A DNA stretch of 64,000 nucleotides. Origin: Natribaculum luteum. Lineage in GTDB: Archaea > Halobacteriota > Halobacteria > Halobacteriales > Natrialbaceae. The stretch lies in contig NZ_CP095398.1 of assembly GCF_023008545.1 (NCBI RefSeq), forward strand, positions 744,001 to 808,000, written 5' to 3'. Position 1 is the first letter of the stretch; every line of letters starts with the position of its first letter. Position numbers and translations under genes: made by a program. Positions 1-64,000 of the stretch are shown piece by piece. Under the pieces are notes generated by a model. That model did not search any database, was not told the DNA's origin, and saw nothing but the letters and a program-made list of their open reading frames with translations.

Positions 1-2478
1 GTTCTCGACGAGGAAACGCTGATATCGTTGAAGAAGAATAATACCACAGTGACCAAAGTGGTATTGGCGAGGGTTGTCCGGATCTAGCTGCTTCTCAATA
101 TCGTCTGGCTTAACGTCGAATCGCTTAGCGCTTTGAATGAAGTCCGCGAATTTGCGCTTTATCCACCCCACACGTTGGTTATAATCGAAGGCAGATTCGA
201 CTAGGTCTTCAAATTGCATTCGATCGAGTTCGACACCATGATGTTCTAACCGAGCTCGGAGCGAGCGATCGAGACACCCCGCTTCGTGTTCGAATTCGTA
301 TGTCTCGATGAGCGTAGATTCAGCAGTTGCGAATTGTTCGCGTGCCCATCGAATCTTTTCGTGGTACTCCTTCGTAGGCCACGAAAACCACGGAGCAATC
401 TCGCCCGCTAGATCGATTCCTAAGTGTTCGATGTAAATGTCGTATTCGGGAAGATAGAAATCTGGTTCGTAGGAACGTTTCTCCTCGCTCGTTTCGGCCC
501 ACGTCGCTATGTCCTCGTATCGATAGTCAACCTGATGGGTAAACAGGAAGTCAGCAATTCGCTTTTCGGCCCGAGACCTGACTTCTTCGCCCTGAAGCGT
601 CTGATATCGCTGTTCTACTCGAGCCTGAACGTAGTCCTCTTTTTTTTCGAAATCGGCCTCATCAAAGTAGACATCATCAAAATGGACTAAAAATTGATAG
701 TAATGTGAAAGGAATCGTTCGTCATCTTCGGAGCGAGCCGTTCGAATGAATCTATCTACGAGGTTACGTATTTGATTCCCACCGATCGGATTAATATCTC
801 TACCAAGTTTTGATTGAATAATACTATTCCCGAACGCGTGAACGGTTTCGATTTGAACGTCAGTAATTCCAAAGTGGTCTGACAACCGCTCCTCCATTTC
901 GTCGCGCGCTTCCTTGGTGAACGCAATGACGAGAATATCGCTGGGGTCGATTTCTTGGCTTTCTATTAAATAAGCGACCCGCGTCGTGAGTGTCAAGGTC
1001 TTACCGGTGCCAGCAGCAGCGATCACCTGATTATAGATGCCATTTCGGATAACGGCTCGCTGTTGTTCAGGAGTTAAACTCAGATCGTTCGACCCGATAT
1101 CAGAGAACAGATCTTCGTATCGATCGCGCTCACGACTGATGAACGAGTCATTATATCCATCGAGACAGTCGTCGACTTCAGAAACAGCCTCAACGAGCTC
1201 AGCAAATCGCTCTTGATCAGGAGAACTCAATTGATCGAGATCGACTTCACGGCGTACCGTCTGAAGATTAGAGGTGATCGTTTCGATTATCTGATTGATA
1301 CGTGAGCGAGAAGGTTGAGTGAGATACTCCTCGTAGTTTAGGTATGAAGAAGCAGTGTGTTGTAACGACGAAACTTTCGATTCGACCGAGTCAATTCGAG
1401 CATCAAACGCAACTTTCGAATCGATATACGCCTCGATATCGTCAGTACGGGATCGCAATGAGTCGAGTGTACTAATTCGAGATTCAGTGAGATGATCCTG
1501 GAAGGGATACTTCTTCAGCTCGGCTATTTTACTACGAATCTCGGCTATCTGATCCCGGAGTTTGGATTCTCGATCTATCGGCTGTCCCTGAGCTTTGGCA
1601 GGTGTGAGAGCGTGTTGTAGGTCCAGTAATTCATCCTTGAGTTCCTCCACTCGTTCCGTGAACAGACGATCTACATATTCGTGTTGATAACCCTGCAAAT
1701 GGCTGGAAAAATCTTGGATGCGCTGTCTGATTCTCTTCAATTCATTTACTTGATCATCGGTGAGAATACTGAGATCCACTTCTTGTTCTGCTGATGCTAG
1801 TTCATCTTGAAGCTGGTTAAGAGACCTGTCAAGGCCATTCTCGAGTTCATATCTTTCATAGGAAAGGTAGGGCTCCATTCGCGCTTCGAGCGTCTCCAGT
1901 CTCGCTTCCAAACAGTCGATCTGCTGATCGAACTGCGCTACTCGTATCTCTTTCCGTCTAATATTGAGTTTTCGAAGATACGCTTTTAGCGTCTGTTGAG
2001 CGAGCTCAAGTTGGTCCTGTTCATCTGCACGAAGGAATACTCGATTATCCCCACTCAGTAAAGATTCAATATCGGTACAGAGTTTTTCAATTCGATCAAT
2101 TTTCGTTTCGAGTACACGTAGATGTCTTTGGACATTTTTTTGGGTTGTGTCCGAGACCTCGAACGAGGAACTATCGAGCGAGATATTCTCAAAGTCCATA
2201 ATGAGTTCCCTGTCCGAAGATTGATCTGTTGGCCCCCCTTCTAGAGCTACTGAGAGGTTCTCACAAATTGAACGGTGCTTATAGATAAGGCTTTGATATG
2301 CTTGAAACGCCTGCTCTCGACGAGAAACAACTAAATCTAAGTCAAGTGGTTGTGAACCAAAGAACAACCGGTACAGCGTTTCAGGAAGGACTTTCGAGAA
2401 TAATCCAGTCGGCTTGCTTTTGATTTGATCTTCAAGAGCATCATATGTCTCGCAATCGAATTCAATGTCGGTAGACAT
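1..2478 (-). CDS. UvrD/Rep-type superfamily 1 DNA helicase, 3' end outside window
   Basis: The minus-strand frame stays open from an ATG at 2478 to the window edge, giving 826 codons without a stop, so the C-terminus is missing. The first ~470 residues are highly charged and heptad-rich, which looks like long coiled coil. The Walker A motif AAAGTGKTLT follows (Lys near residue 493), then a UvrD-like continuation with IAFTKEARDEM and ETVHAFG. Near residues 671-686 is PDFYLPEYDIYIEHLG, the PD-(D/E)xK-like stretch found in an insert of some UvrD-like helicases. The likely role is ATP-driven DNA unwinding in repair or defence, possibly coupled to DNA cleavage; that coupling is inference. The remaining helicase motifs lie beyond position 1. 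Confidence 0.85.
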   Translation of the reverse strand, partial: MSTDIEFDCETYDALEDQIKSKPTGLFSKVLPETLYRLFFGSQPLDLDLVVSRREQAFQAYQSLIYKHRSICENLSVALEGGPTDQSSDRELIMDFENISLDSSSFEVSDTTQKNVQRHLRVLETKIDRIEKLCTDIESLLSGDNRVFLRADEQDQLELAQQTLKAYLRKLNIRRKEIRVAQFDQQIDCLEARLETLEARMEPYLSYERYELENGLDRSLNQLQDELASAEQEVDLSILTDDQVNELKRIRQRIQDFSSHLQGYQHEYVDRLFTERVEELKDELLDLQHALTPAKAQGQPIDRESKLRDQIAEIRSKIAELKKYPFQDHLTESRISTLDSLRSRTDDIEAYIDSKVAFDARIDSVESKVSSLQHTASSYLNYEEYLTQPSRSRINQIIETITSNLQTVRREVDLDQLSSPDQERFAELVEAVSEVDDCLDGYNDSFISRERDRYEDLFSDIGSNDLSLTPEQQRAVIRNGIYNQVIAAAGTGKTLTLTTRVAYLIESQEIDPSDILVIAFTKEARDEMEERLSDHFGITDVQIETVHAFGNSIIQSKLGRDINPIGGNQIRNLVDRFIRTARSEDDERFLSHYYQFLVHFDDVYFDEADFEKKEDYVQARVEQRYQTLQGEEVRSRAEKRIADFLFTHQVDYRYEDIATWAETSEEKRSYEPDFYLPEYDIYIEHLGIDLAGEIAPWFSWPTKEYHEKIRWAREQFATAESTLIETYEFEHEAGCLDRSLRARLEHHGVELDRMQFEDLVESAFDYNQRVGWIKRKFADFIQSAKRFDVKPDDIEKQLDPDNPRQYHFGHCGIILLQRYQRFLVEN

Positions 2479-3211
2479 CAACCAGTGGAGGTTACAGTTG
2501 ACTGGTAATCTTTGTTCTGGGTCACTGTCTAGTTCTACCCCTTGATCAGCGTCTTTCCGTCGATAGATTGATGTATTTCTTGACGGTCACGTTTCGTCCA
2601 TAAGTACACCAAACGGCGGCTCGTCCTCCCGGCGGACGTCGCCGTTCCAGGAGAGACTATCGGCTCGAGTTGCGATCGTGAACGTCGGAATTTCAGGTCC
2701 TGATCCAGATGACACCCGTCTTCGGCTGGGACAGGGGGCGAGAGCCCTCCTCGAGAGCACCCCACGTCTCAGAGGACGACCGATTCACACCACGATCGCG
2801 GCTTCGAGGATGGCTACTCGTGGGTGGCTCCCCCGAGTGGTCCTCAGTGGTTGTCGCTACAGACGGTGGTCGCAAGTGAGTTTGGAGACGACAGGTATCT
2901 GGAATCGCCAGCGGCGCAAACTCACGCTATAGATGACATTGAGACAATTTCACCGAGTGAGACTGCGGGCGCTTCGGTGTCTTGCGACGAGTGATGCGGA
3001 CCCGGCAGTTCCGGACCTATCAACGAACGTACTCGAGAGCCCCGTCGTAGCGAGGGCGTCGCGACGACCGAAGAACGGTGATGGTCCGGCACGTCTGTCT
3101 TTTCGTCACGAGTTCCCTGTCGCGCTCGTGAGCCTGCTCATGTCCATCGGTCCGATGGGCCAGATGGAATCCCCATCCTGCACTGTTGATTGGGGCTGCT
3201 CCCGGTTCCCG
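2479..3211. other. Region without a confident gene, left part of direct repeat A
   Basis: Between the helicase start and the acyltransferase stop only short overlapping frames occur. A plus-strand stretch around 2790-2990 reads protein-like but is broken by stops, so it may be the decayed tail of an old gene. From 2603 rightward the sequence matches 61609 onward almost base for base. I see no RNA gene or clear promoter. Confidence 0.5.
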
Positions 3212-4036
3212 CTACGTTTCGAGCCCGTGGCCGTCTTCGACGAGTTCCCGCAGTCGCTGGACGAACCGCGCAGCGGATGCCCCGTCGACGACGTCGTGAT
3301 CGAACGTCACCGTGATGTCGAGCAACTCACGAGTCGTGATCTCCCCGTCGACGACCCTCGGTTTCTCGCTGATGCCACCCACGGTCAACTGCAACGTGTA
3401 GTTCGTCGGGCTGACGGCCCATCCACCCCCTTCACCAAACATCCCTACGGAGGTCACGGTGACAGTCCCCGCCATGTCCTTCCAGCGCTCGGGAAACCAC
3501 TGCGGGAGCCGCCAGACGAGTCGTCGAACGAACCCGGGGAGCCGAAATGCCAACTCGGCCAACGGTGAGAGATCCGCCGGGTCACGGGATTGCTGTGCCG
3601 ACCGGATCTCGTCGTGAATCGAGCGGACAGACCGCTCGTTGGCTTTTCTCACCACATGTGGAACGCCCATTCGATCGCCCCGGACCGTCGTCTCGACGAG
3701 GACGTTCACGTCGACGTCCTCGAACACGTGTACGCGACCACGCCAATCTCGATACGCGTTGACGTGGGGATGGTCGTCGATGGCCCGTGCGAGACAGCAC
3801 ACGAGAAACGCTGTAAACGACTGGGATTCTCCCGTCTCCGCTTCGATGGCCTCGATACGTCGTCGCGCCTCGGTCACGTCGACTTCGACGAGCCCGTGGA
3901 CGTTGCTCCGCCGACCCGCCGTTTGCATATAGTCGACCGTTCCCCGGCGACGGGCGGGGAACGGTTCGGTCCGGTCACCTCGGTCGCTCATACTACTCGT
4001 TCGTTGAGAAGAACCATACCTCTTGACGCTCTCGAA
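2603..4036. repeat. Direct repeat A (about 1.43 kb), partner of 61609-63043
   Basis: This segment matches 61609-63043 in the same orientation with scattered substitutions and one single-base indel near 3015. Identity ends sharply: left at the shared 'agtacacc', right at 'gacgctctcgaa'. It contains the whole acyltransferase-like gene plus about 600 bp downstream of its stop. The two copies lie 59.0 kb apart. I found no insertion-sequence termini at the edges, so this looks like a segmental duplication rather than a transposon. Confidence 0.9.
3212..3991 (-). CDS. 2-oxoacid dehydrogenase E2-like acyltransferase domain protein, copy 1
   Basis: A 259-residue protein read from the ATG at 3991 (MSDRGDRTEP). 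An upstream in-frame extension exists, but the second copy of the gene lacks it, so I start here. The C-terminal half carries TVTVTSVGMFG, then FDHDVVDGASAARF, the HxxxDG active-site motif of chloramphenicol/dihydrolipoyl acyltransferases. No lipoyl or E1/E3-binding domain precedes it; the family's E2 enzymes are usually over 400 residues. It may be a free-standing acyltransferase of unknown substrate. The region around PGFVRRLVWRLPQWFPERW could be amphipathic or membrane-associated. No dehydrogenase partner genes are nearby. A near-identical copy is at 62219-62998. Confidence 0.8.
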   Translation of the reverse strand: MSDRGDRTEPFPARRRGTVDYMQTAGRRSNVHGLVEVDVTEARRRIEAIEAETGESQSFTAFLVCCLARAIDDHPHVNAYRDWRGRVHVFEDVDVNVLVETTVRGDRMGVPHVVRKANERSVRSIHDEIRSAQQSRDPADLSPLAELAFRLPGFVRRLVWRLPQWFPERWKDMAGTVTVTSVGMFGEGGGWAVSPTNYTLQLTVGGISEKPRVVDGEITTRELLDITVTFDHDVVDGASAARFVQRLRELVEDGHGLET

Positions 4037-4751
4037 CTGTCGAAAAACCGCCTCGCCGTTCGCAAGAAGACCGAACGAAAGAACGGCCTTGAGTACATTG
4101 AACCCGACCCGTCCTCGCCGACGACGCTGATGTCCCGGGCGAACCAGAAGCGACCACCGACCACATCCCGGAGACAGCTGACGTCTTCGGCGACCCGTAG
4201 ACAGGATCCAGCGATCCCCCCTATCGAAACCTCGAGAGAGGCCACCCCTCTCTGGACACAGACGAAATCCTCCCGCAACGCGGTTGCATGCTCGGTTCGG
4301 TAGCCGCCGGTGTCTTCCTCGAGCAGTCCGCGGCAGTCCACACACCGAGACGCCCTCGAGTCTGCCACCATCGACGACAGGTGTCCACAGCACCCTGCAT
4401 ACTCGAGACGACAGATGACCGCGGGCGACCTCGAGACGGCAACCTTCGCCTGTGAACACTATCCATATACCTCGTTGCACAAGATTAGATAGTGTCTGAG
4501 ATGGCGAAATGAGATATGAGAGTCTGCATTCCATCCCCCAAGCGGCGATAGTCGACCAACCGAGGTCGAACATGGCCTTGACTATCAGAATGAAGATTGG
4601 TGCCGCTAAACCTTTGGTGCTGTCTCAAAGCGGTCCAGAGTTTCGAGCTGTGGGTAAGTAGACAGTTCAGCAGTACCGATCTCTAAACGCCCTCTAAATT
4701 ACGTGCACTCGGTGCACGCCATTCTAACAGTCTCGAGGGCTGGCGGGTTGA
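4037..4751. other. Region without a confident gene, with a perfect hairpin near the array end
   Basis: No frame here looks convincingly coding. A minus-strand frame around 4100-4371 has a few cysteines but no recognisable family. Positions 4040-4104 resemble 61556-61619, the left flank of direct repeat B. A perfect inverted repeat, CGTGCAC-TCG-GTGCACG (4702-4718), lies 34 nt beyond the leader-distal end of CRISPR array 1. It could mark a transcript end for the leftward array, but no T-run follows it. Confidence 0.4.
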
Positions 4752-4767
4752 GTTTCAATCCCGTTCT

Positions 4768-6204
4768 CGGTACTTCCCGAAAGTCGCTTCGTGAACTGTG
4801 CTGAGTCATTGACGAACAGAGCGAATGCCGGTGTGGTAACCGAGTGAACAGGAAATAGAATCCACGGATGAGGAGAAGTGAAGTAAGAAGGCTGAGATAC
4901 GCTGTTCTAGGCGAATGCTGTTGCTCACCAAGAGCTTGCCCAAGGCCGCGGGCTGGCGTCAGCCCGTGGCCGGCGCGTATGCTTCTGGCACACCTGTTCC
5001 GTTCATCTCGATCTCCCAACTCCGCTCTAGCTCTTCCTCTAATGCATGTCTGATCCAGTCAGAGAAGGTCTTGAACGTGAATTCCTCGGGCAGGTCGCGC
5101 CCGCCCCGACGCGGGCGGGCGACGACCGCCCACCGAAGCACGAGCCAGAGGTTCTCCAGCAAGAACCCGACCAAGACGAATGCAAAGCGGACGACTGGAT
5201 CTTGTGTCGTCGTTACCACTCGTGCTTGGCGAAACACCGGTAGCTTGTTTCAATCGCTGACCGTTTCCGGTACAGCTGTTCGACCTGCTTGGGCGTGCGA
5301 TCAGCCAGATCGCACGCCACATACCCTCGCACAACCTCCCCGCTTTTCCCTCGATCTCCAGCGTGATAGGACACAGCGACCGCGAGCGGGAATTCTAGTT
5401 CCCGCTCGCGGTCTTTGTACATCCGATAGGTTGTCATGTACGAACGGTGCGTGTCCAACTTTTCCTTCATGCGTTCTCCCTTCTTTTGGACGGGAACGAC
5501 AGTCGCAGCAATCTCCTGAGAACGACGCAGAATACGTTCGTTGTAGAAGCCACGATCAGCCAACAGAAGCTCTATGTCGAAGGGATAGGCTTCGACGCGG
5601 TCGAGGACGCGCTCGACCGCGTCGGCCTCTTTCTCATCGCTACGGACGTACGTCATCGCCAACGTCACTGGCTTTCCGTTCGAGACGAGATACGCCGTGC
5701 AGTACCGGTGGCACGTCGTTGTTCCGTCTTTCGCGTGCATGCGGCAGAGTTCACCTTCTTCATCGGCGTACGTTCCGTGGTAGGGATTATCGACGAAGTC
5801 AATGGAGACGATCCTCGACCGATTAGGGTCGAGGATCGTCATCGCTACCTCCCTGAGAAGGCGGTTAGCAACCTGCTCAAGCCACTCTCGGTTGAGCGTA
5901 TGGAGCCAGTCCATGACAGTATCGTCACAGACAGCGTTGTCATTGTCCTTGCACGTCTCCCAGATGGAGGTCTGATTGACTGCTGCAAGAATGACGACCG
6001 CCCAGATATCGCCGGGATCGAGGGGCGAGCCCTCGATCCCTGGCAAAGGGAGCTGGCAAATGACGTCTTCCGCTAGATCTTTCACGTCTGAGTCTGAAAG
6101 AACACCGTCTGGTTGAGGGACGCTGAACACATTCACTCAGCCAGACATCTTCCTCATGAGACCAACGCTTTAGCTTCAGCTCTCACACCAGTTGGGAAGT
6201 ACCG
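4768..6204 (-). mobile_element. ISH3-family insertion sequence, copy 1, inside a CRISPR repeat
   Basis: The element is 1437 bp with terminal inverted repeats starting CGGTACTTCCC at both ends. The 5-bp target duplication GTTCT is visible at 4763-4767 and 6205-6209. Removing the element and one GTTCT restores a full CRISPR repeat. A near-identical 1438-bp copy is at 43748-45185. Confidence 0.95.
4959..6136 (-). pseudogene. ISH3-family transposase, frameshifted
   Basis: The 5' part (6136-5213) matches the intact 392-residue transposase at 43939-45117 almost residue for residue, including VSIDFVDNPYHG (first Asp), LLADRGFYNE (second Asp) and SAIETSYR (Glu). A one-base deletion near 5230 (gaaacaccgg here, gaaatacacgg in the intact copy) shifts the frame just after SYR. 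The remaining ~90 residues continue in another frame to 4959. This copy is probably inactive unless helped in trans by the second copy. Confidence 0.93.
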
Positions 6205-9200
6205 GTTCTGGGTTTTCGGTGTCCTGCGACTAGTCCCTGATGTATCGACGAACACCGCACGATCAGTTTCAATCCCGTTCTGGGTTTTCGGTGTCCTGTG
6301 ACACTCGCAGTATCAGGAACTCGTGGACTACCTCGTGTTTCAATCCCGTTCTGGGTTTTCGGTGTCCTGTGACCCGTTGCGCTCGGCGTACCGTTGCGAT
6401 CGGAGTCGGTGTTTCAATCCCGTTCTGGGTTTTCGGTGTCCTGTGACAATGCACCACCGACAGCACTTGTTTTGATGCCACTGAAGTTTCAATCCCGTTC
6501 TGGGTTTTCGGTGTCCTGTGACAGCGAGACCAGGACCGCGAGTGCCGCGGCCGCGATGTTTCAATCCCGTTCTGGGTTTTCGGTGTCCTGTGACAATGCA
6601 CCACCGACAGCACTTGTTTTGATGCCACTGAAGTTTCAATCCCGTTCTGGGTTTTCGGTGTCCTGTGACAGCGAGACCAGGACCGCGAGTGCCGCGGCCG
6701 CGATGTTTCAATCCCGTTCTGGGTTTTCGGTGTCCTGTGACACGGCCGTCGATCATCGTGTGATCAACTCGCCACTCGTGTTTCAATCCCGTTCTGGGTT
6801 TTCGGTGTCCTGTGACTCTCCGTTTCCTCACGGACGTACCGATTCGTGACGGTTTCAATCCCGTTCTGGGTTTTCGGTGTCCTGTGACCGTGTTCGTCAG
6901 ACTGTTCGAAGACGATCCCACTCCGTTTCAATCCCGTTCTGGGTTTTCGGTGTCCTGTGACAACCCGACACACGACCCGAGGACGAGTGCAAGCAAGGTT
7001 TCAATCCCGTTCTGGGTTTTCGGTGTCCTGTGACAATCCGACACACGACCCGAGGACGAGTGCAAGCAAGGTTTCAATCCCGTTCTGGGTTTTCGGTGTC
7101 CTGTGACAGCCAGGGCCGGCACTCTGGAGAATCCCTCCAAAGAGTTTCAATCCCGTTCTGGGTTTTCGGTGTCCTGTGACAACGCGAGTTCGTCGATCCC
7201 ACGCTCGAACAGCGGTTGTTTCAATCCCGTTCTGGGTTTTCGGTGTCCTGTGACGGCCGAGACTGGCGACGACGGCTGGAAGTTCGTGAGTTTCAATCCC
7301 GTTCTGGGTTTTCGGTGTCCTGTGACCATCATAGTAGTCGGCCAGTTTCGCGATGCCACGCATGTTTCAATCCCGTTCTGGGTTTTCGGTGTCCTGTGAC
7401 CCGGCCGCGAGCGGATTTCCTCGGCGATATCTTTCAGGTTTCAATCCCGTTCTGGGTTTTCGGTGTCCTGTGACGATCGCGTTGTCGACGACACTCGTCA
7501 CGCTGGGCTGTTTCAATCCCGTTCTGGGTTTTCGGTGTCCTGTGACGCTCGAGTGTTTCGAGGACCGCGCTGTGTTTCGTCGGTTTCAATCCCGTTCTGG
7601 GTTTTCGGTGTCCTGTGACGCTCGAGTGTTTCGAGGACCGCGCTGTGTTTCGTCGGTTTCAATCCCGTTCTGGGTTTTCGGTGTCCTGTGACCAGTTTCT
7701 TCCCCTCGAGATTTACGTCACCCCACCGAGTTTCAATCCCGTTCTGGGTTTTCGGTGTCCTGTGACCCTGTCGGGCCTCCTCGTTGGGGTCGTGGTTGAT
7801 CAAGTTTCAATCCCGTTCTGGGTTTTCGGTGTCCTGTGACATGCTCATGGCAGATGGACACGACCCGCGCGACGTGTTTCAATCCCGTTCTGGGTTTTCG
7901 GTGTCCTGTGACCTACACGAATCCGTCGCCACACCACCACGCCAACCGGGTTTCAATCCCGTTCTGGGTTTTCGGTGTCCTGTGACAGCCATGGGCCGGT
8001 CCCCATCGATTCTTTCCACTTAGTTTCAATCCCGTTCTGGGTTTTCGGTGTCCTGTGACCGGTGGCACCGACCGATGAGCACCAACACCCACCGTTTCAA
8101 TCCCGTTCTGGGTTTTCGGTGTCCTGTGACGTGACCGCGCGGAAATCGGCCCCGGCCTGTCTTGCGAGTTTCAATCCCGTTCTGGGTTTTCGGTGTCCTG
8201 TGACTCGGCGACCTCCAGACGCTCCGTGATGCCCAGGATGAGTTTCAATCCCGTTCTGGGTTTTCGGTGTCCTGTGACGGCACAAGCCCGCGGCACCCTG
8301 GCGGCGTACTCTGCATGTTTCAATCCCGTTCTGGGTTTTCGGTGTCCTGTGACCATCGCCACGGAGCGGTCGGCCCATAGGACGTAGTGTTTCAATCCCG
8401 TTCTGGGTTTTCGGTGTCCTGTGACACCTCGTAGAAGTCGACAGTAACATCGTCGCCCTGGTTTCAATCCCGTTCTGGGTTTTCGGTGTCCTGTGACAGC
8501 GGCTCCGGCACCAGGATCGACCGCCCCCATCGGTTTCAATCCCGTTCTGGGTTTTCGGTGTCCTGTGACCTCTTGTGCGTCTTGTTCTGAAATCAGTTCG
8601 ACTACCTGTTTCAATCCCGTTCTGGGTTTTCGGTGTCCTGTGACACACCGACGGGAAAGGGAGTACGACCGCTGGCCTCACGTTTCAATCCCGTTCTGGG
8701 TTTTCGGTGTCCTGTGACCCGAACCAGTGACCGCCGCGGTCGAGATCGACGGCGAGTTTCAATCCCGTTCTGGGTTTTCGGTGTCCTGTGACACTCAGAC
8801 CCATCCGAAGCATCATACGCCGCAATAAGTTTCAATCCCGTTCTGGGTTTTCGGTGTCCTGTGACCTGTCGGTTCCTCGAGATCGAGAGACGGGTTTTCT
8901 TCGTTTCAATCCCGTTCTGGGTTTTCGGTGTCCTGTGACCGCACGTATCCTCCGGAAAGGAACGGCAGGAAGATGCGTTTCAATCCCGTTCTGGGTTTTC
9001 GGTGTCCTGTGACACTTCGACGTCCGCGGCATCGAGTCCTGACGTTGCGTTTCAATCCCGTTCTGGGTTTTCGGTGTCCTGTGACATCGTCGTCGCCACC
9101 GCCGTTCAGATACTCGAGGATGTTTCAATCCCGTTCTGGGTTTTCGGTGTCCTGTGACATGACAACATGAGCGATTACATCCGATCGTCTCTGTTTCAAT

Positions 9201-9302
9201 CCCGTTCTGGGTTTTCGGTGTCCTGTGACAGCCTGTCCAGCCGAGTTCGTCCCGACGATGTTCCAGTTTCAATCCCGTTCTGGGTTTTCGGTGTCCTGTG
9301 AC

Positions 9303-9412
9303 AGGGGGTCGAGATACGTCTATCGAAGCTAAAAACGTTGCTCCTCGAGCGAAAATCAGTTCGTCGTTCGTGGACTGGGGCTATCCACGGCGTTTAAGAG
9401 AGTCGATGAAGA
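9303..9412 (-). promoter_or_regulatory. CRISPR leader of array 1
   Basis: A 110-bp AT-richer stretch between the first repeat and the csa3-like stop codon. Read leftward it contains the inverted repeat CGTGGA-N9-TCCACG (9369-9389), a TATA-like AACGTTTTTAG, and TCTCGACCCCCT touching the first repeat. Leader 2 (19948-20064) has the same inverted repeat with the same 66-nt spacing to its first repeat, the same AACGTTT box and the same CGACCCCCT end. This sets the array's direction. Confidence 0.85.
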
Positions 9413-10066
9413 TTAGCAGTTGCCATCAATACGCAGGTACAACTCGCCGGCGAACGTCAGCTCGACGACCTTCGTCCGCCCGTGTTTTTCGGTCTGAACG
9501 AGTCCCTCCTCCTCAAGGAGATTCACGTGACGCGTGATCGAACTCTTCGACCGGTCCAGTTCCTCCGTGAGCGTCGGGGTCGAGACGCGATCAACGTGAT
9601 CCGCAACCGCTTCGAGCGTCGAAACGACGTTCTCTGGGACTGAAGCCGTTATCATAGGTGACTCGAGTTCGCGAACTGCGCCGTCGATATCGCTAAACGT
9701 CACCATCGTGGCGATCGCCTCGCTATGAACCAGCGCGGCCGTTGTCAGCGGGACAAGAATATCACGGGCTCCTCCTCCAAGGTTGACGATGACGTCCCCG
9801 TCAGCACCGATGATAATCTCACTGCATTCGAGGACGGCTGCCGCGTAGTCGTCGTAAGTGATCCACTCGACCGTGAGCGTCACATCAGGCTCGATCTCGT
9901 TTAGGAGTCGCTCGACATCTCCAATCGCTTCCGTCGCGCGCTGCCCGTCGGATTCCTCATGTGGACGGAGAAGTCGGATTTCATCTCCCGAATCGAGCCC
10001 TCGACTGAGAACGGGTCGAACGACGCTGGTGGAGTTATAGCCGATCGGGGAGACGTACGTACGCAT
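9413..10066 (-). CDS. csa3: Csa3-like CARF-HTH transcriptional regulator
   Basis: A 217-residue protein from ATG 10066 (MRTYVSPIGY); upstream in-frame ATG 10078 and TTG 10081 are alternatives. Residues ~1-125 form a Rossmann-like CARF domain with LGGGARDILVPL, the glycine-rich ligand loop typical of Csa3. Residues ~135-217 form a winged helix (TPTLTEELDRSKSSITRHVNLLEEEGLV). Csa3 proteins in Sulfolobales regulate adaptation genes and leader transcription, probably with a cyclic oligonucleotide ligand. Here the gene is divergent from cas6 and ends right at leader 1. It could bind the shared leader inverted repeat; that is inference. Confidence 0.85.
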   Translation of the reverse strand: MRTYVSPIGYNSTSVVRPVLSRGLDSGDEIRLLRPHEESDGQRATEAIGDVERLLNEIEPDVTLTVEWITYDDYAAAVLECSEIIIGADGDVIVNLGGGARDILVPLTTAALVHSEAIATMVTFSDIDGAVRELESPMITASVPENVVSTLEAVADHVDRVSTPTLTEELDRSKSSITRHVNLLEEEGLVQTEKHGRTKVVELTFAGELYLRIDGNC

Positions 10067-10212
10067 ATTCTCCCCCATCAATTACGATCAGGAAAAATCC
10101 ATCGTTGCACGTAGGTGAAATCGACAGGCGACAATTGCTGTTCTGCGCAACCGTTTCAAATTCCCGATAGCTTTATTTGATCTCTGTCCGACGATTAGTG
10201 CGTGCGGATTAC
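10067..10212 (+). promoter_or_regulatory. Divergent promoter region between csa3 and the cas operon
   Basis: This 146-bp gap separates the two starts. A TATA-like TTTATTTG at 10171-10178 lies about 35 nt before the cas6 ATG at 10213, a plausible archaeal core promoter for the rightward cas operon. No clear palindromic operator is visible. Confidence 0.5.
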
Positions 10213-11073
10213 ATGGGACAAGAAAAAGTTTCGCGTGCTAGATGTGTTACGCTCACCGTTCGACCGACCGAGCGGTTTCCAGTCCCGAAATCAGACGGCT
10301 ACCCCCTCTACGGGGCACTCCTCAGCGTTCTCGACGATGCCGACGAATCGGTGAGTCAGCGCGTCCACGATTCCCCACTCGGGAGTCTACACAACAGTGG
10401 GCTCCAGGGCGCTTTCGGCGAGAGCGATCGCCGACATCACAAGTCGGTTCGTCCGGACGAGACATACGAGATCACGCTCGGGATCGTCGATCCCGACGAC
10501 GAGGCGGTGTTCCAAGCGCTCGTCAAAGAACTCGTCCTCGAGGGGTCGACGATCGAGCTGACCAACGGCACGCTCCGGGTGGAATCGTTCGAAAGTGAAA
10601 ACGCGAGCCACGAGGAGTTACTCGAGCGCGCGAGCGAGGCTGACGATCCCGCGGTCACGATCCGGTTCCAGACGGCGACCTGCCTCGAGGAAGCCGACGA
10701 GGTGACGACGATGTTCCCTCATCGGGTTGCGGTGTTCCGGTCGCTGTTGACTAAGTGGAACCGGACTGCACCCGAAGAACTGGAACTCGAGCTAACGCGA
10801 GACGCATTGCTCTCATCGGTAATCGAGAAACCCAACGCGCGTGCGTACAGGACACATAGCGTATTGGTGAATCGAGTCAAGAACGACGACGGTGAGACGC
10901 GAAACCTGTTCAAGCAGGGATTCAGCGGCGAGTGCACCTATGCATTCAAGGATGCGAGCGAGTCCGTCCAGAACGCCGTCGTAGCACTCGCGCTGTTCGG
11001 TGGGTATAGTGGCGTCGGGAGCGCCGTTGCTCGAGGGTGCGGGAACATATATGTAGAGGTAACCGATGGATGA
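10213..11073 (+). CDS. cas6: Cas6 crRNA-processing endoribonuclease
   Basis: A 286-residue protein from ATG 10213 (MGQEKVSRAR); an upstream in-frame TTG at 10177 would add 12 residues but sits in the promoter region. The sequence fits the two-ferredoxin-fold RAMP plan of Cas6, ending with the glycine-rich loop GGYSGVGSAVARGCGN near the C-terminus. Cas6 cuts the repeat RNA 8 nt upstream of the spacer, leaving the AUUGAAAC handle predicted from both arrays. It is first in the cas operon and its stop overlaps the cas10d start by 4 nt (ATGA, 11070-11073). I cannot assign the catalytic histidine with certainty. Confidence 0.88.
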   Translation: MGQEKVSRARCVTLTVRPTERFPVPKSDGYPLYGALLSVLDDADESVSQRVHDSPLGSLHNSGLQGAFGESDRRHHKSVRPDETYEITLGIVDPDDEAVFQALVKELVLEGSTIELTNGTLRVESFESENASHEELLERASEADDPAVTIRFQTATCLEEADEVTTMFPHRVAVFRSLLTKWNRTAPEELELELTRDALLSSVIEKPNARAYRTHSVLVNRVKNDDGETRNLFKQGFSGECTYAFKDASESVQNAVVALALFGGYSGVGSAVARGCGNIYVEVTDG

Positions 11074-14000
11074 ATAATCAAGACAACAATCAACAATATA
11101 GCCTATATGATTTCGGTGGAGGACCAGCGGAGACAGAGACAGACGAGAACAATGGTGAGTCGACATCAGGCGTTGAATCGTTCTCACCAGAGCTCTTTGA
11201 AGACCCAGACGGAGCATTTGCTCCAGATGAAACAGAGACAGATGACCAAGCTGGTCTCAATGAGGTGTTTAAAGAATATCTATCGGAAATAGATGGCAAA
11301 CTCGTTGAGGCGGGCTGGCTGTTCCTTCCGAACAAGAGTATTGAATACGGGAAGGTCGACCAATCGATGCTCAACCACACGCGGAATCTCGTTTTCTTCC
11401 TTCATCGTTTGGCAACGCAGGCCGAAGCAGCAGGATTGCCACCAATTTCACCAAACGAACTCCGTGATTTAATTGCGCTCGCAGTTATCCATGATTATCA
11501 CAAACTTCGAGAGGAAGACGAAAACCGAGCAAAGAGGTTTGATATAACTCTCGCAGAATTAGAGCCCTTCATTGATGAAATCCGCCTTCAGGAATTCAGT
11601 AAAGATCCGTCTGTTGAAAACTCGGAGCTAACAATACGTGATTTTCGGTCGTGTGCTGTTGATCACCATGCAACCGACAATGCGAAGTCGACAAACGTCA
11701 CCCTCAAATGGAAAGACTACCGCTCACTCATCCGTCTCGCGGACGGCATGGCGTCGTCGACAACGCCCGAAATGGCGGCTAATTCACGGGCACAAGAACA
11801 GTTTAGTAAGTGCTTCCCAGGAACGGATGTTGAATTGTCATATCACCATCTTGATCACGTTAGTGGGGTTTTTACTAATTTGCTCAATGCAGCAATAAGT
11901 GAATCTCTTGAGGAGACATTTGAGTACACACTACTCACAATCTATCAAGATGGGTGTGTCTATCTTTCACCAACAGAGTCATCCCCAGAGCCTACTGATA
12001 AGTTCGTAGATAATGTATATGAGAAATTAAGTCAGAACATAAGCGATTCGCATCCGATATATAGTGATACCGACTTGCTTGCGGAAGATATCGGAACAGT
12101 AAATCTCGGACATTACAGCCTTAATGCGTCCGAGTTCTTTTATGCAGGTTCTGAGAGAGTAACGCGGGCAATTGTGACAAAAGGAGTGACAGATGGTTCT
12201 GCTGATGAGGAACCGACCGATTCGGCTTTGGAATCAATGGAACTTCTAGAAGAGGATCTGGGACGTGAATTGTATAAAACAAGTCAATTATATGGAATGG
12301 CTCGCTTTGTGAGTACACTTCGTCGAGGAATCTTACCTGATTTCCTGAACAATACAGGGATGACATCTGACGAAGGTATACGTACTACTGGACGTGTGTT
12401 AGGTCTATCAGATCGTACTGCGAACGAGCTTATATCGCTACCTATGGAATCAAAAGAGAGGTTGGTAAGCGGAAATAAATGGGAGTTCTCATATGGCTTT
12501 GCTCAAGCGTTGCTTGAAAAGTATGGTGAGGGGCCAAAGATTCGAGAGGCGAAATCTGAGATCATCCAAGATATAGAATCTGGTCTAGACTCACTCACCG
12601 ATAACGGCGATTGGAGAGAGCTCCTCAGAGAAAGTTACTCTGGTGGCTATCGTACAGAGGTTGTTTTATTTATAAAGAAACATCTTCGAATCGGGTCTAA
12701 TTCACAACAAGAGACCGGTGCTCTTACCGACACATATCATCAGTACGCAAAAACGTCTCGACGCGGACGGATATGTTCGCTCTGCTCGGGTGGACTGAGT
12801 GAATCACATAATCTTGGAGATATGCAGCCATCTAGTGATGTTACGATAGTTCGTGGGGGTTTCACAAACAGAGACCCGATTGGAAGTGGTAAACGGGATA
12901 ATAGAGTAATATGTATTCCCTGCCAAATTGAACTATCGTTGCGAGGTGCGGCTAGTAGTAATCGATACAATGGCCGACTATTCATCCATCTCGCACCGGA
13001 TTATTTCTATACTCCATTTGCATGGAGACTCTTCAGTCGAGTTACCAACCGGTTTACTGGGGAAAGTCGTGTTCGGATAGGTAGACTGGCTGAGGAAGTC
13101 TTTGATATTGATGAATTAGATGCATTCAATGAGGTGATGACAGAACTCACACAATCCGATGGAGGCCGACCGATGCTTGATTCGCTGTCTGGTGGGTTTG
13201 ATCAAGAAGCCCAATATGGTGCTCAAGTTGTCGGCTATTTCAAGGACCTCTACTCAGATGGAGGAAATGATACGGAGTTCCAATTCTTTGGAGCATTCCT
13301 CGCACTTACTATCAGTGCTTACACTGGTATGAGAGTACATCTCAGTTCGTCTCCAATCCCAGAAATGAGGTCCCGAGATTTCCAAGAGTTCGTTAACATA
13401 GGAGGGGGCTTCACGCAGGTGTCGAATTTCTATGGTGAGTCGGTTCCACTCTCAACCTTGCAGAATCGTCTTCAAGCGGCATCATCACTGATCAAATTAG
13501 GATATGCCCTACAGGGAGATTCTCGGAAAGATTCATTGTTCGCAAAATATCTTCGTGTAACGCGTAATGAACTGCTCCCTGGGTCGCACCTGCTCAAGCG
13601 TGCCGCCCAGTCCTCAAGTGAGGGGCCGTATATTCCTGCCCTGATGAGGTACGCAGTCACGCTTGACGAACAGGCCAGTATCAAACAATTCGAACCAAAC
13701 ATGAGTGACACACCACACAGCCGCATTACGAAGCTCGCGGATCTCGCATACGACGCCATTCGTCCTGCAAGCGGACATGGGCGCAAACCCCACCGCGTCG
13801 AACGCGTGTTCCGTGAGAGTGTCAAGGCGGTCTCGAAAACAGGCGACCAGTTGAGCCGAGACGATTACGTGATGCTCGTCTCGGGACGATTGCAAAAAAT
13901 GCTCGACAGACAAGCTGGAGACTCGGTGTATCCAGTGAGTGCAGAGGACTCAAATGCGGGCACACCACTCCAGGACCGTATCGAGGAGTATGCTGGCTTC

Positions 14001-14180
14001 TTCATAGATGAAATACTCTACGGGATTGCCAACGGTCGCCCATCACAGCTGAAACGACTCGAAAACAACCTTTCGGACGGCTTTTTCGGTGCGACACTCC
14101 GTGCAGAATCGGAGTACTACGATGCACGTGACGAGGAAAGCCAAGACGACGATGCAGACAACAACCGGAGCAATCAATGA
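11070..14180 (+). CDS. cas10d: Cas10d, large subunit of type I-D Cascade with HD nuclease domain
   Basis: A 1036-residue protein from ATG 11070 (MNNQDNNQQY), overlapping cas6 by 4 nt. Residues ~110-215 form an HD phosphohydrolase domain: HD at 141-142 (AVIHDYHK) and DHH at 198-200. This is the Cas3''-type nuclease moved onto the large subunit, the hallmark of type I-D. A zinc-ribbon pair follows: CSLC at 569-572 and CIPC at 615-618. No GGDD cyclase motif was seen, as expected for Cas10d. The C-terminal ~160 residues look alpha-helical and may be made separately as Cas11d from an internal start. The body of the gene is more AT-rich than its last 600 bp and than cas1/cas2. Confidence 0.93.
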   Translation: MNNQDNNQQYSLYDFGGGPAETETDENNGESTSGVESFSPELFEDPDGAFAPDETETDDQAGLNEVFKEYLSEIDGKLVEAGWLFLPNKSIEYGKVDQSMLNHTRNLVFFLHRLATQAEAAGLPPISPNELRDLIALAVIHDYHKLREEDENRAKRFDITLAELEPFIDEIRLQEFSKDPSVENSELTIRDFRSCAVDHHATDNAKSTNVTLKWKDYRSLIRLADGMASSTTPEMAANSRAQEQFSKCFPGTDVELSYHHLDHVSGVFTNLLNAAISESLEETFEYTLLTIYQDGCVYLSPTESSPEPTDKFVDNVYEKLSQNISDSHPIYSDTDLLAEDIGTVNLGHYSLNASEFFYAGSERVTRAIVTKGVTDGSADEEPTDSALESMELLEEDLGRELYKTSQLYGMARFVSTLRRGILPDFLNNTGMTSDEGIRTTGRVLGLSDRTANELISLPMESKERLVSGNKWEFSYGFAQALLEKYGEGPKIREAKSEIIQDIESGLDSLTDNGDWRELLRESYSGGYRTEVVLFIKKHLRIGSNSQQETGALTDTYHQYAKTSRRGRICSLCSGGLSESHNLGDMQPSSDVTIVRGGFTNRDPIGSGKRDNRVICIPCQIELSLRGAASSNRYNGRLFIHLAPDYFYTPFAWRLFSRVTNRFTGESRVRIGRLAEEVFDIDELDAFNEVMTELTQSDGGRPMLDSLSGGFDQEAQYGAQVVGYFKDLYSDGGNDTEFQFFGAFLALTISAYTGMRVHLSSSPIPEMRSRDFQEFVNIGGGFTQVSNFYGESVPLSTLQNRLQAASSLIKLGYALQGDSRKDSLFAKYLRVTRNELLPGSHLLKRAAQSSSEGPYIPALMRYAVTLDEQASIKQFEPNMSDTPHSRITKLADLAYDAIRPASGHGRKPHRVERVFRESVKAVSKTGDQLSRDDYVMLVSGRLQKMLDRQAGDSVYPVSAEDSNAGTPLQDRIEEYAGFFIDEILYGIANGRPSQLKRLENNLSDGFFGATLRAESEYYDARDEESQDDDADNNRSNQ
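13701..14180 (+). CDS. Possible internally initiated Cas11d small subunit within cas10d
   Basis: In type I-D systems a small subunit is known to be translated from inside cas10d. Here an in-frame ATG at 13701 (cas10d residue 878, MSDTPHSRITK) would yield 159 residues of charged helical sequence, close to a small-subunit size. No strong Shine-Dalgarno sequence precedes it (ttcgaaccaaac). ATG 13646 (MRYAVTLDEQ) is an alternative. This is inference from family knowledge; the sequence only allows it. Confidence 0.35.
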   Translation: MSDTPHSRITKLADLAYDAIRPASGHGRKPHRVERVFRESVKAVSKTGDQLSRDDYVMLVSGRLQKMLDRQAGDSVYPVSAEDSNAGTPLQDRIEEYAGFFIDEILYGIANGRPSQLKRLENNLSDGFFGATLRAESEYYDARDEESQDDDADNNRSNQ

Positions 14181-15166
14181 TCTCAGATACACTCACCACA
14201 GCACTGGAGAACGGTACAGTTTCGATGGACGGAATGACGAACACCCCTGGAACAAACTATACGACAATTCTCACTCTCCGTGAGCTAGAGAGCCACGCGG
14301 TCTTCACGACGAACGGACAAGACGCGGATATTGCGTCGCTGTCCGTCGTTGGTGAGAATTCGAGTATCGAGTATTCGCCAGGGATCATGTTCATGCGAAA
14401 ACAGACGGGAAGCGACCGTCGGATGGGGAAAGCAATCCAGCGAGAGCTACTGGAGTATGACCGCCCAGATTCGATGGAAGTCAATGATATGAATCCTCAG
14501 TCGGTTGAATCCGCACTCTACGGGAGTGCAGCCAGCGGTGACGACGATGTCGACATTGGCGTCACCTCTCGTGTGATGTATGACACGGCGTTTACCGTTC
14601 GTGACGCCAGTGCGTGTATCGATGAGAAGTTCCAGAACGCGCCCGGAGAGGGATACGCAAAAGGATCACGTTCAACGATCCGTGAGCCAGACTTCTTCGA
14701 ACCAGGGACACTGTTCCCGTGTGCGATCACCCTTCGAGATGCGACTCCGGCTGAAGTCGCGTTTGTCGTTGCAATCACGAAACGAAACAAGCGGTACGGA
14801 GCTGCAACAACGCGACTTGGTCGTGTGAAAAACCACATTCTCGGAGTGTACACCGGCTCTGAGGAAGGACCCTCTAACCGAGAATTGACGGCCAACGTAA
14901 TCACATCGTTTGCCGCAGACGACGAACAGACGCTCAGTGATGTAGTTCAGGCACCAGCACTCGACGTTGTACAGGCATGTGAGTACGTCAAAGATGCCTA
15001 CGATGCAGCCTGCGAGAACAAGATTGCACAAGAACCGGTTGATGAGGAGATAGTTAACGAGTTGCTTTCGCTGGCGGATGACGAGGAACTACAGGCGATT
15101 CTTGAAGCACAACGGCCACGCTCAGAGGCGTTTATCGATGGCGCAATCGACACTGACGGAAACTAA
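14177..15166 (+). CDS. csc2: Csc2, Cas7-type backbone subunit of type I-D Cascade
   Basis: A 329-residue protein with ATGA overlap to cas10d (14177-14180). It fits the Cas7/Csc2 family: early TTILTLRELESHAVF, a central FFEPGTLFPCAITLRDATP, and TTRLGRVKNHILGVY, the region that ends the RAMP fold. Csc2 proteins polymerise along the crRNA to form the Cascade backbone. Length is normal for the family. The operon position between Cas10d and Csc1 is the canonical I-D order. Confidence 0.9.
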   Translation: MISDTLTTALENGTVSMDGMTNTPGTNYTTILTLRELESHAVFTTNGQDADIASLSVVGENSSIEYSPGIMFMRKQTGSDRRMGKAIQRELLEYDRPDSMEVNDMNPQSVESALYGSAASGDDDVDIGVTSRVMYDTAFTVRDASACIDEKFQNAPGEGYAKGSRSTIREPDFFEPGTLFPCAITLRDATPAEVAFVVAITKRNKRYGAATTRLGRVKNHILGVYTGSEEGPSNRELTANVITSFAADDEQTLSDVVQAPALDVVQACEYVKDAYDAACENKIAQEPVDEEIVNELLSLADDEELQAILEAQRPRSEAFIDGAIDTDGN

Positions 15167-15174
15167 AAAGGCCC

Positions 15175-15921
15175 ATGAAAGTCATCGAAGCAACGCTCAC
15201 CACACACGGAAAAGTCGGCTTCGCCTCACGTGAAGTTGGCCGAATGACGGATACGGACTCCTGTATCCTGAATACGGCACTCCACTACGCACTCGGTCTT
15301 GCCAGTGGTCGTTATGTCGATGTTAGTCATCAACCAACATACATTGAAGACACCGCTGAGATAGTAAATGACGTATACGTTACCCCTGCGGCACCTGCTC
15401 GTGTCGAGCGAAATGAGTCGATAAAAACCGAGTATATCACGACGAATCGAAATGCTCGGAGCGACACCTACGCGACACCAAATTATCCTGCGACGGATGA
15501 TCCAACTGGGAAATCCAGCAAGAACCTTCCGACGTTCGAACGGGAGCGGGCACTCGCCCCTGAAAACGTGTTTCGGTTCTATGTGTTCCCGTACGGTCGG
15601 GATGCAACCGAGGTCGCATCGCAACTTCCATCGTACATTCGTCTGGGAAAAAAGCGTGGGAAAGGGCATGTTAGCTACCGAATCGTCAACGGAGTCCGTC
15701 GTTCCGGAGAGTTCACGCTAGGGCATCCACTCAGTGTCTACGATCACGAAACAACACCTATCGGTGGTGTTGTAATGAAACAGATGCAGCCGACGCCAGT
15801 CTGGTTCGAAGCCGAGTTCGATACAGAGTATTATGCGATCGAATCACCCTTCCGAAATCAGTCACGTGTCTGCTATCCTGCTGATGCAAAATTCTTAGCT
15901 ACAAAACGGAACGATGTCTAA
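15175..15921 (+). CDS. csc1: Csc1, Cas5-type subunit of type I-D Cascade
   Basis: A 248-residue protein starting 8 nt after csc2 (ATG 15175, preceded by aaaagg). It fits the Cas5/Csc1 family: an N-terminal beta strand MKVIEATLTTHGKVGFASRE, then LPSYIRLGKKRGKGHVSYR, which resembles the RAMP glycine/lysine-rich loop. Csc1 caps the 5' handle end of the crRNA in the Cascade complex. Its end overlaps the cas3 start by 8 nt (15914-15921), pointing to translational coupling. Confidence 0.88.
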   Translation: MKVIEATLTTHGKVGFASREVGRMTDTDSCILNTALHYALGLASGRYVDVSHQPTYIEDTAEIVNDVYVTPAAPARVERNESIKTEYITTNRNARSDTYATPNYPATDDPTGKSSKNLPTFERERALAPENVFRFYVFPYGRDATEVASQLPSYIRLGKKRGKGHVSYRIVNGVRRSGEFTLGHPLSVYDHETTPIGGVVMKQMQPTPVWFEAEFDTEYYAIESPFRNQSRVCYPADAKFLATKRNDV

Positions 15922-18067
15922 TCACGATCGAGTTTCGTTTCAGCTTGCAGGGCTCGGTCTGCGAATGTACCCCGGAGAGTACCCTGTAGATGATGTAACT
16001 CCGCATAAACATCAGTGGGCACTTTACGATGCACTCACAGATTGTCTTCCTGGATTGTTTGTTGACGATGCCCCAACTGGAGCCGGTAAGACGCTTGCAT
16101 GGCTTGCTCCCGTCGTAGCCGAAGGACTTCAGACAGTAGCAATATATCCAACAAATGCACTTATTGAAGACCAGGTACGGAACATCAACGAGAAGCTTGA
16201 CGATGTCGACGGGGGAGATGATGTACGTCTTCTTGCTGTGACTAGCGAAACACTCCAGAACGAGCACGCCGAACAGTTCCCATCGGCTAACTCAAATGGG
16301 GAACGGCTTCGAAAATTGCTCACAGTGGCGTTCAATAGTCAAGAGACCGTTATTCTTCTCACAAATCCGGATATATTTGTCCTTCTTCGCCGGGAGATAT
16401 ATCGAGAGAGAATTGACGCAATCAATCGATTTGAGGTAGCGGTCATTGATGAGTTCCATCGGGCAACACGGAAGGAGCGAAATACGATGCTCTTTCTACT
16501 CGATGAAATGTATGAGACTAATGAAGCAATCTGTCGGCTCAAACATCTTGTATTCCTCAGCGCAACTCCAGAAAAAGAACTCGAACGCCAGTTTGAGGAG
16601 GCAATGGCCGCGCCGTACTATCGTGTTAGTGAGTTAGAATGGCGACAAACACCACATCCAGCCGTTGGCACTGATGAGGAGTCAGTGATTGCATTTGCTC
16701 CTGACGAACTCCCGCCAGACTACCGAGCAGTGCTACCACCAGTCGACCTGACAATCACACCTGCGCCGACATTTGAGACTGCCACAGAGATTCTCAATTC
16801 GGAAGATGTGTTGCATGATCGATTGAAGAACGGTAGGACGGTCATGATGATTGACGGGGTCCATGAAGTCGATCGCGTTTATCATTCGTTGTCTCAATCA
16901 GGTCTTGAAGGAACTGTTCGAATCGATGGCTTTCACCGTGACAACGTGCGTGAAAAGATCAATTTATTCGAGACCTTAGTAAGTAATTCTGCTGTTGAGG
17001 TTGGTATCGACTTTGACACAGAGCAAATCCTATTCTCTGGTCACGACGCGGCGAGTTTTTTCCAACGACTTGGCCGGCTCAGAACCCGCTCTGATCGATC
17101 TACAGCGTATGGATATGTACCACCATATCTATTCAGTACACTTGAATCAATGGCCGACAGATATACTGGCCAATGGGTTGATCGAGCAACATTCGAAGAA
17201 CTTGTTAGTTCAGAGTATGTTGACTCATCAACACCGGAATCGTTCGACTGGCGATACTCGGCTGTTGAAGCCTATGACCACATTGAAAAACAAGCAGAGG
17301 GTGCACCATCAGACGACCAACCAACAATACGAGAGACAGGCTGGAAACGTATTGAACGTCATTTCTTCCACAATCATGAGAACGGACTTACCGAGGCTGA
17401 CCTAAAACGATTGCATGATATTGCAGGCTCACGGCTTTTAAATACGCTCCAGACCTATCGCGGGGACAGCATACAGACAGTAGTCTACAATAGTCAGTCA
17501 CAGACACTCCAGACATACAGTATTCCATACCTACTCCGTTATGGTAATGTCTCGTTCCATTCAAAGACTGAGTTTCTCGCCCTCATTCCAGAACACTTGC
17601 ATCACCACGTTTCACGGCTTGAACCATACAGTAGTGGCTACTGTCTCTATCAAGGCGGTTATAAAAACGAAGAAGATACCACGGAGAAAGGCCAGTCAAC
17701 TGGGCGGTTAGTCACCTACAAAGCAACTGGTGAATTGTACTCGCTATTAAGTAATGTCTCTCGGGATATTCGGACACCGAAAGTCTGCACTGGACTCGAG
17801 ATCGAGACAGAGCCGAGCGTCAGAGGTCTCGATTTATTGAAAGAAGATCTCTCGGAGACGGAGGTTCTCTGTTATCCGTTAGAGGGCCACGTTTCCCAAA
17901 TACGGAACCAATATTCACTTGATCCCTTTAAATTCATATATCCACTATACTATACAGAGAGCAATGCAGCGGTCGCATTCAGTCATGATGCGCTTTATTT
18001 ACATTGCCACGTCCAAGATCGGATAGAGGCTGAATCAAACACGATTGACGAGGTGCTTGATTTTTGA
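15914..18067 (+). CDS. cas3: Cas3' helicase of type I-D (no HD domain)
   Basis: A 717-residue superfamily 2 helicase. Walker A is APTGAGKTLAW (Lys near 59), motif II is DEFHR (179-183), motif III is SATPEKE (from 216), and motif VI lies around FFQRLGRLRTRSDRS. There is no HD nuclease domain, which fits I-D, where that domain is on Cas10d. Cas3' unwinds target DNA after Cascade binding. The C-terminal ~250 residues are unlike canonical Cas3 but in line with I-D proteins. It overlaps cas4 by 4 nt (TTGA, 18064-18067). Confidence 0.92.
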   Translation: MSNHDRVSFQLAGLGLRMYPGEYPVDDVTPHKHQWALYDALTDCLPGLFVDDAPTGAGKTLAWLAPVVAEGLQTVAIYPTNALIEDQVRNINEKLDDVDGGDDVRLLAVTSETLQNEHAEQFPSANSNGERLRKLLTVAFNSQETVILLTNPDIFVLLRREIYRERIDAINRFEVAVIDEFHRATRKERNTMLFLLDEMYETNEAICRLKHLVFLSATPEKELERQFEEAMAAPYYRVSELEWRQTPHPAVGTDEESVIAFAPDELPPDYRAVLPPVDLTITPAPTFETATEILNSEDVLHDRLKNGRTVMMIDGVHEVDRVYHSLSQSGLEGTVRIDGFHRDNVREKINLFETLVSNSAVEVGIDFDTEQILFSGHDAASFFQRLGRLRTRSDRSTAYGYVPPYLFSTLESMADRYTGQWVDRATFEELVSSEYVDSSTPESFDWRYSAVEAYDHIEKQAEGAPSDDQPTIRETGWKRIERHFFHNHENGLTEADLKRLHDIAGSRLLNTLQTYRGDSIQTVVYNSQSQTLQTYSIPYLLRYGNVSFHSKTEFLALIPEHLHHHVSRLEPYSSGYCLYQGGYKNEEDTTEKGQSTGRLVTYKATGELYSLLSNVSRDIRTPKVCTGLEIETEPSVRGLDLLKEDLSETEVLCYPLEGHVSQIRNQYSLDPFKFIYPLYYTESNAAVAFSHDALYLHCHVQDRIEAESNTIDEVLDF

Positions 18068-18681
18068 GCACACCACAGACGATCGGACAGCGTGATACAC
18101 TCGTACCGGTGAGCGCGCTAAATGAGTTCGTCTACTGTCCACGTCGGTTTTATTATCAGCACTATCATGACGAGATGGGGACCCCATATGAGCTTGTAGA
18201 TGGCCGATCAAAACACGAAAAACAATCACAGAGGGGCGGATGGATCACGGAGCGATATTTCAGAGCAGCCGAACTTAGTCTGCATGGAAAGATTGATTTG
18301 ATTGAATCGGACGGGGATTTACTCACACCTGTTGAGCGAAAACGTGCTGAGAGTGGACAGTATTTTCCAAGTGATGAGATCCAGCTTGCGGGGTACTGTA
18401 TGCTACTTGAATCTGCAATTGAAGAGCCGGTTAATGTCGGCTATATTTATTTGTATAAAACTGACGAGCGGTATGCGATCCAAATTACGGAAAGTCACCG
18501 GGAGACGGTACGGAAGATCATCGATAAGATCCAATCACTGTCCGTCGACTCCATCCCTCCACTCACAGATAATCCTAAGAAATGCGAAGCGTGCTCGGCT
18601 CGCGAATACTGCATGCCTGCTGAAACAGCCCGTCTCGAGCCGGAGAAAGCTCGCGGAACGGGCTGGGAGGGGCAAATATGA
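18064..18681 (+). CDS. cas4: Cas4 PD-(D/E)xK nuclease with Fe-S cluster
   Basis: A 205-residue protein. The best start is TTG at 18064, overlapping the cas3 stop by 4 nt; no ATG lies near. The four cluster cysteines are visible: C25 (VYCPRRFYYQ) and C174, C177, C183 (CEACSAREYC). The nuclease core is GKIDLIESDGDLL then VERKR, the Asp and E-x-K of the PD-(D/E)xK fold. Cas4 trims prespacers and helps select those with a PAM before Cas1-Cas2 integration. Its stop overlaps cas1 by 4 nt (18678-18681). Confidence 0.93.
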   Translation: MSTPQTIGQRDTLVPVSALNEFVYCPRRFYYQHYHDEMGTPYELVDGRSKHEKQSQRGGWITERYFRAAELSLHGKIDLIESDGDLLTPVERKRAESGQYFPSDEIQLAGYCMLLESAIEEPVNVGYIYLYKTDERYAIQITESHRETVRKIIDKIQSLSVDSIPPLTDNPKKCEACSAREYCMPAETARLEPEKARGTGWEGQI

Positions 18682-19673
18682 AGGCACCGGAGGGGATGTT
18701 CGACGAATCGGTCATCTACGTAACTAAACAGGGAGCGCAGGTGCAGGTCGACGGTGGTCGGATCGTGATCTGGGACGTCGACGGAGACGAGGGCGAACTG
18801 GCCTCGTTCCCAATCGAGAAGCTCGACACGATCAACGTCTTCGGTGGCGTCAACTTCAGCACACCGTTCGTTGCTCGAGCGAACGAACACGGGATTGTCC
18901 TCAACTATTTCACCCAGCACGGCAAGTACCGCGGGAGTTTTGTTCCCGAGAAGAACACGATCGCCGAGGTGCGACGAGCGCAGTACGATCTCTCCAGAGA
19001 GAGGGAACTCGATATCGCCCGGCAGATGATCGCCGGGAAGATCCGTAACGCCCGGACTCTTCTCTCCCGGAAGGGCGTTCGTGGAACGGATGTCCTGAAA
19101 GACCTCGGTGTCCGCACGGAGTCCGATGCGACGAAAGACGACCTCCGAGGTACGGAAGGCGAGGCCGCAGAGCGGTATTTCCAGCTTCTCGATGAGACAC
19201 TCGCCGACGGCTGGATGTTCGAGAAGCGCACGAAACGACCACCCGAAGACCACATCAACTCGCTGCTGTCGCTGACCTATGTCTTTATGAAAAACGAGGT
19301 CCTGTCAGCGCTTCGCCAGTACAATCTCGACCCGTTTCTCGGCGTGTTGCACGCTGACCGTCACGGTCGCCCATCGCTTGCGCTCGATCTTCAAGAAGAG
19401 TTCCGTCCGATATTCTGTGACGCTTTCGTTATACGACTTGTCAACCGTGGCGTGGTCAATCATGACGATTTCCGCAAGGACAACAGGTTGAGCGACGGCG
19501 CTTTCAAAACATATCTCGAGAAGTTCGAAGATTACATGAACGAGGAGCTGACTCATCCTCATTTCGAGTACACAGTCACTCGCCGGAAGGCAGTCAGACA
19601 GCAGGCGATTCTCCTCCGAAAAGCGATCACCGACGAGCTCGACGAGTACCACCCTCTGACGTTCGCGAGGTAG
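18678..19673 (+). CDS. cas1: Cas1 spacer integrase
   Basis: A 331-residue protein of normal Cas1 length. The metal-binding residues are present: E160 in RGTEGEAAERYF, H225 in LGVLH, and D237/E240 in LDLQEEFRP. The N-terminal beta domain includes KLDTINVFGGVNFSTPF. With Cas2 it integrates prespacers at the leader-repeat junction; two leaders with matching sequence flank this operon. The ATG overlaps cas4 by 4 nt. From here the gene is more GC-rich than cas10d-cas3, which may reflect modular exchange of the adaptation genes. Confidence 0.96.
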   Translation: MKAPEGMFDESVIYVTKQGAQVQVDGGRIVIWDVDGDEGELASFPIEKLDTINVFGGVNFSTPFVARANEHGIVLNYFTQHGKYRGSFVPEKNTIAEVRRAQYDLSRERELDIARQMIAGKIRNARTLLSRKGVRGTDVLKDLGVRTESDATKDDLRGTEGEAAERYFQLLDETLADGWMFEKRTKRPPEDHINSLLSLTYVFMKNEVLSALRQYNLDPFLGVLHADRHGRPSLALDLQEEFRPIFCDAFVIRLVNRGVVNHDDFRKDNRLSDGAFKTYLEKFEDYMNEELTHPHFEYTVTRRKAVRQQAILLRKAITDELDEYHPLTFAR

Positions 19674-19674
19674 C

Positions 19675-19947
19675 ATGCGTCTCGCAATCGCCTACGACGT
19701 CAGTGACGATGCGAACCGACGGCGAGTGTATCGAACTCTCGAGCGGTATGGTGCGTGGAAACAGTACAGCGTCTTCGAGCTCGAGATCTCGAAAACTGAG
19801 CGCGTGGAGCTTGAAGACGAACTCGAGTCACACATCGACCCGTCTGATGGAGACCGAATCCGGATATATTACCTCTGTTCCGGGTGTCAGGAAGCGACGA
19901 CTGATCTTGGTGCCGAGCAGCCCGACGAGTCTTCGAACGTAATCTGA
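19675..19947 (+). CDS. cas2: Cas2 adaptation subunit
   Basis: A 90-residue protein with the Cas2 start MRLAIAYDVSDDANRRRVYR, the conserved early Asp, and YGAWKQYSVFELEI on the second strand. Cas2 is a ferredoxin-fold dimer that bridges two Cas1 dimers in the integrase complex. It starts 1 nt after the cas1 stop and is the last gene of the operon; leader 2 begins right after it. Confidence 0.95.
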   Translation: MRLAIAYDVSDDANRRRVYRTLERYGAWKQYSVFELEISKTERVELEDELESHIDPSDGDRIRIYYLCSGCQEATTDLGAEQPDESSNVI

Positions 19948-20064
19948 GGGGCAGTCTTCATGGACCTTTATTAAGCTCGTGGATAGCCCCAGTCCACGAA
20001 CAACGAGTCCCGAATAGTGTGCTGAGAAACGTTTATCTGAGTTCTACACGAATATCGACCCCCT
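19948..20064 (+). promoter_or_regulatory. CRISPR leader of array 2
   Basis: A 117-bp stretch between cas2 and the first repeat. It holds TTTATTAAG, the inverted repeat CGTGGA-N9-TCCACG at 19978-19998, a TATA-like AACGTTTATC about 30 nt before the array, and ATCGACCCCCT joining the first repeat. Leader 1 has these parts in the opposite orientation, with the inverted repeat at the identical 66-nt distance. Array 2 is therefore transcribed rightward. Confidence 0.85.
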
Positions 20065-23000
20065 GTCGCAGTGGACAGAAAACCCAGCACGGGATTGAAA
20101 CTGAACGCGAGTATCGACAGCAGGAGCGTGACGACTGTCGCAGTGGACAGAAAACCCAGCACGGGATTGAAACTTCCCGTCGATGTACAAGCGGTCGCCG
20201 TCCTCGAGGTCGCAGTGGACAGAAAACCCAGCACGGGATTGAAACCTTGTCGTCCATCATAACGACCATTGCTGGCGTCATACCGTCGCAGTGGACAGAA
20301 AACCCAGCACGGGATTGAAACAGATAGACGACAGCAGTATCGATAGCCGCACTCATCTGTCGCAGTGGACAGAAAACCCAGCACGGGATTGAAACGCGGG
20401 AGTGGCTTCGGACGGTGCTGACTTTAATAATGTCGCAGTGGACAGAAAACCCAGCACGGGATTGAAACATAGATGACCTGTTTTCGATACTCAGCCATCT
20501 CCCGGTCGCAGTGGACAGAAAACCCAGCACGGGATTGAAACCGGGAAAGTGGTGTTAGAGAGGCAACTATGCAGGAAAAGGTCGCAGTGGACAGAAAACC
20601 CAGCACGGGATTGAAACACAGTCGGTGACTGATCTGCTGGTTCGTAGTCGTCAGGTCGCAGTGGACAGAAAACCCAGCACGGGATTGAAACAGGGCTCGT
20701 TCATGTGGCTTCCCGACTGGTAGCGTAGACGCTAAGTCGCAGTGGACAGAAAACCCAGCACGGGATTGAAACTCATCTGGACTTCGTCGTGCGTGTAGAC
20801 GTCCGCTGCCTGTCGCAGTGGACAGAAAACCCAGCACGGGATTGAAACTTACTCAGCCCGGTGAGGAACTGCACACGGCAATCAAGTCGCAGTGGACAGA
20901 AAACCCAGCACGGGATTGAAACGGTCTCGCCGACCGGGAGGGTGGTCTGGCCGCCGTGTCGCAGTGGACAGAAAACCCAGCACGGGATTGAAACCGATCT
21001 ACGCCGACGACGCGCCGGTTGCGAGTCCGGTCGCAGTGGACAGAAAACCCAGCACGGGATTGAAACACGGGTCCGGCGATCGCCCAGGACTCCCCCGCAG
21101 GTCGCAGTGGACAGAAAACCCAGCACGGGATTGAAACAGAGCGTCCGACTGCGGACGTCTCGAGCGGACGACGGTCGCAGTGGACAGAAAACCCAGCACG
21201 GGATTGAAACATCTGAAGGTCATTATCACGGCTCAAGACAGTGCGACCGGTCGCAGTGGACAGAAAACCCAGCACGGGATTGAAACGCACCCGAGAGAGT
21301 TCGTTGGCTGTGCGGAGTGTGGCGTCGCAGTGGACAGAAAACCCAGCACGGGATTGAAACATGCTCGTCGGGGAACTGCTCGAGTGTTTCGAGGGTCGCA
21401 GTGGACAGAAAACCCAGCACGGGATTGAAACACACCTACGCCGTCTACAACTCCGCCGACGACTCGTGTCGCAGTGGACAGAAAACCCAGCACGGGATTG
21501 AAACAAACTCGCGGATGTTCCGCTGCAGTGGGTTATCGTCGTCGTCGCAGTGGACAGAAAACCCAGCACGGGATTGAAACATTGGTTCGGTAGGAGTAGA
21601 TGCATCAACAGCAAACCGTCGCAGTGGACAGAAAACCCAGCACGGGATTGAAACGATCTGGCCGCGGGCACAGCTCGCACAGCGCGTGCCGAGTCGCAGT
21701 GGACAGAAAACCCAGCACGGGATTGAAACACACCCGACCTGCGGGTGCCGTCACAGACCAATCTGGTCGCAGTGGACAGAAAACCCAGCACGGGATTGAA
21801 ACCTACCGGTGAGGTACGTCCCGTTGGTCTGGCCGTGTCGCAGTGGACAGAAAACCCAGCACGGGATTGAAACTTCCGATGGATCGCCACCACGATGGGG
21901 AATCTGCTGTGTCGCAGTGGACAGAAAACCCAGCACGGGATTGAAACGTGTGGACGAAAGTCGACCCGGAGCGTGGGGACGAAGTCGCAGTGGACAGAAA
22001 ACCCAGCACGGGATTGAAACCGAAGACGGCTATTTCGAGTTCGACGAAGATCGCTTCGTCGCAGTGGACAGAAAACCCAGCACGGGATTGAAACCGGGCT
22101 GCGCGTCCGATCTCGGTCAGGGACGGCACGTCGCAGTGGACAGAAAACCCAGCACGGGATTGAAACGAACGGGATCGTTTATCGGGACGCAAGGGTCCGC
22201 AGGTCGCAGTGGACAGAAAACCCAGCACGGGATTGAAACTGTCCATCGGAATCTCGGTCGGTGTCGTGTCGTGTCGCAGTGGACAGAAAACCCAGCACGG
22301 GATTGAAACTGCGAGGCCAGGTGACACAACTCTCGGAACCGAAGCGTCGCAGTGGACAGAAAACCCAGCACGGGATTGAAACTCGATCGGTCCGGCACAC
22401 CCTCTTTCGTGAGCAAGTCGCAGTGGACAGAAAACCCAGCACGGGATTGAAACTGTCCATCGGAATCTCGGTCGGTGTCGTGTCGTGTCGCAGTGGACAG
22501 AAAACCCAGCACGGGATTGAAACTGCGAGGCCAGGTGACACAACTCTCGGAACCGAAGCGTCGCAGTGGACAGAAAACCCAGCACGGGATTGAAACTCGA
22601 TCGGTCCGGCACACCCTCTTTCGTGAGCAAGTCGCAGTGGACAGAAAACCCAGCACGGGATTGAAACACCCCGACGACGTGCCAGTGGACGCCGAGGCCC
22701 AGGAGGTCGCAGTGGACAGAAAACCCAGCACGGGATTGAAACTGCCACCCGACAAGGCCGAAGAACTCGGCCTTCTCGTCGCAGTGGACAGAAAACCCAG
22801 CACGGGATTGAAACTAGGGTTCGCGGTCGTACTCAGCGGGGGCGAACGCGTCGCAGTGGACAGAAAACCCAGCACGGGATTGAAACAGACCGAATCTATG
22901 AATATCGGTCGCGGGTTCGTGCTCGGTCGCAGTGGACAGAAAACCCAGCACGGGATTGAAACAGATCCAAGCTCGGTCCAAAGAACGAGTCGACCGCGTC

Positions 23001-24797
23001 GCAGTGGACAGAAAACCCAGCACGGGATTGAAACTTGGCGACTTGTCTCGATCCGCAGCCGGGACACTGTCGCAGTGGACAGAAAACCCAGCACGGGATT
23101 GAAACCGTTACTCATAGAACCACCCCCGAATCCGCTGGAAGTCGCAGTGGACAGAAAACCCAGCACGGGATTGAAACACGATCGCGAACCCTACGTCCCC
23201 GACTCCTACTTTCGTCGCAGTGGGTCGCAGTGGACAGAAAACCCAGCACGGGATTGAAACATAAACAGGAACAGTGAGACAAACGCGAGTCCAACTGTCG
23301 CAGTGGACAGAAAACCCAGCACGGGATTGAAACATTGTTGATCCGAAGATTTGACACACGAAGGTCCCCGTTGTCGCAGTGGACAGAAAACCCAGCACGG
23401 GATTGAAACACGGCTTGGTCAGGTTCCTTCGGGGTGAGATGGACGCGTCGCAGTGGACAGAAAACCCAGCACGGGATTGAAACTAGACACCGGGGTCTTG
23501 GTGTACCACCCGTTCCGCGGGGTCGCAGTGGACAGAAAACCCAGCACGGGATTGAAACGGTGCGGCCGACCGACGTCGTGTGTCCGCAGTCTGGTCGCAG
23601 TGGACAGAAAACCCAGCACGGGATTGAAACACGTGATGGTCTCCGTGACCGTCTCGGTCGTCTGTGGTCGCAGTGGACAGAAAACCCAGCACGGGATTGA
23701 AACCCGGTCTCGTCGTCAAACTGCATGACGGCCCGATCAGTCGCAGTGGACAGAAAACCCAGCACGGGATTGAAACTTGCTGAGCTTGCCGGCCTGCTGG
23801 TTGTGGGTAAGGTCGCAGTGGACAGAAAACCCAGCACGGGATTGAAACCCGTCGACGACAGATGATGCGAATAAAGCAGTTCGTCGCAGTGGACAGAAAA
23901 CCCAGCACGGGATTGAAACCCGTCGACGACAGATGATGCGAATAAAGCAGTTCGTCGCAGTGGACAGAAAACCCAGCACGGGATTGAAACCATACTCGGG
24001 TCGCTCCTCGTCATCAGACTGCATCGAGTCGCAGTGGACAGAAAACCCAGCACGGGATTGAAACGATGATGATGATGATGCGTCACGAGGCAAGTCGGAG
24101 TCGTCGCAGTGGACAGAAAACCCAGCACGGGATTGAAACCAGTCTTCGCCGAGCCAGAGACGCCCGTCTTTCGAAGTCGCAGTGGACAGAAAACCCAGCA
24201 CGGGATTGAAACCGCGCTCGCGATCGAGACGACGGACGATGCCGCGGATGTCGCAGTGGACAGAAAACCCAGCACGGGATTGAAACCTGAAACGCATTCA
24301 GGGACTCACGGACTCCTTCCGGTCGCAGTGGACAGAAAACCCAGCACGGGATTGAAACAACGATGCTCGTCTGTCTGCGGCTGGAGCGTTCACGGTCGCA
24401 GTGGACAGAAAACCCAGCACGGGATTGAAACCGTCGCTCCTCGAGCCGGGGTAGCGCGATCTCGACGGTCGCAGTGGACAGAAAACCCAGCACGGGATTG
24501 AAACCGAGAGAGATGAGTATGCCGGATTTGACTTCGGCTTGTCGCAGTGGACAGAAAACCCAGCACGGGATTGAAACGCATCGCGCATATACTCAGGGAC
24601 CGGCTGGATATCGTCGCAGTGGACAGAAAACCCAGCACGGGATTGAAACGTTGTCGGGGAAGGACTGGAGCCGAGCAGCTTCGCGGGTCGCAGTGGACAG
24701 AAAACCCAGCACCGGATTGAAACAGCGGAGTGTTCGACTCGATGCCGAGGACGTAGTTGTGTCGCAGCGGACAGAAAACCCAGCACGGGATTGAAGA
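20065..24797 (+). CRISPR. CRISPR array 2 (type I-D), 65 repeats, 64 spacers
   Basis: The 37-nt repeat is GTCGCAGTGGACAGAAAAC followed by CCAGCACGGGATTGAAAC. The first is at 20065-20101 and the pitch averages 73.4 nt. It is a variant of array 1's repeat in the opposite orientation. The leader-distal repeats decay: 24687-24723 has CACCGG for CACGGG, and the last at 24761-24797 has GCAGCGG and ends GAAGA. A three-spacer block 22203-22416 is repeated exactly at 22417-22630; spacer 23849-23882 equals 23920-23953. At 23214-23223 ten bases of repeat start (gtcgcagtgg) are duplicated just before the full repeat at 23224. Confidence 0.98.
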
Positions 24798-24858
24798 TCG
24801 AACGGCGACTCTCTATCGACGGTCGGAGCAGTCACTGATCCTCGAGGAGGCGACAGAC

Positions 24859-25098
24859 ATGCTGAATCGATGTGAGCAGTCCGAACTGACGGCGTCTGTA
24901 AACCGGCTGGAGCGGACACTACAGTCATATCGAGAGGAGTACGAAGCGGAAAACCCGGATGAGGCTGTGTTCAAACACGATCACATCGACGATGAGGTAC
25001 TCATGGAGTGGCGGACGACACGCCGGAATCTACGTTTCGCCAGAGTAGCACTGGCACTGTCGATGGCCGAGAACGAAGTGATACCGAACGTCGCATGA
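24859..25098 (+). CDS. Small coiled-coil protein of unknown function, possibly 5'-truncated
   Basis: A 79-residue charged, helical protein from ATG 24859, preceded by a purine-rich gaggaggcg. The same frame is open leftward into the last CRISPR repeat (TLYRRSEQSLILEE), so the original start may have been lost where the array joins. It includes RLERTLQSYREEYEAENP and EWRTTRRNLRFARVALALS. The ATGA at 25095-25098 couples it to the next gene, so the two form a pair. I do not recognise the family; a toxin-antitoxin-like pair is possible but unproven. Confidence 0.55.
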   Translation: MLNRCEQSELTASVNRLERTLQSYREEYEAENPDEAVFKHDHIDDEVLMEWRTTRRNLRFARVALALSMAENEVIPNVA

Positions 25099-25599
25099 CG
25101 GGGCCTGCGAACGAGTCTCACTCGCTTCGAGGGCCGATCGATCGGCGATCGCTTCGCCAGTTTCGCGACGAATTCGAACAGGTCGAGCCGTTAGCTTCGG
25201 GCGAACTCGATGATCCGTTCGATCCGAGCGAACTCCGGATCGTCCTCGACGATGGAATCGGAGACTCCGCAGGTGGACGATTCGACGTTCGCTGGTCAAC
25301 GCGGGGTGACTACAACATCCACTATTCCGATGATCGTGGCTTCGATTTGCGCTGGGATATCCATCAACATGACTACCCAGCACCGAACGACGACGCCCAC
25401 TTTCATCCACCGCCAGAGGCATCGAGCAAGGCCCAGGATGTCGAAGGTTCGTGTATCCGAGTTCGGCGTGTGTCCCTTGTCGCAATGGCCACGGCAAAAA
25501 TCTGACGGGAAGCATACCAGAACGGAACGTTCGAACCGTCAACTCTCAAGCCGGTCTCCCCTATCGCTACTTCGAGATATCGGACAGTAGCTATCGAGT
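25095..25599 (+). pseudogene. Unknown haloarchaeal protein with HFHPPP motif, cut by a nonsense codon
   Basis: The frame opens at ATG 25095, overlapping the upstream gene by 4 nt, and stops at TGA 25503-25505 after 136 residues. It contains DVRWSTRGDYNIHYSD and DAHFHPPPEASSKAQD. Past the TGA the same frame continues protein-like (REAYQNGTFEPSTLKPVSP), so the TGA probably replaced a Trp codon (TGG). The true 3' end is uncertain; I give an approximate limit. Function unknown. Confidence 0.5.
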
Positions 25600-25628
25600 C
25601 TACCGATACGGGTCACAGTACACGTACA

Positions 25629-25668
25629 AAGGTTTTATCGTACAGACAGACGTAGGTATACAGTGACA
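25629..25668 (+). promoter_or_regulatory. Core promoter of the HTH/PemK-like pair
   Basis: AAAGGTTTTATCG at 25627-25639 is a TATA-type box about 30 nt before ATG 25669. The short distance suggests a leaderless or near-leaderless transcript. Confidence 0.45.
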
Positions 25669-26043
25669 ATGCCGATCGACATCGATACATTCGAGGGAAG
25701 TTCGGAGGATACGCTCGGCGGTGGACTCACGCAGCCGGAGCGCGTCCTGTCGTTCCTTGCCTCTCACGCTGATCAGGCGTTCCGACCGGTCGAAATTGCC
25801 GGAGCGACAGAAATTCCACAGAATTCCATCAATTCTGTCCTGCATCGTCTTGAAGAACAAGCGCTCGTCCGCCACAAGGGTGAATACTGGGCTATTACGG
25901 ACGACCGCGACCGTCTCCACTCGCTCACACAGTATGAACTCGTCACGGAGAGTCTGAACGAACTCTACGGCGAAGAGGATCCCTCCGAGTGGGTTGAACA
26001 TATGCCAGCCACGGATGAGACCGAGAAGACGGACAACGAATGA
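25669..26043 (+). CDS. Winged-helix DNA-binding protein, likely antitoxin
   Basis: A 124-residue protein from ATG 25669 (MPIDIDTFEG); an upstream GTG at 25663 is an alternative. Residues ~25-85 form a winged helix: RVLSFLASHADQAFRPVEIA, then NSINSVLHRLEEQALVRHKG. It overlaps the PemK/MazF-like gene by 4 nt (ATGA, 26040-26043). The order antitoxin-then-toxin, the coupling and the acidic tail fit a type II toxin-antitoxin module. It probably represses its own promoter; that is inference. Confidence 0.75.
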   Translation: MPIDIDTFEGSSEDTLGGGLTQPERVLSFLASHADQAFRPVEIAGATEIPQNSINSVLHRLEEQALVRHKGEYWAITDDRDRLHSLTQYELVTESLNELYGEEDPSEWVEHMPATDETEKTDNE

Positions 26044-26510
26044 AGCGGGATGCCGAGGGTGAGGTCATCGAATTCGAGCGTGGAGATGTCGTCTGGGGGG
26101 TCGACCCGTTCAAACAAGACTCGGATATGCACTCCGAGTCATCGCATGACGATGGAGGTGTGGCCCCACGTCCGTGGCTGATCATCAGTACTGATGCTGT
26201 CCCGTTTCACCCTGAGCAGTACCTCTGTCTCACGCTCACGACACGGACGTGGCACGATGAGTCGATTCCTCTCTCGGCGGAGAGCTGGGTAGAAGGCGGC
26301 GCACCAGAGGGGTCGTCGATCATGCCGTGGTCGATTTCCGCGATTCAACATCGGTTCCTGGATACGACTGGTGACCTCGTCGCTCGCCTCGATAGCATTC
26401 CCGACGACGAAGTTCCAGAGAATGGTTACCAAGGCCACCTCACTGACGAGGTTACCACCGAAGCCACGGAACAGGTGGTCACCTATCTTGAAGCGACACT
26501 CATCACTTAA
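26040..26510 (+). CDS. PemK/MazF-like toxin
   Basis: A 156-residue protein with the SH3-barrel features of the MazF/PemK family: FERGDVVWGVDPFK at the start, then RPWLIISTDAVPF and YLCLTLTTRTWHDESIP. Canonical members are about 110 residues, so this one carries an acidic insert (~30-50) and a longer C-terminus. Such proteins are usually sequence-specific ribonucleases. The upstream winged-helix gene is the likely antitoxin. Confidence 0.75.
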   Translation: MKRDAEGEVIEFERGDVVWGVDPFKQDSDMHSESSHDDGGVAPRPWLIISTDAVPFHPEQYLCLTLTTRTWHDESIPLSAESWVEGGAPEGSSIMPWSISAIQHRFLDTTGDLVARLDSIPDDEVPENGYQGHLTDEVTTEATEQVVTYLEATLIT

Positions 26511-26969
26511 TTCGAGACGAGGTTTGCGATAGAACGAACCGTTGTACAATCTAGTTCCTCGAGGACACGATCCAGCTGGCCGCGATGCCGAATTCCCTGT
26601 GCGTGCTGATCGTACATCGGGATGGACGGCCCCTCGTAGGCGCCGACCTGGTGGAACGCGTGCCGAGCGAGGTCCTCGTCGAGCGCCTCCCTCACGCGGT
26701 CGAGATTTCGCTGAAACTCTTCCTTGGTGGCCTTCCAGGCCCGGTCGAGAAGCTCGCCGCCCTCCGCTGAATTGATGGGTGCTGCCGTCGGCAGGTCTCC
26801 CCAACGCGCTTTCCCGGCTACTGTCGTATCGTCTTCGTCAAACGTGACGTAGTAGTCAAACACGGCGCAGCCGTGGGGATTCGCTCCGACGAGACGGTCG
26901 AAGACTGCTTTTTCCCTCGACGAGAGCGTCGTGCTGTGTCGGTGCTTCGACTAAGGCGTAGATGACCAT
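26507..26969 (-). pseudogene. Unknown acidic protein, 5' part probably frameshifted
   Basis: A clear frame runs from GTG 26863 (VFDYYVTFDEDDTTVAG) to 26507, 118 residues. Upstream the same frame stays protein-like (REKAVFDRLVGANPHG) but has no start before a TAG. A good start, ATG 26969 (MVIYALVEAPTQHD), lies in a neighbouring frame. One base of frameshift near 26930 would join them into a ~154-residue protein. The family is not recognised. It converges tail-to-tail with the PemK-like gene. Confidence 0.5.
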
Positions 26970-27086
26970 GTGCATCTTCGTTCACCTCGGAGCGCCGACT
27001 CACCGGGCTCTGCTCGGCTCTGTCTGCTCGGTGCGCCGGCACCCATCGCCGGCGCTCAAAAACCCACACATAGAAACCGAGAATAA

Positions 27087-27446
27087 CTACATCGGGAGAT
27101 CTTCAGCAATCGATCGAAGTTCGCCCTTAGTTGGTTGTCTCCCGATCTCGGCCGTATGATCGCCAACCCAGAAACGGAACTGCTGGTGGTCGACATCAAA
27201 GTGAAGTCCGCAGGAGACATCGGAGTCTGCCTGTCTGTACTCCGATTCACTCACATTTTCAGCCTTCTGGAGTGTTTCGAGAAGATACTCACTCACGTGA
27301 GGTCGCTGTTTCATTGCCAAGATGTGGTCAGCCGCCACGTGTTTCAGTACTTCCTCGCCCGTACTGTATCCCTCACCAACGAAGTAGAACTCACCGCTAA
27401 ACTCGTACGAGTCGATTCGAACCGTAAGAGTGTACGTGTCGGCCAT
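27087..27446 (-). CDS. Small hypothetical protein
   Basis: A 119-residue acidic protein from ATG 27446 (MADTYTLTVRIDSYEF). It reads as an alpha/beta fold without signal peptide or membrane segment: GEFYFVGEGYSTGEEVLKHV and FRFWVGDHTAEIGRQP. I do not recognise the family. It stands alone between two other minus-strand unknowns. Confidence 0.6.
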   Translation of the reverse strand: MADTYTLTVRIDSYEFSGEFYFVGEGYSTGEEVLKHVAADHILAMKQRPHVSEYLLETLQKAENVSESEYRQADSDVSCGLHFDVDHQQFRFWVGDHTAEIGRQPTKGELRSIAEDLPM

Positions 27447-27496
27447 ACACCGTTATGGTTGTCCAGAGATACAAAATTGCTCTCGTTGCTGGATAG

Positions 27497-28126
27497 TCAT
27501 ATTTGGAGGACATCAAGTCCGTATTTCCGGTTCAACTTGTGGAAGGTGATGAACCGACTCATCGATTCAGGCCGATCCGTTTGTTCGAGGACTTGACTGT
27601 AGACTGAAATCAGGTGCTCTTCTGTGGATGGCCGGAACGCGAACGACAACCCGGACGTCATGGTAAGGTCCTCGAGTCGAACGAGTCTGAGGAAGAGCAG
27701 TACATCAGGTTCCGCTGATTGACTAAAGTTTCTGTCAGTGAGTTCGATCCCAGCTTCGTCGTTCAATACGTCTTCGAGAATCACTTGAGATGCAGACGCA
27801 TCGATCTCAGCCACGCGAAACAGGGACGTCTCGGCGCGAACCAGCGCGTCGAGTACCTCCCGCTCGAGTTCGGAATCGCCTCCCTCTTCGTCGCGGTAGC
27901 GTTCGACGAAGGTCGTTCCGTTTTGGCGATACTCGTGGAGAATGAAATCCATGTGGACGCTCTGTTCTTCCTCGGTGTCGTACAGCAGATCATCACCGTC
28001 TCTGTCGAGATCCAGTAGTTGTGACGTTTCATCTATGATGTCGCGATCGAGGTATGCGTCGAAGATCTTCGGGTGGAGTTCTCGTCCCTGGTCTCGGTAT
28101 CGTTGATAGCGCTCGAGGTGGCTCAC
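27497..28126 (-). CDS. Hypothetical acidic protein
   Basis: A 209-residue protein from ATG 28126 (MSHLERYQRYRDQ). It is strongly acidic and mainly helical by eye, with no membrane segment or recognisable motif. It may belong with the 119-residue gene downstream (50-bp gap, same strand). It is divergent from the interrupted ATPase gene at 28257. Confidence 0.65.
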   Translation of the reverse strand: MSHLERYQRYRDQGRELHPKIFDAYLDRDIIDETSQLLDLDRDGDDLLYDTEEEQSVHMDFILHEYRQNGTTFVERYRDEEGGDSELEREVLDALVRAETSLFRVAEIDASASQVILEDVLNDEAGIELTDRNFSQSAEPDVLLFLRLVRLEDLTMTSGLSFAFRPSTEEHLISVYSQVLEQTDRPESMSRFITFHKLNRKYGLDVLQI

Positions 28127-28420
28127 GGGTACTCACTGAGAGGATTGCATCGAGCAGAAAATAAACGACAGGGAATGCTATTAACCAATTTTAGAATAGG
28201 CTATTTTGGAATAGGCTACTCGGAAGTATTATCCTCTGGAGGGATGACGGAGGGATATGGAGCGCTTCGTCAACCGGGAAGATGAGCTCTCACGGCTCCG
28301 CAGGTGCTACGACTCTGACGACGCAGAGATAGTCGTCATCTTTGGCCGGCGGCGCCTTGGGAAAACACAACTCGTCCAGCACTCGCTTGCCGAACGCGAC
28401 GACGCCGTTGTCTACCAGGC

Positions 28421-29997
28421 GTAGTTGGATAGCGTGACCAGGATTCACCGATCAGTGATACCTCTCATCCTGAACTGAGTTCTTTCCCACCGAGGATGGA
28501 CTGGAGCTGTTCAGGCGGATCTAGTCCTCGCCGTTTCCACGTGGCTAACATGGTCGTGATCGTCTCGTGAATCTGGACCCCTTCGGCTGAGCGGAGGGTC
28601 CGGAACATCTTCCGCAGCACAACTTGCTCGCGCAGAGCGCGCTCTGCGCGATTATTCGTCGAATCGACGTCTGGCTCTGTGACGAACGTCAGCCAGTGGC
28701 CTAACCCGTTCCTGATCTTCTCGATCAGCTTCTGGACCTCCTGTGCCTCATAGTCTTCCCTGATCAGGCCTTCCAGATGTAACGACGCCTCCGCCCGCTT
28801 CTGCTCGCGGGCGGAGGCGGATGGATCCTCCTTGTCGAACGCCGTTAAATCGTCATGGAGAGCGTGTAACTCCGCAGATAACTTCTCTGCTTCCTCGTAC
28901 CGTTCAGCAACGTACTCCGCCTCCCGCAACAGATGTGCCCAGCACCGCTGGAGCTTCGTGTGATAGCTCGGATACGCTGACCAACCGTCACAGCTGAGCG
29001 TCGAGTCCTCGGCGAATTCCTCGCCGAGGACGTCCTCTAACACCTGGCTTCCACGACTCTCATCAACCCAGAACAGCACCTCTTCGTCAGTAACGAACGT
29101 CCACGCCCAGTGTTGCTCTCCGTCAACAGGAAATCCCGTTTCATCGCAGTAGACGACGTCACTTTCCTGAATACGGGCTTTGACATCGTCATACGCGGGT
29201 CGCAGCCGGTCTGCGACCCGCTTGGTCAGGTTGTAGATCGTCCGATGAGAGATGGGAATATCGAGTTCCCAATCAAACAGCTCCGCCTGTTTACGGTTCG
29301 GAAGTCGCTGATGGAACCTACCGAGGGCGGTTTGGGCCATGATATTCGGCCCAAACCGCCCGGTTTCCGGGCAGTCAGGATGTTCAGCAACGACCTCGTT
29401 TCCACAGGAACAGCGGTGTTTGCCGAGTTTGTACTCGATGACAGTGGTTGGAATGGGAAGAGGAATGTCGATAACAGTTCGTGAGACGTAGCTGTCCGGG
29501 TTAGAGAGGCTTTGCTCACAATCTGGACAATATCCCTGATCGACTCGAATAGTCTCCTCTGGTTCAGGTGGCGGTCGAGTTGTTCCTTCGTGACCTTCGC
29601 TACGTCCTGGGGATGAGTCGCTGGCGGCGTCAGCGTCGCCGCCAGCGTCGTCTTCCTGGTTTTCGTCCTTTTCCTCGTCGCTGTCGTCGTTGCCAGGTGA
29701 TCCAGCCGCACCACCCTGCTTACTGGGTGGTGTGTTTGGGTTTTCGTACCTCTTGAGGCGAGTCTCAAGTTGTTCGATCTGTTGTTGCTGTGCAGCGAGT
29801 TGGCGACGGAGAAGACGGTTCTCAAGCTTCTGGACTACGAGTTGCTGGCGGAGATGCGTACTGTTCTCGGTGCGGATCGCGGAATCTATCGATTCCGGCG
29901 ATCCGCCAATCCCCAGCGACACACTTGGTTCACCATTGAGAGACCATTCATGAGACTGCTACGAAATCGGTCTGACGGCAAATCGCTATCCAACTAC
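28421..29997 (-). mobile_element. IS66-family insertion sequence, complete
   Basis: The element is 1577 bp with terminal inverted repeats GTAGTTGGATAGCG (left) and CGCTATCCAACTAC (right). An 8-bp target duplication, TACCAGGC, is present at 28413-28420 and 29998-30005, as expected for IS66. It carries a single transposase gene; the accessory tnpA/tnpB genes of bacterial IS66 are absent, as usual in haloarchaeal members. Confidence 0.95.
28465..29922 (-). CDS. IS66-family transposase
   Basis: A 485-residue protein. An N-terminal coiled coil (QQLVVQKLENRLLRRQL) leads to NPNTPPSKQG, then an acidic low-complexity linker. A zinc-binding part has CPDCEQ and CSCG. The DDE core shows VVYCDETGFPVDG (first Asp), STLSCDGWSAYPSYH (second Asp) and STNNRAERALREQVV (Glu). 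This layout is typical of IS66. The gene looks intact. Confidence 0.95.
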   Translation of the reverse strand: MSLGIGGSPESIDSAIRTENSTHLRQQLVVQKLENRLLRRQLAAQQQQIEQLETRLKRYENPNTPPSKQGGAAGSPGNDDSDEEKDENQEDDAGGDADAASDSSPGRSEGHEGTTRPPPEPEETIRVDQGYCPDCEQSLSNPDSYVSRTVIDIPLPIPTTVIEYKLGKHRCSCGNEVVAEHPDCPETGRFGPNIMAQTALGRFHQRLPNRKQAELFDWELDIPISHRTIYNLTKRVADRLRPAYDDVKARIQESDVVYCDETGFPVDGEQHWAWTFVTDEEVLFWVDESRGSQVLEDVLGEEFAEDSTLSCDGWSAYPSYHTKLQRCWAHLLREAEYVAERYEEAEKLSAELHALHDDLTAFDKEDPSASAREQKRAEASLHLEGLIREDYEAQEVQKLIEKIRNGLGHWLTFVTEPDVDSTNNRAERALREQVVLRKMFRTLRSAEGVQIHETITTMLATWKRRGLDPPEQLQSILGGKELSSG

Positions 29998-31321
29998 TAC
30001 CAGGCTACGGAAACCACGTCACAGATACAACTCGACGAGTTCGTCGACGTCGCTGCCGACACGTTTCCAGGAATTACGGATATCAGGCAAAACTGGGAAG
30101 CACTCCTGGGGTATCTCGGTGATCAGGACGGAATTATCGTCCTCGACGGATTTCCCTATCTGATCGATGCCGACGAGAGCCTCCCCTCGGTCATTCAGCG
30201 GCTGTGGGACCAGCGATTCCAACACACATCGGGAACACTCATTCTGGTTGGGTCATCGATCGGCATGATGGAAGAAGCGACGCTTCTTGGGAACAGCCCC
30301 CTGTACGGGCGCTTCACCGAGAAACTTGATCTCCGGCCACTCGACTTCGCCGCTGCACAAGAGCTCCTTCCAGACGAGTACTCCCCCGAAGAGCGTGTTT
30401 TCGCGTGGGGAATTTTCGGTGGCGTCCCATACTATCTCGACGGTATCGATCTCGATCAGAACCTCGAGACAGTCCTCACGAAGGAGGTGCTCTCTCAGAA
30501 AGGATATCTCCACAACGAACCAGAATACGTCCTCCGGACCGAACTCACAGACCCGAATCGGTACTTCGCGATTCTCACCGCAATAGCCGCGGGGAAGACG
30601 ACATCGAACGAGATCGCCCAAACGGTGGGAATCGACGGGAAACAAATCTCGACGTACACTCAGAAGTTAGAACGGTCGCGGCTCGTTGAACGGGAAGTTC
30701 CGATCACCGAGGAGAAAGCGAAGTCACGCCGCGGACGCTATAGAATCCTGGATCCCCTCTTTCGCTTCTGGTTCCGCTTCGTCTACGGCAAAGAGGATCG
30801 ATACGAGCGTCTAGGTGAGGACGCCTACGAAGCAGTTATCGAGCCAGAACTCCCTGATTTCGTCAGTCAAGAGTTCGAAACGCTTTGCCAGGATGCCCTC
30901 CCACGCCTGTATCCAGAGAAGCTGTTCCTCAATATCGGCCGCTGGTGGTACAAGGAACATGAAGTGGACGTCGTCGGGTTCACCACAGACGGAACAATGA
31001 TCGTGGGAGAATGCAAGTTCACTAACTCGCCACTGGACTACAGTGCTCTGTCCTCACTCGAAGACCACGCGTCGAAAATTCGCTGGACGCCGGACTCCGG
31101 CGAAGTTGACACGGAATACGCGTTGTTCACACGAAGTGGCGCAACACAATCAGTACAGGAAGCCGTGTCCGAGCGTGACGATCTCCAATTATTCAACGTA
31201 GATGATGTCACTAATCCATAGTGAATGGAGTATTCGTATGTGAGTGAGAGAGGCCATCTGTCGTGCCGTCGTAACCTCTTTTCACCTATCTTCGGTCAAC
31301 GTCAACTGATCAGTCAACAGA

Positions 31322-32086
31322 CTAGAGGTCATTGGATGTGATGATGTTCCCACTTTCATCACGCGTTTCGATTTCCAGCGAATCACAGTGCTCACAGATG
31401 GTGGCGCCGTGGACAACCCGACGGACGGTCTTGCACATCTGTCGGCGGCCACCGATAAGTCCGCAGTTCTCGCAATAGAACCGATAGCGGAGGTCGTCTT
31501 CGTCGAATGGGGTGTCATCGCGCCACTCTGGGATCTCGTCAAGGACGCCGTTGGGGCCTTCGACACGGAGCTGGGCGTCGCAGGTGCCACAGATCTGTGT
31601 TCCCTCGATCGCACGGGCGACCGCGACGCTCCAGCGGTGGCGACCACCGATGAATCCACACCCATCTATGCAGTAAAAACGATATTTGTAGTCCTCGGGT
31701 TGTTTCTCGTAGTGAGTGCTGCATCGTCCAGAGAGAGCTAACGGCTCCACCCATTGCTTGAACGAGTCGCCGTGACCGGTATCAACGCCGGTGGTCTGTT
31801 GCTGGTAGGCATGGACGAGTTCGTGGCGAATCGTCTCCTGTAGTGCTTCGAACCCCGCCCTATCGAGAGTCCGTTTGGACAGACGAATCGTACAGTTACC
31901 ACATCCGTCCGATGAACAGACCCCGTGTCGTCGCACCATTCGCGTGCTGGTCTCGAAGGTTACACGAGAGAGATCAACGTGATCCGGCGTCAGTGGCCAC
32001 TCGTCACCAAAAATAACCTCGTTCGCATACTCCCATGCCCGCTGAGAGAGGGCGTGCGAATCTCCGAGGTTGCCCGCGGTCACCAT
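31322..32086 (-). CDS. SprT-like zinc metalloprotease
   Basis: A 254-residue protein with the SprT/Spartan motif HELVHAYQ (IRHELVHAYQQQTTG), followed by GHGDSFKQW. The C-terminal half has two zinc-ribbon-like blocks (CIDGCGFIGG..CGTC and CENCGLIGG..CEHC). Spartan-type proteases cleave DNA-protein crosslinks; archaeal members are uncharacterised. Start ATG 32086 (MVTAGNLGDS). It is divergent from the HNH-repeat gene at 32200. Confidence 0.85.
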   Translation of the reverse strand: MVTAGNLGDSHALSQRAWEYANEVIFGDEWPLTPDHVDLSRVTFETSTRMVRRHGVCSSDGCGNCTIRLSKRTLDRAGFEALQETIRHELVHAYQQQTTGVDTGHGDSFKQWVEPLALSGRCSTHYEKQPEDYKYRFYCIDGCGFIGGRHRWSVAVARAIEGTQICGTCDAQLRVEGPNGVLDEIPEWRDDTPFDEDDLRYRFYCENCGLIGGRRQMCKTVRRVVHGATICEHCDSLEIETRDESGNIITSNDL

Positions 32087-32199
32087 ACACTCCGTATTCT
32101 GACGTGAAACAAAGGAGTCTCGATCTCTCGTTGGTTATGAACGCACGATTGGATGGTACATAGAAACAGTTTTTGAATTTTAAAACATGCGACACGCAC

Positions 32200-33351
32200 A
32201 TGGGGCGCACGGAACTCATCCAGCACCTTCGAGAGCTTGCAGAGGAGTTGGGAAGATCACCGACGACGGAAGACATGCACGAACACGGTCGATATTCTGC
32301 TCAGGCCTATTACTATTATTTCGACACGTGGGACGAAACACTCGAGGCAGCGGATCTTGCCACCACAGCGACGACCCATGCTGACGTGGTCGAAGACTTG
32401 CAACGAATTCAGGACATCGTCGGAAATCCGTCTTCCTGGTCAGAAGCGATCCGAGAACACGGTCGGCAGCCGCTCTCGCAAGTGTACTCGAAATTTGGTG
32501 ACCTCGAGTCGGCGCTCGACGAAGCCGGGATCGATCAGCGAGAGCCCGATACGATCAGTCAGGCAGACGTACTCAAGGAGATTACTCGGCTGGCGACGGA
32601 CGGAACGCCACCGACAACCGATCAGATGGACGAAGAGGGGGCCTACTCGGCGCGAACCTGTTACGATCTGTTCGGGTCGTGGAGCGATGCGCTCCGGGCT
32701 GCTGGATACGAACCACCGAAGACGGGCAACGAGTACACCGACGAAGAACTGCTCGAGGAGATCGAACGGCTTGTCAAGAAGTTCGGCCGACCGCCGACGA
32801 CCAGAGAGATGAGAGAGCATGGCAAGTACACAGCCTCGGTGTATTTCGGGCGGTTCGGCTCGTGGAACGACGCGATACGTGCCGCGGGATACACGCCCGT
32901 TTCATCGGCTCCCGATGTATCTGGACAGTCCATCCCTGCCTCCGACCTGCTGGCGGAAATCGATCGGCTCGCAGATCAGGTCGGCGGACGGCCCACCGCC
33001 GAGCAAATGAACGAACACGGCCAGTATTCGGTGAGCCCGTACCTCAATCGGTTCGGTTCGTGGAACAACGCTATCGAGCGAGCTGGATTCACCCCATTTA
33101 CCGGAACGACGGAGGATCTCTTCTCTCGAGAAGAGTTGATTACCGAACTGCAGCGACTCGGTGACGTCGTCGATCGTCCACCGACAGTCAGACAGATGGC
33201 CGACCTCGGGCGGTATTCATCGTCGCCATACAAACGGCGGTTCGGTTCGTGGGTTGAGGCACTCCGTGCAGCGGGATTCGAACCGACGACTCACCAACTT
33301 CGCCGATACGATCCCGACAACGACGAGACGGTAGAGCATAACGGGCAGTGA
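32200..33351 (+). CDS. Homing-endonuclease-associated (HNH) repeat protein
   Basis: A 383-residue protein from ATG 32200 (MGRTELIQHL). The AT-rich ttttaaaa at 32178-32185 gives a near-leaderless promoter. It consists of six tandem ~55-residue units, each ending with a pattern like YxxxFGSWxxALxxAGxxP and containing GRxPTxxxMxxxGxYS. The second unit is the most diverged (FGDLESALDEAG). Such repeats accompany HNH homing endonucleases and are taken to bind DNA, but no nuclease domain is present here. It could be a modular DNA-binding protein. Family assignment is firm; function is inference. Confidence 0.85.
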   Translation: MGRTELIQHLRELAEELGRSPTTEDMHEHGRYSAQAYYYYFDTWDETLEAADLATTATTHADVVEDLQRIQDIVGNPSSWSEAIREHGRQPLSQVYSKFGDLESALDEAGIDQREPDTISQADVLKEITRLATDGTPPTTDQMDEEGAYSARTCYDLFGSWSDALRAAGYEPPKTGNEYTDEELLEEIERLVKKFGRPPTTREMREHGKYTASVYFGRFGSWNDAIRAAGYTPVSSAPDVSGQSIPASDLLAEIDRLADQVGGRPTAEQMNEHGQYSVSPYLNRFGSWNNAIERAGFTPFTGTTEDLFSREELITELQRLGDVVDRPPTVRQMADLGRYSSSPYKRRFGSWVEALRAAGFEPTTHQLRRYDPDNDETVEHNGQ

Positions 33352-33353
33352 GT

Positions 33354-34184
33354 TCACTGCCAGTTCTCTGGATCGGCAGCGATCTCGGCGAGGTCGGCTG
33401 CGTGCCGTTTCGCCTCGTCAGGCAACAGCGACCTCGTCTGAACGTGTGTCCCGGCCGGATGGATGTCAGTCCCGACGTGTGATTTGTGATCCTGGTCTGC
33501 GTCGGCTTTCTTTCGTTGTTCGGCCTGGAGGGCCTCAATCTCTCCGACCGCTGCCGGGGTGAATCGATGGCCGGTTCCCCCAATATCGCAGACAACGTCG
33601 GCGTATTTCTGTTTCATCTTCACTTCGATGTATGGCCGTCCTTCCTTGGCAGCGCGCTGACGCGCCTGTTCACGGTCCGATGACTCTGCCTCGCCCGAGG
33701 AGTACGTGCACCGGATCGAGTCAACTTCACTGTTCGGAGTTTCCTGCCGAAGGTCTGTTTCTGGTGGGGTGCGTACCTCGATGCTGGGACGGTTATATTT
33801 CCGGGCACAGGCTGGACAGACCTTTTCGTCGAGGTTGTCGTTGTACCGCGTCGCACTGCTGGCTTTGCCACACCAGGCACAATCGTCGTTCGAGTCGACC
33901 GTCGTCCACGAGACGTCACGATACGGTACATGTCGCTTCAGGAAGACGATAACGTCGTACCGTCTGGATCGCATGTCCTCGATCGTGTCTTTGCAGTGGC
34001 TACACCACTTCGCGTCTGGACCGCCAACGTCGCTCGGAACACCGAGGGTTCCCCACTCCGGATGTGTCAAGTCCAGTTCGTCGAAGGTTCTCGTTTCGAC
34101 AATCTCTGTCGAGTCGAGGTGATGACAGGCATGTCGGCCGAGCAGATGCCAGCGATCTGTCGGTGTCAATCCCATCTCAGCCAT
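33354..34184 (-). CDS. Zinc-ribbon hypothetical protein
   Basis: A 276-residue protein with at least two CxxC sets: CSHCKDT near residue 62, CAWCGK near 102 and CPACARK near 125. The C-terminal third is charged. It overlaps the SWIM-protein gene by 8 bp (34177-34184), so the two are probably co-translated. I do not recognise a family beyond the zinc ribbons. Confidence 0.65.
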   Translation of the reverse strand: MAEMGLTPTDRWHLLGRHACHHLDSTEIVETRTFDELDLTHPEWGTLGVPSDVGGPDAKWCSHCKDTIEDMRSRRYDVIVFLKRHVPYRDVSWTTVDSNDDCAWCGKASSATRYNDNLDEKVCPACARKYNRPSIEVRTPPETDLRQETPNSEVDSIRCTYSSGEAESSDREQARQRAAKEGRPYIEVKMKQKYADVVCDIGGTGHRFTPAAVGEIEALQAEQRKKADADQDHKSHVGTDIHPAGTHVQTRSLLPDEAKRHAADLAEIAADPENWQ

Positions 34185-35991
34185 CCGAACTCACCTCGCT
34201 ATCGCCCGGAGACTGAAACGCTTCCAGCAGGTCGTCCAGCATCGGTCGCAGTTTGTACTTCTGGTAGTGTTCCTCACGCATCGTCTCGACGTACTCGCGC
34301 CACTCCTCGAGTTCGTCGGCTTTCTGGGCTGCTTCGCCCGCATATCTGAGCCAGCTGACAGCTGTCTCGTAGCTGTCGTGTTTCCCCTGCTCGACGATCG
34401 GTTCGGCGTTCGATTTACACGTCCGGATCACCCACTGGGGACGATGCCCCGTGACTTCTTCGACGACAGTTTTGACCACCCGGGAGCTGCCGGAGCGATC
34501 AGCAACCGCAACGGCTTCGTCGTACAGGCCTTCCTCGAGGAACACGTCGGCTGCGTGTTCCGACGCTGGAGTTTGCTCGCGGAGTGACTCCAGAAGTTCA
34601 TTTCGAACGGACTCCCATTCGTCGCCTGCAAGTTCTTCTACGGCCTGATACGTACTCAGCGATGGACTCCCTTCGAAGGCAACGATCGCAGCCCGGAGCG
34701 CGAGGTTCTCCTCGCCCAGACTCGCGGCCCGGTCCCGGAGCCATTCTGCCAATCTGGCTTTCCGGAAGCCATCGACGGTCAGTCCGTGTTCGGCAACGTC
34801 CAGTGCAGCCATCGGGTTGCCAGTCCCACGCAGTGTCTGTGCAATCTCCAGCAGCGACTGCGGCGTCGAGAGGTTCTCAGTTGCACAGTCGACAGCTGCC
34901 TGTATCTCGCCCTCCCGTGCCAGCATCTCGGCATATAGCTGGGTTTTACCTGCTTCCCTGGCCAGATTGAGATACTCGTCAGTACGTCCCTGCCGTTCGA
35001 GAGCGGAGAGCCGTACTGTGATAAGACCAGCGACGAACTTCGGTTCATCGACCTCGAGGTCCCCGTCAGTGAGAGAGCCGTCGAGAGCTTGCTGGAGCCG
35101 GTCGTCATCCCACCCTTCCCGTGCTGCGTCGGCGGCGACAGCAAGCGTCGGTCTACCGGTAAAGCGTCGTATCTCCTCGTCCCACTCGGAGAGACGCTGT
35201 TCCCACTGTTCACGCTCGCTCTCGCTCAACTCGGCTATCAACATCGCTTCTGCGAACGTCTCGCCAAGCAGTCCCAACGTCTCGTAGAGTTCGGTGACGT
35301 CGTATGGGAGCAATCCAGACCAGCGGTTGGTCGCGAGCACCTCCGTGACTGCCTCGAGAATCTCTACTGCTGTCTCACCATCGCCCGCGTCCAGTGCCTG
35401 CTGTGCTTGCTCGATCAAGTCGTCCAGCTCCGACGCCATCCGCTCTGCCTCTGCATAGCCGTCGTTGTGTCCTCGCTGACCAGGCTTTGGCAATGCGTGG
35501 TTCGTCCGCTTGCGGATGGACTCGATGTTCACCGACACAGTGGTGTCGGAAGTGGTCGTATCCACAGGCGTGAGACGGGATTCGATCCACTCGGCAATCT
35601 CCGGACGGTTTTCCGCGAACTCAACGAGCAACTCCTCGAGGCGTTCACGACTCGTTCCTTCGATCAACTCCGAGACAGGTGGCCTGTCGTCGACACGCTC
35701 GGGATTGCGAAGACACGTCAGCAGGACCGCCACACGGTGTTTGCAGATGCCGCCATGGTCGTAGGGACAGGTACACTCTGTGTGCGCAACGCCGGCATCG
35801 TCGAACTCGACCGTGACCGTGTAGGGCTGGTACTGGCTCCCCTCAACGTCGGCACGGACTGTCTCCCCGCGGCGAACCACCTCACCGACTGCGCCGCGCT
35901 CGTAGTAGGACTGGCCGCGATCGTAAGAACTCGACCTGGCGAGGTCTCTGACCGTTGCTTCTGTGACGTGTGGCCATCGCTCGTCACGCAT
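34177..35991 (-). CDS. SWIM zinc-finger protein with helical-repeat body
   Basis: A 604-residue protein from ATG 35991 (MRDERWPHVTEATVRD); a longer in-frame start lies upstream but adds unconvincing sequence. The SWIM motif is CTCPYDHGGICKHRVAVLL (CxC..CxH) near residue 75. The rest is an all-helical, TPR-like region (LLEIAQTLRGTGNPMAALDV, DVFLEEGLYDEAVAVADRS). SWIM proteins bind DNA or partner proteins. It heads a pair with the zinc-ribbon gene downstream. Confidence 0.8.
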   Translation of the reverse strand: MRDERWPHVTEATVRDLARSSSYDRGQSYYERGAVGEVVRRGETVRADVEGSQYQPYTVTVEFDDAGVAHTECTCPYDHGGICKHRVAVLLTCLRNPERVDDRPPVSELIEGTSRERLEELLVEFAENRPEIAEWIESRLTPVDTTTSDTTVSVNIESIRKRTNHALPKPGQRGHNDGYAEAERMASELDDLIEQAQQALDAGDGETAVEILEAVTEVLATNRWSGLLPYDVTELYETLGLLGETFAEAMLIAELSESEREQWEQRLSEWDEEIRRFTGRPTLAVAADAAREGWDDDRLQQALDGSLTDGDLEVDEPKFVAGLITVRLSALERQGRTDEYLNLAREAGKTQLYAEMLAREGEIQAAVDCATENLSTPQSLLEIAQTLRGTGNPMAALDVAEHGLTVDGFRKARLAEWLRDRAASLGEENLALRAAIVAFEGSPSLSTYQAVEELAGDEWESVRNELLESLREQTPASEHAADVFLEEGLYDEAVAVADRSGSSRVVKTVVEEVTGHRPQWVIRTCKSNAEPIVEQGKHDSYETAVSWLRYAGEAAQKADELEEWREYVETMREEHYQKYKLRPMLDDLLEAFQSPGDSEVSSDG

Positions 35992-36075
35992 GCTTCTGAT
36001 GTGTAGATGGGGTTCGCTCTTGGAAACGTGTCTCGTCGATCTCACTCGCCGATGGAACAACATCGCGTGACATCG

Positions 36076-36633
36076 TCACCGACTCCGCCCGGGATACTGC
36101 GGTGGTGCCTCACCCTGTTTCTCGACGACGACCGGGCCGTCATCGGGCGACCCCTCCCGGATCTCTTCGATTTCGATGTGGTGTTCCCAGCCGTCACCGA
36201 GGTCGAACTCGTAGAACAGCGTCTGTGACTGATCGAGCTCGAGTTCGTCGATCGTGATTTCGGCAGCGTTGCCCTCTTCTGGTGGGTATTTCCGGAGTTC
36301 CCGGAATCGTTCTCTGGCTTCTTCAGGCTCGCTGTCGGGGATTGCGTGCTCGAGGAAGCGATCAATCTCGTCGTCGTCCATCGGTGGCCAGCTCTCGTCT
36401 CCACTGTATAACTGCGGATGGACGTAGCTCCGAGTAGCGATCCCGTGTTCGTCACGTGTGAGAAACTCGTACGCGTGGCTATCGTAGCGGTCGAACGCGT
36501 CGAAAATCGCCTCGTGAAGATCCGCCAGGGTGCTGGACCCGTCGATCTCGATCTCCCGGTAGACTTCGGTGTCGGACTCGAAATCCAGTGGTGGGTTCGG
36601 CAACAGCAGGACTCTGAACCTGTAGGTTGTCAT
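36076..36633 (-). CDS. Plasmid pRiA4b ORF-3-like protein
   Basis: A 185-residue protein from ATG 36633 (MTTYRFRVLLLPNPP). It shows the family pattern: STLADLHEAIFDAFD, HAYEF, and near the end FYEFDLGDGWEHHIEIEE. These proteins often ride on plasmids and mobile elements; their function is unknown. The C-terminal cysteine-containing tail of some members is absent. Confidence 0.8.
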   Translation of the reverse strand: MTTYRFRVLLLPNPPLDFESDTEVYREIEIDGSSTLADLHEAIFDAFDRYDSHAYEFLTRDEHGIATRSYVHPQLYSGDESWPPMDDDEIDRFLEHAIPDSEPEEARERFRELRKYPPEEGNAAEITIDELELDQSQTLFYEFDLGDGWEHHIEIEEIREGSPDDGPVVVEKQGEAPPQYPGRSR

Positions 36634-36747
36634 ACTCTCCCTTTGTGCTTCCTCATGGAGGCATTTACTCATTTGTTTCTCGCACCACATCTCTTCTCCC
36701 GGTAAATTGTACCATCGTGTGCCGCCCCGAAAGTACTCGAGGCGGTC

Positions 36748-36784
36748 GTTGCGACGGACAGAAAACCCAGCATAGGAGTGAAAA
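36748..36784 (+). repeat. Solitary degenerate CRISPR repeat
   Basis: Positions 36748-36784 match the array 2 repeat at 29 of 37 bases by hand alignment, including an unbroken core GGACAGAAAACCCAGCA. No second repeat lies within a spacer's distance on either side and no leader is visible. It sits just upstream of the broken tumE-like gene. Confidence 0.7.
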
Positions 36785-36835
36785 TGTTGTTCTCTCGACC
36801 AATGCTCTTATTGCATTGGTTCGCGTACCAATGGA

Positions 36836-37231
36836 TGAGGATGGCCTCACTGACCGACGACGACCTCGATGGCGTGAGCGAGGGGAAGACGTATCCCGAC
36901 GGGACCGTCGTTCGCGTGTTTTGCATGCGGACAGACATGATGCGTACCCGTCTGGGTGGGCCTACAAGCTCCACTACGATGCGACGGAGCCGGACTCGCC
37001 CCGCACGCTTGACGATGGGACGATTCGTCGGTATCTCGAAAATCTCCGGATTTTCGACGACTCATCGAAACGGCTAGCCGTTTCGAGACGATAACTCGCA
37101 CGAGGACACCAAGGGGCACGAACTGCACGTGGCACCGGACCCCGACCCAGACATAATCGAGTTCCCGGGGATGGTCGAACTCTGGGAACGGTTCTGAAGT
37201 GAAATCCCGAAATCCGAATTCGAGGTCAACT
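36836..37231 (+). pseudogene. TumE-like (DUF6516) toxin, broken by three lesions
   Basis: Pieces in different frames give GVSEGKTYPDGTVVRVFCMR, then YPSGWAYKLHYDATEPDSPR and DDGTIRRY, then DNSHEDTKGHELHVAP, EFPGMVELWERF and SEIPKSEFEVN. This order matches the TumE toxin family. Lesions: a one-base loss near 36943, a 55-bp palindromic insertion at 37034-37088, and TGA in place of Trp in WERF*SEIP (37195-37197). The antitoxin gene downstream is intact. Confidence 0.75.
37034..37088. repeat. 55-bp double-hairpin insertion inside the tumE-like gene
   Basis: The insert begins TCTCGAAA and ends TTTCGAGA, which are inverted repeats. Inside are a hairpin TCGAAAATC-TCCG-GATTTTCGA (37036-37057) and a perfect 22-bp palindrome centred at 37075/37076 with half-site TCGAAACGGCT (37065-37086). 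Removing it rejoins IRRY to DNSHED in frame. Confidence 0.6.
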
Positions 37232-37257
37232 GAGGCCATCACACTACGGTGATACCC

Positions 37258-37707
37258 ATGAACGACACTACGCCGCCGCTGCACCCCATGGAGCGCGAAC
37301 AGCTTCGGGCCGAATCAACTCTCGTCGTGACTGTCAAGTCGTCCAGTGAGTTCCACGACGATGTCACCGACGGAATCGAGGCGCTCGAACGAGGCGACGC
37401 GGTGGATTCCCCGCCGACGCTCTCGTTCACCAGCTACGACGACCTCATGGAGACGCTGACGCCGCGTGTTCTCGATCTCATCGAAGCCATCCGCCGGGAA
37501 GAGCCATCCAGCATTAACGAGACCGCACGGGTTGTTGACCGGGACGTCAAGAACGTCCACGAGGAACTCAGCCGGCTCGCCCAGTTGGGCATCATCTTCT
37601 TCGAAGAAGACGGCCAGAGTAAGCGCCCGGTTGTCTGGTTTGATGAACTCGTAATCAACCTCCCGTTCGATCCAGAGGCAGGCGACACGGCAACCGCCGC
37701 ACCGTAA
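37258..37707 (+). CDS. TumA-like (HVO_A0114 family) HTH antitoxin
   Basis: A 149-residue protein from ATG 37258 (MNDTTPPLHPMEREQL). Residues ~70-130 form a winged helix: TPRVLDLIEAIRREEPSSIN, VDRDVKNVHEELSRLAQLG. This family pairs with TumE toxins, whose broken gene ends 27 bp upstream. With the toxin dead, it may be an orphan antitoxin. It could still repress its own promoter or neutralise related toxins. Confidence 0.8.
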   Translation: MNDTTPPLHPMEREQLRAESTLVVTVKSSSEFHDDVTDGIEALERGDAVDSPPTLSFTSYDDLMETLTPRVLDLIEAIRREEPSSINETARVVDRDVKNVHEELSRLAQLGIIFFEEDGQSKRPVVWFDELVINLPFDPEAGDTATAAP

Positions 37708-37854
37708 GGTCTACGAGCATCTGTCTTTAGCTTGCCTCAGCGTGTCATAGAATACATCTCACACCCTCTACCTGACGATTATATAGCTCTCAATTCGGTA
37801 TGAGTCTGTAGTTTCGCCAGTTATTGGTTTTGTTCGAGATTGATGCCATGAATA

Positions 37855-38343
37855 ATGACTGTTGAGAACTATTGTATGACACGCTCGCTACACGAGCAAG
37901 ACTACCTCGAGCACCCAACGCTCTACCTGAGCGAGTACTTCAATCGCTACAAAGAGACATACGTCGATCGTATGAGCGCCGTCCGGAAGTACGGAGAATG
38001 GGAAGCATGGGTCGAGTTCTTCGTGACGGGTATCCGCCACTAGGCGGAAGAATCGCTACTCCGATCTCAAGAGCTGTACTGCTTGCAGCAGGAATATGAA
38101 GCGACGTACGGTGACACCTCTGCTGCCTATGCAGAACTCGCGTGGAAACTCTTTGAGCGGCCGTATCTCACTGCGAACGTTGCGAAGGAACTGCTCGACG
38201 TAACGAGTCCAACAGCCTACCGAGCGATCGATCAGCTCGAAGATGAAGGAGTGCTCGAGGAAACGACTGGGAAGGAACGAAACCGGGAATATCGAGCACG
38301 GGAGATTTTTGAGATTCTCGAGCGGCCACCACGGACATATTGA
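37855..38343 (+). pseudogene. Fic-family protein, C-terminal fragment with an amber codon
   Basis: Reading from ~37870 gives LEHPTLYLSEYFNRYKETYV, then GEWEAWVEFFVTGIRH, a TAG at 38041-38043, and in the same frame AEESLLRSQELYCLQQEYEA followed by a winged helix (KELLDVTSPTAYRAIDQLED). This matches the region after the active site of Fic AMPylases plus their C-terminal wHTH. The HPFxxGNGR motif and everything before it is missing. The TAG probably replaced CAG (Gln). TATA-like GATTATATAG at 37777 is unrelated to a full gene. Confidence 0.65.
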
Positions 38344-38469
38344 TTCAGAAATCGTCTTTGCGGTGCACCCGAACCAACCGGCCCGATAATCCGGCTTGCA
38401 CATCTGCCCCACATCGCAGAATCGACCTCTCGCAACACCTATACGACGCGATGTGTTCGCTCGAGGTAG

Positions 38470-39090
38470 ATGCCACCACGCGAACCGTACGGCCAGCGGG
38501 GCCGACTCCTCGCTGCACTCGTTTTGCTCGCGGTTCTCGCTGGATTCCTCGTCTGGGACGGCACGGCCACGGCTGACCCGTCGCTGAATCAGTTCCCGGA
38601 CGACGAGGCGGTCGTAAACGAGCCACGGGCGTACGTGGATGAACGTGTCGTCCTCGGTGGCCGCGTCGTCGACACCGATCCCGTCGTCGTCGAGATCTCC
38701 CACACCGGAGACTCGAGGACGGTCACGCTCGAGGACGTGGACGCGACTGTCCAGAACGCAGACCGTGCTCTCAAGAGAGGCGACGAGGTCTCCGCTTTCG
38801 GCACGCTCGAGAACCCGTCGACACTCGCGACCGAACGCACGATCGTGAGGGAGTCGTGGGAACTCCAGTACATGTACGTCGTCTCGCTTCTCGGTGGGCT
38901 CTGGGTGCTCGGACGATTCGTCCGAGGCTGGCGGTTCGACCGCGAACAGCTCGCGTTCGTCCCGCGTGAGCGGCCGCGGCCGCTCCGAAACCGCTTCCAG
39001 CCACGGCCGAGCGAGACGTCACACACCGAAACCGCCACAGGCGAAGCCGGACGTACTCGAGTGACGACTGGAGGCGATTCGGATGCCTGA
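38470..39090 (+). CDS. Membrane protein with OB-like extracellular domain
   Basis: A 206-residue protein. TM1 spans about residues 12-29 (LLAALVLLAVLAGFLVW). A beta-rich domain follows with DERVVLGGRVVDTDPVVVEI and KRGDEVSAFGTL, like an OB fold. TM2 is near 133-147 (MYVVSLLGGLWVLGRFV), then a basic cytoplasmic tail. It overlaps the next gene by 8 bp. The pair is conserved-looking but functionally unknown. Confidence 0.7.
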   Translation: MPPREPYGQRGRLLAALVLLAVLAGFLVWDGTATADPSLNQFPDDEAVVNEPRAYVDERVVLGGRVVDTDPVVVEISHTGDSRTVTLEDVDATVQNADRALKRGDEVSAFGTLENPSTLATERTIVRESWELQYMYVVSLLGGLWVLGRFVRGWRFDREQLAFVPRERPRPLRNRFQPRPSETSHTETATGEAGRTRVTTGGDSDA

Positions 39091-39583
39091 TCTCCTCACC
39101 CACGTCCTGATCGGGTACGTCGTCGGAACGCTGCTCGCGTTTCGATACGAGTGGATGCGACCAGCACACGTCACGCTCGTGATGATCGGCGCGCTCTCGC
39201 CGGATTTCGTGAAAGTGAAGCTGCTCGTCCCGGATTCGATCGTCGCGACAGCGACCGGCGTTCCGTTTTCGTGGTCGCCGTTGCACACGCTCGGTGGGTC
39301 GGCGGTCGTGATTCTTCTCGGGTCGCTCCTGGTCTCACCCGAGAATCGGATGCGGGCGATCGGCCTGTTCGGGATCGGGGCGCTTACCCATCACGCCCTC
39401 GATTTCAATCTGCTCACGCCGACAGGCTACGCGTATCCTGTGCTCTGGCCGCTCGTCCAGTCGCATCTGCCGGCACCGAACCTCTACCTCAGCAGCGATC
39501 GATGGCCCGCACTCGTTGCCGGTCTCGCCGCCGCACTCGTCTGGGTGGTCAGTCAACGACGAGCGGCTGCAAGACAGCGGTGA
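39083..39583 (+). CDS. Membrane-bound metal-dependent hydrolase-like protein
   Basis: A 166-residue protein starting MPDLLTHVLIGYVVG. The early His (LTHVL), GALSPDFVK, SPLHTLGG and ALTHHALDF recall the YdjM/DUF457 membrane hydrolases, with about four TM segments. It is coupled to the preceding membrane protein by an 8-bp overlap. Substrate unknown. Confidence 0.75.
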   Translation: MPDLLTHVLIGYVVGTLLAFRYEWMRPAHVTLVMIGALSPDFVKVKLLVPDSIVATATGVPFSWSPLHTLGGSAVVILLGSLLVSPENRMRAIGLFGIGALTHHALDFNLLTPTGYAYPVLWPLVQSHLPAPNLYLSSDRWPALVAGLAAALVWVVSQRRAAARQR

Positions 39584-40150
39584 GAGCCCACCTCGAGAAC
39601 ACCGACACGTCTCAAGAACGGTGCTCTCGATGCACTACGACTCACGTTCAGAAGAAAAGAAGATGGAACAGCGGAGAGAATACTTGGACGACCGCTGACG
39701 TAGTCAGGACTCGATATACTCTATCGTATCCCAGATGCTGAGTACCCGAATTCGACCCTCATAGTACGTATTGTCGATCACACCGGAAATCGACCGTTCG
39801 GCGTTCCGGTCGTCGATCAAGATCCCAACGGAATCATGCGCTGTCGAACCAAGAAGCATTACTGCAGCCGCTGGAAGTTCTGAATCAGTCTTCCGCAACG
39901 TGTCTGGGTCGGTCTGCTCGAACTTCGCCAGTCGCTCATGGACCCGATCCATAATCTCGCCAGCACGCGGCCCATCGTGTACCCGGACCCCTGGCTGCAC
40001 GGTGTCGATAAGATTAATCCACGCTGTTGTGTCTGCCCGGTCGACCCAGTCGATACTGATGTACCCCCGTTGCTCCGCGAGTTCATCTACGACACCCGGT
40101 GTTAAGTACAGGCCAACTCCTTTTTCCTTGACATACTGGATAAAGGTTTG

Positions 40151-41094
40151 CGCTCATCTCGATAAGTCGTAACATCAATTTTCCTTACTCTCCAAGTGTC
40201 TTCCAAGATGGACGAGAAGTCTGCGCAAGTGTTCCTTCCACCACGTGAGCGGTGCTTTGAACGTCTCCGTCTCGCCCGCTTCGGCGAGACGGTGACGTGT
40301 GTCCATTGCGAGAGTGACGACGTTGTCAAGCGCGGAACAACCGGAAAAGACGCCCAGCAGTACTGGTGCAAGGGGTGTGAGACGTACTTCAACGACCTCA
40401 CAAACACGATCTTCGGCCAACATCGCTTCGAACTGGAAGAGATGTTCTATATCGTCAAGGAGATGCGATCTGAGCCGACCGCTCAGATCGCTCGTGACCT
40501 TGGCCGAGACTACGAAGCTGTTCTCAACTTCGTTCACAAAGTCCAGGATGTGAGCGGGGAGATCGATGAATTTGAGCTGTACGATGTCTGTGAAGCTGAC
40601 GAGATCTACGTAACAGCTGGTGAGAAAGGGATCGAAGACGAGGATCAGAGTCCGCGCAAGCGCGGACTCAAAAAAAGGGACGAGGACGATTCGAATCAGA
40701 CAAACCACCGGTGTTGACACTCGTCCGTCGGGATGACGGACGAGTTCGGTTTCTCGTCTGCAAGGATCTCCAAGACGCCGACGAAGACATCGCTGAATAC
40801 GGTGATGGAAGCGTCATCCTCTGTACCGATGATTACACAATCTACGACGAGATCGAGGAGAAGGAGGGGGTGGACGGCCATCTGGCCGTCACCCACTCCG
40901 ACACCTACGTCATCGGCGATGCCCACACGAACACCTGTGAGAACCGCCACAGCTTCCTTCGCCAGTGGCTGGCGAAGTTCAGAGGTGTCTCAAAACATCA
41001 TCTCCAACGGTATCTCAATTTCCTTGAACTGAAACTCAACGAACCAGATAGCTGGTTCGAGAAACTCCTATGTTACAATGTATCGGGATGAGCG
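40151..41094 (+). mobile_element. IS1595-family insertion sequence
   Basis: The element is 944 bp. Its inverted ends share CGCTCATC-CGATA (left CGCTCATCTCGATA; right, reverse complement, CGCTCATCCCGATA) and then GTAACA. The 8-bp target duplication AAGGTTTG is at 40143-40150 and 41095-41102. Confidence 0.93.
40208..41091 (+). pseudogene. IS1595-family transposase, frame broken at an A7 run
   Basis: The first frame (ATG 40208, possibly 40196) has the zinc ribbon CVHCESDD..WCKGCETYF, then DVCEADEIYV, the first DDE residue. It leaves register at CTCAAAAAAAGGGACGAG (40669-40686). The -1 frame continues with PPVLTLVRRDDG, TDDYTIYDEI, HTNTCENRHSFLR and HHLQRYLNFLE to 41091. Either a base was lost or a -1 ribosomal frameshift on the A7 run restores the enzyme. 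Confidence 0.88.
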
Positions 41095-41187
41095 AAGGTT
41101 TGATACGGTGTGGAACTCGTCCCCCCGATCGTTCGAAGAAAGCTTGTGTCGAGAATGAGAGCCGTCGGGAACGGAGACGGATGCTCC

Positions 41188-41817
41188 TCACTCATCGGCT
41201 CGCTGGTACGGCCCCTGCTCAATTGCTCGGTCGTGGACCTCTACCTCGAACGTAATGTCGCTCAGCGTTGGGTCGTGGTCTTTCACTACAGCGATGATCC
41301 GCTCAACCGCCTGGGTGACCGCGATGGCTTCCACAGCAGGCACACCGAGTTCGTCCGCGACGCCACGACGCGTCGTCTCGCCCTGCAAGTAAGTGAGTGT
41401 GGCAATGACCGCCGGTGCGAGTGCCGCTTTCCCGTGCCGATCAACGAACAGTTCAAGATCGTCGTCAACGCTAGTCGCACCATAGACCGCGATGATGGCA
41501 GGACCGAGTTCGAGGGTCATTTCGTCTGTCCAGTCCCCACTTACGGGATCGGCACGCCAGAGTGCGGAGCCAGTTTCGTACTCGTCCAGTTCTTCTGCGA
41601 CACCTAATTCGGCGAGTGTATTCGCGTATTTGTAGGCGGTACTTTTGGAGAATCCCTGCCGCTCACGGGCTGCCGTGACCGTTGTCGGAGAGTTAATCAG
41701 AAGGTCAGTGTAGAACCGCGCGAGATCAGGAGTCCCCAGCAGTTCCTGAATGACAAAAAACCGGTGGGCAGTGTGTCCCGCATCCGGTGGCTGGATAGGC
41801 GTTGGAGCGTTCGACAT
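41188..41817 (-). CDS. HTH regulator, likely antitoxin of the PIN gene
   Basis: A 209-residue protein from ATG 41817 (MSNAPTPIQPPDAGH). A helix-turn-helix lies near residues 40-75 (SPTTVTAARERQGFSKSTAY), with a second helical DNA-binding-like domain after RHGKAALAPAVIATLTYLQG. Its stop overlaps the start of the PIN gene by 8 nt. Order and coupling suggest an antitoxin or autoregulator. Confidence 0.7.
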   Translation of the reverse strand: MSNAPTPIQPPDAGHTAHRFFVIQELLGTPDLARFYTDLLINSPTTVTAARERQGFSKSTAYKYANTLAELGVAEELDEYETGSALWRADPVSGDWTDEMTLELGPAIIAVYGATSVDDDLELFVDRHGKAALAPAVIATLTYLQGETTRRGVADELGVPAVEAIAVTQAVERIIAVVKDHDPTLSDITFEVEVHDRAIEQGPYQRADE

Positions 41818-41931
41818 AGTCCATAGTACGTGAACTATGGTCTAAAATATTTTGGAGGCCTCTCCAACCAGTCAACTACGGGTGTCACTATAGACAATAA
41901 TTCTTCGATCTTTACAAGAAGGGCGGTCGAA

Positions 41932-42198
41932 ATGAATCAAATCGTTCCCTGGTCGTTTGTGCAGTTGACTCGAAGAGCCTATCATTACAGATGGCGAATG
42001 ATTTCGACGATGCAGTTCGCTCTCCTCGACTGGAACCTGGAGCGAATAACGAGAATCGGTGGTAGCGCTGTCGCTGTTTTTCTGGCGCTTCGTCTCGCAG
42101 ATGGTTTTCTGCAGGGGCTGGGAGTCGCGGTTGTGCTGACGATAGTCCTCGATATTCCGTGGTGGCTACACACCTGCTCCGCCGGGCGAGGCGAATGA
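41932..42198 (+). CDS. Small membrane protein
   Basis: An 88-residue protein from ATG 41932 (MNQIVPWSFV); ATG 41998 and a longer start at 41830 are possible. Two hydrophobic stretches near the C-terminal half (GGSAVAVFLALRLAD, GVAVVLTIVLDIPWWL) form a likely helical hairpin. It precedes the larger membrane gene by 72 bp. Function unknown. Confidence 0.45.
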   Translation: MNQIVPWSFVQLTRRAYHYRWRMISTMQFALLDWNLERITRIGGSAVAVFLALRLADGFLQGLGVAVVLTIVLDIPWWLHTCSAGRGE

Positions 42199-42270
42199 TC
42201 AGTGGCGGTTGCGTGGACGGTCGCTACGGAAACGCTCATCTAGCGAGTCACAGCGCTTCAGCTCTACAAT

Positions 42271-43557
42271 ATGACCGATAATAGCTTCCGTCGCGCTGGC
42301 GCATTGGCTGTCGATCTCATCGCGCTCGTGGCGGTCCTGTTCCATCCGTTTTCGCTGTACGTCGTCCTGTTGCTCTACTGGGGAGACGTGATCGGAGGGA
42401 CGGTTCGGCGGTTCTGTCAGACGGTGGTTGCAGCTCCACGCGAGGAGTACTCGCCAACAGAGCCACCAGCAATGCGCCGGAACGGTGACCCGAATCCGTT
42501 CAGATTTTTGACCCCGAAGCTCGGGACCGTCCAGCCGGTCGATTGGTTGCCGCCGATCGCGGTACACAACCTCAAGCCGGCCGTGGTCGGGCTGTTCACT
42601 GCAGTACCGCTGACCGCCTTCGCGATCGGGCTGACGGCGACGGTCCTCGAACCGCCGTTCACTATTGGGTCGGAACCGACGCTCGGGATACTGGCTGCCG
42701 GTGGTCTCGCGATCATCGTGAAACACGGCTGGGCATTTCGGCGGTTCGTCCACTCGAATCGTCCACCTGCCAAGAGGATTCTCCCGGGCGTACGATGGCT
42801 TGGGCCGATTCTGATGGCGCTTCCGGTCGCCGCTGTCGACACCGTTCACGCGGGGGCCGACTTCGATCCCTCGACCGGGTTCACCACGATTGCAGTCGTC
42901 CTCGTCGGAGGGCGGATCGCGTACGAAATACACCGAGAGCCGCCGCCGACGGGAGCGGATTCGGTCGAACTTCTGGAACCGACGGGACGACCGACCGAGC
43001 GGTTCCGAACCGATCGGCAGGCGATCCGACTCGCAGGAGTCATCGACGGGCTCGTTCCCCGAATTGAGTGGGAGATGCTCAACATTTTTTCTCGAGTTGC
43101 GGCCCTTTTCTCGGTGGCTCTCGTGGGGTTCGTCGGCGCGTTCATCGGTGGACCGACGGCAGCCGTCGTCGGGATTGGCGGTGCACTCGTCGGAGTTGTA
43201 ATCAGCTTCGTACTCGCGGGGATCGTTCACTTCGAGTTGGCCTTCGGGGCGATGGAGTACCGGCTGTACGACGACGAATTGGTCGCATACGACACACGAC
43301 TCGACGCTGTTCAGTGGCGTGTCCCGCTGGACGCGATCCGGAACGTGTCTGTCGAACGAGGGTTCTGGACAGGACCGCCCGGCACGGACGCAGCGACAGT
43401 CACGCTCGACCGGTCTTATCTGGCTGTCAAGCAGTCGCCATACGGATTCTACCGGCAGACACTTCCGTACGTCGAGACACCCGAGCGCGTCGCCGATCGA
43501 CTCCGTGAAGAACTCGAGCCGACAGAGCGACGACAGCAGACGACCTCGAGACGGTAA
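42271..43557 (+). CDS. Polytopic membrane protein with DUF6498-like and PH-like regions
   Basis: A 428-residue protein. The first ~215 residues contain several TM segments (ALAVDLIALVAVLFHPFSLY, VVGLFTAVPLTAFAIGL, TLGILAAGGLAIIVKHGW), resembling the DUF6498 group. Two more TM segments lie near 275-320. The last ~100 residues (MEYRLYDDELVAYDTRLDAV, ETPERVADRLREELEP) look like a bacterial PH-type domain. It is probably a membrane protein of unknown role. The C-terminus is intact and lies 190 bp before the second ISH3-type element. Confidence 0.7.
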   Translation: MTDNSFRRAGALAVDLIALVAVLFHPFSLYVVLLLYWGDVIGGTVRRFCQTVVAAPREEYSPTEPPAMRRNGDPNPFRFLTPKLGTVQPVDWLPPIAVHNLKPAVVGLFTAVPLTAFAIGLTATVLEPPFTIGSEPTLGILAAGGLAIIVKHGWAFRRFVHSNRPPAKRILPGVRWLGPILMALPVAAVDTVHAGADFDPSTGFTTIAVVLVGGRIAYEIHREPPPTGADSVELLEPTGRPTERFRTDRQAIRLAGVIDGLVPRIEWEMLNIFSRVAALFSVALVGFVGAFIGGPTAAVVGIGGALVGVVISFVLAGIVHFELAFGAMEYRLYDDELVAYDTRLDAVQWRVPLDAIRNVSVERGFWTGPPGTDAATVTLDRSYLAVKQSPYGFYRQTLPYVETPERVADRLREELEPTERRQQTTSRR

Positions 43558-43747
43558 CCGTACCGATCCCGAGGAGATCGAACCGGTGAAGCTGCCGATA
43601 AATGGCATCGACACAACGTGGCGGGGAACTCGAGGCCTTGCAGGAAATCACTCACTCGAGTGCGTCGATCCTCGACACCATCGGGAACGAAGCGTCGAAC
43701 GCCCGGACGTCGAACTGCTCACGGAACGCATTCCCGAGAGTCACAGT

Positions 43748-45185
43748 CGGTACTTCCCGAACGTCGCTTCGTGAACTGTGCTGAGTCATGGACGAACAGA
43801 GCGAATGCCGGTGTGGTAACTGAGTGAACAGGAAATAGAATCCACGGATGAGGAGAAGTGAAGTAAGAAGGCTGAGATACGCTGTTCTAGGCGAATGCTG
43901 TTGCTCACCAGGAGCTTGCCCACGGCCGCGGGCTGGCGTCAGCCCGCGGCCGGCGCGTATGCTTCTGGCACACCTGTTCCGTTCATCTCGATCTCCCAAC
44001 TCCGCTCTAGCTCTTCCTCTAATGCATGTCTGATCCAGTCAGAGAAGGTCTTGAACGTGAATTCCTCGGGCAGGTCGCGCCCGCCCCGCTGGGGGCGGGC
44101 GACGACCGCCCATCGAAGCACAAGCCAGAGGTTCTCCAACAGGAATCCAACCAGGACGAACGCGAAGCGGATGATTGGGTCTTGTGTCGTCGTTACCACT
44201 CGTGCTTGGCGAAATACACGGTAGCTCGTTTCGATCGCTGACCGTTTTCGATAGAGCCGTTCGACTTGTTTCGGCGTGCGATCGGCCAGATCGCACGCCA
44301 CATAGCCTCGAACGACCTCGCCGCTTTTCCCGCGATCTCCGGCGTGATATGATACAGCGACCGCGAGCGGGAATTCCAGTTCCCGCTCGCGGCCTTTGTA
44401 CATCCGATAGGTTGTCATGTACGAGCAGTGCGTATCCAGCTTCTTCCTCATGCGCTTGCCCTTCTTTTGGACGGGAACGACAGTCGCAGCAATCTCCCGT
44501 GAGCGGCGCAGAATACGTTCGTTGTAGAAGCCACGATCAGCCAACAGAAGCTCTATCTCGAAGGGATAGGCTTCGACGCGGTCGAGGACGCGCTCGACCG
44601 CGTCGGCCTCTTTCTCATCACTACGGACGTACGTCATCGCCAGCGTCACTGGCTTTCCGTTCGAGACGAGATACGCCGTGCAGTACCGGTGGCACGTCGT
44701 TGTTCCGTCTTTCGCGTGCATGCGGCAGAGTTCACCTTCTTCATCGGCGTACGTTCCGTGGTAGGGGTTATCGACGAAGTCAATGGAGACGATCCTCGAC
44801 CGATCAGGGTCGAGGATCGTCATCGCCACCTCCCTGAGAAGGCGGTTAGCAACCCGCTCAAGCCACTCTCGGTTGAGCGTATGGAGCCAGTCCATGACAG
44901 TATCATCACAGGCAGCGTTGTCGTTGTCCTTGCACGTCTCCCAGATGGACGTCTGATTGACTGCTGCAAGAATGACAACAACCCAGATATCGCCGGGATC
45001 GAGGGGCGAGCCCTCGATCCCTGGCAAGGGGAGCTGGCAGATGACGTCTTCCGCTAAATCTTTCACGTCCGAATCCGAAAGAACACCGTCTGGCTGAGGG
45101 ATACTGAACACATTCACTCAACCAGACATCTTCCTCATGAGACCAACGCTTTAGCTCCAGCTCTCACACCAGTCGGGAAGTACCG
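43748..45185 (-). mobile_element. ISH3-family insertion sequence, copy 2, intact
   Basis: A 1438-bp element with CGGTACTTCCCGA termini and a 5-bp target duplication ACAGT (43743-43747 and 45186-45190). It is nearly identical to copy 1 in the CRISPR array. It landed at the stop codon of the ABC ATPase gene. Confidence 0.95.
43939..45117 (-). CDS. ISH3-family transposase, intact
   Basis: A 392-residue protein, full length for the family. The catalytic triad is visible: SIDFVDNPYHG (Asp), LLADRGFYNERI (Asp) and KRSAIETSYRVFRQ (Glu). The start is ATG 45117 (MNVFSIPQPDGVL). It could also mobilise the frameshifted copy at 4768-6204. Confidence 0.95.
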   Translation of the reverse strand: MNVFSIPQPDGVLSDSDVKDLAEDVICQLPLPGIEGSPLDPGDIWVVVILAAVNQTSIWETCKDNDNAACDDTVMDWLHTLNREWLERVANRLLREVAMTILDPDRSRIVSIDFVDNPYHGTYADEEGELCRMHAKDGTTTCHRYCTAYLVSNGKPVTLAMTYVRSDEKEADAVERVLDRVEAYPFEIELLLADRGFYNERILRRSREIAATVVPVQKKGKRMRKKLDTHCSYMTTYRMYKGRERELEFPLAVAVSYHAGDRGKSGEVVRGYVACDLADRTPKQVERLYRKRSAIETSYRVFRQARVVTTTQDPIIRFAFVLVGFLLENLWLVLRWAVVARPQRGGRDLPEEFTFKTFSDWIRHALEEELERSWEIEMNGTGVPEAYAPAAG

Positions 45186-46239
45186 ACAGTTCGATTACGT
45201 CGGCCCGATCGAATTCGACCAGAACCGGCGAGTCCTCGTCATACTGCGTTCGAGAGTGCTCGACGACGGTGAATGAAACACCGTCGGTTCGGACCTCGTA
45301 TCGCGTCCGATCTCCGAGGAAGGTCGCCCGCTCGACAGTTCCCCGTGCACGCGTGTCTCGATCGGAGCGTGCGAGCTGTCGGTCACCATCGGTTGCCGCG
45401 ACGGGCTGCAGACGGAAGTCTTCAGGGCGAATACCGACCCTGGCTGCCTGGCCAACGTCGCCGTGGCCGAATACTCGAGTCAGTACCGCTGGCGAGAACG
45501 CGTTTAGTTCGCCGACGAAAGTCGCGACGAACTCGTTGACCGGTGATCGATAGACGTCACGTGGAGACCCGACTTGCTGGAGTTGGCCGTCACGCAAGAT
45601 CGCGATGCGATCTGCGATCTGCATCGCAGCGTGCTGATCGTGCGTCACGTAAATCGTCGTGACACCAACTTCCGACTGAATTCGATCCAGTTCCGACAGG
45701 AGATGGCGTTTCAACTGTGCATCCAGACTCGACAGGGGTTCGTCGAGCAGGAGCAACGACGGATCGGGAGCCAGCGCTCGAGCGAGGGCGACTCGTTGTC
45801 GTTGGCCACCGCTCAGGTCTCCCGGGTATCGGTCCTCGTATCCGTCCAGTTCGACGAGCGAGAGGACCTCCGCAACGCGGGCACGTGCGTCGGCCGGTTG
45901 CGTTCCGGTCGCAACGAGTGGGAAGCTGACGTTTTCACGGACGGTTTTGTGCGGCCAGAGTGCGAAGTTCTGGAAGACCATTCCGACGTCCCGATCCTGC
46001 GGTCGCGTCTGGATCGAGTCAGAAGAGACCGGTCGTTCGGCGAGTGCGATCTGGCCACCGGCTACCGGTTCGAGGCCGGCAATAGCACGCATCAGGGTCG
46101 ATTTGCCGCTCCCGCTCGGTCCGACGATGGAGAGGACTTCACTTTCGATGATGTCGATCGAGACGTCTCGGACGACCTCGACGTCGCCGTAGCTGACTGT
46201 AACGTCCGTCAGTTCGAGGATGGGTTTGCTGATAGTCAT
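45151..46239 (-). CDS. ABC transporter ATP-binding protein, C-terminus altered by IS
   Basis: A 362-residue PotA/FbpC-type ATPase: Walker A GPSGSGKST, Q-loop VFQNF, signature LSGGQRQR, Walker B LLLLDEPLSSLD, H-loop YVTHDQ, and a C-terminal TOBE-like domain (GIRPEDFRL). The IS inserted at the natural stop: without it the frame would read VIEL then TGA. The protein now ends with about ten IS-encoded residues (SVLPDWCESWS). It is probably still functional. Start overlaps the permease by 4 nt. It energises the importer of this operon. Confidence 0.92.
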   Translation of the reverse strand: MTISKPILELTDVTVSYGDVEVVRDVSIDIIESEVLSIVGPSGSGKSTLMRAIAGLEPVAGGQIALAERPVSSDSIQTRPQDRDVGMVFQNFALWPHKTVRENVSFPLVATGTQPADARARVAEVLSLVELDGYEDRYPGDLSGGQRQRVALARALAPDPSLLLLDEPLSSLDAQLKRHLLSELDRIQSEVGVTTIYVTHDQHAAMQIADRIAILRDGQLQQVGSPRDVYRSPVNEFVATFVGELNAFSPAVLTRVFGHGDVGQAARVGIRPEDFRLQPVAATDGDRQLARSDRDTRARGTVERATFLGDRTRYEVRTDGVSFTVVEHSRTQYDEDSPVLVEFDRADVIELSVLPDWCESWS

Positions 46240-48053
46240 GCTGTCATGAACTGCTCGAAGTCGACTGCCGTCAATCGTTTCACTGCGAGAATCGCCACGA
46301 GAAGTACCGCGGACACGATAACGAGAAGGGCTGCCGCTCGAGAGTAGAGTTCGGGGTCCTGTGGGGCGTTCAGCATATAGAAGATCTGGTACATGATCGG
46401 TGGTGCGTCGGTGATCGACGAAAGAGAGACTGTCCCCTGTGTGAACGGCTGGGGTGAGTAGAGAAAGACGATCACGTCCAGTTCCTTGACGGCGAAGATG
46501 AACGTAAGTATCCAGGAGGCGGCCAGTGACCGACGGACGAGAGGGACCAGAATTTCGCGGAAGACCTCGAGAACGCTGGCGTTGTTCAGGTAGCCTGCTT
46601 CGACGAGCGAGTCGTCGATCTGGACTAGCGAACTCGCGGTGCTCTGGACGCCAAACGGGAGATTTCGGACGGTCGTGACGACGATCACGAGGACGATCGA
46701 GCCGTACAGAAATCGAAGCGTGAAAGAGTCACCGAGACCGGGGAGTGGTTGGGTCACGACCAGCAGATACGCGATACCCAGTGCAACGCCTGGGAGTACG
46801 AACGATACCAACGAGAGCCCGTAGGTAGCGAACGTCAGTAGTCGATCGGTTCCGGCGACGAGAACGTACGAGACGAACAGACTTGCGACCGTGCCGATCG
46901 TCGCCGCGCTGAGTCCGATGAGCAGTGAGGCGAGTAGGCTATACGCTAGCTGGGGGGAGTGGAAAATCGCTCTGTACGCCTCGAGCGACATCGCGTTCAC
47001 GTCGATCAGCGACCACGAGGGGGATACCGACTGCAACCCGAGGAAGGCGAGTGGGACGACGATCGTAGACAGGAACGATCCGAGGATGACGAGCGAAATC
47101 GGGGTGCGATAGGTGCCCAGCTCGAAGAGTTCACTGTGAGATCCCTGTCCGCTCACCGTTTCCGTCCGACTCCGTTTTAACATGACGTAGTAGCCGAGAA
47201 ACGGAAGCAGTGAAACGGCAGTGAGCAACAGCGATGCGATCGCCGCGACCGGCATGATGGTCGGAGTCGAGAGCGCGTTCTGGTAGAGCGCAAAGATCTG
47301 TGTCGAGAGCACTCGATACGGATCAGATCCGCCACCGAGAATCGCGACCGGGGCGAAGACGGCGAGAGACGAGAACGAAACGAGCGCACCGCTCCCGACG
47401 ATCGCAGGGCCAGCGAGCGGGAGAACGACCTCTCGCAGCGCGACACGCTTCGAAACCCCGTGGACGAACGCGGCCTCCAGCAACCGGAAGTCGATCTTCT
47501 TGAATGCGGCACTCGTAATCAGGTAGACGAAGGGATAGAAGTGAATCGCGAGCACGAGAATCATCGGTGCTGGGCCGTATCGGATCGTCGCCGGTAATCC
47601 GAGTCGTTGACCCATGATGATCCAGGCTGTCGCCAGGGCAAACGGCGGGAGAATCACCTGATAAATCGCAATCGTCGTAAGCAGCGACTTGAATCGAACG
47701 TCCGTCAAACTCACGAGGGTTGCAAGCGCCGTACCGACGACAACGGCAGCGGCCGTCGTTCCCGTGGCTACGACGAGTGAGTGTTTCAACGGTCGCCAGA
47801 CGAGCGTCGAGGAGTACGTCGCGTCCCAGGCCGAGATGAACCGATTCGGGGTGCCGAAAACGATCGATCGCCAGAAAGCGAGCGTCGTCACGCCGTCTAC
47901 GACGACGGTTTTGGAAACGAGGATCGCGAGTGGGTACCCTGCAAACAGGAGCAGCGGGAGCAAAAGCCCGAGAGCGACGAGCCTCGGTGGACGAGTAATC
48001 GAGCGGACGAGCCGATGCGACCGAAGCGTTCGGAATCGCGTGCTCCCACTCAT
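46236..48053 (-). CDS. Fused ABC permease, FbpB type
   Basis: A 605-residue protein from ATG 48053, whose start overlaps the upstream stop by 4 nt. It has about 12 TM segments in two tandem permease halves. EAA-type loops are visible as AAFVHGVSKRVALREVVLPL and AGYLNNASVLEVFREILVPL. This is the architecture of ferric-iron and thiamine importers, one chain forming the whole channel. Operon context favours iron. Confidence 0.9.
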   Translation of the reverse strand: MSGSTRFRTLRSHRLVRSITRPPRLVALGLLLPLLLFAGYPLAILVSKTVVVDGVTTLAFWRSIVFGTPNRFISAWDATYSSTLVWRPLKHSLVVATGTTAAAVVVGTALATLVSLTDVRFKSLLTTIAIYQVILPPFALATAWIIMGQRLGLPATIRYGPAPMILVLAIHFYPFVYLITSAAFKKIDFRLLEAAFVHGVSKRVALREVVLPLAGPAIVGSGALVSFSSLAVFAPVAILGGGSDPYRVLSTQIFALYQNALSTPTIMPVAAIASLLLTAVSLLPFLGYYVMLKRSRTETVSGQGSHSELFELGTYRTPISLVILGSFLSTIVVPLAFLGLQSVSPSWSLIDVNAMSLEAYRAIFHSPQLAYSLLASLLIGLSAATIGTVASLFVSYVLVAGTDRLLTFATYGLSLVSFVLPGVALGIAYLLVVTQPLPGLGDSFTLRFLYGSIVLVIVVTTVRNLPFGVQSTASSLVQIDDSLVEAGYLNNASVLEVFREILVPLVRRSLAASWILTFIFAVKELDVIVFLYSPQPFTQGTVSLSSITDAPPIMYQIFYMLNAPQDPELYSRAAALLVIVSAVLLVAILAVKRLTAVDFEQFMTA

Positions 48054-48676
48054 CTGCCAGTCGACCCCCTCGACCCGGCCCAGTCGAGAATGCACTCGAG
48101 TGCACTGGTCGTGTCGATCGGATTCGTGATTGCTCCCTCGCCGAGATGGTGTAGCGGGTCAAGCGTCGTCGCGAGGAGTTTCCCGGTCCCGAGCGACTGC
48201 TCGTACATAATGACGCCTTCGGGAGCAGCGAGCAGCGGCGTCGCATCCGCTGGTGGGTCAAATCGCCCATGGTAATGCCAGAGATACGCGTCGCGAGAAA
48301 CGTTCGCGAACAGCGGATGCGCTGGCTCGATGATCTCCAGTTCGAGTGATTCACCGCGACGCCACCACGTGTAGTCGAACTCGACTGGATGCCAGGTCCC
48401 GCCCGGAAGCCACTGTCGAAAGGCGTCGCCGAACGCGAGGATCGTCCCCCCAGTTTCGACGTACTCTGCGAGTCGTCGTCGTTCCGAGTGGAGTATCTCC
48501 TGGTTCGTTTTGTAGGGGATAACGAGCGTCTCGACGTCAGTGAAGGCCGTCTGCGGGAGCGACTGGACTGAAATCGAGTCGAACGTGTCTGCGTACGGGC
48601 TCTCGGTGAGGATGTACTGATGAATCGGGACCTCCGAGTTCACCATCGAGATAGATCCGTTTGCACCGCTGGTCAT
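48050..48676 (-). CDS. GATase1/ThuA-like protein in the ABC operon, paralog 2
   Basis: A 208-residue protein from ATG 48676 (MTSGANGSISMVNS), overlapping the upstream stop by 4 nt. It has an alpha/beta pattern: DVETLVIPYKTNQEILH, LAEYVETGGTILAFGDAFRQ, PAHPLFANVS, GTGKLLATTLDPLHH. The GGTILAFGD step fits a class I glutamine amidotransferase-like or ThuA-like fold, but the nucleophile cysteine is not evident. It is similar in layout to the neighbour upstream. Possibly a ligand-handling partner of the transporter; inference. Confidence 0.65.
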   Translation of the reverse strand: MTSGANGSISMVNSEVPIHQYILTESPYADTFDSISVQSLPQTAFTDVETLVIPYKTNQEILHSERRRLAEYVETGGTILAFGDAFRQWLPGGTWHPVEFDYTWWRRGESLELEIIEPAHPLFANVSRDAYLWHYHGRFDPPADATPLLAAPEGVIMYEQSLGTGKLLATTLDPLHHLGEGAITNPIDTTSALECILDWAGSRGSTGR

Positions 48677-49368
48677 ACCCCACCTCGTCGCGTCTCGTGT
48701 TCGATCTCGCTTTCGTCGACGATCCACTCGAGTAACCGCGTGACGACTGCTGGGAACGGATCGTGGTTACGAAACGCGGTGTGGAACAGATCCGAACCCG
48801 CGGTTGCGAAGATCGTCCCCGGAGTACTCTCCTCGTCTACTGCGACGACGATCCTGTCTTCAGTATCGACGACCAGGGGGTCGACTCCCTCGGGTGTTTC
48901 GAGATACCCCCGCGTAAACCACCCCTGGACCCCTTCATACAGGTTCAAATCCCGCTTGGTGACCGAGTCGAATACGGGGTGTCTGCGGGCGAGTTCCAGT
49001 TCGAGATCGCGCGCCGGCGTCGGATGGGACCGCCAGCGGTATCCGTCGAGCCACTCGCGGAAGATCTTCGCGAAGGAGACGACGACGCCACCTGCGTCGA
49101 GATAGCGAGCGAGCAGACCGGACTCTTGTGCCAAAAATTTCTGATCGACGACGCTCGGTACGACGACGCCGTCGAACCTCGTCAGATCGTACTCCGGGAG
49201 GTCGTATATCGGCAGGAGCGTCGTCTCTGCGTACGTACTGTCGGTCGTGACCTCGTAGGTCGACTGATAGCCCGCATAGAGGACGCCGATAGACGCATCA
49301 GTAGTCGAATTGATCGAGTTCATAGCTCGGCTATCTACGTGGGTGGTCAGCTGAAGATATTCTGCCAT
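48673..49368 (-). CDS. GATase1/ThuA-like protein in the ABC operon, paralog 1
   Basis: A 231-residue protein from ATG 49368, overlapping the binding-protein gene by 22 bp; ATG 49323 is an alternative. Matching features to paralog 2: FDGVVVPSVVDQKFLAQES, LARYLDAGGVVVSFAKIFRE, RHPVFDSVTKRDL, GTIFATAGSDLFHTAF, and a closing LLEWIVDE. A tandem duplication inside an ABC operon is unusual. No catalytic cysteine is obvious. Confidence 0.65.
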   Translation of the reverse strand: MAEYLQLTTHVDSRAMNSINSTTDASIGVLYAGYQSTYEVTTDSTYAETTLLPIYDLPEYDLTRFDGVVVPSVVDQKFLAQESGLLARYLDAGGVVVSFAKIFREWLDGYRWRSHPTPARDLELELARRHPVFDSVTKRDLNLYEGVQGWFTRGYLETPEGVDPLVVDTEDRIVVAVDEESTPGTIFATAGSDLFHTAFRNHDPFPAVVTRLLEWIVDESEIEHETRRGGV

Positions 49369-50423
49369 CTGACCTTGAGATCCAGCTCGTGCTCGATCAT
49401 CCAGTTCCAGTCGGCGAGACGAATGTCCTCGAGCGACAACGGTGAATCATCGGGCAGTTCGTGCCCGTCGAGGGTCACCGGGAGGTACTTGTTCGTCCAG
49501 AAGTCCAGCACGTCCTCGTCGAATTTCACTTCCTCGATGAACCGGCGTGTCAGCTCGGGGTTGGGCGAATCCGGATTGATTGCAATCGCGTGAGAACTTC
49601 CAACTGCGCCCTCAGTCGGAATGACGTTTTTGATCGGCTCTCCGTCTTTCTCGGCTGGAAGTCCCAGCCCGAGCCCGAGAATACCGACCGAAGTATCAGT
49701 CCCCGAACTGATGACGTCCTTCGGGACTTGCGGATACCCGGAGACGACTTTGGCACCGTTCTCGTGAAGCGACTCCCAGTACTCCCAGCCGCCGATGTTG
49801 TTTGCGACGTAGGCGACGACCTTCATCGCACTGCTGACGTTGACCGGATCGACGACTTCGATTCGTCCGGCAAACCGCTCGTCGGTGAGTGCTGCATACG
49901 ACTCCGGTGGTTCGATTCCAGCTGCCTGCAGTTTGTCCGGATTGTACGCCGGAACGATTGCGGCAACGTGTCGAACGAGCAGCGGGTCACGGAACCGTTG
50001 TGGAATGCGATCCGCGAGCGTGGGAAGTTCGGGTTGAGCGAGTTTGCCGTCAAGTTGGGCACTGAGCAGTTTTTGTGGAATCCATCCTGCAAGAACGTCT
50101 GCTGTCGGCATATCGTTACTTTTCTCGACAAGATATTTGTCGACGACGTTCGCTCCAAGCCCCCCAACCACTTCGACAGTCACGTCGTGATTTTCCTCGA
50201 ACCGGGACACTGCCTCCTCGTACGGGTCGGCAAAATTAGCTTCTTGATCGAACACACGAAGCGTCGCCCCATCCGAGTTGGTGGGTGTTCCAGCGTCCCC
50301 AGACGTATTCGTTTCGTCCGCCGGTTCTCCGTCGTTTTCCCCCGCACAACCAGCGAGCAGGGCCGTACCAGTCATACCAGCAGTCGTCAGAAACCGCCGT
50401 CGGGATCTCGAATTCTGAGACAT
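49347..50423 (-). CDS. Tat-exported lipoprotein, ABC substrate-binding protein
   Basis: A 358-residue protein with a twin-arginine signal (RSRRRFLTTAG) and lipobox LLAGC, so it is exported folded and anchored to the membrane lipid. The mature part starts with a Thr/Asp-rich spacer, then TLRVFDQEANFADPYEEAVS and YNPDKLQAAGIEPPESY, as in the iron/2-aminoethylphosphonate/thiamine binding-protein group. It is first in the operon and its promoter has two DtxR-type operators, so ferric iron or an iron chelate is the likely ligand. Confidence 0.9.
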   Translation of the reverse strand: MSQNSRSRRRFLTTAGMTGTALLAGCAGENDGEPADETNTSGDAGTPTNSDGATLRVFDQEANFADPYEEAVSRFEENHDVTVEVVGGLGANVVDKYLVEKSNDMPTADVLAGWIPQKLLSAQLDGKLAQPELPTLADRIPQRFRDPLLVRHVAAIVPAYNPDKLQAAGIEPPESYAALTDERFAGRIEVVDPVNVSSAMKVVAYVANNIGGWEYWESLHENGAKVVSGYPQVPKDVISSGTDTSVGILGLGLGLPAEKDGEPIKNVIPTEGAVGSSHAIAINPDSPNPELTRRFIEEVKFDEDVLDFWTNKYLPVTLDGHELPDDSPLSLEDIRLADWNWMIEHELDLKVRWQNIFS

Positions 50424-50430
50424 CTACTTG

Positions 50431-50482
50431 TTTTAGGCCAACCTAAAACATTTAATCCTTTCTATTTTAGGTCGGCCTAAAA
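50431..50482 (-). promoter_or_regulatory. Paired DtxR/SirR-type iron operators around the ABC promoter
   Basis: Two palindromes, TTTTAGG-CCAA-CCTAAAA at 50431-50448 and TTTTAGG-TCGG-CCTAAAA at 50465-50482, are separated by 16 bp. Between them, read leftward, is a TATA-like ATTAAATG about 27-33 nt from ATG 50423. The spacing places one operator over the transcription start and one upstream. Such half-sites match DtxR-family metalloregulators (Idr/SirR in haloarchaea), so the operon should be repressed when iron is plentiful. Confidence 0.8.
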
Positions 50483-50592
50483 TGTTGGTCAGTCAGAAAA
50501 ACGAATCTCAGAACTGCACGAAACCAGTTCGTGAGAACGGCTGCTTGCCAAGAATGCGCACTCCAAAAAAGCAAGCAGACGGTTCACCCAGG

Positions 50593-51276
50593 GGTGTCAG
50601 CGATAGGAGTATGGAAATGGTCGAGCTAGTGGGAGTTGGTGGAACTCAATGCTCGACCAGCTAGTCCAACGAGCACGCGAGCAAAGAGTGTTTCCACGCG
50701 AGGACACACCGACCGAACAACGGGTTGAGGCGGCATTTCTGTACCATTTCGGCCTGTCCTACCGCCAAGTTGGCGAGTGGCTCGGCCACTCCCACCAAGC
50801 GGTCCACGAGTGGTATACGGCACTCGCTGACCTGTTCGAACTGGAACCTGATGAACACGGCACAGTGGTCGTCGACGAGACGAAAGTCATCGTCGACGAC
50901 CGCGAGGTCTATGTCTGGGCGGCAATCGATCGCCACACCGACGAAGTGATCCACGTCGAGGCGTCTCCCGGTCGATCTGAACTTGACGCGCTGTTGTTCC
51001 TCCGGATTGTCCTCGAACGGTGTCGAGGACGGCCCGTCATCGTCGTCGATCGTGGCCCCTGGTACAACTGGAGCCTCGACGAACTCGATCTCCCGTGTGA
51101 GTCGCGCCGAGAAACGTGGGGTGATCGCTCGATCGTCGAATCGTGGTTCAGCCCGTTCACACTCCGAATCAGGCGGTTCTTCGACCGCTTTCCGTATCGG
51201 AGTTCGTGGCAGTCAGCTGATCGCTGGACGAAAGCCTTCGTGCTCATTCACAATACGAGGTGCTAACGTTGACACT
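50593..51276 (+). mobile_element. IS6-family insertion sequence
   Basis: Short inverted ends GTGTCAGCGATAG (left, 50594) and GTGTCAACGTTAG (right, reverse complement, ending 51275) flank the transposase. No target duplication is evident, so the limits are approximate. Confidence 0.75.
50649..51266 (+). CDS. IS6-family transposase
   Basis: A 205-residue protein. An HTH (YRQVGEWLGHSHQAVHEW) leads to the DDE core: TVVVDETKVIVDDREVYVWA (Asp), PVIVVDRGPWYNW (Asp) and SIVESWFSPFTLR (Glu). Length and motifs fit haloarchaeal IS6 members. The gene looks intact. Confidence 0.9.
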   Translation: MLDQLVQRAREQRVFPREDTPTEQRVEAAFLYHFGLSYRQVGEWLGHSHQAVHEWYTALADLFELEPDEHGTVVVDETKVIVDDREVYVWAAIDRHTDEVIHVEASPGRSELDALLFLRIVLERCRGRPVIVVDRGPWYNWSLDELDLPCESRRETWGDRSIVESWFSPFTLRIRRFFDRFPYRSSWQSADRWTKAFVLIHNTRC

Positions 51277-51328
51277 CTTAGGATACCATCCCACAGTGAT
51301 AAGAGGGTCTGGGTTGGCGACTTACTCG

Positions 51329-52615
51329 ATGCGAATTACGGTCATTGGCAGCGGATACGTCGGGACGACGATCGCGGCGTGTTTCGCAGAGCTCGGTCAC
51401 ACGGTAACGGCGATCGATATCGACGAGGAGATCGTCGAGACGATCAACGATGGACGAGCGCCAATCGACGAACCGGGTCTGGACGAACTCATCGCCGAAC
51501 ACGCAGGCGACCGACTCGAGGCATCGACATCGTACGACGTCGTCCCCGATTCCGACGTCACGTTCCTGGCGATCGGCACACCCTCGAACGAAGACGGTAG
51601 TATCGACCTCACGGCACTCGAGGCGGCCGCCGAGGCGACTGGCGAAGCCCTCGCCGACAAATTAGAGAGCCACCTCGTGGTGATCAAGAGTACGGTCACG
51701 CCGCCGAGCATCGAGACCGTCCTCGAGCCGGCGGTCCACCGAGGCACGGATCGAAACGAACACGTCGAAGTTGGGATGAACCCGGAGTTCCTCCGCGAGG
51801 GGAGTGCCGTGTCCGACTTCGTGCACCCCGACAAACTCGTCTTCGGGGCGATTTCGGCGTGGGCAACCGACAGGCTCCACGCGGTGTTCGAGCCGCTACT
51901 CGAGGACCACGACGCACACGTCGTCGAGACCGACCCGCAGACGGCTGCGATGATCAAGTACGCGAACAACGCCTTCCTCGCCTCGAAGATCAGCCTGGTC
52001 AACGATCTCGGGAACATCTGCAAGGAGTTCGGTCTCGACGCCTACGAGGTCATGGACGCGATCGGACTCGACGACAGGATCTCCGAGCAGTTCCTCCGCA
52101 GCGGCGTCGGCTGGGGCGGGTCCTGCTTCCCGAAAGACGTCAACGCCATCATCGCAGCCGCACGAGAAGAAGGGTACGAGCCAGCGCTGCTCGAGGCCGC
52201 CGTCGAGGTCAACGACTGCTAGCCAGCGCGGCTGCTCGAGCTCCTGTCGGAGCACGTCGACCTCGAGGGCGCACGCATCGCCGTGCTCGGCCTCTCGTTC
52301 AAACCCCGGACTGACGACATCCGGAACTCTCGAGCGATTCCCGTTATCGAGCGGCTCCAGGAGCACGGTGCTGACGTCGTGGCCTACGATCCGGTCGCGA
52401 TCGACCCGATGCGAGAGCGATTCCCGGAAATCGAATACACCACTACTGCAGCCGAGGCACTGGACGGGAGCGATGGTGCAGCTGTCGTGACGGACTGGGA
52501 CGAGTTCGCGATGCTGGACGAGGAATTCGACACGATGGCTGAACCAGTCGTCGTCGACGGCCGCCGGATCGCACAGCGACGAGACGGGATCACGTACGAA
52601 GGGCTCACCTGGTAA
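51329..52615 (+). pseudogene. UDP-glucose/GDP-mannose dehydrogenase (AglM-like) with one amber codon
   Basis: Reading from ATG 51329, 428 residues stay in one frame except for TAG at codon 298 (52220-52222). The N-terminus is the NAD-binding IGSGYVGTTIAACFAELG; the active-site cysteine lies in GWGGSCFPKDVNA; after the TAG comes the third domain, [20 protein letters not shown]. In homologs VND is normally followed by Q and P, so TAG probably arose from CAG. The enzyme oxidises a UDP- or GDP-sugar to the uronic acid for glycans. Truncation would remove the C-terminal NAD/UDP-binding lobe. Confidence 0.9.
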
Positions 52616-52650
52616 TTCTGTCGCTCGAAAACTCGAGGACGCTGGCTCGA

Positions 52651-52959
52651 ATGGTGGATGGTAGTCGGAGCCGTGAGCGTCCTCGAGGTGGTCTATCGCT
52701 CGATGCGAGTGTCCCCACGAGGATTCGACAGCCGATCCATGACGACATCGTTTCAGAGTCTGTTGACGCCCATTTTGACGTCCAGAATCGTGGAGATATC
52801 GGGTTTGCCCAGAACGACACCGGAGAGAACTTTGGGACCGTGCCGGAGACGATTCATGAGAGGGTGTTTCACTGCCGCCGACTTCTGGTGGCGAATCGCC
52901 TGTTCGTCGACGAGAACAAGCGCACTGGACTTTGTATCATCGGGCCGTCACGGCCGTAG
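52651..52959 (+). pseudogene. Doc/Fic-like toxin remnant
   Basis: The frame reads QPIHDDIVSE, then FDVQNRGDIGFAQNDTGENF, VPETIHERVFHCRRLLVANR and LFVDENKRTGL, matching Doc toxins up to the active site. The family motif HxFx(D/E)GNKR is damaged: His and Gly are replaced (NRLFVDENKR). The sequence after the motif does not match the family. It is probably a dead remnant without its Phd partner. Confidence 0.5.
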
Positions 52960-53124
52960 CTACTGTACGACACCCTCCTCGCGGCGTACTGCAACGCGAC
53001 TGGGCGTTCCGAGAAGCGGCCGATAACGTAGCCGGGGCTTCCGCTGATCGAGTGGGGTATGTATAAATACCACCGTATTGGTCCGGCGCCAGTTCCTCCC
53101 TCCCTCCCTAAACAATTACAGATA

Positions 53125-54006
53125 ATGTCAGCATCAAATCCACCCCAACGTAGGTCGAGGTTGGGCTCTCAGCAAGCGAACGTCGTTCCAGTAGATAGTG
53201 ACCGACAGATCGCGTACGCTGAATACGGACGCCCAGATGGGGTTCCGGTGGTGTTTCTCCACGGAACGCCTGGATCCCGTCGGTTAGGGGCGCTTCTTGG
53301 GACAGCAGCCCAGGAGAACGGCGTTCGAGTACTCGCCCCCGACAGACCAGGATACGGCCGCTCCTCACCGTGGCCGAATCGGTCGGTGTGTGATGCCGCT
53401 GAGTTCATTACGCCCGTTCTGGACGACGCTGACGTGCAGACTGCGGGTCTCATCGCATTCTCTGGCGGCGGTCCATACGCGCTATCGATAGTGGCAACGA
53501 AACCTGAGAGAATTAGTCAAGTCGATATTATTTCTGGGGCGACGCCCCCAACCGTCAGCGAGGAACCTCCTGCGATACAGCGGCTCCTGGTGGGTTTGGC
53601 GACCACGACCCCATCCGTCCTCCGCGGACTCTTTCGTGGACAGACGTGGCTCGCGGAACGCCTGGATCCGTCGTTCGTCGTGGGACAATATACTGCAACC
53701 GACGACGCAGTACCCAACGCTGCGGCGGAGATCGTAAAGGAGGACTTCGTCGAGGCGTTCGCCCGTCACCGCAGTGGCGCAGTGACCGAGTTCCGGAATA
53801 CGGCAACTGACTGGGGTATCGACGTCGAGGAGATCGACGTAGACGTACGGTTCTGGCACGGGAGTAACGACACGAACGTACCGATTGCCGGGGCTCGACA
53901 CCTGGAACGGAAGATCCCGAGCGCCGAATTGCGCGTTCTCGACGGCGTGGATCACCTTCAGACGCTGCTTCGGAGTATCCCCGACGTGCTGGAGGGGTAT
54001 CGATGA
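53125..54006 (+). CDS. Alpha/beta-fold hydrolase
   Basis: A 293-residue protein from ATG 53125 (MSASNPPQRRSRL). A TATA-like TATAAATA at 53061 implies a ~35-nt leader. Family features: VVFLHGTPGSRR (oxyanion HG), APDRPGYGRSSP, nucleophile elbow AFSGGGPYAL (Ser in GxSGGG form), and RFWHGSNDTNVPI then DGVDHL with the late Asp and His. It overlaps the CPBP gene by 4 nt. Substrate unknown. Confidence 0.88.
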   Translation: MSASNPPQRRSRLGSQQANVVPVDSDRQIAYAEYGRPDGVPVVFLHGTPGSRRLGALLGTAAQENGVRVLAPDRPGYGRSSPWPNRSVCDAAEFITPVLDDADVQTAGLIAFSGGGPYALSIVATKPERISQVDIISGATPPTVSEEPPAIQRLLVGLATTTPSVLRGLFRGQTWLAERLDPSFVVGQYTATDDAVPNAAAEIVKEDFVEAFARHRSGAVTEFRNTATDWGIDVEEIDVDVRFWHGSNDTNVPIAGARHLERKIPSAELRVLDGVDHLQTLLRSIPDVLEGYR

Positions 54007-54731
54007 CCGACTCGCTCAGTGTCCGACGGATGCTGGCAAGCGTTCGTATCGGTGACTCTCTTGGTGACCGATTTGGAACCGTACTGATAATCACGCTCCT
54101 CCCGGTTCCATTGGTCTCACTTCTGTACGCCGCCCACAGGATGCTCACTGATACCCCCACTGGAGCATACTCGTTGGTATCCGGCTACCTGTTCTACGGC
54201 TGTGTGAATCTTCTCGTCGTCGGGCTGCTGTATGGGCTTTTAACCCCCAACCAGCGCGCAGCGGTATTCACCTTCCGGTGGCCGTCACTGAACGAGACGG
54301 CCGCCGCTATCGGTATGTTCGTTGCCGGTCTCGGGGTGTATCAGATTACCGCACAACTGAACGCGGCTCTCGGATACCAACTGCAGGGGCTCTCTTACTC
54401 GTTGAGTAACCCGACAGCCGTCCTTGCAATTGTCCTCGGGGCGGTCGTGTTGGCTCCGGTCACTGAGGAGATTCTCTATCGAGGGCTCGTCCTCGGGGCC
54501 TTCACGTCACGTGGGTTCGGGCCCGTGAGTGCGACGGTCCTGATGACCGCGCTCTTCGCGCTCATCCACTTACCGAACTTCGGTGTCGCCGGAACGATCT
54601 TCATCTCTGCGTGGGGCTTCCTCCCTGCAGTCCTTCGACTCCGCTACGACAACCTCTCGGGTGCAGTGGTGATGCACGCGCTGAACAACCTGTTTGCCTA
54701 CGTAGTCGTGGTCGCAGCCGGGTGGGCGTGA
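54003..54731 (+). CDS. CPBP-family intramembrane protease
   Basis: A 242-residue multi-pass membrane protein with motif 1 TEEILYRGLVLGAF (EExxxR) and motif 2 ALIHLPNFG (FxxxH-like), the CPBP/Abi hallmarks, plus a late VVMHALNNLFAY (HxxxN). Archaeal relatives act as Rce1-like prenyl-protein proteases or in immunity to peptides; the role here is open. ATGA overlap with the hydrolase indicates co-translation. Confidence 0.9.
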   Translation: MTDSLSVRRMLASVRIGDSLGDRFGTVLIITLLPVPLVSLLYAAHRMLTDTPTGAYSLVSGYLFYGCVNLLVVGLLYGLLTPNQRAAVFTFRWPSLNETAAAIGMFVAGLGVYQITAQLNAALGYQLQGLSYSLSNPTAVLAIVLGAVVLAPVTEEILYRGLVLGAFTSRGFGPVSATVLMTALFALIHLPNFGVAGTIFISAWGFLPAVLRLRYDNLSGAVVMHALNNLFAYVVVVAAGWA

Positions 54732-54761
54732 ACTGACGTTCCAATCACGCTTCGAATCACA

Positions 54762-55898
54762 ATGACGGGCTCCCAACACGGTGGTTCGACGGACGTAGAT
54801 ACCGATGTACTGATCGTTGGCGGTGGCCTGGCTGGGCTCGCGTTAGCCAACTACCTCGCCCGCTTCGACTACGAACCGACGATAGTCGAACAGCGCACCG
54901 AATGGGGGAGGGGTGGATACGGTATCGGCCTCTGGGCCGAGGGCCAATCTGTACTCGCGGATCTCGGCCTCCTGTCGTCCGTTCGTGAGGTGGCGACTGA
55001 CCCGCGGGCGATTGCCGTGCGTTCGAGCGACGAGAGAGTACTCACACGGATGTCGATTCCACGGGAACAATCGCTTCTCCTGGCAGTTCACCGTGCTGAT
55101 CTGCACGCGGCCCTCCGTGATCGCGTTCCTGAAGCATGGCTCCGAATGGGCACAGAACCAATCCGAATCGACGAGACCTGCGACGGCGTCGAAGTCACGT
55201 TCGACGACGGCTCGACAGAGAGGTTCGGAATTGTCGTCGGTGCGGATGGGATCCATTCTACTGTCCGCGAGCAGTGCTTCACCGACTGGACGGTCCGCGA
55301 ACACGATACATATATTTGGTCGCTGTGGGCCCGCCAGAACGTCGAGATCGGCCCGGACATGGTCAGCGTGTGGGGCCCCGAAAGCGAGGGGTTCGTGGCT
55401 CGAGTCGACGACCGTGTCGGGTTCAACCTCGCTGCACGCCACGACACACCGGTTACCGGGCCAGCCCGCGAGACGCTCCGAGACCACGCGGAAGCCATCG
55501 GCTGGAAACTCCCGGCGCTTCTCGACGGAACGGAGGACGAGCCGTTCTTCGACCGTGTCCGAGACGTCTCCTGTGAACGCTGGCATACAGACCGCGTCGT
55601 ATTGCTCGGCGATGCTGCGCACGCGGTTCGTCCGATCTCTGGCATGGGGGCGTCGCTCGCGCTACAGGACGCCCGTGTGCTCGCCCAGGAACTGCTCACG
55701 ACGGACCAATCGTCGTCCCGAATGGCTTTCAGTCAGTTCGAACAGCGTCGCCGCCCCGATGCGAAACGCGTCCGCCGAACTGCCCGAATCGAAGCTGCGT
55801 TCACGTTCCTCGAATCACCAGTCTTTCGCCGGGTCCGGAACGAACTGACGAAACGGACGCCGCTGTTCGAGTGGTTCCTCGAGCGCGAGTTATCCTAG
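54762..55898 (+). CDS. FAD-dependent monooxygenase, PHBH/UbiH type
   Basis: A 378-residue protein with the N-terminal Rossmann motif DVLIVGGGLAGLALANYLAR, the DG motif VVGADGIHSTVRE, and GDAAHAVRPISGMGASLALQ (GD motif). These define class A flavoprotein hydroxylases, which use NAD(P)H and O2 on aromatic or lipid substrates. It lies 30 bp after the CPBP gene on the same strand, so the three may form one transcript. Confidence 0.92.
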   Translation: MTGSQHGGSTDVDTDVLIVGGGLAGLALANYLARFDYEPTIVEQRTEWGRGGYGIGLWAEGQSVLADLGLLSSVREVATDPRAIAVRSSDERVLTRMSIPREQSLLLAVHRADLHAALRDRVPEAWLRMGTEPIRIDETCDGVEVTFDDGSTERFGIVVGADGIHSTVREQCFTDWTVREHDTYIWSLWARQNVEIGPDMVSVWGPESEGFVARVDDRVGFNLAARHDTPVTGPARETLRDHAEAIGWKLPALLDGTEDEPFFDRVRDVSCERWHTDRVVLLGDAAHAVRPISGMGASLALQDARVLAQELLTTDQSSSRMAFSQFEQRRRPDAKRVRRTARIEAAFTFLESPVFRRVRNELTKRTPLFEWFLERELS

Positions 55899-55986
55899 AC
55901 AGTCTGATAACTGGACTCCTCCATATCAGTAGTTGGCAATGTAGGTGATGTTATTCAGTTCGAGGGGTGAGTGGAAACGCCCTCTT

Positions 55987-56430
55987 TCAGACGCTGAACT
56001 TCAAGTAAAAATCGCTCTGAATCATCTCACTGAATTCTGATAACTCTCCCTCAGGAACTTCCCCGATTTCGAGTGGCTCCCGGTCGTCAATCATGTTACT
56101 CAGGAAGACGATTGCCTTCCAGTATTTCCCGTCCTCCCCGAGGTCGTGATCGTCATCCCGATCGGCTCCAATCGCGTTCGCCACCGTCCATATGTTGTAC
56201 AGCAGCACCGCGTAGCCGAACAGGAACATCCGGTGTTCAATCTGGCTCGAACCCGACTGTGGCAGAAACCGATTTTTGATCACTCGATATGAGGTTTCTA
56301 CCCCCCATCTACCACGGAACTTTTCAGCCAACGCTCTTGTGTAGCACATTGTTGATGCGGAGCCGTCCCGCGATTCTGCAGCGAGTGCAGTAGATCGCGA
56401 ACTTGCGTCTCAGTGGCTCTGGTGGATAAG
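55987..56430 (-). pseudogene. DDE transposase C-terminal remnant (IS4-like)
   Basis: The frame from 56349 to 55987 reads RGRWGVETSYRVIKNRFLPQ (the catalytic Glu region) and FLFGYAVLLYNIWTVANAI, the end of an IS4-like transposase. A scrap in another frame just upstream (TETQVRDLLHSLQNRG) suggests the middle of the gene was deleted. The N-terminal two thirds are missing. It abuts the truncated ORF before the RAMP operon. Confidence 0.7.
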
Positions 56431-56436
56431 TCTTGA

Positions 56437-56604
56437 CTCGAGCCGACGACGGGAAACTGTATCAACAATCTCCGCCACAAGAGCGTACTACTATTGATTA
56501 CCGGGACGATGGTGGGAACGAACGACCTGATCCGCCAGCAGCACATGGGTGGCGTCGCCTACGGCTCTCTGGACGCGCTGGAGAACGCACTCGATACTCG
56601 CTGA
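56437..56604 (+). pseudogene. C-terminal fragment of an unknown protein ahead of the RAMP operon
   Basis: A frame without a start reads RHKSVLLLITGTMVGTNDLI, then GVAYGSLDALENALDTR and a stop, 37 bp before the Cas7-like gene on the same strand. It looks like the genuine tail of a longer protein whose 5' part was lost when the transposase remnant came in. It could be the missing first gene of the RAMP operon. No family recognised. Confidence 0.45.
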
Positions 56605-56640
56605 CCTTTAAACGTGATGAGGTCACGAAACTGGGTCACC
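56605..56640 (+). promoter_or_regulatory. Possible core promoter of the RAMP operon
   Basis: CCTTTAAACG (TTTAAA at 56607-56612) lies 28 nt before ATG 56641, the expected TATA-to-start distance for a leaderless haloarchaeal transcript. GATGAGGT in between could alternatively serve as a weak ribosome binding site. Confidence 0.4.
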
Positions 56641-57504
56641 ATGATTGAAGACATCGACCGCGACGTGTTCGTGCGAATCCAGACAGACCTGCTGGTGGTC
56701 GGTGACAGCATCATGACCGACAGACACCACGCCTCGAACGGCAACTACGAGGACGACGACCCGCAGAACCAGATTGGCGGTATCATCCCTGCCTTTCCGC
56801 TCTCGGGCTGGCTTCGCCACGGGATGGAGCGCGTCGTCCACGAGTACGACGGTACCGCCTGTCACCCCGGCGAGGCTAATGCGAACTTCATGAAGGAAGA
56901 TGTCTACGAGCGCGACCTCGATGACGGCTACCACGAAAAGGGCGCGTGCGTCGATGACCCGAAAGAAGACCACGGATGCGTGGTTTTCGACCTCTTCGGC
57001 GGCTTCGGCAACCAGCCGGGAAAGGTGATGCGTCGCCCGATCAAGTTTAACCCCGTCCGCTCCAGCGTGGACTACACACGTGGACAGGCCGAAGGCCACT
57101 ACCGCCGGCTGAATCGGAACGTAGTCTCCCGCAACCGGAAGGACAACCGAGAACCGCTACGGAACGCCGCAGTAGACGCCGTCGCCAATCTGGACGGCTG
57201 CTGGCATCTCTCGTTCCGGGAGACGAAGCCCGAGTTCATCGGTCTCCTCGCGGAGGGGATCGACTTCCTTGATGAGCACAAGACGAACTTTATGCACCAG
57301 CTCGGTGGCGCGCGCAACTTCGGCGCGGGGATCGTTGATTGCCACCTCATCAATCCGCTGTACGAGGAACGCGAACTGAAGCGTGTCTTTGACCGCGGGA
57401 AGGGCAATACCAACAAGATGGACGAGAAAGACGACCAGTGGACCGAGGAGTGCCGCCCGGCGTTCGTGGAGGCGCTGGAAGAGCGTATCGAGGAGGGGCC
57501 GTAG
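56641..57504 (+). CDS. Cas7-like RAMP protein of a derived class 1 system
   Basis: A 287-residue protein from ATG 56641 (MIEDIDRDVFVRIQTDLLVV). IIPAFPLSGWLRHGMERVV corresponds to the PGSSLKGxLRxxLE segment of Cas7/Csm3 proteins, and GGARNFGAGIVDCHL to the glycine-rich RAMP loop. Two tracts (DRHHASNGNY, CHPGEANANF) hold His/Cys residues that could bind a metal. It is not Csc2 and has no counterpart in the I-D operon. It is the first complete gene of a three-gene set packed with 0-nt and 4-nt junctions. The role would be crRNA- or guide-RNA-binding backbone, by homology. It resembles the array-less haloarchaeal RAMP systems. Confidence 0.7.
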   Translation: MIEDIDRDVFVRIQTDLLVVGDSIMTDRHHASNGNYEDDDPQNQIGGIIPAFPLSGWLRHGMERVVHEYDGTACHPGEANANFMKEDVYERDLDDGYHEKGACVDDPKEDHGCVVFDLFGGFGNQPGKVMRRPIKFNPVRSSVDYTRGQAEGHYRRLNRNVVSRNRKDNREPLRNAAVDAVANLDGCWHLSFRETKPEFIGLLAEGIDFLDEHKTNFMHQLGGARNFGAGIVDCHLINPLYEERELKRVFDRGKGNTNKMDEKDDQWTEECRPAFVEALEERIEEGP

Positions 57505-58287
57505 ATGGCCGAGAACGTCACACTCAGCGACTTCCAAGGCGACGGCGGCCAAGACGTGATGGTCGCCGCGTACCGGCACGACGCCCACAAACTTAACGGT
57601 GAGACGCACGACTACGCGCCGGACATCTTCCACGGCGTCCCGGTGAATCAGACCGTCCCGCACGGCGCGGACGGCGACGCGTCGGCGCTCTCACGGCCCA
57701 ACGGGAAGCCCGAGCAGACCGTGGACAACCACGAGACGCACTACCGGCTCTCGCTGCTGACGGGGACCTCTCACTACGACCCCGAGGAGTTCTCACGCCC
57801 GCGCCTTTCTGAGGCCATCAACGACCTGCTGACGGGCTCCGACCCCAAGGCGATGCATCGGGCGTGGATCACGTCGGACGTAGCGAGCGGGTTCAACGAG
57901 AGCATCTACTACCCGTACACGAGCTTGAAGTACCACACGCTGCTCGTGGCGACGCTCTTGGACAACTACCGCGCCGGTCACGAGTTCGCCGATCTCCTCC
58001 TGGTCGTGGACGATGCCGAGGAGATCGTGCCCCACCGGACGGTCTACGCGGGCGACCGCTTCGCGCTTCGAATCGACGAGAGCGCGGACGGGCAACCATG
58101 GGCGCGCCTTGGAAGCCGCCCGTGGCGGTCGTGGGCGTCGGCATGGAAGCGCCTCACCACGCACCCGCTCGATGTCAACCACGACAAGCACGACATGGTG
58201 CTCGATGCGAACCTCCGTCGGATCTGGAGTTGGAGCACGGCGCTCCAGTACATCGAGGATCTCGAAACTCGGAGGGAGAGTCGATGA
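57505..58287 (+). CDS. Unrecognised protein of the RAMP operon
   Basis: A 260-residue protein whose ATG directly follows the Cas7-like stop (TAGATG) and whose stop overlaps the next start by 4 nt. It starts MAENVTLSDFQGDGGQDVMV. Visible stretches include FHGVPVNQTVPHG, THYRLSLLTGTSHYDPEEFS, YPYTSLKYHTLLVATLLDNY and RPWRSWASAWKRLTTHPLDV. No nuclease motif is clear. By position it could be a diverged Cas5-like or small/large subunit equivalent; I cannot decide. Confidence 0.6.
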   Translation: MAENVTLSDFQGDGGQDVMVAAYRHDAHKLNGETHDYAPDIFHGVPVNQTVPHGADGDASALSRPNGKPEQTVDNHETHYRLSLLTGTSHYDPEEFSRPRLSEAINDLLTGSDPKAMHRAWITSDVASGFNESIYYPYTSLKYHTLLVATLLDNYRAGHEFADLLLVVDDAEEIVPHRTVYAGDRFALRIDESADGQPWARLGSRPWRSWASAWKRLTTHPLDVNHDKHDMVLDANLRRIWSWSTALQYIEDLETRRESR

Positions 58288-59219
58288 CGTGCATCCAGCA
58301 GGTTCATTGGGAACTCGACATGGACTACCTCGGGCATCCCTACTACGTCTCGGGGAACGCGATCTACCACGCGCTCGGGATGCAGCTGGAACACGACGTC
58401 CACCAGCACATCAACGCCAGCCACGGGATGTTCGTGCCCGGCCAGTTCGGGACGTTCCCGGAAGAGCACTCGCAGAGCGGGATTCGACCGTACATGGGGT
58501 CGTCGCTCCCCGACGTGGAGAGCTACGACGACCTGTTCCTCTTCCGGCATCCCGACCACCCGTGGCTGCTCGATACTCGGCCCCGCGACGGGCTGAACGC
58601 CCACGACATCCGGTTCCAGAGCGGGATGCCCGCGCTGGCTCACGAGACGATCATGGGCCGGCCCGACGACGCTCGGAAACAGCAGCAGACCACGCGCTGG
58701 TACGTGAACGCCTACCTGCACGCCGATGACCCGGACGTTCTACCCCTCGGCGAGGACGTGCTTGACGGCCTCCAGTTCGGAGGCAAACGGAACTACGGCT
58801 ACGGGACGACCACGCTGAAAGACACGCAGGTCGTTGACCTGGAGGCACTGGACTACTCGCGTCTCGAAGACGGCGAGGCGTTCATCCTCGAACTTGTGAC
58901 GCCGTTCGTCCTCCGGTCGGAGTACCCGAAGGCGAACAACGTGGACGTTCCCTGGTGGTGGAGCGTAGACGACGAAGCGCAGCTGCGCCACCGCCTGGAG
59001 AAGGTCATCGAGGGCGGCGACGTATACGAGTTGGAGACGGTCGATCACGGCGTGGTCGTCGGCTACGATGGCGACCGTCCGGTGGAGACCGCGATGTCCG
59101 GACTCACCCGCGTCGGGAATCACTCGAAGTACGGCTTCGGAGAGCTTCGAGTGAAGCCAGTCACTCCAGATGAAACGAGCGTCAAGAAACAGATAGAAAA
59201 GCCGAAGTCGGAGAACTGA
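58284..59219 (+). CDS. Second RAMP-like protein (Cas5/Cas6-like) of the derived operon
   Basis: A 311-residue protein from ATG 58284 (MTCIQQVHWELDMDYLG). Features of RAMP folds: PYYVSGNAIYHALGMQLEHD, the loop LQFGGKRNYGYGTTTLKDT, and a second glycine loop VGNHSKYGFGELRV near the C-terminus, which suggests two ferredoxin-like domains. Cas5 or Cas6 homology is plausible; there is no proof of catalysis. It is the last gene of the set; 165 bp later a Bat-type regulator begins. Confidence 0.62.
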   Translation: MTCIQQVHWELDMDYLGHPYYVSGNAIYHALGMQLEHDVHQHINASHGMFVPGQFGTFPEEHSQSGIRPYMGSSLPDVESYDDLFLFRHPDHPWLLDTRPRDGLNAHDIRFQSGMPALAHETIMGRPDDARKQQQTTRWYVNAYLHADDPDVLPLGEDVLDGLQFGGKRNYGYGTTTLKDTQVVDLEALDYSRLEDGEAFILELVTPFVLRSEYPKANNVDVPWWWSVDDEAQLRHRLEKVIEGGDVYELETVDHGVVVGYDGDRPVETAMSGLTRVGNHSKYGFGELRVKPVTPDETSVKKQIEKPKSEN

Positions 59220-59351
59220 CAACCGAACAATGACCGGCAAGGATTCCGCAGTGTCCCAGTCGGTCAGACTGAATAAAGTAGATCACATTGCCAACAACTG
59301 ATATCATCGCGCTGGGCTGGGAACCGCTCGTGAGAGACCATACTGATTGAT

Positions 59352-60029
59352 ATGTGGCTCAGTCGAACGTCGTTCAACGGCGGCATGAAACGAATTCAGT
59401 TCTCGGCCACCTATCCGGAGCGATTCGTCCACCCACTTCACCAGCAGATTATGGACCAGTCATCGATTTCACGGGCTGAACTGCTGATGTGGAGTCCGAC
59501 CGAAGACGCGACGACGTTGTTCTGGTGTGATGGGGATCGAGAAGCGACTGAGAAAGCTATCGAAAATATCGACTCCCTTCTCGTTAGTAACTTCGTTGAG
59601 GATGGCGACGGGACGTACGCGTTTCTACTGCAGGACGACTACGAGTTCGCTTCCGCGTTGCTGGATACAATCGAAAATTCACGTGTGATTTTCCTCACGC
59701 CAGTCGTCTTTCTCGAGACGGGTGAGGTACAGTTCGAAGCGGTCGGTGAAACGACGGCGCTCAGTGCACTCCACGAAAAGCTCTCCGAACTCGGTGAACT
59801 CACCATCGAACAGGTCCACGACTTCGAGCGAAAGAACTCACCGTCGAGCCTTACAGACCGGCAAGAGGCGGCACTGGAGGCTGCGGTCTCGGTCGGCTAT
59901 TACGAAGTACCTCGTGAGGGGACGATCGCGGACATTGCAGGTGTTCTAAACTGCTCGACGAGTACCGCCGGGGAACTGGTGCGGAAGGCAGAGGCAGCGG
60001 TGATTCGGAAACACACCGAGACGAGGTGA
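59352..60029 (+). CDS. Bat-type HTH-10 transcriptional regulator
   Basis: A 225-residue protein from ATG 59352; ATG 59385 (MKRIQFSATYPERFVHP) is an equally good start. The C-terminal domain SLTDRQEAALEAAVSVGYYE and GTIADIAGVLNCSTSTAGEL is the HTH-10 motif of bacterio-opsin-activator relatives. The N-terminal ~150 residues are a typical sensor-like domain without a recognisable ligand site. It follows the RAMP operon on the same strand and might regulate it; inference. Confidence 0.85.
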   Translation: MWLSRTSFNGGMKRIQFSATYPERFVHPLHQQIMDQSSISRAELLMWSPTEDATTLFWCDGDREATEKAIENIDSLLVSNFVEDGDGTYAFLLQDDYEFASALLDTIENSRVIFLTPVVFLETGEVQFEAVGETTALSALHEKLSELGELTIEQVHDFERKNSPSSLTDRQEAALEAAVSVGYYEVPREGTIADIAGVLNCSTSTAGELVRKAEAAVIRKHTETR

Positions 60030-60363
60030 CGAGAGTCTCTACTGCGACCAGCACAGCACGGGTTCACTCGGGATTGAGCAATCGGCGATCGATCTTCTCT
60101 ACGACGTCGGTTTGGCTATACGCGACTCCCTGCGGACCCACTCTCTCGTTCGACCATCGAACGAAAGTAGAAGAGATGCCCGTCCAACCGGAGGTCCCCG
60201 CGCAGTCGGGCGATTTTCGGTGTATGAATGTATGGACGCTGCAGGCCTTGGTTACGAGGTGAGTACGACAGCTACCGACGTCGTAGGTGTCTGCAGGGCA
60301 TCGGGCGGGTAGTAAGACGAGCGTGGCAGCCTCGTAGCGTTGATCATCCTCGAGCGGACCTCG
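60030..60363. other. Region without a confident gene
   Basis: Short frames only; none has a recognisable motif or start with a promoter. Convergent transcription from the regulator (right) and the surface protein (left) ends here. No strong hairpin-plus-T-run terminator was seen. Confidence 0.45.
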
Positions 60364-61320
60364 TCAGGCAGTGTCGATCCGGACCTTTCCGTCGACGGCC
60401 TCATCGTCGACATCGATTTTGCTCTCCGAGTCAACGTTTCGAACGACGAGATCGCCGTGGATCGTCGCATCGTCGTCGAGAACGAATTCGCCGTTCTCAC
60501 CGAGATCGTCAACGACGACATCACCAGCGATCGCGGCGTCCTCAATTGCAATGCTGCCGTCATCGACTGTCTCGATGGTTACGTCCCCGCCGACAGTGGC
60601 AGCATCTTTGAACGTAATCTCGGCGTCGTCGTCGATTGTCGTGATCGACAGGGGGCCCACAACCCGAGCGTGATCTTCTAGTGCGACGTCTCCGCCGTGG
60701 ACCGCATCGATCGAGATTGGGCCAGTGATGGCCCCGTTCTTCATTTTGAACGCACCCCCATCATGAATTCGTTCGATCGAGACGGCGCCGTCGATCAGCG
60801 CTCTGTCGGTTAGTCGTAGTTTGGCGTCGTCGGTAAGAGCGCGTGCAGTGATCCCTCCAACGGTGGCTTTGATCTCGGCCCTGGTGTGTATCTCTGGGAG
60901 CCGGAGCTGCCCGTCGATGACTGTGCCACGCGCGATCGTGAACTTCCTTTGGACCGGGCCGGTGACGTTCACGTCGCCGTTGATAGTCTGACCAGCGATC
61001 ATCGTCCTGGTGCTGCCGTCGACTGTAACTGTAGTTGTGGATTCATTGGATTCCGGAGACGCAGGCTCTGTTTCCGTTGATTCGTTGGACACAGAGGAAC
61101 CAGCCTCTGTTGCCGTGAATTTGTTTGATCCAGACGATGTCGGCTCTGTTTCCGTGGATGCATTTGATTCAAGAGACGCTGCGTCCACGGACTCGTTACC
61201 TTCCGGAGACGTGGACTCGGGACCAAATGCCACTGACGGGTTCAGCAGAACGGCCGCGAATCCGATCGTGAAAAGAACGACCCCCAGGAGAACGAGTCCC
61301 TGATTGAGCAGTTCACTCAT
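60364..61320 (-). CDS. Membrane-anchored cell-surface repeat protein (bactofilin-like)
   Basis: A 318-residue protein. One N-terminal TM (GLVLLGVVLFTIGFAAVLL) is followed by a Ser/Thr/Glu low-complexity stalk (~35-100) with repeats of the type SxxSNESTETEPxS. The remaining ~200 residues are a regular repeat of short beta units such as GDVTIETVDDGSIAIEDAAI and GPISIDAVHGGDVALEDHAR, as in beta-helix or bactofilin-like folds. It is probably exposed outside the cell on a glycosylatable stalk. No neighbour explains its job. Confidence 0.75.
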   Translation of the reverse strand: MSELLNQGLVLLGVVLFTIGFAAVLLNPSVAFGPESTSPEGNESVDAASLESNASTETEPTSSGSNKFTATEAGSSVSNESTETEPASPESNESTTTVTVDGSTRTMIAGQTINGDVNVTGPVQRKFTIARGTVIDGQLRLPEIHTRAEIKATVGGITARALTDDAKLRLTDRALIDGAVSIERIHDGGAFKMKNGAITGPISIDAVHGGDVALEDHARVVGPLSITTIDDDAEITFKDAATVGGDVTIETVDDGSIAIEDAAIAGDVVVDDLGENGEFVLDDDATIHGDLVVRNVDSESKIDVDDEAVDGKVRIDTA

Positions 61321-62218
61321 TACGTCAGGGTGATGGTCGAGAGGGCTATCGTTATACTCCAGGTAAAATAGTTTCCATCAGTGTCGATCATTCAGGTCTG
61401 CAGACGCTCCGAAGGAGATGCGTTCTCGTTCTATACCACCCCACCATCCACATTCTTCAGCCATTCTCGAGTTGACTGTTTCTCCCGCGGCGAAAACCGT
61501 GAGTATGCACTCTAAATTTTGTAGTGTGTCCGGAAATTAACACCTCGTTCGACCGGTCGAGAAATCGAATCGCGGTCCGCAGACGGACGCAGCGAAAGAA
61601 CGGCCTCGAGTACACCGAACGGCGGCTCGTCCTCCCGGCGGACGTCGCCGTTTCAGGAGAGACTATCGGCTCGAGTTGCGATCGTGAACGCCGGAATTTC
61701 AGCTCCTGATCCAGATGACACCCGTCTTCGGCTGGGACAGGGGGCGAGAGCCCGCCTCGAGAGCACCCCACGTCTCAGAGGACGACCGATTCACACCACG
61801 ACCGCGGCTTCGAGGATGGCTACTCGTGGGTGGCTCCCCCGAGTGGTCCTCAGTGGTTGTCGCTACAGACGATGGTCGCAAGTGAGTCTGGAGACGACAG
61901 GTATCTGGAATCCCCAGCGGCGCAAACTCACGCTATAGATGACGTTGAGACAATCTCACCGAGTGAGACTGCGGGCGCTTCGGTGTCTTGCGACGAGTGA
62001 TGCGGACCCGGCAGTTCCGGCACCTATCAACGAACGTACTCGAGAGCCCCGTCGTAGCGAGGGCGTCGCGACGACCGAAGAACGGTGATGGTCCGGCACG
62101 TCTGTCTTTTCGTCACGAGTTCCCTGTCGCGCTCGTGAGCCTGCTCATGTCCATCGGTCCGATGGGCCAGATGGAATCCCCATCCCGCACTGTTGATTGG
62201 GGCTGCTCTCGGTTCCCG
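61321..62218. other. Region without a confident gene, including the left part of direct repeat B
   Basis: 61321-61608 holds no convincing frame; 61556-61619 resembles 4040-4104. From 61609 the sequence repeats 2603 onward, with the same broken protein-like stretch near 61800-62000. No RNA gene seen. Confidence 0.5.
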
Positions 62219-63043
62219 CTACGTTTCGAGCCCGTGGCCGTCTTCGACGAGTTCCCGCAGTCGCTGGACGAACCGCGCAGCGGATGCCCCGTCGACGACG
62301 TCGTGATCGAACGTCACCGTGATGTCGAGCAACTCACGAGTCGTGATCTCCCCGTCGACGACCCTCGGTTTCTCGCTGATGCCACCCACGGTCAACTGCA
62401 ACGTGTAGTTCGTCGGGCTGACGGCCCATCCACCCCCTTCACCAAACATCCCTACGGAGGTCACGGTGACAGTCCCCGCCATGTCCTTCCAGCGCTCGGG
62501 AAACCACTGCGGGAGCCGCCAGACGAGTCGTCGAACGAACCCGGGGAGCCGAAATGCCAACTCGGCCAACGGTGAGAGATCCGCCGGGTCACGGGATTGC
62601 TGTGCCGACCGGATCTCGTCGTGAATCGAGCGGACAGACCGCTCGTTGGCTTTTCTCACCACATGTGGAACGCCCATTCGATCGCCCCGGACCGTCGTCT
62701 CGACGAGGACGTTCACGTCGACGTCCTCGAACACGTGTACGCGACCACGCCAATCCCGATACGCGTTGACGTGGGGATGGTCGTCGATGGCCCGTGCGAG
62801 ACAGCACACGAGAAACGCTGTGAACGACTGGGATTCTCCCGTCTCCGCTTCGATGGCCTCGATACGTCGTCGCGCCTCGGTCACGTCGATTTCGACGAGT
62901 CCGTGGACGTTGCTCCGCCGACCCGCCGTTCGCATATAATCGACCGTTCCCAGGCGACGGGCGGGGAACAGTTCGGTTCGGTTACCTCTGTCGCTCATGC
63001 TACTCATTCGTTGAGAAGAAGCATACCTCTTGACGCTCTCGAA
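61609..63043. repeat. Direct repeat B (about 1.43 kb), partner of 2603-4036
   Basis: See direct repeat A. The offset is 59006 bp at the left end and 59007 bp at the right end, because of one inserted base near 62022. It contains a complete copy of the acyltransferase-like gene. Beyond 63043 the two loci diverge at once. Confidence 0.9.
62219..62998 (-). CDS. 2-oxoacid dehydrogenase E2-like acyltransferase domain protein, copy 2
   Basis: A 259-residue protein from ATG 62998 (MSDRGNRTELFPARRLG); an upstream in-frame ATG at 63007 adds MSS. It differs from copy 1 by only a few residues near the N-terminus (GNRTELF for GDRTEPF, MRTAG for MQTAG, LVEID for LVEVD). The active-site FDHDVVDGASAARF is kept. 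Both copies therefore look functional or recently duplicated. Confidence 0.8.
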   Translation of the reverse strand: MSDRGNRTELFPARRLGTVDYMRTAGRRSNVHGLVEIDVTEARRRIEAIEAETGESQSFTAFLVCCLARAIDDHPHVNAYRDWRGRVHVFEDVDVNVLVETTVRGDRMGVPHVVRKANERSVRSIHDEIRSAQQSRDPADLSPLAELAFRLPGFVRRLVWRLPQWFPERWKDMAGTVTVTSVGMFGEGGGWAVSPTNYTLQLTVGGISEKPRVVDGEITTRELLDITVTFDHDVVDGASAARFVQRLRELVEDGHGLET

Positions 63044-63232
63044 GAGCCGATTACTTTGCCCCCAAGATTAGGGTATTACGGGGAGTATCACTGCGTATCA
63101 GATATATACTAATAACAGAAGAATTATGACATCACATAGATCAATCGATGCTGCTTTTCCTACTTTATTTAGACCAGCATGGCGTTGTTGAAATTCTTGG
63201 TGAGTTACAGATTCAGTCAGTAGTTTGAGGAG

Positions 63233-63664
63233 ATGCAGACCCTCCCAAAATCTCGATTACTTCGATTTGTCGAGGAAGCATTTGAGCTAGCGAAACGTGC
63301 TGTAGCCCGATACTCCTCGAAGTTCTCGAAACAACGCTACACGCTTCATTAGCACATCGTTCTCCTGTGTCTTAAAGTTCGGAAGAACACGACCTATCGA
63401 ACACTCCTCGACGAACTCATCGAAATGCCCCGCATTCGGAGTGCTCTCAACCTCACCGAACTTCCTGCCCCGTCAACGCTGTGTAAAGCGTTCGACAGAC
63501 TCGATATGGCCGTTTGGCGAGTCCTTCTCAATCTCTCTGTGTCACCGCTTCCGACTAACGGTGTTGCAGGTATCGACGCTTCTGGGTTCGACCGCAGTCA
63601 CGCCTCGAAGCATTACACGAAACGAGCGAAGCTGACGATTCAGCAGCTAAAAGTCACGCTCTTA
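63233..63664 (+). pseudogene. IS5-family transposase remnant, amber codon and 3' truncation
   Basis: From ATG 63233 (MQTLPKSRLLRFVEEAFEL) the frame hits TAG at 63350-63352 and continues in the same frame: HIVLLCLKVRKNTTYRTLLD, ELPAPSTLCKAFDRLDMAV, VAGIDASGFDRSHASKHY (first DDE Asp), QQLKVTLLV. It then changes abruptly to unrelated sequence at about 63665, where an IS66 element begins. The rest of the catalytic domain is missing. Confidence 0.75.
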
Positions 63665-64000
63665 GTCATTGCGAGAGCGTATGAGTTTACCCCGAAGTCT
63701 CGACAGCCGGCACAGCGTGATCCCGTGAGAGCATCTCATTGTTGTTGACGACTCGGCGAAGTTCTTCGTATGGATTGCGTCCCTGCTGGCGCCATGTCGC
63801 CAGCAGGGACAAGATCGTCTCGTGAACGAACATACCTCGATCGTTACGGAGTGTCCCGATGATTTTCCGGAGAACGACTGGTTCACGAAGTGCGTTCTCA
63901 GCTGCGTTGTTCGTCTGGGAGACCTCTGGCTCACCGACGAAGGTGAGCCAGTGGTCGATCCCTCCTTCGATCTTCCCGAGTAGTGTTGCCACTGCCTCGT
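63665..64000 (-). mobile_element. IS66-family element, partial at the window edge
   Basis: The junction with the IS5 remnant lies near 63665; the other end is outside the window. It contains the 3' end of an IS66 transposase gene. The visible end does not match the termini of the element at 28421-29997, so it is a different IS66 member. Limits are approximate. Confidence 0.65.
63687..64000 (-). CDS. IS66-family transposase, C-terminal part
   Basis: The frame is open to the window edge and stops at 63687. It reads GGIDHWLTFVGEPEVSQTNN, AAENALREPVVLRKIIGTLR and ETILSLLATWRQQGRNPYEE, matching the Glu-containing end of the intact transposase at 28465-29922 at a moderate level. The N-terminal part lies outside the window. 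Confidence 0.85.
   Translation of the reverse strand, partial: EAVATLLGKIEGGIDHWLTFVGEPEVSQTNNAAENALREPVVLRKIIGTLRNDRGMFVHETILSLLATWRQQGRNPYEELRRVVNNNEMLSRDHAVPAVETSG

Follow-up and report, generated by a model that had tools for sequence, protein, structure and literature searches.

The window, i.e. the whole 64-kb stretch of DNA that was analysed, carries a set of cas genes situated between two CRISPR arrays:

6194..9302, minus strand: CRISPR array 1, 43 repeats and 42 spacers (39 unique), repeat GTCACAGGACACCGAAAACCCAGAACGGGATTGAAAC, oriented by leader and PAM side
9303..9400, minus strand: leader of array 1, with CGTGGATAGCCCCAGTCCACGAAC and TCGACCCCCT common to the other leader in an alignment
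9413..10081, minus strand: csa3-like CARF/HTH regulator (TIGR01884, E 2.9e-21)
10177..11073, plus strand: cas6, under the NCBIfam cut-off and over the Pfam cut-off
11037..14180, plus strand: cas10d/csc3, the type I-D signature (TIGR03174, E 5.7e-243, 809 bits, cut-off 60)
14177..15166, plus strand: csc2 (cas7d) (TIGR03157, E 2.3e-100, over cut-off)
15175..15921, plus strand: csc1 (cas5d) (TIGR03159, E 4.8e-71, over cut-off)
15914..18067, plus strand: cas3' helicase, type I-D (TIGR03158, E 1e-112)
18064..18681, plus strand: cas4 (profile search)
18678..19673, plus strand: cas1d (TIGR04093, E 2.5e-117, over cut-off)
19675..19947, plus strand: cas2 (profile search)
19970..20064, plus strand: leader of array 2, from the alignment of the two leaders
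20065..24797, plus strand: CRISPR array 2, 65 repeats and 64 spacers (60 unique), repeat GTCGCAGTGGACAGAAAACCCAGCACGGGATTGAAAC

Profile searches assigned the cas genes to type I-D by the Cas10d/Csc3 signature; cas10d is accompanied by the csc1 and csc2 backbone, the cas3' helicase and a cas4-cas1-cas2 module. The locus is a predicted type I-D CRISPR-Cas system, known here from its genes, arrays and motif, and a type I-B system with a TTC motif was ruled out by the cas profile matches together with the protospacer flanks. The repeats of the two arrays differ at 6 of 37 positions, and the leader-distal repeat of array 1 (6194-6230) has 9 mismatches. The leaders and the protospacers of other spacers confirmed opposite reading directions for the two arrays, as the original prediction had it. 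Both arrays contain multi-unit block copies (A1_36-37 = A1_38-39; A2_30-32 = A2_33-35).

Sequences matched by the system's own spacers are flanked by 5'-GCG, in 6/6 cases at an identity of at least 85% and in 7/9 at an identity of at least 80%. The motif lies immediately 5' of the protospacers of A1_16, A1_28, A1_36, A2_02, A2_12, A2_25 and A2_59 and is common to both arrays. With a GCG background of 3.2%, the probability of seven sites in nine is about 1e-9; once the spacers of other genomes were added, GCG was present at 10 of 18 distinct sites. The motif falls within the GCN class of haloarchaeal type I-D PAMs, and the GTN motif expected for type I-D was ruled out by the same flanks. Haloquadratum walsbyi C23 is described with a likewise composed Cas10d/Csc1/Csc2 operon and a 5'-GCN-class motif (PMC3316494, PMC8482600), whereas all seven own-spacer sites with the motif in our data read GCG, with G also in the third place. 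The type I-D systems of Synechocystis and Microcystis share the signature genes and have spacers of mostly about 35-37 nt, but their PAM is given as GTN/GTH (PMC10212523). A shared GCG motif for the two arrays of a haloarchaeal type I-D system lends itself to direct testing.

Three spacers are connected by a shared 17-mer, GCTCGAGTGTTTCGAGG:

7547..7582, minus strand: spacer A1_24, with the same sequence as A1_23; the shared string is its first 17 bases on the plus strand
7620..7655, minus strand: spacer A1_23, 23rd from the leader, with A1_24 as its tandem copy
21361..21394, plus strand: spacer A2_18, 18th from the leader; the shared string makes up its final 17 bases

The 17-mer occurs at exactly three sites in the window (7547-7563, 7620-7636 and 21378-21394), and exact matching likewise found three copies in the whole 4.61 Mb assembly. 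It forms the entire leader-distal end of A1_23/A1_24 (36 nt) as well as of A2_18 (34 nt); the spacers thus agree at each overlapping base and overlap perfectly, end to end and on opposite strands. Their union measures 36 + 34 - 17 = 53 bp; the 17 shared terminal bases and the union of about 53 bp had been predicted exactly. No other overlap joins the two arrays, and the next-longest string common to non-duplicate spacers has 12 nt. The copy at 7620-7655 arose by duplication of a repeat-spacer unit and does not count as a further acquisition, since multi-unit block copies occur in both arrays.

A BLAST search with the joined 53 bp had been proposed as a check. In BLASTN, phages gave eight records (E 0.3-4) and plasmids 17 (E 1-4), three of the latter haloarchaeal with 33/53, 32/53 and 27/53 bases; all are at chance level, because 31-33 bases are also matched by codon-shuffled unions in 900 kb, and no protospacer was among them. 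The match on plasmid pNATPE01 lies in a PAPS reductase-family gene in the same frame, yet is no better than the shuffles. Among viral contigs the exact 17-mer was present in seven, none of which extends; the degenerate forward frame of the union retrieved one unrelated contig, the degenerate reverse frame none, and exact halves of the union three contigs, which agree with it at 24, 25 and 29 of the 53 bases. Such exact matches to parts of the union stop short of the remainder. Genome contigs yielded five bacterial records, none with both halves. A2_18 at up to 3 mismatches was found only in its own array among 125 genomes of the family, the degenerate union had no match in 392 genomes of the order, A1_23 preceded by GCG returned only its own arrays in the order genomes, and tblastn with the reverse-frame peptide of the union returned nothing. 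A chromosomal gene of genome G060, which we take to be OsmC-like and which was fetched since A1_08 matched the same gene, agreed with the union at 35/53 bases, slightly over the shuffled maxima. This match is probably a chance one, because the A1_08 sites in the gene lack GCG (TCC, TTT, CCC).

Thus a sequence with both halves of the 53 bp was found neither among phages and plasmids, nor in viral contigs searched with six patterns, genome contigs, or family and order genomes. The virus or plasmid named as source in the original prediction gained no support, as no collection searched held a protospacer; neither spacer could be placed in any sequence of these collections, so there was no placement in unrelated sequences either. 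Close haloviruses seem to be thinly represented in the viral collection, because relatives of two targeted genes were limited to none for one gene and one locus for the other.

The overlap might reflect unrelated targets that carry the same codon string, one frequent in GC-rich haloarchaeal genes. The GC-rich coding DNA of the host often contains GCTCGAG/TTCGAGG-like strings, and 22 further host sites match the 17-mer at 1-2 mismatches; taken by itself, the 17-mer therefore counts for less than a shared string of this length would lead one to expect. Some 17-mer was shared in 1.8% of 3,000 random sets (99 pieces of the spacers' own lengths from 400 kb of host genome), and the exact string is present in the seven unrelated viral contigs. 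However, the match ends exactly at both spacer ends without a mismatch. A chance origin is unlikely because a perfect dovetail of at least 17 nt was reached in just 91 of 20,000 simulated spacer sets (0.45%); the flat tail of this simulation suggests that repeats within the sampled DNA account for many of these cases. An empirical control with 1,803 unique type I-D spacers from 33 haloarchaeal genomes gave overlaps of at least 17 nt in 2 of 62,050 within-genome pairs versus 0 of 1,562,453 between-genome pairs (one-sided Fisher P = 0.0015), and overlaps of at least 13 nt in three versus one (P 0.0002). We regard unrelated targets as highly improbable. The array loci were picked from the matches listed in an order-wide search, which was dominated by repeats and served solely for this, not for protospacers.

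Two further explanations accept the overlap as real. The spacers may stem from two different but homologous elements, i.e. related viruses or paralogous genes, with at least 17 bp in common. The protospacers of other spacers diverge by 6-20% from the spacers, and therefore the arrays sample diverged relatives. Homologous elements, which we consider rather unlikely, would still amount to one locus within a family of relatives, and both halves were without match to any common gene family found here. In primed acquisition, the first spacer, with an imperfect target match, would have recruited the adaptation complex, and the second would have been taken alongside on the other strand. Priming is described for the type I-B system of Haloarcula hispanica, also a haloarchaeon with several spacers from one virus; it is another subtype, and there the priming spacer and the dependence on Cas3 were tested, whereas our case is read from sequence alone (PMC7694759). 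The exact within-genome overlaps of at least 13 nt (21, 17 and 13 nt in genomes G340, G000 and G007) are all three opposite-strand, but this has P 0.125 without any strand bias. In addition, the relative age of spacers in different arrays cannot be told, a single overlap does not discriminate priming from independent sampling, and a 2023 review states that data on priming by type I-D systems do not exist (PMC10212523). Priming is accordingly given a low probability.

Two independent acquisitions from one locus of about 53 bp on one mobile element, one per array, are very probably the origin of the pair. On two separate occasions a prespacer would have been taken from the same 53 bp, once from each strand and each with its own 5'-GCG at the outer end, which predicts the arrangement GCG-[53 bp]-CGC with the PAMs of the pair itself inferred. 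One spacer would have entered array 1, with a later tandem duplication there, and one array 2; the crRNAs would bind opposite strands, their PAM-distal ends overlapping by 17 nt. Both spacers presumably derive from one molecule or close relatives, acquired independently rather than by priming. Against this origin, the searches gave no sequence with both halves, the 17-mer consists of strings frequent in the host, and the codon-usage phase of the part of the union covered by array 1 only is not in clear agreement with the other two parts, although its 19 bases carry little weight. The overlap statistics and the array orientation (leaders, PAM side) support the predicted targeting of one locus from opposite strands. 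With one spacer in each array, this implies at least two acquisition events. Of the repeated or primed acquisition originally proposed, the repeated part thus stands, whereas the primed part gained no support and the tandem copy drops out as an acquisition. No special mechanism is needed: when 10-20 spacers were drawn from a single 40 kb element in a simple model, 5-20% of the trials contained one or more overlaps of this type. The pair is genuine, but nothing unusual as a record of repeated immunisation. Repeat sampling, at least twice, of one invader locus and its storage in both arrays are seen here without any known virus, and the pair yields a 59 bp target (GCG-53 bp-CGC) to seek in hypersaline viromes. 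In Sulfolobus solfataricus many spacers likewise came from overlapping places of one invader, pMGB1 (PMC4390879); there, a known plasmid was used to challenge the cells in the laboratory, whereas ours is one natural pair, with an invader represented by its spacers.

When haloarchaeal type I-D systems sample a site repeatedly, they could favour overlaps on opposite strands, owing to Cas4-Cas1 processing, from either end, of a fragment with GCG at both ends or to interference-driven (primed) acquisition, although we hold such a preference to be improbable. The main reading, two acquisitions from one locus, is further supported by other genomes. In the 21-nt pair of G340 each spacer contains the flank of the other, with GCG directly upstream of one spacer and displaced by 1 nt at its partner, so the PAM of overlapping pairs of this kind is readable from the spacers alone. 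One-base PAM slips are also described for the Synechocystis and Microcystis systems (PMC10212523). A spacer held in both arrays was present in two genomes, as an identical copy in G221 and as a near copy with 1 mismatch in G007.

The CRISPR system of Natribaculum luteum is of type I-D (Cas10d/Csc3), with cas6, cas10d/csc3, csc2, csc1, cas3', cas4, cas1d and cas2 encoded between two arrays in an operon at 10177-19947 of the window and a csa3-like regulator divergent from that operon. Parsing of the repeats yielded the following arrays:

6194-9302, minus strand: CRISPR array 1, 42 spacers
20065-24797, plus strand: CRISPR array 2, 64 spacers

Both arrays begin beside the operon, since their leaders have CGTGGATAGCCCCAGTCCACGAAC and TCGACCCCCT in common and the repeats at both far ends are decayed. 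Of the 37 repeat positions, 6 are different in the two arrays. Spacers are numbered from the leader as A1_n and A2_n.

The string GCTCGAGTGTTTCGAGG was found at 7547-7563, 7620-7636 and 21378-21394, with no other exact copy in the window or the assembly. In crRNA sense it forms the 3' end of A2_18 (21361-21394), and its reverse complement the 3' end of both A1_23 (7620-7655) and A1_24 (7547-7582). The original prediction of an overlap between the arrays on opposite strands was thus confirmed as a perfect dovetail of A1_23/A1_24 with A2_18, free of mismatches and with a union of 53 bp. Duplicated spacers apart, no other string longer than 12 nt was shared by any spacer pair in either orientation. 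A1_23 is separated from its leader by 22 spacers, and A2_18 from its own by 17.

As GCTCGAGTGTTTCGAGG consists of fragments common in the host, where 22 additional sites resemble it at 1-2 mismatches, host DNA was taken as the null for a chance overlap. Among sets of 99 pieces, matched in length to the spacers and drawn from 400 kb of host DNA, some shared 17-mer occurred in 1.8% of 3,000 sets and a perfect dovetail of at least 17 nt in 91 of 20,000. An independent control used the type I-D-like arrays, classified by repeat similarity alone, of 32 related genomes, which were hand-chosen loci from a subset of the genomes with a match; together with the own genome these 33 genomes provided 1,803 distinct spacers, each 25-60 nt long. 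Leaving out full-length near-copies, exact dovetails of at least 17 nt were counted in 2 of 62,050 within-genome pairs and 0 of 1,562,453 between-genome pairs (Fisher P 0.0015), the two being A1_23/A2_18 and a 21-nt pair in genome G340. At a threshold of at least 13 nt, the counts were three within and one between genomes (P 0.0002). Overlaps of at least 16 nt with up to 2 mismatches numbered 3 within and 16 between genomes, so that inexact overlaps are mostly chance. A2_38/A2_43 of the own genome, one of those three, is not claimed as a pair.

A1_23 and A2_18 are best read as two acquisitions from one locus, which would have been sampled twice, with one spacer placed into each array. Of the repeated or primed acquisition proposed originally, the two acquisitions from one locus are supported and priming is not needed: in a sampling model with a 40 kb element, the share of cases with one overlap of at least 12 nt ranged from 5% for 10 spacers to 20% for 20 spacers. 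A1_23, a tandem copy of A1_24, is most simply a duplicated unit. The same arrays also contain copied blocks, two and three units long, that are not plausible as fresh acquisitions.

Candidate protospacers were sought by comparing the natural arrays with the family's 125 genomes, reading short high-identity matches inside spacers; 21 sites were fetched. Eight of these (L068-L074 and L082) contained no match of at least 72% to any spacer. Nine distinct spacer-site matches reached at least 80% identity over the full spacer, and GCG stood immediately 5' in seven (sites L085-L091; background 3.2%, P ~1e-9):

With 5' GCG: A2_12, 94%; A2_25, 92%; A1_28, 91%; A2_59, 89%; A1_16, 86%; A2_02, 86%; A1_36, 80%
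Without GCG: A1_08, 84%; A1_25, 83%

Weaker A1_08 sites (76-78%) showed GCG in one of four cases. When spacers of the other genomes were also compared with the fetched loci, GCG preceded 10 and GCA 1 of 18 distinct sites at or above 80%, a count that leaves out 10 rows in which the site was itself an array spacer next to decayed repeats, and 7 rows duplicating a site already counted. One of these sites is in the portal gene of the Natrialba phage PhiCh1 (L063, 3939), where a spacer of genome G039 matched with 83% identity and GCG preceded the match. Of the seven own GCG sites, five fall within open reading frames that match PHROG families, namely two DNA methyltransferases, one integrase and two families whose function is unknown. 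The motif lies on the same side for both arrays, from which opposite reading directions and a common adaptation module follow. It agrees with the GCN motif given for Haloquadratum type I-D in a passage of PMC3316494 and a table of PMC8482600, but is stricter, as the third place is also G in all seven motif-bearing protospacers; it disagrees with the GTN motif that a passage of PMC10212523 gives for studied type I-D systems.

A worked analogue of A1_23/A2_18 is provided by the G340 pair (locus L115), in which spacers -1_4 and -1_9 overlap on opposite strands inside one array. Their overlap is at the PAM ends, therefore each spacer carries the other's flank and both PAMs are readable, with GCG directly adjacent for one and 1 base away for the other. 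An identical spacer was present in both arrays of G221 (L114), and one with 1 mismatch between its copies in both arrays of G007 (L110); one invader sequence can therefore sit in both arrays. A keyword search of open PMC papers returned none on overlapping spacers in type I-D.

The originally suggested comparison of the 53 bp with viruses and plasmids was run and recovered no sequence containing them; the union was absent from all phages, plasmids, viral contigs, genome contigs and family and order genomes searched, the plasmids having been searched with the union and its peptide. Coverage of this host group by the viral collection is apparently sparse, as two target genes had relatives in none and one of its contigs, respectively. 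Codon-usage phase favoured the same frame in two of three parts of the union. A chromosomal gene at L077, L080 and L084, which we take to be OsmC-like, resembles A1_08 and the union (35/53 in L080), probably by chance.

Several further features of the arrays were observed. The 46-nt length of A2_43, in the region 23178-23233, is due to its terminal GTCGCAGTGG, an additional, incomplete copy of the start of the repeat. The adjacent copies A1_31 and A1_32 (6962-7070) differ by 1 base; either a unit was duplicated and then mutated, or the two derive from variants of a single invader. About 12 kb past array 2, a single sequence at 36748-36784 that resembles the repeat of array 2 with 8 mismatches is perhaps a relic. 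The layout of two arrays with similar repeats on opposite strands is shared by genomes of other haloarchaea (e.g. L105-L107, L110, L111, L114 and L115). In G119, the entire two-array locus appears twice on contig C1 (~549-564 kb and ~610-625 kb); the two copies are offset by 60.7 kb and score identically, reflecting either a large repeat or an effect of the assembly.

Follow-up and report, generated by a model that had tools for sequence, protein, structure and literature searches.

A conserved 44-nt element at a fixed distance from the first repeat in archaeal type I-D CRISPR leaders, a candidate docking site for spacer integration

Two CRISPR arrays that read outward from one set of type I-D cas genes raise the question of what their leaders have in common and which protein would read it, and the answer bears on how organisms that have no IHF direct Cas1–Cas2 to the first repeat. 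We examined a 64,000-nt stretch of the Natribaculum luteum genome (hereafter the window; positions 744,001 to 808,000 of contig NZ_CP095398.1). Profile matches identify a complete type I-D locus consisting of csa3 (minus strand), cas6, csc3, csc2, csc1, cas3′, cas4, cas1d and cas2, in which the subtype markers Cas10d/Csc3, Csc2, Csc1, the I-D form of Cas3′ and Cas1d each score above the cut-off of the corresponding profile (TIGR03174, TIGR03157, TIGR03159, TIGR03158 and TIGR04093). Array 1 (6266–9302, minus strand) contains 42 exact copies of a 37-nt repeat, GTCACAGGACACCGAAAACCCAGAACGGGATTGAAAC, and array 2 (20065–24649, plus strand) contains 63 exact copies of a 37-nt repeat, GTCGCAGTGGACAGAAAACCCAGCACGGGATTGAAAC. 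Next to leader 1 lies csa3 (9413–10081, minus strand), which encodes a regulator with CARF and MarR-type winged helix-turn-helix domains (TIGR01884, 75.8 bits; PF22662). Leader 2 is preceded by cas1d, encoding the integrase (18678–19673, plus strand; TIGR04093, 391.6 bits), and cas2 (19675–19947, plus strand; TIGR01573). Csa3 and Cas1d are both candidate readers of the leader element described below.

Both leaders carry CGTGGATAGCCCCAGTCCACG, with the first repeat 66 nt downstream each time. The original prediction had singled out this palindrome, CGTGGA-N9-TCCACG, as a conserved leader site, and its description of the two leaders proved exact. The window contains exactly two matches, one per leader, at 9369–9389 (leader 1, minus strand) and 19978–19998 (leader 2, plus strand), with an identical loop, TAGCCCCAG, and an identical distance to the repeat; the AACGTTT box and the CGACCCCCT junction are likewise present in both. 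The pattern has three exact matches in the 4.6-Mb genome, the third with a different loop, and an exact pattern search confined loop TAGCCCCAG in this pattern to the two leaders genome-wide. Conservation across related I-D leaders had been set beforehand as the test of the prediction, and here the palindrome fails: only 5 of the 69 related leaders have it complete, and its pairs show no covariation. Its left arm, CGTGGA, occupies the place of NNTGTA in the family (the TGTAC box), whereas its right arm is also the right arm of the family, the true partner of which lies further upstream (TTCATGGACC in leader 2 and TTCATCGACT in leader 1). Because it occurs in only five leaders and its pairs do not covary, the inner palindrome is, on the evidence of related sequences, a local elaboration of a larger conserved element. 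The leaders thus do share a site beyond chance, but the conserved unit is a 44-nt outer dyad and not the palindrome first reported.

The 44-nt unit consists of TTCRTSGACC, a TATA-like box (TTTWTNAA), a short variable stretch, TGTACAGC, usually CCCC or GGGG, and GGTCSAYGAA; the family GTAC box, with consensus GTACRG, is located between the TATA-like box and the right arm. In leader 1 the element occupies 9367–9410 (minus strand; 43.5 bits to the sequence model R1) and starts 2 nt past the csa3 stop codon. Its left arm is TTCATCGACT (9401–9410) and its TATA-like box CTCTTAAA (9393–9400), followed by TGGATAGC at the place of the GTAC box (9380–9387) and the right arm AGTCCACGAA (9367–9376). The leader 2 element (19957–20000, plus strand; 47.6 bits to R1) starts 9 nt past the cas2 stop codon and comprises the left arm TTCATGGACC (19957–19966), the TATA-like TTTATTAA (19967–19974), TGGATAGC (19980–19987) and the right arm AGTCCACGAA (19991–20000). 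The half-sites are ~34 bp apart, with the centre of the element ~86 bp upstream of the leader–repeat junction. Two blocks nearer the repeat are also conserved in the leader alignment. One is a proximal BRE/TATA-like block at −41 to −29 (mean information 0.94 bit), found around AGCAACGTTTTTA in leader 1 (9331–9343, minus strand) and around AGAAACGTTTATC in leader 2 (20024–20036, plus strand), which would be the likely array promoter, P2. The other is the junction block at −12 to −1 (mean information 0.98 bit), which ends in CGACCCCCT in both leaders (9303–9314, minus strand; 20053–20064, plus strand).

Using Csc2 to collect type I-D loci, we drew on 391 Halobacteria genomes as well as on genome contigs and obtained 69 non-redundant leaders, including one from an ANME-2 archaeon (L087). 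These leaders align nearly gap-free over ~110 nt upstream of the first repeat. The right arm is exactly 66 nt from the repeat in 68 of them, the single exception having one extra C in a C-run; in two of the 69 (L041 and L057-) the central boxes are in register and the arms are displaced or changed. Other classes of the phylum supplied 21 further leaders, in which we placed the element by a leave-one-out matrix and set the repeat start manually for G408 and L231. The distance is 66 nt in 18 of them and 65 nt in the remaining three, which all belong to one genus. That the two leaders are alike by chance, or through recent duplication, might have been suspected from their common ancestry within one locus, but ~90 leaders from many lineages carry this element in this phase, which refutes the explanation; we assign it practically no weight. 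Across the 64 nt that separate element and repeat, identity to leader 2 of the window averages 46% (27–64%) with no change in length, while the upstream cas2 stop codon lies anywhere from −2 to 59 nt from the element. Since the 66-nt phase persists despite this drift in sequence and the distance to cas2 does not, we conclude from the alignments that the downstream length is under strong constraint and the upstream length is not. The phase is fixed relative to the leader–repeat junction, as expected of an integrase anchor. A promoter or operator could do without such a constant length, but geometry relative to the integration site requires it.

This bears on whether the element is an operator and promoter only, with the TATA-like box serving as array promoter P1 and the arms as Csa3 operator half-sites that cover the BRE and the start site and so control array transcription. 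Between the arms, a TATA-like box (TTTATAAA, TTTTTNAA) is kept in a constant position, but in many halobacteria it reads TTTTTGAA, which is a poor TATA box. It is also present in L041, L087 and L159, leaders in which the proximal BRE/TATA box is missing and P1 would be required. In Sulfolobus, moreover, Csa3a is an activator of the arrays and of genes for adaptation (PMC9456107, PMC4333418). What an operator or promoter leaves unexplained is the exact 66-nt spacing from the repeat.

The genomic distribution of the element also weighs on this question. We searched R1, which is built on sequence only, against the 391 Halobacteria genomes and obtained matches separated by a clear score gap. Nearly all of the strong matches that we inspected outside known I-D loci stand in front of CRISPR arrays, orphan arrays and dispersed mini-arrays among them. 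The element offers a means to recognise I-D arrays even when they are orphans. A recognisable array is lacking at a single strong match (L095), and among the strong matches inspected the element is otherwise confined to CRISPR leaders, as an integrase anchor should be. Among the R1 matches in these genomes there are no strong copies at cas or other promoters, and arrays of other repeat types, where they could be checked, lack the element. At the divergent csa3/cas6 promoter, a place where regulation by Csa3 could be anticipated, the R1 search detected no full element, and the best half-site scores in most loci close to what shuffling gives (mean 6.3, versus 4.7 for shuffled sequence and 14.2 for true halves), which counts against Csa3 as the reader. 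The arrangement resembles an archaeal promoter with a flanking operator in having a TATA-like box between inverted half-sites, but differs in its rigid distance from the repeat and in that no copies were found at genes. A pure operator is the less likely reading because the distance is rigid over deep divergence and promoter copies are missing. The original prediction had named an anchor for Cas1–Cas2 or an operator for Csa3; both proteins stay the best candidates, and it is the operator role taken alone that loses ground.

We tested the symmetry of the element on 67 aligned copies (alignment A2). The outer dyad is paired in 84.8% of cells, compared with 24.6–44.5% in slid registers. Changes on both sides number 33, against 18.8 ± 3.1 in shuffles, and none of 500 shuffles reaches 33; the shuffles leave relatedness in place, and these statistics are supportive rather than exact. 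The clearest arm change is a T-A to A-T swap at position 2/43, seen in eight cases (Fisher P = 6e-8). The pair at the centre of the arms is close to random, being unpaired in 29 of 67 elements, and mismatches are common. Because the arms covary but their central pair is near random, we predict that the arms serve as two protein half-sites and not as a hairpin stem. The earlier reading of a protein site at a fixed distance accordingly survives as a prediction, transferred from the inner palindrome to the 44-nt outer dyad and its boxes. A cruciform or RNA stem-loop that terminates the upstream gene or is bound by Cas1 would suit the perfect inner palindrome of the window, the close succession of csa3 or cas2 stop codon and element, and the preference of S. 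islandicus Cas1 for stem-loop single-stranded DNA. It is nonetheless very improbable: the loop would be 24 nt long, compensation does not extend over the whole stem, the inner palindrome is poorly kept among related leaders, and there is no Rfam match.

A rigid phase points to a structural link to the integration site, and for this reason we favour a docking site over a plain operator. The spacer-integration machinery probably docks at this element in the distal leader, with Csa3, Cas1–Cas2 or both as the reader. Under this model, the 44 bp would constitute a bipartite, two-fold symmetric protein site with the TATA-like and GTAC boxes between its half-sites. A symmetric complex would occupy the element as a leader-distal anchor, the intervening DNA would bend so that the bound complex reaches the leader–repeat junction, and Cas1–Cas2 would thereby insert new spacers solely at the first repeat. 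Dimeric Csa3 would read the element alongside Cas1–Cas2, as in Sulfolobus islandicus. The binding protein, the bending of DNA and the effect on adaptation are the parts of this model that we infer.

Leader anchor motifs are of a kind already known. Integrase anchoring sites and upstream leader motifs in types I-E, I-F and cyanobacterial I-D similarly lie upstream in the leader and aid docking of Cas1–Cas2, and a bending factor has been proposed to act between motif and repeat (PMC10212523, PMC12259127). In type I-F the conserved leader motifs are inverted repeats and are contacted by Cas2 (PMC12259127). The archaeal element differs from known anchoring motifs in having a TATA-like box between symmetric half-sites. 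Nor was it found in bacterial loci of type I-D or with Cas1d that have no Csa3, most of them with a WYL regulator (Synechocystis pSYSA and others); in the bacterial loci L162–L167 the best score to the element matrix is below 0. We found no description of the archaeal I-D element in the literature searched, coverage of which was incomplete, and an earlier description may exist. A speculative extension, to which we give only a slim chance, would join the anchor to the TATA-like box: TBP-type or Csa3-type binding would replace the bending produced by IHF in bacteria, and transcription and integration would compete for the same DNA. Retention of the box in the three leaders without a proximal box leaves room for such a coupled promoter. 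If true, leader binding in archaea would be the counterpart of bacterial IHF bending.

Within the docking model, the likeliest direct reader is Csa3 acting with Cas1–Cas2, and direct reading by Cas1–Cas2 is a close alternative. In the type I-A system of S. islandicus, Csa3a binds a leader-distal motif (−143 to −94) and Cas1, and mutation of the motif cuts the acquisition of two to four spacers 15–200-fold (PMC9456107). The Csa3a footprint at the csa1 promoter is 40 bp (PMC4333418), close to the size of the 44-nt element, which we count in favour of reading by Csa3. Both sites are distal in the leader by a csa3-bearing adaptation locus, and the S. islandicus motif is also an imperfect palindrome. 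The two systems differ in subtype, sequence and Cas1, and an invariant phase is not reported for the S. islandicus motif. Csa3a there also binds the cas1 and csa1 promoters (PMC4333418), whereas here the csa3/cas6 promoter has no clear site.

It is possible, although we consider it the weaker case, that Cas1–Cas2(–Cas4) alone reads the element in the manner of the C2-symmetric type I-F integrase (PMC12259127), leaving Csa3 as a transcription factor of the locus; this variant overlaps with the docking model. The fixed phase and the separation of the half-sites, which is near spacer and repeat length, are consistent with it. So is G408, in which the element is 66 nt from the first repeat with Cas1 and Cas2 close by, and in which protein and family searches did not find Csa3; its CARF-like proteins are encoded at a distance of ~75 kb, and the single one examined belongs to the HFX_2341 type. 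G408 suggests that Csa3 may be dispensable for the element, as a single and imperfect case whose array is nearly gone (about two repeats). Set against this, csa3 is present in every complete halobacterial I-D locus. The csa3 loci without I-D genes (L116–L128) have no array with the element and are uninformative.

Mirror-tree comparisons initially pointed to Cas1. Distances between leader 2 elements correlate best with those of Cas1 (0.74) and Cas2 (0.67), but the correlation with Cas1 is absent for leader 1, and removal of L041 levels the values for Cas1 and Csa3 (0.50 and 0.47). Much of the correlation is due to linkage and to this one outlier, and we dropped the preference for Cas1. L041 itself, considered as a natural experiment on the reader, was not decisive: its arms are changed and yet Csa3 has the usual kind of recognition helix, which counts against reading by Csa3, but Csa3, Cas6, Cas1 and Cas2 have all diverged in this locus and the altered dyad sits 2 nt out of place.

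Distances among csa3, cas6, cas1 and cas2 intercorrelate (pairwise r 0.54–0.74) and are uncorrelated with those of csc2 (r ~0). The csc2, cas3′ and cas4 distances correlate at r 0.89–0.97, and values between the two groups range from ~0 to 0.28. On these distances, halobacterial loci are made up of two separately inherited modules, an outer csa3-cas6-cas1-cas2 module and an inner effector core. Because Csa3 and Cas1–Cas2 are inherited together, sequence comparison alone can hardly separate them as readers. The element nevertheless provides a precise 44-bp, fixed-phase candidate with phylogenetic support that is amenable to mutation, phase shift and footprinting in haloarchaea. In the window, the outer genes are closest to those of L065 and the core is closest to those of L075 and L040. 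One leader of L065 also has the inner palindrome.

We compared the window's I-D locus (9413-19947) with loci L035-L088 and found that halobacterial I-D loci consist of two modules that are inherited separately: an outer module, csa3-cas6-cas1-cas2, and an inner one, csc2-cas3'-cas4. Across this set, Cas4 groups with the effector core rather than with the Cas1-Cas2 pair. For the window's locus, the match to the outer genes is L065 (Csa3 75%, Cas1 92%), and that to the core genes is L075/L040 (85-94%). Locus L041, in genome G322, carries effector genes of the usual I-D kind, with Csc2 at 82% to that of the window. Its Csa3, Cas1 and Cas2 are very divergent, and its leader, which precedes an array of 50 repeats, has a changed dyad and a different leader-repeat junction.

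Two genomes of genus g73, G337 and G360, each contain about ten scattered mini-arrays with the unusual repeat CTTTCAACTGTGCCAGCGGCGACGAAGGCATTGAAAC, and the same I-D element, the two-armed leader dyad, heads each of them (element-bearing loci L104-L106, L108 and L111-L113). Copies of the element also occur with a very short array or none at L095 and L096 of genome G316, in which cas1 was not detected; these are possibly relics. Full-length Csa3 homologues were seen in loci without Csc2 (L118-L128), and a search for a CRISPR array at these loci found none.

One genome, G224, holds two complete, near-identical I-D loci (L049 and L050) separated by about 61 kb. Within the window, spacer-repeat units of array 2 are exactly duplicated in tandem (22199-22626, 214 nt), and array 1 has a similar tandem duplication of 147 nt (6407-6700).
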